Part shown: positions 1 to 30,218 of the stretch, piece by piece
How the letters are laid out: the number at the start of each line of letters is the position of its first letter
How positions within the stretch are numbered: position 1 is the stretch's first letter
IMG/VR virus record: IMGVR_UViG_3300046002_007909
Location: 1-30,218 of that record
DNA length: 30,218 nt
Source: a virus
Direction: 5' to 3' (one strand)
The notes under the pieces: generated by a model
Told to the model about the DNA's origin: nothing
The model's input: the letters and a program-made list of their open reading frames with translations, nothing else
Databases searched by the model: none
Program-made: the position numbers and the translations under genes

Positions 1-369
1 AACAAGAGCAGCAGCAATGATTTCATCGTCCATTGCACGGCCTAATGCCCACATAGCAGCAACGGCATATTCACTCTCAGGACTAATTAACATTTTAATT
101 TTATCTTCGTTATCAACCAAATCGGCATATTCGTAATCGTTTAAAGTTACACGACGACGAGAATGTGGGGTATCCATCCGCGGGGTATCAGCATGACGAG
201 AAGTTTTCTTTTGAGCAACTACCGCACCGATACGATCCCAAAAAGCTGATTTAGAATTTTGTGATTCTTGGCGAACTAATGGACGTAATTTAGAACCTTT
301 TTGTTGTGATAAGTGAAATACGTTAGCAGAATACTGCTTAACAAATGCTTCTGTAATTTGAACAGACAT
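1..369 (-). CDS. Major capsid protein, N-terminal part (runs off left edge)
   Basis: This is the first 123 codons of a gene read leftward from an ATG at 369, open to the window edge. An AACAGGAG ribosome site lies just upstream. The product begins MSVQITEAFVKQYSANVFHL and continues with a basic, R/K-rich stretch (residues ~20-70) and an acidic segment around DNEDKIKMLI. This looks like the N-arm of the capsid proteins found in T7-like-headed podoviruses of the 'phage capsid protein' type, which build the icosahedral head. Position supports the call: it follows portal and scaffold genes in the usual head-gene order. The preceding 130 bases hold a promoter-like sequence, which fits a capsid gene made in excess. 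The C-terminal fold is not visible, so the family call rests on the N-terminus and context. Confidence 0.75.
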   Translation of the reverse strand, partial: MSVQITEAFVKQYSANVFHLSQQKGSKLRPLVRQESQNSKSAFWDRIGAVVAQKKTSRHADTPRMDTPHSRRRVTLNDYEYADLVDNEDKIKMLISPESEYAVAAMWALGRAMDDEIIAAALV

Positions 370-474
370 ATCTAAACTCCTGTTAAAAGTAAATGTTTCA
401 AAACTGTTTTAATAGATTGCCTATATAGGTCTATTCAAGAATATGAGATTGAATTCCCTCACATATATAAAATT

Positions 475-503
475 AGTTTATATTATAACTCAATGCGTGT
501 CAA
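475..503 (-). promoter_or_regulatory. Candidate sigma70 promoter for the capsid gene
   Basis: On the minus strand TTGACA (503-498) is followed after 17 bases by TAAACT (480-475). A second AT-rich box, TATAAT, lies within the spacer at 487-482 but is too close to this -35. The -35 overlaps the stop codon of the scaffold gene. The gap of about 130 bases before the capsid ATG is the longest in the head operon, which fits an internal promoter boosting capsid expression. It is a sequence match only. Confidence 0.45.
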
Positions 504-1375
504 CTGTATAAAACTTCATTTAGTTTTAACATTTCCTGTAATGCCTGTTTATGCCCAGGATGCTGCTTATTCATATAAGGCCCTGTGCGATCAGCATACA
601 TCGCTGAAATTTTATTACTAGCTTCTTCCTTCGTTACTCCAAAGTTTCCTGCTGATTCATGACTAAAAGAATCTTCTTTTAAACCCTTACCTATCTTATT
701 CATCAAACGAACAAATTTCACATTCGATGTTAAACCTGACTCTTTTAGTGTTTCAATCTCTTCTTGCGAAGCAAATTGTCTCAAAGCACGTTTAGCTAGA
801 TCAATTTCTTTATCAAAACCTACACCCCAATCTTTCTTTAGTGCAAACATCTCTGAATCAGCTTTCTGTTTATGTTCCTCTAATACTGCCTTCTGCGCTC
901 CCTCTACTTCTTCATGATACCAATGGAACAAGCTCTCTGCTTGCTTTGGTAATAACCCTGATTTATGAGATATTTCCTTATATTTTTTCAAAAATGTCTC
1001 ATCAACCTCTTGTCCTTCTTTTAATTTTACTTCGTACTTCTCCAAATCTGGACGACCTACTTTATTATAAAATGTATTCCAATCATCATCTGTTGCGTTT
1101 TTACCAGGCAATACAACTTTATCTTTGCCAATCATTTTCTGGGCGTTTACATATGATTTTAAAATCTCAGGATAATTGAATTTTTTATCTTTAATGAAAA
1201 GTTTTAAAGAAGGTTCACTCTTTAAACTATCATCTATCCCATCAGGAAACTCTACCTCAAGCAGAGGATTTTGTTTATCAGGAGGTGCTGTATTAGTAGT
1301 GTTTCCTCCACCCAAAGGAGGTTCATCTAAAATCATTAGTCTTAAATCAAATAACGAACGTAACCATCTAAACAT
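500..1375 (-). CDS. Capsid scaffolding (assembly) protein
   Basis: The 291-residue product is highly charged and mostly helical by composition. It has a proline/glycine-rich N-terminus (about residues 15-40), then the pattern common to phage scaffolds: EPSLKLFIKDKKFNYPEILK, a KSYVNAQKMIGKD helix, and a VLPGKNATDDDW motif followed by GRPDLEKYEVKL. The C-terminal half is coiled-coil-like. Scaffolds line the inside of the procapsid and leave on maturation. The ATG at 1375 has GAGGA about eight bases upstream and overlaps the end of the preceding gene by 8 bases, so translation is probably coupled. Its place between portal and capsid matches the T7-type order. There is no protease domain, so the scaffold probably exits intact. 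Confidence 0.75.
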   Translation of the reverse strand: MFRWLRSLFDLRLMILDEPPLGGGNTTNTAPPDKQNPLLEVEFPDGIDDSLKSEPSLKLFIKDKKFNYPEILKSYVNAQKMIGKDKVVLPGKNATDDDWNTFYNKVGRPDLEKYEVKLKEGQEVDETFLKKYKEISHKSGLLPKQAESLFHWYHEEVEGAQKAVLEEHKQKADSEMFALKKDWGVGFDKEIDLAKRALRQFASQEEIETLKESGLTSNVKFVRLMNKIGKGLKEDSFSHESAGNFGVTKEEASNKISAMYADRTGPYMNKQHPGHKQALQEMLKLNEVLYS

Positions 1376-1646
1376 AATTTATTTCCTCTTCTTCTAGTTT
1401 ATCTATAACTAATTTTAATTTTACTGGGTCTTGTTTCAACATCGTTAAAATGTAATTAACTACGTTTCTCTCGCCTTCTCTGAATATACAGTTATGTATA
1501 TCACCATCAAAAGACGTATGCATAAAGTGGCACTTCTTCATCAAATCATAAAGCACCCGTTGACCCTTCTCATTCTCAAACAATGCTTTATAGTCAGCTA
1601 CCAAATCAACTTGCTTGTATTTCTTACTGTTGTCCTTGTTGTCCAT
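1368..1646 (-). CDS. Bbp19-like small phage protein
   Basis: The 92-residue acidic protein has the pattern FENEKGQRVLYDLMKKCHF, then a variable loop, then REGERNVVNYILTML, ending in an E-rich tail. This resembles the small Bbp19 family first named in Bordetella phage BPP-1, which sits next to portal and scaffold genes in many podoviruses and is presumed to be a minor structural or assembly component; its role is not settled. It overlaps the portal gene by 23 bases and the scaffold gene by 8, showing a tightly packed, probably co-translated group. There is no signal peptide or membrane segment. Confidence 0.6.
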   Translation of the reverse strand: MDNKDNSKKYKQVDLVADYKALFENEKGQRVLYDLMKKCHFMHTSFDGDIHNCIFREGERNVVNYILTMLKQDPVKLKLVIDKLEEEEINYV

Positions 1647-3234
1647 TCATTGCCCCTGACGCTTGCTGAAGTGATTTAGTCTGATTTAAAGCACTCTGCT
1701 CAGCTTGCTGTTGTGCCATAGCCTGCTGACGCTGCTCTCGTATCTTGGCCATATCATCAGCTCTACGGAAAATTAACTGTGGCACGTTATATATGCTTGC
1801 AACATACTTTAGAATTTTATCAGCGTCAACATTATCTAAAACCGAAGGCTCAAATTGTGCTATAGGCCCCATGATACCCATTATCCTGTTCAAATTCTCT
1901 GCCTCAGAACTACGTTGTGCCCTCGCTATCATAGACGAATAATGCACCTCAAATGTCTTCCCCTGTATCTTTTCAGGCGCTGCTTTAATCTTTCCACGCC
2001 TCAACAATATCGAATAAACCCTATTCACCAATGGCTTCAACAATTCATAGTGCTGACGACCCAATATAGGCCCTAACAACCGCAACTTCTCCTCTGTCCT
2101 CTGCAAAACCTCAGTGGCCGTCATCTGCGGCCCTTCATTCAACTGCAACTGATCAATGAAAAATGCATCCCTAATTCGCTTCTGAATCAACTCAAGCAAC
2201 TGCACCCCTAAGTCAGGTCTTGCCCCAGTAATAAGCGGCTCTATCCTATCCTTAGTGCCTGCCCTATAGTAATTAGTTCCACCTGGAATCGTTCTTATTG
2301 GCAATGTTACACCATCATCAGGAACCTGCAACGGTGGGTCTGTGACCTTCTGAGCTGCCCTAATTATCGTCTGCATCATGACATTTGTCATCTTAATATC
2401 AGATAATGCTTTCATAGCCGGCGAACGACCGTATATCTCACCACTAATCTTAGTCCATCGAGGCGTGATATATGGAAACTCCTCAAACCCCGATTCCTTC
2501 AAAATAACCTTCATCCCCAACAAAATGTGAAATGAAGCAAACTTCATACCCTTAGGCCCTATCTCCTGCGCAACGTCCGCATCGCTCCTCTTAAACACCG
2601 CATGTAAAATATCAAACTCTTTATCTAGATCAGTTTGCAGCTGATGTCTCTCATGCTCCGAAAACTCAGCATCTGGGAACTCCTCAAACAACTGTCTACC
2701 TGTCAACACATACTCTCTAAATATCCCGTTAACTATACCCTTAGAACTCTCCTCAAGGTATGCTTCGTTTATAGGACGTGAATTGAAAACAACATCTAAC
2801 TCGTCGTCTTCCTCCACTCTGAGAATGGCCGTACCAAATGCACCCAAATCAAGGTACACTTCATGTATCTCCGTCTGAAAATTCGTATTATTCAAAACCT
2901 GATGAATCTGCAACGCCGTACTCTGCAACCATAGCTTAACGTCGTGATCCCCGTCCAACTCCTCGTCACCCATAGACAACTCAAACCACTGCACCGATGG
3001 ATTCGTTAACATCCCATGCAAAGCTGAAGCAAGTAACTCGTTCGAGTGTATCGCCGTAGCATCAAACACTTTGACGTTACCCTTCTTCTCTCCACCTGTA
3101 TTCCTCTGCTTAACGAATATATCGTCCTTTTTCGGAATAACGTAGTCAGCAACCTCCTGCCAGTGAGCATCCCAATTAGCTCTCGCACTCTTTAGCTTGT
3201 TATATCTTCGTACTATCGCTTCTACCTTACTCAT
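1624..3234 (-). CDS. Head-tail connector portal protein (T7 gp8-like)
   Basis: The 536-residue protein matches the head-to-tail connecting portal family of podoviruses (T7 gp8 type). It opens with a helical RRYNKLKSARANWDAHWQEV segment and a VIPKKDD motif, continues with a FDATAIHSNELLASALHGML segment near residue 65, has a long alpha/beta body, and carries a Q-rich C-terminal tail (last ~45 residues). A dodecamer of this protein would form the unique vertex through which DNA is packed and ejected and to which the tail binds. Length fits the family. It lies downstream of the large terminase and one unknown gene and upstream of the scaffold. The plus strand opposite it is rich in C, and long overlapping ORFs there are shadows. 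Confidence 0.9.
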   Translation of the reverse strand: MSKVEAIVRRYNKLKSARANWDAHWQEVADYVIPKKDDIFVKQRNTGGEKKGNVKVFDATAIHSNELLASALHGMLTNPSVQWFELSMGDEELDGDHDVKLWLQSTALQIHQVLNNTNFQTEIHEVYLDLGAFGTAILRVEEDDELDVVFNSRPINEAYLEESSKGIVNGIFREYVLTGRQLFEEFPDAEFSEHERHQLQTDLDKEFDILHAVFKRSDADVAQEIGPKGMKFASFHILLGMKVILKESGFEEFPYITPRWTKISGEIYGRSPAMKALSDIKMTNVMMQTIIRAAQKVTDPPLQVPDDGVTLPIRTIPGGTNYYRAGTKDRIEPLITGARPDLGVQLLELIQKRIRDAFFIDQLQLNEGPQMTATEVLQRTEEKLRLLGPILGRQHYELLKPLVNRVYSILLRRGKIKAAPEKIQGKTFEVHYSSMIARAQRSSEAENLNRIMGIMGPIAQFEPSVLDNVDADKILKYVASIYNVPQLIFRRADDMAKIREQRQQAMAQQQAEQSALNQTKSLQQASGAMNGQQGQQ

Positions 3235-3238
3235 TTTT

Positions 3239-3586
3239 TTACCCTATATTAAAATCAGTTGCTTGTAATTGTGATCTTCCTGGCATTGATTTTTTTGTAT
3301 CAATATCTGATTTTCTCATCTGAAACATACTCATAATTCGATCCAATGTATCCTGCCCAACAGTCTTGAAATCCTTCTCCTCTCCGTATATCTTAACCTC
3401 TCTCATACCTAACAAATCATCAGATCTAACCGTCCTCAACAAATCAAAATTCTCGTCTCTCGCTGTCGCTGATTGTAAATTAGCACCCGAAGCTAACTGT
3501 CTACCCTGATCCACAAATTGATTGTAATCATTGACATTCATGCCTGTTCTCTTCGATGTTGTGTAACTAGATGATGTCGTACTCAT
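3239..3586 (-). CDS. Hypothetical phage protein between terminase and portal
   Basis: I do not recognise this 115-residue protein. It begins with a Ser/Thr-rich tail (MSTTSSSYTTSKRTGMNV), followed by a likely helical middle with conserved-looking charged patches (ARDENFDLLRTVRSDDLLG) and MREVKIYGEEKDF, and a polar C-terminus. There is no membrane segment or signal peptide. It starts 2 bases after the terminase gene ends and stops 4 bases before the portal ATG, so it is certainly part of the head operon. Small genes in this slot often encode head-completion or packaging accessory proteins, but nothing in the sequence proves that. Another possible start is the internal Met at residue 16. Confidence 0.6.
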   Translation of the reverse strand: MSTTSSSYTTSKRTGMNVNDYNQFVDQGRQLASGANLQSATARDENFDLLRTVRSDDLLGMREVKIYGEEKDFKTVGQDTLDRIMSMFQMRKSDIDTKKSMPGRSQLQATDFNIG

Positions 3587-3588
3587 AT

Positions 3589-4899
3589 TTATACCCCGCT
3601 AAACTCGTTATATTCTCCACTCGCCATCTGTGGTAACTTCTTTCCAAAATCATTTCCATCAAAATCACTATCCCTCGTATCAAGAGCGGAATATCCGAAG
3701 CTGTCAGTCCCGTGCGATGTCCAGTTGTGAAACGGTTTATTCTTATACATCATCAACTTAGAATCCCATTCCTTCTGATAATCCTCCAACGAAGAAATAC
3801 CCCTCGCACACTTAACATCGTCTATGTAACACTTCGGTAGCAAAGATCTAATGGCCTGTATCCGATCATCCACCGCTTGCCGCTTCTGTATCTCCACCCG
3901 TAAACCTAGTTTACGCAAAAACTCCTGCCGTGTCACTCCCGTACTCAAATCCCTAGCTGCGGCATCATGTGGAACGACATGCCTACCATAAGCATAGGGC
4001 AAATCTTTCAACAACTTCACATAATGCTCTAACCCCTCGCCACTCTTCTCATAATAGTCGATATAGTGCCAATTAATCCCCACCCTTTGCCTAAACCATA
4101 TGGCCGTACTGTCTCCTATCCCCAAGTCCCAAAACGTGTCTACGGGGTACTGTGGATCGTACGGAACGCTTCTTAGTCTACTATCCCTACGAAGCTGCGC
4201 CATGATCTTCCCAAAATACACCCCTGGAGCAGCTGACGAAAAATTACAAAGCATCTCCTGCTCGTATTCATCCTCCGTCATATCTGCCCGCATTTCCTCT
4301 AATTCTGCCTTGGGAATAATCCCGCTTTCATCCGCTCGCAATATCTTCGTAAACCAACTAGGATTGGCCCTAGCTTTCTCATATCTATTGTAAAAATGGT
4401 TCTTACCCTTCGGCGTTCCTATAAAAATCGCCCAACCCTTACGGTCAGCAAGCGCAGGTCTGATTATCTCACCCCACACAATAGGATCACACTGAGCAAA
4501 CTCATCCAACACCGCCCCGTCTAGGTATATACCCCTCAAAGAGTCAGGATTATCCGAACCTAGCAGCCGATACGATATTTTATCATCCCAAGGAGGCGGT
4601 CTCTTAATCACAACCTCCAAATCCTTCTTATTAGAGTCAAAACCTGGTATATTTTTCGTGTATTCCAACAAATAATCCCACGCAATGATGCTCGCCTGCT
4701 TGTAAGTAGGAGCCATATATGCATATTTCGGGTTTTTTAAGTTATTTCGCAGCCCTTGATCAATCATCTCGTTGATACTAAATACCGTTTTAGTTCCTCG
4801 ACGATGAATCACAAGCACATTAAACCGTTTTAGGCACCCATGAGTATTGGACTGCCAGAAAATTGGCTTATAACCCGTCGATATATGCTTGACTTCCAC
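3589..4899 (-). CDS. terL: Terminase large subunit (packaging ATPase/nuclease)
   Basis: The 436-residue protein is the DNA-packaging motor: an ATPase docked on the portal and a nuclease that cuts the concatemer. ATPase landmarks are a degenerate Walker A (HRRGTKT, residues 32-38), a Walker B (GAVLDEFA, with D132 E133) and a coupling motif (GTPKG, 161-165). The RNase H-like nuclease part shows acidic residues at FWDLGIGDS (D258, D263), the VVPHDAAARD segment (D312, D317) and a late HGTDSFGY. Length is typical. The Walker A is odd: relatives usually read HRRxGKT, and here the glycine before the lysine is replaced by threonine. The gene shares its end base with the next gene's stop region, so the cluster is closely packed. 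Confidence 0.93.
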   Translation of the reverse strand: MEVKHISTGYKPIFWQSNTHGCLKRFNVLVIHRRGTKTVFSINEMIDQGLRNNLKNPKYAYMAPTYKQASIIAWDYLLEYTKNIPGFDSNKKDLEVVIKRPPPWDDKISYRLLGSDNPDSLRGIYLDGAVLDEFAQCDPIVWGEIIRPALADRKGWAIFIGTPKGKNHFYNRYEKARANPSWFTKILRADESGIIPKAELEEMRADMTEDEYEQEMLCNFSSAAPGVYFGKIMAQLRRDSRLRSVPYDPQYPVDTFWDLGIGDSTAIWFRQRVGINWHYIDYYEKSGEGLEHYVKLLKDLPYAYGRHVVPHDAAARDLSTGVTRQEFLRKLGLRVEIQKRQAVDDRIQAIRSLLPKCYIDDVKCARGISSLEDYQKEWDSKLMMYKNKPFHNWTSHGTDSFGYSALDTRDSDFDGNDFGKKLPQMASGEYNEFSGV

Positions 4900-5099
4900 T
4901 ATTTTTTCTTACTTTTTGCTTGCGTTTGCGACAATTCTTTGAGCTGCTGGGCCATCAACTTGTATGCACCCTCTAACTCAGAATACTCCCGTCGCAATTG
5001 TTGCTGCTGCTGAATCAAGGCATTGCGTTCATCTGATATATTGAGATATTTCTTCTCCAACAGAACAACCTTTTTCTCTAAATCAATCATCGGGTTCAT
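4899..5099 (-). CDS. Small coiled-coil protein between terS and terL
   Basis: From the ATG at 5099 this encodes 66 residues, nearly all heptad-like helix: LEKKVVLLEKKYLNISDERN, a Q-run (QQQQQ), then YSELEGAYKLMAQQLKEL and a basic AKSKKK end. It is predicted to be a coiled coil, which may help assemble the terminase complex; that is inference. The start is uncertain. A GTG at 5165 has an AAGGGG ribosome-site-like sequence containing a GGGTGC motif and would give 88 residues, but it overlaps terS by 83 bases. The ATGs at 5099 and 5090 overlap it by 17 and 8 bases, which is more usual. The stop meets the terL start directly. Confidence 0.6.
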   Translation of the reverse strand: MNPMIDLEKKVVLLEKKYLNISDERNALIQQQQQLRREYSELEGAYKLMAQQLKELSQTQAKSKKK

Positions 5100-5724
5100 T
5101 TTCGATTTTTCTGTGTTCAATATCTCCCACTCGTTCTTGTCGTTCAATATCCGTTCCTGTTTCACTCTGCACCCCTTGCTCTCTATTTATCCCCGTTGAT
5201 ATTATAAACTGTACTGGTGCCTGAGCATCTCCACTGTGTATGGTTCGAGAACCATATCTATAGGGATTCGACACACCTGCCAAGTATTTCAATTTCTCAA
5301 ATTTTAGCTTCTGCACCTGGACTTCGTCTCTATTTAAATCATCAGGCATTTCATTTAAATTGTTCACCATTTTCGTAAAAAACTGCTCTCCTTGCATCTC
5401 TCTCGCATCGTCGAGTTTCTGCTTTATCTCTGGATACACCTTCTGCCATCTCATGACTGTAGTAAGCTTGGGATACCCATCTAGCTTGCACACTTGAGAC
5501 AACGTTAGCCCTCTCTCAACCATCACATCACATATCGAGTCCACGATTAAGGGATGGTAACTCCTGTGAGTAGTGTCGGCACCCATTAACTCTAATAGGT
5601 TTTCCGAATGTCCTATTATTTTTCCAGTCAACATATCGTAAGCAACGATACCACCCCCAGGCATCTGCTCGTAATACGTTCGCTTTTTTAACTCTTCTGC
5701 CGCTTGCTGTGTTGTAATGCTCAT
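5083..5724 (-). CDS. terS: Terminase small subunit (Sf6-like)
   Basis: The 213-residue protein resembles Sf6-type small terminases, which recognise the packaging site and feed DNA to the large subunit. A helix-turn-helix lies around residues 65-95 (RGLTLSQVCKLDGYPKLTTV followed by MRWQKVYPEIKQKLDDAREM), then a QKLKFEKLKYLAGVSNPYRYG segment typical of the oligomerisation core, and an acidic, disordered C-terminus. It lies immediately upstream of terL, as is usual. The ATG at 5724 has AGGT seven bases before it. It is the first gene of the head operon, preceded by a 1.4-kb non-coding region that holds the likely promoter. Confidence 0.8.
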   Translation of the reverse strand: MSITTQQAAEELKKRTYYEQMPGGGIVAYDMLTGKIIGHSENLLELMGADTTHRSYHPLIVDSICDVMVERGLTLSQVCKLDGYPKLTTVMRWQKVYPEIKQKLDDAREMQGEQFFTKMVNNLNEMPDDLNRDEVQVQKLKFEKLKYLAGVSNPYRYGSRTIHSGDAQAPVQFIISTGINREQGVQSETGTDIERQERVGDIEHRKIENEPDD

Positions 5725-5782
5725 GTTTCTACCTATACTGCACCCAATTCAATTAGTCTACCATGAATTTGTCATTACTGCG

Positions 5783-5797
5783 CTATGACAGTGGAGG
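5783..5797 (+). repeat. TATGACAGTGGAGG element, copy 1
   Basis: CTATGACAGTGGAGG occurs here and, extended to TATGACAGTGGAGGGCG, at 9481 and 11063, always on the plus strand and always in non-coding DNA. This copy lies in the presumed leader of the head operon, on the strand opposite to it. A TGTCAT half-site 9 bases upstream makes a TGTCAT/ATGACA inverted pair, also seen at copy 2. The function is unknown. It could be a protein-binding site, a processing site or a replication element. Confidence 0.7.
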
Positions 5798-5814
5798 ATT
5801 CATTCAATTTATTT

Positions 5815-5844
5815 TGTTTATTTATTCTTAATCTGTTTTGTCAA
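5815..5844 (-). promoter_or_regulatory. Candidate promoter of the head operon
   Basis: On the minus strand TTGACA (5844-5839) is followed by AT-rich DNA with TAAACA/ATAAAC at the -10 distance (18/17-base spacing). This is a consensus -35 with a weak -10. It would give a leader of about 85 bases before terS. The palindrome at 5853-5878 sits just upstream and could bind a regulator. Confidence 0.4.
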
Positions 5845-5852
5845 GTAAGTTT

Positions 5853-5878
5853 ATCTTAACTTTTTTCTTTGTTAAGAT
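5853..5878. promoter_or_regulatory. ATCTTAAC/GTTAAGAT inverted repeat
   Basis: Eight-base perfect arms (5853-5860 and 5871-5878) flank a T-rich 10-base spacer directly upstream of the candidate head-operon -35. The half-site TATCTTAAC also occurs at 7050-7058 and 22592-22600, both non-coding. This suggests an operator or activator site shared by late transcription units. Confidence 0.5.
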
Positions 5879-6166
5879 TCTGTTAGTTGTGCGTTGTTTC
5901 TCGTTTTTGTTTTCGGCACACATAATGATATTGATTGCACCCGATTTAGTCTAACTTTACTGTTTCTGATAAGTTACAGTTGATCATTTATGTCAAGTAT
6001 TTTTGATTGTCTATCTCGGCTCGGGCTTCGATGACGCCTCACAAGTAAACAAGGTTCCCGTCTTGGGGGGTACCCCCTTGAAAATATCATTGCTAATACT
6101 ATAGCCAATGCTAATGCTATTGTCATTGCTATAGGCTATAGCTACATGGACTAGATGACCATTGTC

Positions 6167-6249
6167 ATGGCACTGGCAATGGCACTGGCAATGGCACTGG
6201 CACTGGTGGATGGCACTGGTGGATGGCACTGGTGGATGGCACTGGTACC
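6167..6249. repeat. Tandem repeat tract (12- and 13-base units)
   Basis: Three copies of ATGGCACTGGCA (6167-6202) are followed by three near-copies of TGGCACTGGTGGA (6211-6249, the last diverged). The reverse complement is a (GCCATT/GCCAGT) hexamer series akin to the tract at 9369-9462, which runs in the opposite orientation. An ORF encoding Cys-His-Gln repeats on the minus strand here is only a by-product of the repeat. Confidence 0.85.
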
Positions 6250-6404
6250 ATCACCAGAGGCCAGAAAACGGCTCTAGGGCCACTCCACTGCACCCCGAGC
6301 GCTGTAAGATAGGATCTAGGCACCCGATGATTTAAAATGGCCTAAAAACGCCTCAAACGATCATGCACCGCACCCATCGGATCCGGTTGCTCGGATCGGC
6401 ACCC

Positions 6405-6704
6405 CGGACATCATGGCCATGGCCCACGTTGATTTTTTGATAGCGATTGCATGCATGCGCATGTATGTTTTAAAATTATTTTTTCTGTAAAAGGTACCGG
6501 GAACCAGTGAACCGGAACCATTATACTGGTACTATATATATATCTAGTATAACATATAGCATTATAAATAATTCTTATTTATATATATTTTTTAAAACTA
6601 TGAGATATATATCAATTCAACAGTACCCCGCCGCCGATCCACGTTCCACGATCATATGTACACACACTCCTACACTCCTAAAATAGCACTATACGAGCGT
6701 CAGC
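6405..6704. other. Candidate bidirectional replication origin
   Basis: The 300 bases between the last leftward GGGTGC motif (6399) and the first rightward one (6705) hold a strongly AT-rich core (about 6520-6620, with TATATATATATC, ATAAATAATTC and TTTATATATATTTTTTAAAA). It is suited to DNA unwinding, flanked by GC-rich repeats on both sides, and free of genes. Gene direction is the same (minus) on both sides, so transcription does not explain the motif switch. No DnaA-box cluster or phage iteron set was recognised. The origin call is inference from motif polarity and base composition. Confidence 0.45.
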
Positions 6705-6753
6705 GGGTGCAATTAAATCATCGGGTACCAAGTACGGTGCCACCATCAGTACC

Positions 6754-6898
6754 GCACCGGTTTTAACGCGGATCCCTCAGTACCCACATAGCGTTATAAA
6801 ACAAATAAGATTTGTTTTCAACACAAAACGCCAAAACAATATATATTTAAAAAAATAACGCAGTGTGGGTACTGAGGGATCCGAGTCAAAACCGGTGC
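6754..6898. repeat. 44-base inverted repeat with inner hairpin
   Basis: The arms 6754-6797 and 6855-6898 match at about 40 of 44 positions. They share GCACCGGTTTT at the outer ends, a block including GGATCCCTCAGTACCCACA, and GCGTTAT at the inner ends. The 57-base loop contains AAAACAAAT/ATTTGTTTT arms around AAG. It could form a cruciform or a long RNA hairpin. Transposon-like genes and target duplications are not visible, so it may be a MITE-like remnant or a replication/packaging structure. Confidence 0.8.
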
Positions 6899-6953
6899 AA
6901 AACCGGTGCAGAACCGGGTGCAGTGTTGCAAGCATTTTTGACGGTTGATTTTT

Positions 6954-7016
6954 CAAAAACACCGAAAAATGCCTGAAAAACACCGAAAAATGCCAAAAAA
7001 CAACGAAAAAAGGCCC
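6954..7016. repeat. Three 21-base tandem repeats
   Basis: Units start at 6954, 6975 and 6996 and share the core AAAAACACCGAAAAATGCC; the third is diverged (AACAACGAAAAAAGG). They merge into the terminator stem at 7011. The A-richness on the plus strand gives T-runs on the minus strand. Confidence 0.75.
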
Positions 7017-7027
7017 AAAAAGGGCCT
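7005..7027 (-). terminator. Rho-independent terminator of the small exported-protein operon
   Basis: On the minus strand AGGCCC (7027-7022), a TTTTT loop and GGGCCT (7016-7011) form a 6-bp GC-rich stem followed by six T residues (7010-7005). It lies 85 bases beyond the stop of the 271-residue gene and closes the 9074-7112 operon. Confidence 0.8.
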
Positions 7028-7111
7028 AAGGGGTGCAGATCACTGACACTATCTTAACAAACATGGATCGGGTGCCAGATCCATGGCACCGCTTCGAGTA
7101 TTGACTTTTAA

Positions 7112-7927
7112 TTATTTTTGCAATCCGGCATCTATCAAACGTTGCTCGGGGGTGTGGTATACACAATATTTTTTCTGTATATCCTCAAGTGAATTTTCAC
7201 TTAACAGACTTGATGGCAAGTCTATCTGACCGCACTGGCCATATAGAGATTTAAATTTATGGGTGCCGTCGACGATCTCACCGTAAAAACCAGTGGCCAA
7301 AACAGTTTCGTCGTGAACAACTGAATTGTCTTCATTGAAAAAATTTTCAGTGAATTGAGTATTTTCTGAATTGGGTGCGGGGTATTCATTGTAGTGATAT
7401 TGAGATTTGGTTTTTTCGTTTTTGATGTAGATCCCGTTGTCAGTGTGATCAACTGTAAAATAAGATGGCAGTTCATTTTTTTTGTGTTTCGGCAACGATG
7501 ATCGTAGATCTAGATTTAAATCTTGATCCCGCTCGGATGGAGATCCTAAGGGGGTGCCGATTTCTTCTTGATCGATCAACGATCGGAAATAATCAAAGAA
7601 ATACTCATTGTCTTCATTGAACTTGCCATCAATCACGATCAAACTATCAACCGGATTGATGTTTGAATTGAGTATTTCCTCACTGATGAAACACCATGGT
7701 GAGTCTCCGGCAAGTGTGATCCTATATTCGGTGCCAGACATCTTATTTTTGATTTTTGTGACCGTGGATCCATCGCCGACAATTTCAAAAGAAAAATCAA
7801 TGTATTTTTGTACTGTTTTTGGCAGTTCAATGCCGTTTTTTGGCTTTTGTGTTTCGGGTTTTAAAAGATATCCTACACCGGTGCCGATAGTTAAGGCCAT
7901 AACTCCAATTAAAATTTCGTTTTTCAT
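7112..7927 (-). CDS. Membrane-anchored protein of unknown function
   Basis: I do not recognise this 271-residue protein. A short basic start and a hydrophobic helix (residues ~5-22, ILIGVMALTIGTGVGYLL) look like an uncleaved signal anchor; the rest is hydrophilic and would lie outside the cytoplasm. Four cysteines are visible (one mid-protein in SPWCF, CGQ near residue 230, and one near the end in KKYCVYH). The last residues, EQRLIDAGLQK, match the end of the 8452-8757 product (EKRLIKAGLKK), suggesting a shared tail. The leader CAGGAGTAAAAAAATGAAA is identical to that of the next gene upstream. It is the last gene of a four-gene operon. A cell-surface, superinfection-exclusion or host-interaction role is possible but unproven. 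Confidence 0.65.
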   Translation of the reverse strand: MKNEILIGVMALTIGTGVGYLLKPETQKPKNGIELPKTVQKYIDFSFEIVGDGSTVTKIKNKMSGTEYRITLAGDSPWCFISEEILNSNINPVDSLIVIDGKFNEDNEYFFDYFRSLIDQEEIGTPLGSPSERDQDLNLDLRSSLPKHKKNELPSYFTVDHTDNGIYIKNEKTKSQYHYNEYPAPNSENTQFTENFFNEDNSVVHDETVLATGFYGEIVDGTHKFKSLYGQCGQIDLPSSLLSENSLEDIQKKYCVYHTPEQRLIDAGLQK

Positions 7928-7949
7928 TTTTTTACTCCTGATTTAAATT
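7921..7949 (-). repeat. Duplicated translation leader, copy 1 (copy 2 at 8372-8400)
   Basis: 29 bases spanning the ribosome site (CAGGAGT), the A-run and the ATG are identical in front of the 271- and 138-residue genes. The match stops inside both start regions. It points to duplication or conversion between adjacent genes and gives both the same translation signal. Confidence 0.85.
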
Positions 7950-7961
7950 TAATTATTTTTT

Positions 7962-8378
7962 TTACCATATATGATGGCCAACTAAGGCATCATTGATGGG
8001 GTGCAAACAGTTGTATACTTTTAAAACATCGCCATGATAGATATCATCGAGATTGCGGAACGAAACTAAGGCCATGCCCTCAATGATATACCAGTCTGCA
8101 ATTAAATTTGTGCTGTTGTTGATGACTGAAACCATGCCATCAATATCATCCATCATCATTTTTAAATGGCCTTGCGTTGTGTCCGCTTGCTCGGCCAGAC
8201 ATTTTTTTCCGAGATCCAATTCAAGTAAAACCTGATTTTTGTTAGGCAAGCCTGACGCAACATTGGTACATATACTAGTTTGGGGTGCATGTTTTTTACC
8301 TACAAAAAACCCGAGCGAACCCGTTGCAATTAAAAGCAAGGCCAAATTAACGAGTCTTGAGAATAGTATTCTTTTCAT
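7962..8378 (-). CDS. Membrane-anchored protein of unknown function
   Basis: The 138-residue product has a basic N-terminus (MKRILFSR) and one hydrophobic helix (residues ~9-27, VNLALLLIATGSLGFFVG), followed by KKHAP and a hydrophilic domain. It is probably an inner-membrane anchor with the body in the periplasm. Three cysteines (near residues 37, 60 and 124) could pair outside the cytoplasm. The middle (QGHLKMMMDDIDGMVSVINN) may be helical. I recognise no family. It lies 34 bases upstream of the 271-residue gene and shares its leader. An internal terminator-like hairpin separates it from the gene before it. Confidence 0.6.
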   Translation of the reverse strand: MKRILFSRLVNLALLLIATGSLGFFVGKKHAPQTSICTNVASGLPNKNQVLLELDLGKKCLAEQADTTQGHLKMMMDDIDGMVSVINNSTNLIADWYIIEGMALVSFRNLDDIYHGDVLKVYNCLHPINDALVGHHIW

Positions 8379-8400
8379 TTTTTTACTCCTGATTTAAATT
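8372..8400 (-). repeat. Duplicated translation leader, copy 2
   Basis: This is identical over 29 bases to 7921-7949. It contains the CAGGAGT ribosome site and the start codon of the 138-residue gene. Confidence 0.85.
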
Positions 8401-8425
8401 AAAAGGCCCAGCGATTTGCCGGGCC
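8401..8425 (-). terminator. Terminator-like hairpin inside the small-protein operon
   Basis: On the minus strand GGCCC (8425-8421) and GGGCC (8409-8405) pair around an 11-base loop with further possible GC pairs, followed by TTTTAATTT. The T-run is short and the stem small, so it may attenuate rather than stop transcription between the 101- and 138-residue genes. Confidence 0.55.
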
Positions 8426-8451
8426 ATCATTGTTTGGGTGCCGATCCTGAA

Positions 8452-8757
8452 TTATTTTTTCAATCCGGCCTTAATAAGACGTTTTTCAGTGCGGTCGTTT
8501 GCTCGTTTTTCGATGTCTGCTCGTACCTGTTTTTTAATTGCATCTGTTGCATCCACGATCACAATTTTTTTGTTCAACATCTTGGCGCCACGTTGTACGC
8601 TCACGCTATCGCAAGATGTAGACGGTTTAAAAGCGGCTACAAGGTCTTTTGCTTCCTTGTCAACTGGATAGTTTTTGCCATCGACGTTTGCGCAAGTTAA
8701 GGCCATTGCAGATCCAGAAACTAATCCAAAAACAATACCAAAAATCACATTTTTCAT
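8452..8757 (-). CDS. Small secreted (periplasmic) protein
   Basis: The 101-residue protein has a clean Sec signal peptide: MKNVIF, a hydrophobic core and an SAMA site, with cleavage predicted after residue 19. The mature part has two cysteines (C22 and C49), which could form one disulfide, and a lysine-rich helix at the C-terminus. The end, EKRLIKAGLKK, resembles that of the 271-residue gene product. The segment KMLNKKIVIVDATDAIKKQV may be alpha/beta. There is no known family that I can name. A GAGGAGT ribosome site lies 7 bases before the ATG. It is the second gene of the operon starting at 9074. Confidence 0.65.
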   Translation of the reverse strand: MKNVIFGIVFGLVSGSAMALTCANVDGKNYPVDKEAKDLVAAFKPSTSCDSVSVQRGAKMLNKKIVIVDATDAIKKQVRADIEKRANDRTEKRLIKAGLKK

Positions 8758-8807
8758 ATATACTCCTCAAGTTATTATCGGGTGCGATAGTGCATCCGAA
8801 ATTGTTA

Positions 8808-9074
8808 TTAACAATTATAATACTGAAAATCATAGTCTTGGTTATCATCATCAATATCATCGCAATCAATATATTCACCATCATCGGTCAGGGCCTCACC
8901 GTCGAGCGGATAGGCCGGATCGAAACCATCGCCCTCAACTTGATCTCCATTGCAAGGTGATCCGTACCCACCGCAACCGTATTTGGCCATGCAATCGGTG
9001 TCACTGCTACAACTATCATTTGCGGACAACATGGGTGCCGAAATCAGGGCCAGAATTAGAATCAATTTTTTCAT
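8808..9074 (-). CDS. Small cysteine-rich acidic secreted protein
   Basis: The 88-residue product has a Sec signal peptide (MKKLILILALISAPMLSA; cleavage after about residue 18). The mature part has six cysteines (22, 28, 34, 41, 71, 88) and many Asp/Glu/Gly/Tyr. The cysteine block around CSSDTDCMAKYGCGGYGSPC looks like a disulfide-stabilised knot, and the tail DDIDDDNQDYD may bind cations. Similar short CxxDxxC proteins occur in phages and environmental bacteria without known function. It is the first gene of its operon, with a good promoter at 9169-9197, a hairpin-bearing leader and a GAGGTG ribosome site. The DNA encoding ALISAPM is shared with the 9511-9840 gene. Confidence 0.65.
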   Translation of the reverse strand: MKKLILILALISAPMLSANDSCSSDTDCMAKYGCGGYGSPCNGDQVEGDGFDPAYPLDGEALTDDGEYIDCDDIDDDNQDYDFQYYNC

Positions 9075-9092
9075 TTTTCACCTCAATTTTTT

Positions 9093-9150
9093 GCAGTGGC
9101 AAACTGCGATTGATTTTTTTAATTGCACAACTTGTGCCACGTTGCGCAAT
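9093..9150 (-). promoter_or_regulatory. Hairpins in the leader of the secreted-protein operon
   Basis: Two inverted repeats lie between the predicted transcription start and the ATG: ATTGCACAAC (9122-9131) with GTTGCGCAAT (9141-9150), 9 of 10 matching, and GCAGT/ACTGC (9093-9107). They may be an operator just downstream of the promoter, or RNA stems affecting translation of the 88-residue gene. Confidence 0.45.
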
Positions 9151-9168
9151 GCTGATTTTTACACAAAA

Positions 9169-9197
9169 ACAATACATTGTGCTTGCTCAAGTGTCAA
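9169..9197 (-). promoter_or_regulatory. Sigma70-type promoter of the small exported-protein operon
   Basis: On the minus strand a consensus TTGACA (9197-9192), a 17-base spacer and TATTGT (9174-9169) make one of the best host-type promoters in the window. It drives the 88-, 101-, 138- and 271-residue genes with a leader of about 85-90 bases. Confidence 0.65.
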
Positions 9198-9229
9198 ACG
9201 GCCGATAGACTGACAAAAAAACAAATACA

Positions 9230-9294
9230 CTGGTGCCGAAATGGCCCTATCGCTGGTGCCATAATGGCCCTATCGCTGGTGTCAAACTGACACC
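9230..9294. repeat. 23-base tandem repeat ending in a GGTGTC/GACACC hairpin
   Basis: Units at 9230-9252 and 9253-9275 share CTGGTGCC, two or three variable bases and AATGGCCCTATCG. A third unit begins CTGGTG and turns into GGTGTC-AAACT-GACACC (9278-9294). It lies just upstream of the secreted-protein promoter. Confidence 0.8.
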
Positions 9295-9368
9295 ACACAA
9301 AAAACCATCATTATATGTTGCAAAAAAATCATTTTTTTCTAAACATTTTTCATTTGATCCCTGTCCAT

Positions 9369-9462
9369 GCCATTGTCATTGCCATTGTCATTGCCATTGC
9401 TATGTCATTGCTATGTCATTGCCATTGTCATTGTCATTGCCATTGCCATTGCCATTGTCATA
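9369..9462. repeat. CCATTG/TCATTG hexanucleotide repeat tract
   Basis: About fifteen degenerate six-base units (GCCATT, GTCATT, with two GCTATGTCATT variants) run through this stretch. It is the reverse-complement relative of the tract at 6167-6249. The unit is slippage-prone; the copy number could vary between isolates. Confidence 0.85.
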
Positions 9463-9480
9463 GAAAAGGATATATATCTT

Positions 9481-9497
9481 TATGACAGTGGAGGGCG
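9481..9497 (+). repeat. TATGACAGTGGAGG element, copy 2
   Basis: TATGACAGTGGAGGGCG matches copy 3 over 17 bases. It lies 14 bases beyond the stop codon of the minus-strand 9511-9840 gene. A TGTCATA at 9455-9461 forms an inverted pair with TATGACA. Confidence 0.7.
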
Positions 9498-9510
9498 CAC
9501 AGAGGTTTCG

Positions 9511-9840
9511 CTAGGTGTCAAGTTGTAGCAAAAGGGTGCTAATCATGGTCAGGTTTTTTATACTGATTTTTCCCGAGTCATCGGCCAGACGGTAGAATTT
9601 TTCTCTCACGTTTGTTTTTAGATACAATATCGCATGTTTTTCTCCGGCCAAAACTTTATATATCTTACGCCTAGTCATATCAAAATTATCGGCAACGAGT
9701 ATGTCACCAACTTTCATGGGTGCCGAAATCAGGGCCGCAAGGCCATCAAAAGACAAGCGCATATGCACCCCAGAAAAATAATAAATTGAGTTTGATTTTT
9801 TTAAAATTTGTGTTTCTATCGTTTTATTTTTCATTTTCAT
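9511..9840 (-). CDS. Hypothetical protein
   Basis: I do not recognise this 109-residue cytoplasmic protein. It is basic at the N-terminus, then has a beta-rich middle (DILVADNFDMTRRKIYKVLA, GEKHAILYLKTNVREKFYRL) that reads like a small barrel or SH3/PRC-like fold; that is a guess. There is no signal peptide. The ATG at 9840 overlaps the stop of the upstream gene as ATGA, so translation is coupled. Residues 36-42 (ALISAPM) and the DNA under them, 22 bases at 9715-9736 containing GGCACCC, are identical to a segment in the signal peptide of the 88-residue gene. It is last in the HTH-gene operon, so an early or host-takeover role is likely. Confidence 0.55.
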   Translation of the reverse strand: MKMKNKTIETQILKKSNSIYYFSGVHMRLSFDGLAALISAPMKVGDILVADNFDMTRRKIYKVLAGEKHAILYLKTNVREKFYRLADDSGKISIKNLTMISTLLLQLDT

Positions 9841-10052
9841 TCCTTTTCATCACTAAAATACAACAAATCTGCATTGCCAGATTCCGAGTTATTTTGTAAG
9901 TTACTTTGCAAATAGTTATTGTAATCATCGAGCGTTTTTATATACAATTCTAACGCCGATTGATGCATTACATTAATATGATCTAAAGTTAGTTTTATAT
10001 CGCACAGCATAGATTTATATGTTGACAATATAGCTTTGTCTATCGTTTCCAT
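9837..10052 (-). CDS. Hypothetical small helical protein
   Basis: The 71-residue product is almost wholly helical by composition (KAILSTYKSMLCDIKLTL, then HINVMHQSALELYIKTLDDY), with Asn/Gln/Ser-rich and acidic stretches at the C-terminus. It has no membrane segment or family that I recognise. It starts 22 bases after the previous gene with a weak AAGGTC ribosome site and ends in an ATGA overlap with the next. It belongs to the four-gene operon headed by the HTH protein. Confidence 0.5.
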   Translation of the reverse strand: METIDKAILSTYKSMLCDIKLTLDHINVMHQSALELYIKTLDDYNNYLQSNLQNNSESGNADLLYFSDEKE

Positions 10053-10074
10053 TTTTTGACCTTTTTTTAAAATT

Positions 10075-10350
10075 TTATTTTTCGTTTCGTAAATTTTTGA
10101 TAAATCTTTCAGCTTTTATCTGACTGCTAAAATGAGAGTTCAGGCCTGTTGTTTTTGAGCCGTCTAAATTCAAAAAAGTGACTCCATACATTCTATCGCT
10201 ATAGATTCCCCGGCCCTCTGAAAGTTCGTACAGATATCTCCCGGCCTTTCCGTATCTTATGGCATTAGGAGTCATAAAATGCATATTGTCGTTGTAAGCT
10301 TCCAAAAACATTTTTCTGATTTTGTCGCAAGTAAATTTTTCATCGATCAT
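10075..10350 (-). CDS. Hypothetical protein
   Basis: The 91-residue protein is of unknown function. It has an N-terminal helix (CDKIRKMFLEAYNDNMHF), an IRYGKAGRYLYELSEGRGIY segment followed by YGVTFLNLDGS, and a basic C-terminal helix (SQIKAERFIKNLRNEK). This layout of helix, beta and basic helix could bind nucleic acid, but nothing is diagnostic. Its ATG shares one base with the stop of the HTH gene (TAATG), so the two are translationally coupled. Confidence 0.5.
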   Translation of the reverse strand: MIDEKFTCDKIRKMFLEAYNDNMHFMTPNAIRYGKAGRYLYELSEGRGIYSDRMYGVTFLNLDGSKTTGLNSHFSSQIKAERFIKNLRNEK

Positions 10351-10670
10351 TATAGTTCTCCAATTAGTTTTTTCAACATGTCGATATCGCTGGTGATTAT
10401 GACCATGGTCTTTGCTTTCGTTTCTTCTTTTTCTATCTCGAGTTTTTGAATCTTGATATGTTGTTTTGCGGGTGCAGTTTTAAGGCCTTTTTGGGTGCTT
10501 TTTCCCGCTTTTTTCATGTCTCTTAGGTAGTTTCCGACCATGTTATGCACCCGTTTGCTTTCTATGCCATATTCTTCAGCTAATTCTTTTCTGTTTTCTC
10601 CGTTGATTGCTCGGTTGATGATCTCTTGACGAGTTTCTGGATCTAATGTTTTTGATTTGGTTTGCGTCAT
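10350..10670 (-). CDS. Helix-turn-helix DNA-binding protein, probable regulator
   Basis: The 106-residue protein has a resolvase/transposase-like HTH at residues ~10-50: PETRQEIINRAINGENRKEL, then AEEYGIESKRVHNMVGNYLR. A basic linker (KKAGKSTQKGLKTAPAKQH) and an acidic/basic helical tail follow. No catalytic domain is present, so it is more likely a transcription regulator than a recombinase. It is the first gene of its operon (AAGGA eight bases before the ATG) and faces a control region with two kinds of palindrome, so it could bind them and control the divergent early operon. That link is inferred from position. Confidence 0.65.
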   Translation of the reverse strand: MTQTKSKTLDPETRQEIINRAINGENRKELAEEYGIESKRVHNMVGNYLRDMKKAGKSTQKGLKTAPAKQHIKIQKLEIEKEETKAKTMVIITSDIDMLKKLIGEL

Positions 10671-10764
10671 ACGTTACATTCCTTTTTGTTATCAGACAGT
10701 TATGGGTGCGGTTGATGCCTTACCACAATGCTTTCACTTTTGCAAGCACAAAAGAATAAATAGT

Positions 10765-10805
10765 CTTACATCTAACTTTCGTTTCTTACATTTCACAGAT
10801 GTAAG
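10765..10805. promoter_or_regulatory. CTTACAT operator cluster
   Basis: CTTACAT occurs at 10765 and again 20 bases later at 10785. The second copy forms an inverted pair with ATGTAAG (10799-10805), and the outer pair CTTACATCT/AGATGTAAG also matches. Two-helical-turn spacing suits a dimeric repressor. The sites lie about 100-135 bases upstream of the HTH gene. Confidence 0.55.
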
Positions 10806-10948
10806 AATTTAATAAAAACAAGTGTTTGACATTGCGTTTGTTGCAAGCAACTATTCTGTTTATTCATAATATCAACAGGTTAAAAAGGTAGGTGATTTTT
10901 ACAAAAGAAGGATTAAAGTTAAGAAAACTTTTATTTAACTAAATTCTG

Positions 10949-10998
10949 TTTATACCATTCGAGTATAAATAAGCTTTGTTTATGCGGTCCAGTATAAA
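10949..10998. promoter_or_regulatory. Paired TTTATAC palindromes
   Basis: TTTATAC-N7-GTATAAA (10949-10969) and TTTATGC-N6-GTATAAA (10979-10998) are imperfect copies of a longer direct repeat (TGTTTAT...AGTATAAATAA) spaced 30 bases, three helical turns. The geometry is that of a tandem operator for a dimeric regulator. Confidence 0.6.
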
Positions 10999-11062
10999 TA
11001 AATGATATTTACTAACCAAACATTGTTTAATGTACGAAAAAGAAAAAATCTATCTATCTATC

Positions 11063-11079
11063 TATGACAGTGGAGGGCG
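11063..11079 (+). repeat. TATGACAGTGGAGG element, copy 3
   Basis: TATGACAGTGGAGGGCG follows a (TCTA) run and lies about 105 bases before the first gene of the rightward operon. It is identical to copy 2 over 17 bases. Confidence 0.7.
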
Positions 11080-11106
11080 GACGAACTTAATTTCTTAAAA
11101 TATCGC

Positions 11107-11135
11107 TTGCAATTGTGACAAAACTATTTTACATT
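11107..11135 (+). promoter_or_regulatory. Weak candidate promoter of the early operon
   Basis: TTGCAA (11107-11112), a 17-base spacer and TACATT (11130-11135) match sigma70 boxes at four of six positions each. A leader of about 45 bases would follow. No better rightward promoter was seen near the first gene. Confidence 0.3.
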
Positions 11136-11185
11136 TTGTGTAACTAATCTGGCACATGCTAGAGTAACGCAACGGCGGTGATTTT

Positions 11186-11332
11186 ATGTTCGATGTTTAT
11201 GTAGACGGTATCATGGTTGGTTCAGCTGATGAATATTCTGATGCTGTTGAAATAGCTGTGGAAGAGGTAGCTTATATCCAGATCCATGAGAACAGGTTCG
11301 TGGACTGGGAAATAAAGGAGTGTCGTCTATGA
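11186..11332 (+). CDS. Small acidic protein, first gene of the early operon
   Basis: This 48-codon ORF starts at ATG 11186 and ends TGA at 11330-11332. The product begins MFDVYVDGIMVGSADEYSDA, continues with an acidic helix (VEIAVEEVAYIQIHENRF) and ends WEIKECRL. The stop overlaps the next gene's start as ATGA, with an AAAGGAG ribosome site inside this ORF, which is strong evidence for a real translated pair. The preceding ribosome site is weak (GGCGGTG). No family is recognised; small acidic early phage proteins often inhibit host enzymes, but there is no specific sign of that here. Confidence 0.55.
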   Translation: MFDVYVDGIMVGSADEYSDAVEIAVEEVAYIQIHENRFVDWEIKECRL

Positions 11333-11571
11333 AATGGAAAGATGGGGTGCCGAGATACTGTGTCGCTATGGGTGGTCCACCTGATTTAGCTGAAGCAGTT
11401 AGGAATGGTTTTTTCGAGACAATAGAGGGTGCAGAGAAAGATGCAGAATATTGGTTAGAAGAATGGTCTTTGGAAGATCAGGCGTTTATTTTTGAAGTTA
11501 AATTGATTAAAGTAAAACATTATTCACAAGAGGAGAGTTATGAAACGGATAGCAGTGATTGTAGGGCATAG
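11329..11571 (+). CDS. Small acidic hypothetical protein
   Basis: From ATG 11329 this encodes 80 residues. AAAGGAG lies eight bases upstream, and the ATGA overlap with the previous ORF favours this start over a GTG at 11320. The product is acidic and aromatic: a KWKDGVPRYCVAMGG start, an EAVRNGFFETIEGAEKDAEYW helix and a hydrophobic FIFEVKLIKVKHYS strand. It resembles the previous protein in having helix-strand layout and a final amphipathic strand. The C-terminal 10 codons overlap the amidase gene by 32 bases. Two GGGTGC motifs (11345, 11427) lie within it. Function is unknown. Confidence 0.55.
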   Translation: MKWKDGVPRYCVAMGGPPDLAEAVRNGFFETIEGAEKDAEYWLEEWSLEDQAFIFEVKLIKVKHYSQEESYETDSSDCRA

Positions 11572-12208
11572 TGCCAAGGCTTCAGGAGCAGTTAACTTTA
11601 GAGGGGTGCCAGAGTACGATTTCAACCATGGTATTGCTTCGAACGTGTGCCTGGATCTAGTATCGAAATACGAGTGCGAGGCACAGATATTCTTGAGAAA
11701 AACCAGTATTTTGGAAGTAGGAAAAGCTGTTAAACTGTTTGACCCTCACTTCAGTATAGAGTTGCACTTCAATGCAGCTGGATACCCTGTAACAGGCCCA
11801 CAAACCGAGATTCTATGCTTAAACAGCAAGTCAGGGGTGCAATTGGCCCAGAAGATGGCAGCGGCGTTTGATGTGGAATACAAATACGGCCTGAGACGTG
11901 ACAAGGGTGCCAAAATCTTGAGTCCAGAGGATAGAGGATTTATGAATCTACACTCTACTGGCAAGGCAGATGCTCTTTTAATTGAACCTGTATTTGGAGA
12001 CTATGAGACGAAACAATCTGTTGAATTTTTCTCTAAACCAGAGCGCTATGTTCGATTCATGTCTGAATTTATAGCTAAGGAACTGACTCTTCCTCTTTTG
12101 TTCAAACCTGAAATGAAAGAAATGAAGCAAACAGAGATGTTTGAGAAAGACGACTTAATTGCAGCGATTGAGAAGTTAACCGCTGCTTTAGAGCGATATA
12201 AGAGTTAA
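11540..12208 (+). CDS. N-acetylmuramoyl-L-alanine amidase endolysin (Amidase_3 type)
   Basis: The 222-residue protein cuts the amide bond between muramic acid and the stem peptide. Zinc-ligand candidates follow the Amidase_3 pattern: H10 (VIVGHSA), E25 (PEYDFN) and H76 (IELHFNA), with a late catalytic E149 (LLIEPVFGD). A charged helical C-terminal tail (about residues 190-222) may be a wall- or membrane-binding segment. There is no signal peptide, so release would need a holin; membrane-protein candidates lie far away at 21503-22469. GAGGAGAG stands just before the ATG. Unusually, the gene sits in the early/replication operon. Its stop shares TTAA with the convergent primase-helicase stop. 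Confidence 0.85.
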   Translation: MKRIAVIVGHSAKASGAVNFRGVPEYDFNHGIASNVCLDLVSKYECEAQIFLRKTSILEVGKAVKLFDPHFSIELHFNAAGYPVTGPQTEILCLNSKSGVQLAQKMAAAFDVEYKYGLRRDKGAKILSPEDRGFMNLHSTGKADALLIEPVFGDYETKQSVEFFSKPERYVRFMSEFIAKELTLPLLFKPEMKEMKQTEMFEKDDLIAAIEKLTAALERYKS

Positions 12209-14577
12209 AACGGTTCAGATAACAGGCACCTTTTAAAACCATGCATTGGTTTTCCGTTTACTTTTTTTCTCTCTTTTAATGCATCGGCATCAGCACCGAT
12301 TATATCTTGGATGTATTTGAGTAAAAGTTTTCCGAATTGGACGAGACCAATTGGGTATTGGATATAGTTTGCTTTGCAGTAGTTTATATAGACTAAATAT
12401 AAAGAGTTTGTTGTCATGAAATCTGTGTCTCTATATGTTAGTTGGATGCTGTCCTCGAAAAACTCAGTTAGTGAGTTTTCGTTTCGATACTCGTCTAGTG
12501 CCTGATTCACACGCTTGACATCAGTGAAACCATGGGTGCGGTAACGGTAGTACGCTTCAACAACCAGATTTAAGATTCCTGAGAGTTCGTTGTATAATTT
12601 GTCTCTGAGATTTTTGTCTTTCCTGCGACCCTCGAATCTAGCGTTGAAAGGCATAATGATAAACCGTCTAAGCATCCCATGGGTGGTGTCTTTGTTTTTA
12701 GGCAATTCGTTAGCGGCAACGATGAATTTGGCACGGTTGCGGATCTTGAACGACTGTTTATAGAGCACTTTGACGAACAACTCACCACCCGCAATGATGT
12801 TTTTAAAGTGTGACGATTCCTGGAAACTATCTTTAGGTGTTTCTTCTGATAGGTTCAGAAGTTTACCCTGAAGATCAGCTGAGTGCTGAGGGTCTGTTAT
12901 CTGTGCCAGGTTCAGAATCGAGTAGTTGTCGCCAACTAGCTTTTTAACAGTGTCTATGAAAACTGATTTACCGTTCGAACCTTCACCCGTTAGCATCATA
13001 GCTTTCTGCTCTCGGCACTCAGTATCTGTAAACGAATAAGCTAGATATTCTAGCAAGAGATTGGACATATTTTGATCTGTCATAGTAACTTCTTTCAGAA
13101 ATTGCTCAAATCTGGGTGCGGTGGCATGTGGATCGTAGGCGTAATCTGTGACGTAGGTAAAACCATAATCAGTTGAATGAGGCAGTAACTCTACTTTTTC
13201 ATTTCTGAGATCCAGCACCCCATTTTGACAGTTGATCATCTTGTCGGTGCTTGAGTTCAAAAAACTGTTGGATTTGCCGTTCGTCCTGTGAACCTTGGCG
13301 AGAAATTCGTTTACCATCGCTGATGTTGGGCGTGGGTTAAAGTTGTCCTCAGCGAATCGTTTCACCTGGACATCTAGAAGAGGCTCCCAATGACGATCGT
13401 TGTATACAAAAATCTGTTCATTCTCGTCGGTGAAGTATGTATATTGTAGGTTGAAATATTTAAGTAAATCGTCATAATTAGGCTTTGCTTTTTTCAGCAC
13501 CTTTGTTTTTTCGTCAAATATCTGGTCGTAAAAACCAGTAGCCTGGGTGCGGATATAGTCCTCAGATCTAATAGTTATAGGCGATATGACTTTCTGGTAA
13601 TTAGGGCACTGCTGGCACCCCTGCCAGAGGGTATTTATGTTTTTACACGTCCTAGGCCCTGACGTTTGTAGCGTGTGGTTTATCTTGATGCTCGTATCTC
13701 TGTAGTTGTAACCAGGATGCTCTGCACTGTATCTGTGGGACAAATCAACCCCATCATCCAGCCGTGCCGTTATCGAGAGCATGGCATACCAAGCAGGTTC
13801 ATCAATTGACGCCTGGTTTTCATGGCAGTGTTTCAGGAAATCGCACCCCTGTAGGACTGCTTTTGTATCGGGTGCAGGGTATCGAGATAACTGTTGGTCA
13901 GCAATCTGTTCATCGGGTGCCAGAGTCGGTATCTTCGTTACGCTTTCCAAAGAAAAATTAGGTTGCACAACCATATTTTTTTGGATTAAATAAGCATCCT
14001 TGATCAGGTTTTTGCTACCATATCCTGTTTCGGGTGTTTTCTTATTGACGGTATTAGGCAGCCTCATTAGTCTTGCCGGCGACCAGACGCTAGGATCAGT
14101 TTTGCCAGCTAGCTTAGCTGATTCTAGCGCCTGGTTTATTATCTCGCATAACATAGCGTATAGAGTGCGAGAGTAGTTGAAATACTCTTTATCTGTTATG
14201 GCGATATCAGATTCAATCAAATACTGGAGTCCATTTCCAGAACAGACGATACCTACTTCCTCGAATTTTAGATCACCCATGCATTTCAGTACAATTGGGT
14301 GGTATTCGTTGATGCGATCTAGATCGATGCCATCTATATCAACAGGGATAGTTGTTTGTTGGATCATTTTAGTGCCAGGTTTCTCTTCACATCTGGCAGT
14401 TGTGTAAAAGAGATTCCATCGTTCATCGTGAGGAATTGCACCCATGATGCGGTCTAAATTGGCGAACAAATCAGGAACGGATTCAGCTCTCCATTTGTAG
14501 TTGAAAAAATGATGTCCTGTTTTGTAGCTATTTGTTTTTGTGTTTAGATGTTGCCGGAGTCCAAGAATCTGAATCAT
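12205..14577 (-). CDS. AEP-like primase fused to SF3 (D5/P4-type) helicase
   Basis: The 790-residue replicative enzyme should open the origin and make primers. The N-terminal half is primase-like: a PVDIDGID motif with D80/D82, a later ARLMRLPNTVNKK segment (~168-180), and cysteines C311, C321 and C324 (CKNIN...GCQQC) that suggest a zinc site. The C-terminal half is a D5_N/SF3 helicase: Walker A GEGSNGKS (531-538), Walker B LLNLSEE (~573-579), motif C FIVAANELP (618-626) and arginine finger RRF (637-639). Size fits phage and plasmid P4-type primases. It is read opposite to its neighbours from its own promoter (14608-14637) with AAAGGA before the ATG. It is a natural candidate to recognise the GGGTGC motif. 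Confidence 0.88.
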   Translation of the reverse strand: MIQILGLRQHLNTKTNSYKTGHHFFNYKWRAESVPDLFANLDRIMGAIPHDERWNLFYTTARCEEKPGTKMIQQTTIPVDIDGIDLDRINEYHPIVLKCMGDLKFEEVGIVCSGNGLQYLIESDIAITDKEYFNYSRTLYAMLCEIINQALESAKLAGKTDPSVWSPARLMRLPNTVNKKTPETGYGSKNLIKDAYLIQKNMVVQPNFSLESVTKIPTLAPDEQIADQQLSRYPAPDTKAVLQGCDFLKHCHENQASIDEPAWYAMLSITARLDDGVDLSHRYSAEHPGYNYRDTSIKINHTLQTSGPRTCKNINTLWQGCQQCPNYQKVISPITIRSEDYIRTQATGFYDQIFDEKTKVLKKAKPNYDDLLKYFNLQYTYFTDENEQIFVYNDRHWEPLLDVQVKRFAEDNFNPRPTSAMVNEFLAKVHRTNGKSNSFLNSSTDKMINCQNGVLDLRNEKVELLPHSTDYGFTYVTDYAYDPHATAPRFEQFLKEVTMTDQNMSNLLLEYLAYSFTDTECREQKAMMLTGEGSNGKSVFIDTVKKLVGDNYSILNLAQITDPQHSADLQGKLLNLSEETPKDSFQESSHFKNIIAGGELFVKVLYKQSFKIRNRAKFIVAANELPKNKDTTHGMLRRFIIMPFNARFEGRRKDKNLRDKLYNELSGILNLVVEAYYRYRTHGFTDVKRVNQALDEYRNENSLTEFFEDSIQLTYRDTDFMTTNSLYLVYINYCKANYIQYPIGLVQFGKLLLKYIQDIIGADADALKERKKVNGKPMHGFKRCLLSEPF

Positions 14578-14607
14578 ATAAATCCTTTTATGCAGGGTGG
14601 GAAAGAA

Positions 14608-14637
14608 ATATTAATTTTTCGCTTGCTAATTTGTCAA
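14608..14637 (-). promoter_or_regulatory. Sigma70-type promoter of the primase-helicase gene
   Basis: On the minus strand TTGACA (14637-14632), an 18-base spacer and TAATAT (14613-14608) precede the ATG at 14577 by about 30 bases. The 80-base gap between this gene and the divergent helicase gene carries it. A GGGTGG run lies between promoter and start. Confidence 0.6.
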
Positions 14638-14657
14638 TCAAAAGTTATTTTTTCTTT

Positions 14658-16079
14658 ATGGAATTTATTGGCGAACCAGCACCCTATCAGAAAGAATTAG
14701 TTGAACTATCTACAAAGATACCGAACGTCGGATTATTGTGGGACGCAGGCGTGGGAAAAACTTACGCTGTTATTCACGCTCTACGCTTTCAATATAATCT
14801 AAATTTTCGTGTTATGAAAACAATTATTTTTTCACCGATAGTTACTTTGTGGAACTGGAAAGCTGAGTTCGATAAATTTTCTAAGATCGGCACCCTTGTC
14901 CATGTAATAGATAAAAAGGGTGCAAAGAGAATAGAGCAACTCTCTGTTGCCTCTAAACAAAATTGCGTTATCGTTTTAAATTGGGAGGCATTGCGAACTG
15001 AAGCTATTTTCAACATCATAATGGAATTTGCACCCGAGATTGTTGTTGGTGATGAAATGCATATACTGAAGAATTATAAATCATCTACAGCTAAACTCGC
15101 TGTCAAAATAACTGACGATGTTCGTAAGCGTAACGGTCGTGTTTTTGGTATGACTGGAACAGCGATTCTGAACAGTATTCAGGACATCTATATGCAATAC
15201 CGATTCTTAGATGGTGGCAAGTCATTCGGAACCAATTTCTTCACCTTTCGCAACCTATATATGGTTGATCTAAATGCCAATTGGAGAGGTCAGAAGAAAT
15301 TTCCTGACTGGAAACCACGCCCTGAAATGTTTCCAGAACTGAACAAGAAGATCTACGCCATATCCACTAAAGTATCAAAGAAAGAGGCGCTGCCATTCTT
15401 GCCTGATTTAGTAGAGATTAATCGTTACGTCGAATTATCTGCAGAGCAGTCAAAGCTCTATAACGAAATGAAAAGAGATTATATCACTTGGATCAATGCT
15501 AATTCAGTCGCAGTTGCACAGCTCGCACTCACGAAACTGCTACGCCTACAACAGATTGTATGTGGACATATCAACGACGAATATGGAGAAGTCCATTACA
15601 TAAAAGACAACCCACGTTTGGGTGCCTTAGAGGACTTACTCATATCATTAGTTGATCAGCACAAAGTCATTGTATGGCACACATTCAAGGCAGACAGCAC
15701 CCTAATTTGTCGCATGTTAGACCAAAATAAAATTCATTATGTAACAATCAACGGTGATCAGGATATCACCGCAAAACAAAGGGCCATGGATGAATTTAAT
15801 AAACTGGAATCATGTCGTGTCTTGGTTGGTAATCGCCGTGCAGGTGGCATTGGTATTAATCTTATCGCTGCTGACTACTCAATTGTTTATAGCCGTAATT
15901 TTTCTCTTGGAGAAGAGGAACAATCAAAAGCGAGAAACTATAGAAGAGGATCAGAAATACACGACAAAATAATAAAAATCGACCTTATTTCAAAAGGAAC
16001 TATTGACGAAACGCTTGCAGAAGCGTTAAAGAATAAAAGCGACATCGCAGGGATAATCTTGCGACAATTTAAGGAGTAA
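14658..16079 (+). CDS. SNF2/DEAD-like superfamily 2 helicase
   Basis: From ATG 14658 the protein has 473 residues. An upstream in-frame start at 14532 would overlap the primase-helicase gene and add a 42-residue non-homologous stretch, so it is rejected. SF2 motifs are clear: Q/PYQKE region (~9-13), Walker A WDAGVGKT (28-35), Walker B GDEMH (131-135), motif III MTGT (165-168) and, in the second RecA lobe, GGIGINLIAAD followed by a motif VI-like SKARNYRRGS. This layout matches phage SNF2-like DNA translocases that remodel forks or assist recombination and origin use. No strong ribosome site is visible. It begins the second rightward group, with the next genes following closely. Confidence 0.88.
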   Translation: MEFIGEPAPYQKELVELSTKIPNVGLLWDAGVGKTYAVIHALRFQYNLNFRVMKTIIFSPIVTLWNWKAEFDKFSKIGTLVHVIDKKGAKRIEQLSVASKQNCVIVLNWEALRTEAIFNIIMEFAPEIVVGDEMHILKNYKSSTAKLAVKITDDVRKRNGRVFGMTGTAILNSIQDIYMQYRFLDGGKSFGTNFFTFRNLYMVDLNANWRGQKKFPDWKPRPEMFPELNKKIYAISTKVSKKEALPFLPDLVEINRYVELSAEQSKLYNEMKRDYITWINANSVAVAQLALTKLLRLQQIVCGHINDEYGEVHYIKDNPRLGALEDLLISLVDQHKVIVWHTFKADSTLICRMLDQNKIHYVTINGDQDITAKQRAMDEFNKLESCRVLVGNRRAGGIGINLIAADYSIVYSRNFSLGEEEQSKARNYRRGSEIHDKIIKIDLISKGTIDETLAEALKNKSDIAGIILRQFKE

Positions 16080-16081
16080 AT

Positions 16082-16552
16082 ATGCAAACAGTGAATCTCG
16101 ATGCTTGGGAGTCAGAAACCAAGCGAGAGGCAATTTCTGTCGAGCTACTGGACCAATTAATGAAAGAGTATGAACTAGCTCGCACCCGTTACGAGGAAAC
16201 TAAGGAGATTTCAGATGAGGCGTACAAGCTAGCTGAGAACAGAAAAGCGGAACTAATCGACCTACTTGAGAGAGCTGGCAAGCGAAACTGGGCAGTTGAT
16301 GGAATCGGTAAAGTATCTGTGTCGGAAAAGATGACTATTCGGGTGCCTCAAGACCTGATGAAGAAGAAAGACATGCTGTCGTTTTTCCGCACCCTTGGGG
16401 AAGATAGGTATCTATCTATGGTATCTGTCAACCACATGACACTAAATGCGTTCTACAAGCAAGAAACAGAAGCAGACCCTAATTTCCGTATCCCTGGGTG
16501 CGAAGATGGGGCAGTTGAAAAAACACTAAGATTGAATCGCACAAAGCGATAA
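16082..16552 (+). CDS. Conserved-looking phage protein of replication module
   Basis: The 156-residue protein starts 2 bases after the helicase stop with AAGGAG in the helicase end. The N-terminal half is a charged coiled coil (ELLDQLMKEYELARTRYEET, then KLAENRKAELIDLLERAGKR). The C-terminal half is compact (WAVDGIGKVSVSEKMTIRVP, a KKDMLSFFRTLGEDRYL helix, then SVNHMTLNAFY). Proteins of this layout recur beside single-strand-binding-type genes in phages, but I cannot name a function. It is likely an accessory factor for replication or recombination. Three GGGTGC motifs lie inside plus one at its end. Confidence 0.6.
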   Translation: MQTVNLDAWESETKREAISVELLDQLMKEYELARTRYEETKEISDEAYKLAENRKAELIDLLERAGKRNWAVDGIGKVSVSEKMTIRVPQDLMKKKDMLSFFRTLGEDRYLSMVSVNHMTLNAFYKQETEADPNFRIPGCEDGAVEKTLRLNRTKR

Positions 16553-16571
16553 GAAACAAAGGAATAGAAAC

Positions 16572-17315
16572 ATGAAAGAAGTAACTGTGAAACAAGAAAC
16601 TAGTCTAACTATCCCATCAGTCGATGCCTGGGGTACACCTGATATCGGTGCTCAAGATATCTTGATCCCCAAGATCCTACTAATGCAGGGTTTATCTCAG
16701 TTCGTAGCTGACGGCGCTGCTCAGATTGGAGATTTTAGAGACTCAGTATCGGGTGCATTGCTCGGGAATCTCAGCACCCCCATTCAGTTTTTGCCCGTCC
16801 ATATAGACAAAACATGGGTGCTGTCTAAGAAGATTGGCGACAGGTTCAAATATCAGACTATGATGCCTGTTACTAGGGATAACGAGAACATGGAATGGGA
16901 ATACACTGATAACGAAGGGGTGCTATGCCGTCGTGACTATACGATGACCTGCTACTGTTTACTGCCTTCAGACGTGAAAGAAGGACTGCCAATGCCATAT
17001 ACAATCAGTTTCAGACGTACTTCTATGAGAGCAGGAAAGAAGCTATTTACTCAGATGTATATCCGTAATAAACAAGCTGGAAAAGTACCTCCTGCTTCTG
17101 TTATGGAATTATCAGCGAAGCGAGAGAAGAACGATCAAGGGACTTATATGGTTCTGGATATCGCACCCGTTAGAGCTTCATCTAATGAGGAAATACACGC
17201 TTGTTTTGAACTATATAAAACCATCCAGGGTGGTAGTGTTCGAGTAGATCACTCTGATTTAGAGCAAGAAGCACAGGCACCCGTTGTTGATGTTCCATTA
17301 TCTAACCAATTTTAA
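16572..17315 (+). CDS. Putative single-stranded DNA-binding protein
   Basis: The 247-residue protein has a polar N-terminus, an IPKILLMQGLSQFVADGAA segment with GDFRDS (about residues 32-58), then a beta-rich core (PIQFLPVHIDKTWVLSKKI, YTISFRRTSMRAGKKLFTQM). It ends in an acidic tail finishing with phenylalanine (VDVPLSNQF). The beta core plus acidic tail with terminal aromatic residue recalls T7 gp2.5 and bacterial SSB tails, and the setting (helicase, polymerase, nuclease nearby) fits, but there is no certain family match. It starts 20 bases after the previous gene with AAAGGAA before the ATG and is followed by a strong terminator. Confidence 0.5.
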   Translation: MKEVTVKQETSLTIPSVDAWGTPDIGAQDILIPKILLMQGLSQFVADGAAQIGDFRDSVSGALLGNLSTPIQFLPVHIDKTWVLSKKIGDRFKYQTMMPVTRDNENMEWEYTDNEGVLCRRDYTMTCYCLLPSDVKEGLPMPYTISFRRTSMRAGKKLFTQMYIRNKQAGKVPPASVMELSAKREKNDQGTYMVLDIAPVRASSNEEIHACFELYKTIQGGSVRVDHSDLEQEAQAPVVDVPLSNQF

Positions 17316-17324
17316 TTATTTCAT

Positions 17325-17347
17325 GGGTGGGGATATCCCACCCTTTT
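17325..17347 (+). terminator. Rho-independent terminator
   Basis: GGGTGGG (17325-17331), a GATAT loop and CCCACCC (17337-17343) form a perfect 7-bp stem followed by TTTT. It lies 10 bases after the SSB-like gene and before the 69-residue gene's ribosome site, so it probably splits the operon or raises the relative output of the SSB-like gene. Confidence 0.8.
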
Positions 17348-17357
17348 AGAGGTTTAT

Positions 17358-17567
17358 ATGTATAAAGAAGAATTAGAAACTAAATTAGAAACTAAACCAA
17401 GAAAAGAACAAACATGTACTTTCTACTGTCGAGGCGTCACAGTTAGAAACAAAAACTTTGCTTTAGCTGAGATCAAGAAACTACGCTATAGAACAATAGG
17501 TAAGTATATCGATGCTCTTTTAGAATATCGCCGCACCCTTGGTAAAAAAGAGGTCGATGATGAATGA
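17358..17567 (+). CDS. Small basic hypothetical protein
   Basis: The 69-residue product starts MYKEELETKLETKPRKEQTC, has a TFYCRGVTVRNKNFALAEIK core and a helical, positively charged tail (YIDALLEYRRTLGKKEVDDE). GAGG lies six bases before the ATG. It may bind nucleic acid because of its charge; no family is recognised. The end overlaps the MazG-like gene by 8 bases. One GCACCC motif lies inside at 17533. Confidence 0.5.
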   Translation: MYKEELETKLETKPRKEQTCTFYCRGVTVRNKNFALAEIKKLRYRTIGKYIDALLEYRRTLGKKEVDDE

Positions 17568-17868
17568 GGAATTTTTCATACTCCGCAGCCTATATAACAA
17601 ACATGGACACAGAAACCAGGTTCTAAAACTCGCTGAAGAAGCAAGCGAGTTATCCCGTGCCTGTGTAAAGATGGTGATGCAAATGCACGATACTCCAGAT
17701 CATGAGATAGATAAAAGCAATTGGATAGAAGAGATCGTCGATGTTCAAATACTAATTGAACAATTCATGACGTTCTATTCGGGTGCCGAGATTCTAGAAC
17801 AGAGAAAGGCACGGTTTGAAAAATTGAAAAATTACGTTAAGGAATCTGGCCATGACACTTTTGTTTGA
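17560..17868 (+). CDS. MazG-like nucleoside triphosphate pyrophosphohydrolase
   Basis: From ATG 17560 the protein has 102 residues; AAGAGG lies six bases before it, better than an adjacent ATG at 17557 or a TTG at 17539. The all-alpha NTP-PPase signature is present: KLAEEASELSRACVK (EExxE) and, about 30 residues later, WIEEIVDVQILIEQ (ExxD), the Mg-binding acidic set. Such enzymes hydrolyse dNTPs or (p)ppGpp-like nucleotides, cleaning the nucleotide pool or blunting the stringent response during infection. It overlaps the polymerase gene by 17 bases, tying its expression to DNA synthesis. Confidence 0.75.
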   Translation: MNEEFFILRSLYNKHGHRNQVLKLAEEASELSRACVKMVMQMHDTPDHEIDKSNWIEEIVDVQILIEQFMTFYSGAEILEQRKARFEKLKNYVKESGHDTFV

Positions 17869-19609
17869 CGTTGAAACTAATGGATTACTACCTGAACTAA
17901 ACGTAATCCATTGTTTGTCTATATACAATACAGAAACGGGTGCCATCATGTCGTTCGCTGACAAACCAGACCACGTTGCAGTTAACGTAGGAATCGAGAT
18001 TCTGGAAAAAGCACCCCATATAGCTGCTCATAATGCTTTCGATTTCGACATAAAAGCAATAAGAAAGGTTTATAAACAGTTCAATCCGACAGGAAGAATC
18101 GACGACACGCTAGTTTTGTCTCGTCTGATGTTCCCTCATTTAATGGATTTGGATATAGAGAAAAACAAGATCAAATCTAAGAGCTATGGTTCGCATAGTC
18201 TAGACGCTTGGGGGCAACGGCTCGGGGTGTTAAAGTCTGAAACCCAAACAGATTGGTCAACTTGGACTCCTGAAATGCACGAATACTGCATCCAAGACGC
18301 TTTAGTTTTATCTAAATTATGGAAATATCTTATAAGCTTGAATTATTCCCAAGGTGCGATAGAATTAGAATATGAGTTCGCCAAACAAATCAAAAAACAA
18401 GAAGAAAACGGCATCCCATTCGATCTACGAAAAGCTAATGTCCTTCTCGAAACCTTCACAAATCAAAAAGAAAAAATCGAACAAGAGGCAGCCTCTGTCT
18501 TCCCTCTCAGAGAGTCGAAGAAAGTTATTATTCCCAAAAGAGATAATGCCAAAAAAGGATATAGAGCAGGAGTAGCGCACGTTACTTGCACCCATGCACC
18601 CATGAACCTTGGATCTCGTATCCAGGTTATCGAGTATTTCAAAGCAAAATACAATTGGGTGCCGAAAGAAACAACACTGAAAGGCAACCCAGTTCTCAAC
18701 GCTGATGTATTCAAAGACATACCGTTTCCTGAAGCTAGAATCGTGGCAGAGTATCTCGACGTAACAAAGTCAATAGGACAACTATCAGAGGGTGCCACTT
18801 CACTTATATCGAAAGTGACCAACGGTCAGATACATGGACGTGTTTTTCATAATGGAGCTAGAAGCGGACGATGCACCCATTCTTCTCCAAATATGGCACA
18901 AATCCCTAAAAACAAAGAGTTCAGAGAGCTGTTTATCGCACCCGTAGGTAAATTCTTTGTGGGTGCTGACTTAAAGGCAATCGAGCTGCGTATGCTGGCG
19001 CACTATATGCACCCATACGACGGTGGTAACTACACAAAACTGTTACTCGAATCAGACATACACACAGCGAACCAAGAAGCGGCAGGCCTGCAGACTCGTG
19101 ACCAAGCTAAACGATTTATCTTCGCCTTCCTGTATGGAGGTGGACAGGAGATGCTAGGATCTATTGTTAAACCTGATGGAACACTAGAAGAGAAAACGAG
19201 GATAGGTAAACATATCAAAGAGAGCTTCCTTGCCAAGATACCAGGGTTAAGTGACCTGCTAAGAGACGTGAAGAATGCCTTCAATCATCGTGGTTTTTTA
19301 ATAGGACTAGACGGACGGAAACTGCACCCAAGGGCCGCATATAACTCTCTAAACACTCTACTACAAGGCGGGGGTGCCGTCATCGCCAAGAAATGGACTT
19401 GTCTGATCCATGAGTACGCAGCCGATATGGACATTTTACAACATATCCATTGTCACGATGAAATAGTCTTGAGCTGCTACGAAACAGATGTTGAAGCATT
19501 AACTAAGATTTGTTTACAAGCAGCGATAGACACAGGGGTGTTTTTCAATATCAACCTTCCAATTGAGGCAAATGCCAAAGTTGGATTAAATTGGCACGAG
19601 GTGCACTGA
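17852..19609 (+). CDS. Family A DNA polymerase with 3'-5' exonuclease
   Basis: The 585-residue polymerase carries a DnaQ-type proofreading domain: D6/E8 (DVETNG), D64 (AHNAFDFD) and D149 (EYCIQDALV, YxxxD). The polymerase domain has RSGRCTHSSPNMAQIP (338-351), motif A GADLKAIELR with D373, motif B RDQAKRFIFAFLYGG (R416, K420, F424, Y428) and motif C HDE (535-537). There is no 5'-3' exonuclease domain and the length is short for Pol I, as in phage replicases. F424 is in the place of E. coli F762. It starts in the MazG-like gene with AAGGA about nine bases before the ATG. It is the replicase of this phage. Eleven GGGTGC motifs lie in it, in both orientations. Confidence 0.95.
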   Translation: MTLLFDVETNGLLPELNVIHCLSIYNTETGAIMSFADKPDHVAVNVGIEILEKAPHIAAHNAFDFDIKAIRKVYKQFNPTGRIDDTLVLSRLMFPHLMDLDIEKNKIKSKSYGSHSLDAWGQRLGVLKSETQTDWSTWTPEMHEYCIQDALVLSKLWKYLISLNYSQGAIELEYEFAKQIKKQEENGIPFDLRKANVLLETFTNQKEKIEQEAASVFPLRESKKVIIPKRDNAKKGYRAGVAHVTCTHAPMNLGSRIQVIEYFKAKYNWVPKETTLKGNPVLNADVFKDIPFPEARIVAEYLDVTKSIGQLSEGATSLISKVTNGQIHGRVFHNGARSGRCTHSSPNMAQIPKNKEFRELFIAPVGKFFVGADLKAIELRMLAHYMHPYDGGNYTKLLLESDIHTANQEAAGLQTRDQAKRFIFAFLYGGGQEMLGSIVKPDGTLEEKTRIGKHIKESFLAKIPGLSDLLRDVKNAFNHRGFLIGLDGRKLHPRAAYNSLNTLLQGGGAVIAKKWTCLIHEYAADMDILQHIHCHDEIVLSCYETDVEALTKICLQAAIDTGVFFNINLPIEANAKVGLNWHEVH

Positions 19610-19914
19610 TGATGTATCTGAACAACAGAATCTATAAAATAATAGATAAACAGGATTTATTTAATAAAGTGCTACACAGCACCGATTTTACAAAAGCTAA
19701 AAATTCTTTAGATGCTGTCAAAATCATGTTCAATTCTATATTTCCATCTATAGAAAGAGTGGTGGAAGATAATGAATCACTGCTAGTTGAACAAGAGAAA
19801 GTTCTAAAGAACTACGCTGAATTAGATGAAAAATACAAAAAACTGGAACAGGAATATGCCGATCTTAGAAAACAAATTCAAACTGAAAGTGATGAGAAAA
19901 TTGAAGGAAATTGA
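19609..19914 (+). CDS. Small coiled-coil protein
   Basis: The 101-residue product starts at ATG 19609 (TGATG overlap with the polymerase stop; a second ATG follows directly) with GAGGTG just upstream. The N-terminal part (YLNNRIYKIIDKQDLFNKVL) is mixed. The C-terminal half is a clear coiled coil (LLVEQEKVLKNYAELDEKYK, then KLEQEYADLRKQI). It may tether replication proteins; this is inference. It overlaps the nuclease gene by 23 bases. No family is recognised. Confidence 0.6.
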   Translation: MMYLNNRIYKIIDKQDLFNKVLHSTDFTKAKNSLDAVKIMFNSIFPSIERVVEDNESLLVEQEKVLKNYAELDEKYKKLEQEYADLRKQIQTESDEKIEGN

Positions 19915-20158
19915 CGGCGGTTTCTTTTTCACTAAAGAAGCCATGTCGCTACGTGGATACCCCGACATACTTGGGTGTTATAAAGGTCGTTTCATCGCCC
20001 TGGAAGTGAAACGATCAAAGGCAGATAGCACCCGTGAAACTGGTAGGGTGCCACTGCAAAAATATATACTGGACAAAATCACAGATTCCGGTGGATTTGC
20101 CAGCTTCATATATCCTGAGAATGAGGAAGAAGTTTTTAAAAATATTCTATCCATTTGA
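19892..20158 (+). CDS. VRR-NUC domain nuclease
   Basis: From ATG 19892 the protein has 88 residues, essentially one VRR-NUC domain. This is a PD-(D/E)XK-type fold with RGYPDILGCYKGRFIALEVK, where the PD aspartate and E-x-K (EVK) give the metal site, and a downstream PLQKYILDKITDSGG segment with the Q characteristic of the family. Stand-alone phage VRR-NUC proteins cut branched DNA, for example Holliday junctions. An upstream start at 19826 would overlap the previous gene by 89 bases. The gene ends 23 bases inside the convergent fibre gene. It is last in the replication operon, fitting a late role in resolving concatemers before packaging. Confidence 0.8.
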   Translation: MRKLKEIDGGFFFTKEAMSLRGYPDILGCYKGRFIALEVKRSKADSTRETGRVPLQKYILDKITDSGGFASFIYPENEEEVFKNILSI

Positions 20159-21506
20159 CTGTTCGATGCACATCCGCATTTCCTGACTGTGATGTGGCGT
20201 AGAACAAAAGAACTTGAGAAGTAGTTCCAGCTATATCCATTCCTATCAATCGATTTGGGTTAGTTAAAAGCGTACAGTTAGGGCAATCAGACGCAGCTCT
20301 GTTGTTTCCTGCCGCAACCCAGAATGAATCTATGTTTATAGTGCTACCGCATGTAATTGCTGAAATATCGGTGCTGTATTCGGCAGCGCTTAAAGTGCCA
20401 GCGCTTACCCATGTAGCGGTTATAGCTGATGGATTCATGCATTTTACAGATTCAAATAAAGTTGATGCAGTTACAAGAGCAGACATTCCTTGTAGAAAAA
20501 CGGATTTTCTATTTACCTCTCCAGCAAAAGAGCTTTTCATTCTAACCGCACCCACTAATGCCCTTGTTGATACCGTTTTTGGAGTAACACCGGAGTTCAT
20601 TGTAAACTCAAACACCGGCGGCGCATAAGTTCCTTCAGCTGCGACAGCACCGCAGAGTTCTTTTAAAACAGTAGGTGAAGCTGTAATTCCTGTGTTCACG
20701 TTCTCAAATCGAATAGGAAGCGTTCCCGTATGCATATAAACAGTATCAATTATATCCGCATTTAAAAACTCATGTATGTATGTTATTTCACCGTCAATAT
20801 CTAAACCAAATCGCACCCTTCCTACACCCAACCATTGATAGTCGATTATAAAAATTTGTGATTTAGATAAATCAACATTCTTTCTATACACCCCTGAGCC
20901 ATCTAGTTTATCTATATTCCAATCGTTCTGATAAATAACCTGTTCAACAACCGAACCAGAGACAGATGAACGTAGCACAACCGCAGGGCCGTTGCTGTCA
21001 ACCTGAAAAAATAAACCGTCGCTGTCGTCGAAAAGCCCAATTCTGCGCACATTATTTGTTTTCGCAGTTCCTATAACACCCGTGATCGTGACTAACTGGC
21101 TCTTGCCTGGAACGTATGGAACATAGATAAAAGATTGTCGTAGCGCCCTCTCACCGTTCGGGGTGCCAACAGTCAACGCAACAGCTGATTCATTAGGTAA
21201 ATGAGCTATCGAAGCACCAGCACCCGTGGTAGATCCAACCATTGTGTTCGTGTTGTAGTAGACGTTGGTTGAATAGAACAAAGCGAGCTGTTCCGACACC
21301 CGTAGCCGACCAAAGGCATCTCTATAGTCAGTAGGTATGGCGATATCTAAACCACGCTTTTTACTCAGATTCGTTCCTGTGATACTAAGAGGTTGTGATG
21401 TCTGAGAACGAAATTCGTTAGCTGTCACAGCGCTAAAGCTTTCAGAAGCTAGAAATAAACTAAGAAGCACAACGAGAGATGTAAAAATCTTATAAATATT
21501 ATTCAC
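20136..21506 (-). CDS. Fibre-like surface protein with N-terminal signal peptide
   Basis: The 456-residue protein starts at GTG 21506 (GTGA overlap with the previous stop, AAGGCG before it). Residues 1-26 form a Sec signal peptide (IFTSLVVLLSLFLASESFSA, cleavage after SFSA). The mature part has a beta-rich domain seen in phage fibre or head-decoration proteins: RDAFGRLRVSEQLALFYSTN, an IAHLPNESAVALTVGT segment, RQSFIYVPYVPGKSQLV, and later YQWLGVGRVRFGLDIDGEI. Virion proteins normally lack export signals, so this is odd: it may be exported, act at the cell surface, or the leader may be retained. Cysteines near residues 286, 357, 385 and 408-412 could pair outside the cytoplasm. It is the last gene of the leftward late cluster. 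Confidence 0.7.
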   Translation of the reverse strand: MNNIYKIFTSLVVLLSLFLASESFSAVTANEFRSQTSQPLSITGTNLSKKRGLDIAIPTDYRDAFGRLRVSEQLALFYSTNVYYNTNTMVGSTTGAGASIAHLPNESAVALTVGTPNGERALRQSFIYVPYVPGKSQLVTITGVIGTAKTNNVRRIGLFDDSDGLFFQVDSNGPAVVLRSSVSGSVVEQVIYQNDWNIDKLDGSGVYRKNVDLSKSQIFIIDYQWLGVGRVRFGLDIDGEITYIHEFLNADIIDTVYMHTGTLPIRFENVNTGITASPTVLKELCGAVAAEGTYAPPVFEFTMNSGVTPKTVSTRALVGAVRMKSSFAGEVNRKSVFLQGMSALVTASTLFESVKCMNPSAITATWVSAGTLSAAEYSTDISAITCGSTINIDSFWVAAGNNRAASDCPNCTLLTNPNRLIGMDIAGTTSQVLLFYATSQSGNADVHRTVKWIEYF

Positions 21507-21685
21507 TTTAACGCCTTATTTTTATCATTCCACCCTTGGTTTTCGGGTGGAAAATTCGGTTTTGGAGGAAGCGGTGATTTACCTTGCCGCTCCTGATCTT
21601 CCACCCATTTGAGAATCGCTTTGATTAAAAGCTCTATTCCGTATTTTATTGCTTTATCTAAGATAAAGCTTCCTATTGCACCCAT
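21503..21685 (-). CDS. Small amphipathic protein, possible holin or antiholin
   Basis: The 60-residue product starts MGAIGSFILDKAIKYGIELL, continues IKAILKWVEDQERQGKSP and ends in a proline-rich polar tail. The first ~28 residues are a hydrophobic or amphipathic helix that could insert in membrane. It lies 2 bases after the previous gene without its own ribosome site, so it depends on coupled translation, and overlaps the next start by 4 bases. Small membrane-active proteins in a cluster with transmembrane and coiled-coil partners are typical of phage lysis cassettes, but the sequence alone does not prove it. GGGTGC is built into the start (ATG-GGT-GCA). Confidence 0.5.
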   Translation of the reverse strand: MGAIGSFILDKAIKYGIELLIKAILKWVEDQERQGKSPLPPKPNFPPENQGWNDKNKALK

Positions 21686-21687
21686 GG

Positions 21688-22044
21688 TTAGACTTTTTTG
21701 AAAAGATCAATGTAAAGTTGGGCGTATTCAGTTTGAACTTTGACAATTTCAAGCCCTTCGCCAGCGTCTATATCTTTGATTTCCATTGGAATCTGAGCGT
21801 AGTTTTCATATGCCAAAAGCACTTTAGCTTGGAAGGTAGGATCTTTTACTATTTTATCGTACAAAGCGCTGAAGTCCTGAATCTGCACCCCATCTTTAAA
21901 TTGTAGAGCGAAGAATAAGCTGATTTCATTCAAAGCAACAAGCGCCTCTTTGGTTTCCTTAATCCCGTGCTGTGAATCTGGTTTCTTTAGTCGAGGAATT
22001 AAGAGTGTTAAAACTGCGAGAATTGCATCTAAAATGTTTTTCAT
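21688..22044 (-). CDS. Membrane-associated protein in lysis-type cluster
   Basis: The 118-residue protein begins with a short hydrophobic helix (ILDAILAVLTLLIPRL, residues ~4-19) and continues as a mostly helical soluble domain (KETKEALVALNEISLFFALQ, DFSALYDKIVKDPTFQAKVL, AYENYAQIPMEIKDIDAGEG). Proteins with this ALNE/IPAEIKDI layout recur next to holin-like genes in podovirus-type phages; I cannot name the function. Its ATG overlaps the preceding gene by 4 bases. Confidence 0.55.
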   Translation of the reverse strand: MKNILDAILAVLTLLIPRLKKPDSQHGIKETKEALVALNEISLFFALQFKDGVQIQDFSALYDKIVKDPTFQAKVLLAYENYAQIPMEIKDIDAGEGLEIVKVQTEYAQLYIDLFKKV

Positions 22045-22469
22045 TGTTGTATCCTTTTCGACAATTCATCGTCGATTTCTTTTTTTACGGCAAGCTTTGT
22101 AGCGGCGAAATTGCTGATTATAGTCCTTTCGTTTTTTGCTATTCGCTCTTTAATAAGTGTAACTTCGGCATCCATTGTTTTACAAGCATCTTCCAGAGCT
22201 TTTGTTCGCCAATTAGTTACCTCTAACGTGGAATTTAATGTCATGAGAGATTGATTGATTTTGTCGTGTATAATATTTTGACCATCTATAGCTTCTTTGA
22301 GGTTATCAGATTGCTCAATCAGTCTTTTTTCAAATGACGTAAAAAAAGTATATATGAGAGTCGCAAAAGCTGAAATCAAGGCAAGTAAAAGTCCCCAAGT
22401 CTCAATAGAAAGACCTCTATTAGCAAGGACAATGCTTTCGATAAAAGATTTTACTTCTTGTTCTGACAT
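22041..22469 (-). CDS. Transmembrane coiled-coil protein, possible holin/spanin component
   Basis: From ATG 22469 the protein has 142 residues; a GGAG ribosome site lies 7 bases before it, better than an ATG at 22499. Residues ~20-45 (LSIETWGLLLALISAFATLI YTFF) form one membrane helix, followed by a long coiled coil (SFEKRLIEQSDNLKEAIDGQ, later LKERIAKNERTIISNFAAT-like). One membrane span with a long charged helix could be an i-spanin or a holin-like tether; spanins usually have a partner lipoprotein, which is not seen. It is the first gene of the three-gene cluster upstream of the 456-residue fibre gene. Confidence 0.55.
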   Translation of the reverse strand: MSEQEVKSFIESIVLANRGLSIETWGLLLALISAFATLIYTFFTSFEKRLIEQSDNLKEAIDGQNIIHDKINQSLMTLNSTLEVTNWRTKALEDACKTMDAEVTLIKERIAKNERTIISNFAATKLAVKKEIDDELSKRIQQ

Positions 22470-22817
22470 TAACTTTCTCCATCCTTGGACGTCTTTCATT
22501 AATGATACACCTGATTTGCAATAAAAGATCTACTTATTTTTGCTGATGCTGATCACGAGTCAAGCTTTTTATTTGTGAAAAAAAGTAATATTATCTTAAC
22601 TGACATGGAAGTTTGTATGACCATGGAAGGTCTTGCACCCCTAAATGGTTGACTTCTGTAATTCTGATACGCTATAAAATATACAATGACAAGAATTGAC
22701 TCCTTAGTTATATTGTCAGAGATCTCCCCATAACGCGTGTTTGTGACCAAAATTCTAAATTACAAACAATAATTATACTCTTAGAAATGAATGATTGTTG
22801 GCAAATGGGGAGATCTT
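22470..22817. other. Intergenic region with distant inverted repeat
   Basis: This 348-base region has no convincing gene; a 65-codon minus-strand ORF lacks a ribosome site and resembles nothing. It contains AGATCTCCCCAT (22720-22731) and its inverse (22805-22816) around a 73-base loop, just after the stop of the S74 fibre gene. It also has a TATCTTAAC half-site (22592-22600) like those at 5852 and 7050, and one GCACCC motif (22635). It is probably the 3' end structure of the fibre operon plus a promoter region for the lysis-type cluster. Confidence 0.5.
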
Positions 22818-24821
22818 TTATCTACTTTCTAGCTCTACAATTCTCGCTGTTAGTTGATCAACTTTTGCGCTTAGCTCTTGGATTGCTTTGATTAAACGAG
22901 CTTCATTTTTACCTAAACCTGATAGAGTTAAATATCCTTCAGATTCACCTACTAAGTCGGGATAAATTGCTTGGACTTCTTGAGCTATAAACCCTAATTG
23001 GTGTCCACTTCCATTTTTGTAGTCAAATTCAACAGGTCTTAGTGCTTTTATGTTTTCAAGTTGTGAAGGGATTTCAACGATATTCTCTTTTAATCTACTG
23101 TCAGAGTAACTTCCAAAAGCCGCTTGACTTGCACCGTTTGCATTGATTTGTCCTTGGCTAGTATCAGAAGCTCCTGCCATTTTAAATTTTACGAAAACTT
23201 GAGACGTAGTAGAGTCATTGTCGAATTTTTTCAAATATAGACATGGAGTTGCTTGTGAAGACGTTGACGTGTGATAGAAAGTTCCAACTGCATTACCTGA
23301 TCCAGTTTGAACAACCATTAATTTAGATCCTGAGTAAGTTGCGCCTGTTGTACCTATTTTTACAACAGCATCTTCAGTGGTTAAAACAGCTGCACCATTA
23401 TTTCTTAATTCAACAAATCCACCTGAGGCAGAATTAAGATAAATATTGTTTCCACTAGCAAACACTGTCGAATACACTGCGTTATCAGATCTGTACAATC
23501 TTAATTCTTTAGCTCCGTAGTGATTTATATTTCCGCTTGAATCAATTCGCATACGTTCAGTTCCACCAACAGTGAATGCGGTGAAATTATTGGCGTGGTT
23601 ATCACTATTGTTGAAATAAACACCGCCGCCTGTTGGTTTGTAAATTTCAAAAGTAGTTGTTCCACTATCAGCAATATTTCGAGTGATCATCCTCCAGATA
23701 CTGCCTCCACCGCTAGTGGTGTTGTATGTATCTAAAAGGTACGAAAGAGCTGCCTGGTTTTGTGTAACTTGAAATCTGGACGTTGGTGAACCTCCGATCC
23801 CCACATTCCCGCTAGAATCTATTCGCATACGTTCTGTTCCAGTGGTTGTTGTAACATCCGCCGCAGTTATAAAAGTCAAATATGTTGCAGCGTTCCCAAG
23901 GGCTGTGCCTCCACCCATAGATACTCTTGCCGCTGACCCATCCATCCCAGATGATAACAAGGTGATAGGTTCTTCAGCATTAGTGTAGTGGTACGTTCCG
24001 ATCATCGAACTTTTAACTGTTGCATCAGTCCTTGTTGAACTAGATGTGTTTGCACCGACAACTAAACTTACTCCGCCGGAAGCAATATCTAATCCACCGT
24101 TAGTTGCGGACGGTGCTGTTGTTGAAATCCCAACCTTACCATTTGAGTCTATAGTTAATGCAGCTGCCGAAGATGTTTTTAAAATTAATTTACCTGTAAA
24201 ATCATTTCCTATAGTTGTTACACCTGGATCAAAACTTACAGCAAAATTAGAATCTGATCCATTGGTAACATATAAAGCTGGGTTATCATTATCGCCTCTA
24301 ACTTCTAATTTTCCATTTGTAACTGCACCGGTGCCACCGATTCTAACATTTCCAGCTGAAGTAACACGCATGTGCTCAGCATCTGAACCACCAAGCACTA
24401 AATGTGATTCAGCTATAGCTAAATAACCTTTTTTGTTCCCATTGTTCTCTACCTGGAATCTAAATTCTTGTTTATCGTAACCTGTACCAGTGGCGTTTCT
24501 ATTAGTCGTAACTCTTAACTCAACTGACTGCGATTCATACGCTGCTTGTAAGAACAAATGGGTTAGTCGGTCACCAATAACAGTCCCTAAAGTCACCCAG
24601 GGTGCATTATTCAAACTTAAAAGATAAGCTGCACCGTCTTGACCTATTCCTACATAACCATTTGTTGCGTTGACGAAAAATTTAGCGCCCCATTCAACAG
24701 TTGTTCCATTACTCCGTAACACTTTTCCGTCTGTACCAATAACAGTGGGTGCATGAACAACACCATCAGCAATATGTCCAGGTATTTTCTGAATCTGCGT
24801 ATATGAATTAATTAATGCCAT
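22818..24821 (-). CDS. Tail fibre with C-terminal Peptidase_S74 chaperone domain
   Basis: The 667-residue protein is a trimeric fibre by type: a low-complexity, glycine/serine-rich beta-helix body with repeats such as ERMRIDSSGNVGIGG and NVRIGGTGAVTNGKLEVRGD. It ends in an intramolecular chaperone domain (573-667): SDSRLKENI with the self-cleavage serine at the domain start, then a LGFIAQEVQAIYPDLV segment and a final helix that bundles the trimer. The S74 domain folds the fibre and is then cut off. It would bind host receptors. The ribosome site AGGGGTGCAGA before the ATG contains the GGGTGC motif. No signal peptide is seen. Confidence 0.9.
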   Translation of the reverse strand: MALINSYTQIQKIPGHIADGVVHAPTVIGTDGKVLRSNGTTVEWGAKFFVNATNGYVGIGQDGAAYLLSLNNAPWVTLGTVIGDRLTHLFLQAAYESQSVELRVTTNRNATGTGYDKQEFRFQVENNGNKKGYLAIAESHLVLGGSDAEHMRVTSAGNVRIGGTGAVTNGKLEVRGDNDNPALYVTNGSDSNFAVSFDPGVTTIGNDFTGKLILKTSSAAALTIDSNGKVGISTTAPSATNGGLDIASGGVSLVVGANTSSSTRTDATVKSSMIGTYHYTNAEEPITLLSSGMDGSAARVSMGGGTALGNAATYLTFITAADVTTTTGTERMRIDSSGNVGIGGSPTSRFQVTQNQAALSYLLDTYNTTSGGGSIWRMITRNIADSGTTTFEIYKPTGGGVYFNNSDNHANNFTAFTVGGTERMRIDSSGNINHYGAKELRLYRSDNAVYSTVFASGNNIYLNSASGGFVELRNNGAAVLTTEDAVVKIGTTGATYSGSKLMVVQTGSGNAVGTFYHTSTSSQATPCLYLKKFDNDSTTSQVFVKFKMAGASDTSQGQINANGASQAAFGSYSDSRLKENIVEIPSQLENIKALRPVEFDYKNGSGHQLGFIAQEVQAIYPDLVGESEGYLTLSGLGKNEARLIKAIQELSAKVDQLTARIVELESR

Positions 24822-24830
24822 TCTGCACCC

Positions 24831-27800
24831 CTATAAGTATTTGACGAAAAATTTAAGCGTGTTCGCTGTCGCCGTGCCTGTTCTACGATTACTGGTGAAT
24901 TGAACCTGACCTGCTGAAGTTATAGATAACGTAACTCCTCGGCTCTCGCCTTGGTAGTTATCTTTGCTTATCTCCCAGGCACTGGTTGCTGTATTATAGT
25001 ATGCGTAAACTGTGCCTTCTCTGTACGGTTTTTCGACGAAAGAACCGTCTTCGGCATGTGCTACATGGAAATTTCTACCGCTCACACCGTCAATGTTAGA
25101 TGCATTGACTCCTAAAAATGTTTTACCGCATGGAGTTTCATAACTCCAAAACCCACCGCTACCAAATCTAAAACCGTAGCTGAATGGCGCAGCCACATCT
25201 CTCGGTTCTGTGCCGTTTTTATCTAAAATAGTTACACCATAACGACCGTAATATGGTTGTGTAGCAGCTAAAAAGTTACCTAAAACAACAATTCTGTTTA
25301 AGTATGTTTGATAGATACTAGACACTTGGTTGTTAAATAGAGCGCCATCACTTGCTAAGTTAGTGAAAGCAATGTCCAACGAACCATCTGATTTAAATTT
25401 AACTAGACGACTTCGGTTTGTAGTGCTTCCGTAGTTTGTAAATACCCCTCCAACAACAAAACCGTTATCGGGAGTTTTAATACCAGTATAAACAGCATTG
25501 TTAAACTTGGTTGCAGAATCGCTTATTGCAGCTGTTAAAGTTGTATCAACTGAACCATCTACCGTATTTAAAACGATTGCGTAACTACGATTAGCGGTGC
25601 CAGCATACGCAGTAAATGCACCCATGACCAGAAGTTTTCCTGCTGAGATTTCCAATACAGAGTAAACACCCGCATTGAAGTTACTTGTAATAGCTGTATT
25701 AAATGCTGAATGTTCGGTGCCATCTGCGTTTAAAACTACTAGATAGCTTTTACCTGTTGTTCCTCCATAGTCTATAAAAGTTCCTGCAATTGCAATTTTT
25801 CCATCTGCAAGTTGCTTTATGTCGTATGGTATATTCCCTATTTTGGCGCTGTCAGAAGAGTAACCAGTAAACGCTGTATCCACCACCCCTGTGGCACTGA
25901 TTTTTATAAATCTGTTTCTGCCTGTAGTTCCTGCGTAGTTTGTAAAGTTACCACCTATGAGCAAATCTCCATCAGCATGTCCTGTAATAACTGAAACACT
26001 ATTATTGAATTTAGTTCCTGAAACAGCCGCTGCCATAAAAGTTGAATCAATTGTACCTGACCCATTAAATGCAATTAATCTATTGTCTCCTGACGTGACA
26101 TAATTAACAAAACTTCCACCAATAAAATGCAGTCCATCTTTATGGGAATACATGATCGGGTTGAACGCAATTCCGTAAGTAGAAAATTTAGATCCATCAA
26201 TAATGTTTGTTAAAACACTAGATAAATTAATATCCCCTGAGTACCGTCGATCAATTGAATAATCTATTTTAGCAAAATAACTTTTGGTGTTATCAAGTAA
26301 AAGTCCAGTTACATCAGCAGCGCTAGTCTGATTGTTCGCTATAGTCGCACTTCCTTTGAAATTATCTAACTGCGCTACCTCCCAAGACGGTGCGCCTGAT
26401 TTACTAGTCAGTACAGTGTTCTCAGCACCGATGGCGACCCTTTCAGGGGTGCCGCTTGCCCCGCCTTTGATGACATCTCCAGCTGTAGTCATCGGGTTAT
26501 CCATATCCCCGTAAACTGTCTCATCATCCCAAGCTGGTGCGCCTGCCACCATAGTCAGAATCTGTCCATTCGTTCCAGCTGCGATCCGTGCAGGAGTGCC
26601 ACTAGCACCGCCCTTGATTAGATCGCCAGCTGTGGTCATTGGGTTGGTAAAAGTAGCGGCAGGATCTGCCCAAACCACTTCCCCTGAACCGTTTACAGTC
26701 AAAATCTGAGATGCAGTACCAACAGGCAACCGTGCAGGAGTACCACTCGCACCGCCGATTATCATATCTTCAGCTGTCGTCATAGGATTGCTCAAACCAG
26801 CACCCGAAGCTGTCCATGCAGGGACTCCACTCTGTACTGTCAACACATGCCCTTCAGTACCAATCGGCAACCGTGCAGGTAAACCACCAGCAATGCCATA
26901 GATAACGTCACCTTCAGCTGTCATTGGGTTGGATAAACTTGTACCGTATGCCCCGTGATACAAACCACGAATCGTTAACGAAGCTGGAATTGCTGAAGTT
27001 AAAGTTACTTGATCACTGGCACCGCTTACAATATTGGTAAACTCATAGTCGTATGTAGCACCCTCATTGAACAAAATACCATCTACAAACAACTGAAAGT
27101 TTTCTTTGTTCGACAATGTGACACTGTATCCTAGATTAATAACCGTCTGAGATGCCGTACTCACACCAAAATATTCATTCGTTGTCGAATATGCCAACGG
27201 TGGAACAACCCAACTAGAAGCTCCTGCACCGTTTGACGCTAAAACATAATTACTAGCAATACCACTAGATGATACGTTCACACCTTCAATTTTTGATTGT
27301 TTTCCTATAAACAAATTATCTATTTTTAGATCAAATATTCCTGTTCGTGACAGAGTTTGATGAACAATTAATCTATAATTGATGCCGTCAGTGACAGCAA
27401 AAGCAGATACATAATTTGTTACATTATCTACTTCATTTAATGAAAAACTAGAAGGAGTTATCAACGTTGCGTTATCTACATCGTAAATAAAAACAGCAAA
27501 ATCTCCATTTGTGCTATCTACGTCTTTCCAAAGATAATCAAAAGAAACAACTAAGTTCTGATTAAATGAAGGACTGTCTAAAGTAAAATCATAAGAACAT
27601 CCATGGCCTTGTCCACCTAATGCACTGTTAAACTTTGAAACAATAAGAGAGCCGTCACCTTCAATCGGCGACACAACTGACCTATTACATGAAAGAAAAG
27701 TGCTTGTTCCTCCACCCGTGCCATCAACTGGTGTAATTGCCGCAGTATCTATGTAAGAGGTAAAATTTTCATTAGATAATTCAAAGCCACCGATTGTTAG

Positions 27801-28013
27801 ATAATTTTTTCGTATGTTGGCGCCCTGAAAGTTTGTTGCTTGTACTTCTCCTGATACCTTGAGTTTTTTTATCCCTGTTGCTTCTATTTCTAAATAATTA
27901 GCGAACTGAAGTATGTTTTCTAATAAAACTGCCCTGCCTGCCCCATAATATATTACGCTTGCTGATACAGTGAAAGAGAGGAGAATTGTAGCTATTACTA
28001 TGTGTTTTTTCAT
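24831..28013 (-). CDS. Large fibre with signal peptide, four 48-residue repeats and delta-60 repeats
   Basis: The 1,060-residue protein (ATG 28013; a TTG at 28016 precedes it) starts with a Sec signal peptide (MKKHIVIATILLSFTVSA, cleavage near residue 18). A beta-rich N-terminal domain is followed by four tandem repeats of about 48 residues (~357-550) beginning NPMTTAGDVIKGGASGTP. Next come six delta-60-type repeats (~605-935), with a typical element GNFTNYAGTTGRNRFIKI then DTAF, and a C-terminal adhesion-like part. The delta-60 family is common in large bacterial surface proteins, and six copies suggest a closed propeller. Such a domain in a phage fibre-like protein with an export signal is unusual. 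It is co-transcribed with the genes on either side. Confidence 0.8.
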   Translation of the reverse strand: MKKHIVIATILLSFTVSASVIYYGAGRAVLLENILQFANYLEIEATGIKKLKVSGEVQATNFQGANIRKNYLTIGGFELSNENFTSYIDTAAITPVDGTGGGTSTFLSCNRSVVSPIEGDGSLIVSKFNSALGGQGHGCSYDFTLDSPSFNQNLVVSFDYLWKDVDSTNGDFAVFIYDVDNATLITPSSFSLNEVDNVTNYVSAFAVTDGINYRLIVHQTLSRTGIFDLKIDNLFIGKQSKIEGVNVSSSGIASNYVLASNGAGASSWVVPPLAYSTTNEYFGVSTASQTVINLGYSVTLSNKENFQLFVDGILFNEGATYDYEFTNIVSGASDQVTLTSAIPASLTIRGLYHGAYGTSLSNPMTAEGDVIYGIAGGLPARLPIGTEGHVLTVQSGVPAWTASGAGLSNPMTTAEDMIIGGASGTPARLPVGTASQILTVNGSGEVVWADPAATFTNPMTTAGDLIKGGASGTPARIAAGTNGQILTMVAGAPAWDDETVYGDMDNPMTTAGDVIKGGASGTPERVAIGAENTVLTSKSGAPSWEVAQLDNFKGSATIANNQTSAADVTGLLLDNTKSYFAKIDYSIDRRYSGDINLSSVLTNIIDGSKFSTYGIAFNPIMYSHKDGLHFIGGSFVNYVTSGDNRLIAFNGSGTIDSTFMAAAVSGTKFNNSVSVITGHADGDLLIGGNFTNYAGTTGRNRFIKISATGVVDTAFTGYSSDSAKIGNIPYDIKQLADGKIAIAGTFIDYGGTTGKSYLVVLNADGTEHSAFNTAITSNFNAGVYSVLEISAGKLLVMGAFTAYAGTANRSYAIVLNTVDGSVDTTLTAAISDSATKFNNAVYTGIKTPDNGFVVGGVFTNYGSTTNRSRLVKFKSDGSLDIAFTNLASDGALFNNQVSSIYQTYLNRIVVLGNFLAATQPYYGRYGVTILDKNGTEPRDVAAPFSYGFRFGSGGFWSYETPCGKTFLGVNASNIDGVSGRNFHVAHAEDGSFVEKPYREGTVYAYYNTATSAWEISKDNYQGESRGVTLSITSAGQVQFTSNRRTGTATANTLKFFVKYL

Positions 28014-28016
28014 CAA

Positions 28017-29561
28017 TTACCCCAGAATATTTATTATAATAGAACCACCGATCACACTGGTACTTGCGTTTACTGCCTTCAAACTTATTCGAGCATTTGC
28101 CGCTATTGATAACTCTATTTCAGAATCCATGCCTGGCCATACGATGAAGCGATTCACTTCTGAAGCAGCTGCACCCGTTGCGAAATATAAAGGCTCACCG
28201 CCAGCGTAGAATATACGGACTTTTTTACCAGCTGTTGAACCAATATCAGCTATCATTTGGACGTATGAAACATCAGTTACGTTGGTCACAGCGAATTTGT
28301 TCTGATGGAAAACGACTACGTTCAAATATTTCAGTTTAGTCTCGTGGTCTGAAGCCACGACAACAGATAAAGATCCAGCTGTATTCTGTTGCCCAAGCGC
28401 TGCTGGTAACTTAGCACTCGCAGCGGCGAGTGTAACTTCAGTTGCAGCCCCGTTTAGGTCAGCTAATTTCACATCTAACTGACTGCTTCCGTTCACTGTA
28501 TTATCTATTAGCTGAAGCGCTGTTTGTATTGCTGTGAGTATAGTCTCTTGCTCTGATGATAGAACAACAGGAGCTGAACCAGTGCTTGCCTTTTGTCCAA
28601 GTGAGCTTAACTTTCCATTCAATGCCGCAAGAGTTGTCTGAGTAGCAAAGTCTTTAGCAGCTATTGTTGCTAAAGAACTGTTGCCTGTGTCTTGTTTTGT
28701 TTCAGTTGCGGCACCAGTTGGCAGTGATATCGCACCCGAAATGGTTGATATAGGTATGGCTGCTTGATCAGAAGCAATAACTACAGGCGCTGATCCTGCC
28801 ATATTCTTCTGTCCAAGAGTGCCTAATTTTGCATTAATTGCTGACACTGTAATTTCAGTTGCCACTTTTGTATTGATCGCTGCAACTTCGACTAAAACAT
28901 CAGAGTCATGTACCATCGCTTCGTTTGAAGCATTGATAGCTAATAATTCTGTACCATCTCCTATTTGTACTGAGCTGGGATCTGCACCCGTATGAGATAG
29001 CGTTATATCAACTGAACCTGCTGTGAAATTAATATCACCTGTTAGACCAACTAATCTCACAGGAATAGGTACTGTATTTGTCGGATCATCTTTATCGTCT
29101 AATATGTTAACGATAGAATCAAGTCCGCCTTCTTTTTTATGAATGTAGAACGCTGATATAGAGCTTCCATCCTCAGAAAATCTCTGAGGAACTGGACGTA
29201 GTATATCAACTGTATCACCTGTAGCAAAATTAGCTGAAACAACACCGTCTAAAGTTATTGTGTTTGCAGTGGTTTCTACTACTACAATATCTAATTCTTT
29301 TATTCCATTTGCTGTTGTTTTTACTCGTACAATATCGCCAATTTTAGCATCATGATTTGTTATATTTAGAACTGCATTAGTTGAACCAGCTTCTATAATA
29401 GCTGCGTTTGTTACAATAAACGCACCGTAAGCAACTGTATCTAACGCTGCTTTGTTCGTTCCTAATCTACCTATTGTTGCATAGTATTTTTGTGGTTTTA
29501 AAGTTGGGTTATTGAAATCTTCTCGTTTTCCAACGAAAGAATAACCATCTATTCCTGCCAT
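28017..29561 (-). CDS. Tail/virion structural protein with GQK-type repeats
   Basis: The 514-residue protein begins MAGIDGYSFVGKREDFNNPT. A beta-rich N-terminal domain (about 1-160) is followed by three degenerate repeats of the type AKLGTLGQKNMAGSAPVVIA SDQ, then a C-terminal beta domain (FAVTNVTDVSYVQMIADIGS ... FIVWPGMDSEIELSI). The LGQK-MAxSxPVVIASDQ motif is widespread in phage tail and fibre-associated proteins, where it seems to link or trimerise subunits. No signal peptide is present. GGAGTGGAGG precedes the ATG at 29561. It precedes the two fibre genes, so it may connect fibres to the tail. Confidence 0.7.
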   Translation of the reverse strand: MAGIDGYSFVGKREDFNNPTLKPQKYYATIGRLGTNKAALDTVAYGAFIVTNAAIIEAGSTNAVLNITNHDAKIGDIVRVKTTANGIKELDIVVVETTANTITLDGVVSANFATGDTVDILRPVPQRFSEDGSSISAFYIHKKEGGLDSIVNILDDKDDPTNTVPIPVRLVGLTGDINFTAGSVDITLSHTGADPSSVQIGDGTELLAINASNEAMVHDSDVLVEVAAINTKVATEITVSAINAKLGTLGQKNMAGSAPVVIASDQAAIPISTISGAISLPTGAATETKQDTGNSSLATIAAKDFATQTTLAALNGKLSSLGQKASTGSAPVVLSSEQETILTAIQTALQLIDNTVNGSSQLDVKLADLNGAATEVTLAAASAKLPAALGQQNTAGSLSVVVASDHETKLKYLNVVVFHQNKFAVTNVTDVSYVQMIADIGSTAGKKVRIFYAGGEPLYFATGAAASEVNRFIVWPGMDSEIELSIAANARISLKAVNASTSVIGGSIIINILG

Positions 29562-29627
29562 AATCCTCCACTCCTTTTTGGGTTTCTTAGTGATTTATGT
29601 TTAGTTTAGTCGGAAAGGCGAGTCACG

Positions 29628-30218
29628 TCAAATAAGTTTCTTTTGTTTAGAAGGACGACGCTCTGTGTTCAGCTGTTTATGCATTAAATCGAAGATGTTT
29701 TTGTTAATCAATGCTCTTGTAAACGGGATTTGTGGCGCATTTTTCTCTATTGCAACCAGAGTATCTCTTAACAGTTTTGTACGCTCACTCTCTTCAGACC
29801 AATCCGTTCTTAATATCTCTGAAGTTAGTGAGAAAAAATCGTCACCAATTCCACTTATTACTGGACCAGCTAGTTTACTAGGAAGATTTACATACCCTTT
29901 AGAATAATCATCAAAGAAAATATCAAAAAACATACCACCCGTACCACTTTGTAACAGAGATTCAAATCCAAATTTCACCCACCCTTGTAAAACGTCTTTA
30001 TCCGTCATGCCTGATTGTTCAGTTTGATTTGCCAGTTGAAAAAGCTGTGGTTCTCTGTTGGCAAGTATGTCTCTTGCTGTTATCGCAATTGCACCTAAAG
30101 CTGACCCTGCTACTACAGTATTCGCTATATTTTGAATATTTCCGTACTTAAAATTCTCATGTCCTGTATTCTTTATTGTTTCCATCGTATGCAGAGACGC
30201 AAATATAAATGACTTAAA
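29628..30218 (-). CDS. C-terminal part of a large internal virion protein (runs off right edge)
   Basis: The reading frame is open to the window end: the 11 codons before the ATG at 30185 (FKSFIFASLHT) contain no stop, and no ribosome site precedes that ATG. It is therefore better read as the last ~196 codons of a longer protein. It has a small/hydrophobic segment (IANTVVAGSALGAIAITARD), an ILANREPQL turn and helical, aromatic parts (KFGFESLLQSGTGGMFFDIF). This resembles the C-terminus of large podovirus internal virion or ejection proteins, which form a channel through the envelope. The family call is tentative. It lies directly upstream of the tail and fibre genes on the same strand. Confidence 0.6.
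   Translation of the reverse strand, partial: FKSFIFASLHTMETIKNTGHENFKYGNIQNIANTVVAGSALGAIAITARDILANREPQLFQLANQTEQSGMTDKDVLQGWVKFGFESLLQSGTGGMFFDIFFDDYSKGYVNLPSKLAGPVISGIGDDFFSLTSEILRTDWSEESERTKLLRDTLVAIEKNAPQIPFTRALINKNIFDLMHKQLNTERRPSKQKKLI

Follow-up and report, generated by a model that had tools for sequence, protein, structure and literature searches.

The region upstream of the small terminase gene

The window analysed here, by which we mean the whole stretch of 30,218 bases, is IMG/VR record IMGVR_UViG_3300046002_007909, a genome fragment from a virus of bacteria; its source is best read as a small, podovirus-like phage. Minus-strand genes include those for terminase, portal and scaffold-like proteins, and elsewhere the window encodes an endolysin, a primase-helicase, an SNF2-type helicase, a family A polymerase and tail proteins. 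The large terminase subunit (TerL; 3589-4899, minus strand) belongs to PHROG 2, and its closest annotated relatives, in pelagiphages and a Methylophilales phage, are ~40% identical. The small subunit (TerS; 5083-5724, minus strand) belongs to PHROG 1482 and matches Pfam Sf6_terminase above cut-off. The replication genes comprise a 790-aa AEP Prim-Pol/D5 SF3 primase-helicase (12205-14577, minus strand; Pfam D5_N and DUF5906 above cut-offs), the SNF2-type helicase (14532-16079, plus strand; Pfam SNF2-rel_dom and Helicase_C above cut-offs) and the family A DNA polymerase (17852-19609, plus strand; Pfam DNA_pol_A, PHROG 17). Rfam and tRNA searches returned no matches.

Between TerS and the next gene, 7112-7927, lies a stretch (5725-7111) with no convincing open reading frame. 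The original prediction placed a bidirectional replication origin here, near 6.5 kb, on the grounds that a strand-polar motif reverses its orientation in gene-free, AT-rich DNA flanked by genes transcribed in the same direction. The anatomy of the region agrees with that description. Both flanking genes are on the minus strand, the switch falls between 6404 and 6705, and no other 120-bp segment of the window is as AT-rich as positions 6501-6620 (78% AT), a candidate DNA unwinding element. To the right of this core is a 44-nt inverted repeat, a candidate initiator-binding element, whose left arm (6754-6797, plus strand) is 91% complementary to its right arm (6855-6898, minus strand) across an interval of 57 nt, and a repeat search also found 11-bp tandem repeats of CAAAACCGGTG at 6887-6922 on the plus strand. 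To the left, simple tandem repeats of TGGCAC/TGGCACTGGTGGA occupy 6091-6246 (plus strand).

The same layout is found in a near-complete relative of 40,010 bases, IMGVR_UViG_3300002026_000078 (hereafter G001), whose flip region is also non-coding and likewise contains the most AT-rich 120-base segment of its genome. There, iterons of the TTCATGTGCG type make up a 62-nt inverted repeat in the same relative place as the window's 44-nt repeat, so that in both phages a long inverted repeat lies just right of the AT-rich segment, and GATGCC repeats occur at the place matching 6091-6246. The repeat sequences themselves differ between the two phages, and it is the layout that is kept. In both, the flip lies just upstream of TerS.

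Two further kinds of short sequence were noted in these genomes. Short simple repeats (TGGCAC, TGCCAT, GATGCC) are present at 6091-6246 and 9368-9461 of the window and at 2270-2353 and ~4990-5090 of G001 (L036); in both phages they adjoin the predicted origin region and immediately precede a promoter-like word, CTATGACAGTGGAGG. This word occurs three times in the window (5783-5797, 9480-9494 and 11062-11076, one copy having T in place of the first C), each time preceding, in the minus-strand sense, a block of leftward genes. G001 has copies at the corresponding places, near 2043, 5111 and 5885, and the 14-base core occurs in more than 100 stretches of viral contigs. CTATGACAGTGGAGG is probably a promoter, and we rejected it as a part of the polar array described below.

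An 8-bp word with zone-specific orientation

GGGTGC is the most enriched 6-mer of the window, with 96 copies (45 plus, 51 minus) where a dinucleotide model predicts 6.6. When the flanks of these sites were aligned, the eighth base was C in 0 of 96 sites in the window and in 4 of 166 sites in G001. In the window the rule is independent of reading phase and extends to non-coding DNA, which argues that the word is a genuine recognition sequence. The element is thus 8 bp, 5'-GGGTG[C/G]-N-[A/G/T]-3', longer than the word on which the original prediction was based. GGGTGG is a weaker form in the window, with 20 copies (GGGTGC:GGGTGG, 96:20), whereas the two forms are equally common in G001 (84:83). 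Outside the 8 bp the flanks show weak preferences, chiefly a scarcity of G two and three bases 5' of it; the array is therefore not made up of copies of some longer repeat or mobile element. In most zones there is one site per 250-500 nt per strand, with a spacing not clearly more regular than random.

The orientation of these sites divides the window into zones. All 14 GGGTGC copies up to position 6404 lie on the minus strand, and the next 26 (6705-13119) comprise 24 on the plus strand and two, at 9765 and 10547, on the minus strand; the counts originally reported were exact. Relaxing the word to GGTGC did not abolish the switch (19 minus and 2 plus left of 6404; 31 plus and 6 minus from 6706 to 13119). 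When all 96 orientations across the whole window are taken together, their change point maps between 6399 and 6705 (permutation p = 1.5e-4). Zone A, on the left, covers the late genes from 1 to 6404 (14 minus, 0 plus). Zone B (6705-12204) carries 22 plus and 2 minus sites though its genes are mostly on the minus strand. Two small proteins encoded in zone B (8452-8757 and 8808-9074) have signal-peptide-like starts, one of them being cysteine- and acidic-rich, and their homologs were found in G001 only, among the genomes compared. The rest of the pattern was absent from the original account: zone C (12205-20158), which includes the replication genes, carries sites on both strands at full density (19 plus, 22 minus), and from 20159 to 30218 zone A resumes over late genes with mostly minus-strand sites, giving 27 minus and 4 plus for zone A overall. 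Measured from the flip, the one-way zones contain 49 outward and 6 inward sites (p = 2e-9). The centre of zone C does not face the flip across the circle but is shifted to the plus-strand side, and strand use inside the zone shows no significant gradient (p = 0.11).

Codon usage, transcription or chance might be suspected, as the late genes and their motifs share the minus strand, but this explanation is already refuted. Minus-strand genes carry 5 plus and 30 minus sites in zone A and 10 plus and 2 minus sites in zone B (Fisher 3e-5), so that transcription does not account for the flip, as the original prediction had argued. Synonymous-codon shuffles yielded only ~2-3 favoured-strand sites per zone, as against 8-22 observed, and every zone exceeded its shuffles. 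The whole pattern, moreover, recurs in G001.

Composition changes at the same place. With the motifs masked, the fourfold sites of minus-strand genes were scored for plus-strand GC skew. In the window it was -0.57/-0.13 in zone A, turning to +0.14 in zone B; the G001 values were -0.64/-0.11 and +0.16. The skew thus changes sign at the motif flip point in both phages, independently of transcription. In both, the G-rich strand points outward from the flip. Leading strands are usually G-rich.

The array in G001 and the search for others

Because the window is a fragment, the full-genome test was done on G001. Its proteins are 86% (TerL), 86% (portal), 62% (primase) and 64% (polymerase) identical to those of the window phage. 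The ends of G001 (L036 1-33 and the contig end) overlap inside TerL with one mismatch in ~33 bases, which suggests that the genome is complete and that its IMG/VR label of 'linear' is probably wrong. The switch persists in this 40-kb genome, as it did when all GGTGC words were counted, so the computational outcome that the original prediction named as refuting did not arise. Sites are nearly all on the minus strand from ~18 kb through the end to 2021, the first plus site is at 2996, zone B is mostly plus, and the replication genes carry both strands; in the one-way zones outward sites outnumber inward ones by 83 to 7 (p = 1e-17). In codon-aligned orthologs of the two phages most sites are unshared. 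Of the unshared sites in zone A, 33 have the expected orientation and 4 the opposite one, while those in zone C are split 26 to 30. It follows that orientation is preserved according to genomic position while single sites turn over.

Relatives were sought through TerL, the primase and gp34-like proteins, and G001 was the sole further phage found to carry the array; two independent genomes, those of the window phage and G001, have it among those compared. A third contig, L004, was discarded as an independent case, being 100% identical to window positions 1247-6031. More distant homologs, about a dozen, show no such array, and it is absent from phages (G004, G005 and further loci) whose full-length homologous primases are 32-42% identical. 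Unsupervised word scans of G003-G009, HTVC010P, HTVC106P, Venkman, nine AEP-D5 phages and T7 gave no comparable polar array. HTVC010P-like pelagiphages and the Methylophilales phage Venkman thus share ~40% identity in TerL with the window phage but have no GGGTG[CG] array. CAGTG in G005 was rejected, as it is enriched in coding DNA and not polar. The Salmonella phage 9NA (L187-L189), which has a primase of the P4/D5 kind, carries the GTG-containing word CCCGTG (66 vs 17) over its whole genome; with mild enrichment and weak strand bias, it was not accepted as a comparable array. One phage contig with a homologous primase (L207) has ~68 tandem CCTAGA hexamers at 244-658. In the open-access literature we found no precedent for strand-polar words in phage genomes and no account of origins in HTVC010P-like phages.

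A predicted origin and candidate readers of the word

The persistent switch, the skew sign change independent of transcription, and the AT-rich unwinding element with adjacent repeats, each found in both genomes, lend support to the origin predicted near 6.5 kb. A bidirectional origin at the flip (~6.4-6.7 kb) is well supported by this sequence evidence, and we regard it as probable. Forks would leave the gene-free flip region in both directions, and selection would keep the 8-bp word on the lagging-strand template, that is, on the minus strand to the left of the flip and on the plus strand to the right. The primase-helicase would then most likely recognise the word on the template and start Okazaki primers there, and forks arriving from the two sides could meet in zone C, where both strands carry sites. 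Since zone C coincides with the replication genes, its mixed orientation may have a cause other than fork meeting.

The 790-aa protein is a candidate reader of the motif. It scored 46.3 bits with D5_N (PF08706) and 64.9 bits with PF19263, both above cut-offs, as expected of a D5/SF3 helicase; the Pox_D5 C-terminal domain missed its cut-off in the window protein but passed in two homologs. Searching Pfam and PDB sequences with N-terminal profiles gave nothing useful. A full-length structural model was poor (pLDDT 41), and for that reason only the N-terminal 351 residues, modelled from 13 homologs (pLDDT 89), were used. This model predicts an AEP Prim-Pol fold followed by a helix bundle. It matched S-2L PrimPol with Z 11.3 (rmsd 3.5 over 158 residues), RepB' with Z 9.4, CAPP with Z 8.6 and the AEP domain of VACV D5 with Z 7.7. 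The DhD metal-binding motif is represented by D80 and D82, invariant in the 13 homologs, and the R..P.T.N signature is also present. At the position of the Prim-Pol motif II histidine, the window and G001 proteins have Gln and the remaining homologs have His or Gln. Cysteines 245, 311, 321 and 324, after the Prim-Pol domain, are invariant; their conservation suggests a metal site, which could join in template recognition.

Two known systems bear on how such a protein might read the word. The pRN1 primase requires 5'-GTG-3' in its template, binds it via a helix-bundle domain, and starts primers just 5' of it (PMC8076596). Like the window protein, pRN1 ORF904 joins a Prim-Pol domain to a helix bundle and, beyond it, a helicase, but it uses a 3-base word with no genome-wide polar array reported in the cited work, as compared with an 8-bp word in ~100 copies here. 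GGGTG[CG]ND contains GTG, on the strand that forks moving out from the flip would copy as lagging template. T7 priming sites are found on the negative chain to the left of its origin and on the positive chain to its right (PMC12839067), and the gp4 sites, 5'-(G/T)2GTC-3', thus have the same polarity as the array. T7 gp4 is of a different primase family from the window protein, however, and the array is not of the (G/T)2GTC type, its top 6-mer GGGTGC being without GTC. In T7 itself, GGGTC, a known priming word, shows no strong enrichment and no polarity. The GTG of the motif on the lagging-template strand, the pRN1 requirement and the T7 polarity lead us to prefer a primase site to a Chi site. 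The start site of a phage primase is the best single explanation of the motif, to which we give roughly an even chance; an origin at the flip together with a lagging-template motif, most likely read by the primase, is the best joint explanation, and we lean slightly toward its being correct. Several observations weigh against this explanation: phages with homologous primases at 32-42% identity lack the array, the T7 priming word is not arrayed, zone C sits off-centre with no significant gradient, and the array is known from two independent genomes only. An SF3 helicase usually moves along the leading-strand template, and coupling to sites on the lagging template is therefore not automatic. The density of the array in most zones also exceeds that of Okazaki starts in T7, which are ~3 kb apart (PMC12839067), and this counts against priming.

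The original prediction likened the motif to Chi or KOPS. KOPS is the GGGNAGGG word that FtsK reads toward dif, and this part of the likeness fails, as the enriched word is GGGTG[CG]ND. The outward polarity does recall Chi. With the origin at the flip, a host RecBCD/AddAB-type enzyme could read the word as a Chi-like site that directs the repair of broken forks back toward that origin. E. coli Chi is over-represented, with 75% of sites on the leading strand, and Chi words are short and GC-rich (PMC5959072), properties that fit the array, which is likewise G-rich, over-represented and skewed outward from the flip. Chi, though, is a contiguous 8-mer read by host RecBCD and occurs about once per 4.5 kb in E. 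coli, roughly a tenth of the density seen here; the favoured form of our word shifts between close phages (96:20 vs 84:83); and we know of no Chi word with a skipped base or a three-way position like the seventh and eighth bases of the element. A Chi-like role is thus less apt than a primase site, and although it is the chief competing explanation we judge it unlikely.

Somewhat less likely again are two other accounts, between which we see little to choose. The flip could be a genome end or packaging site beside the terminase genes, with replication starting inside zone C and the motif on the leading-strand template; the flip does lie just upstream of TerS in both phages, and linear-phage origins are often near replication genes. 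Leading strands would then be C-rich, opposite to the usual sign, and the leading template needs no repeated priming-type site. The AT-rich core and iterons, moreover, favour an origin, and the G001 contig is closed by an overlap within TerL, with nothing at the flip to suggest a genome end. Alternatively, a fork-polar motif could serve another reader, for instance a protein that tracks along DNA, packages it or segregates it, using the motif as FtsK uses KOPS. Polar arrays of this sort guide translocases in bacteria, and small genes of no known family lie beside the flip, but terminase was the sole translocase recognised among the proteins scanned, and an array with constant orientation in the late region and mixed orientation in the middle is unfit to guide a one-way motor.

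Returning to the primase reading, it may be that most primases use short words for which enrichment is unnecessary and that this clade came to need a rare 8-bp one. We tentatively propose, at a little under even confidence, that this lineage has evolved an array devoted to priming. Strand-polar and genome-wide, it would consist of 8-bp primase start sites, one every few hundred lagging-template bases, whose preferred sequence shifts as the primase diverges. If so, selection on primase sites would be strong enough to reshape coding sequence genome-wide, unlike in T7, and the array would supply a convenient substrate on which to test sequence-specific Prim-Pol primases. It would also serve, in an uncultured phage, as a natural record of where lagging strands are primed and which way forks move, so that the origin, the fork directions and the fork-meeting zone could be deduced from sequence alone, and polar word arrays would offer a way to locate origins in viral contigs.
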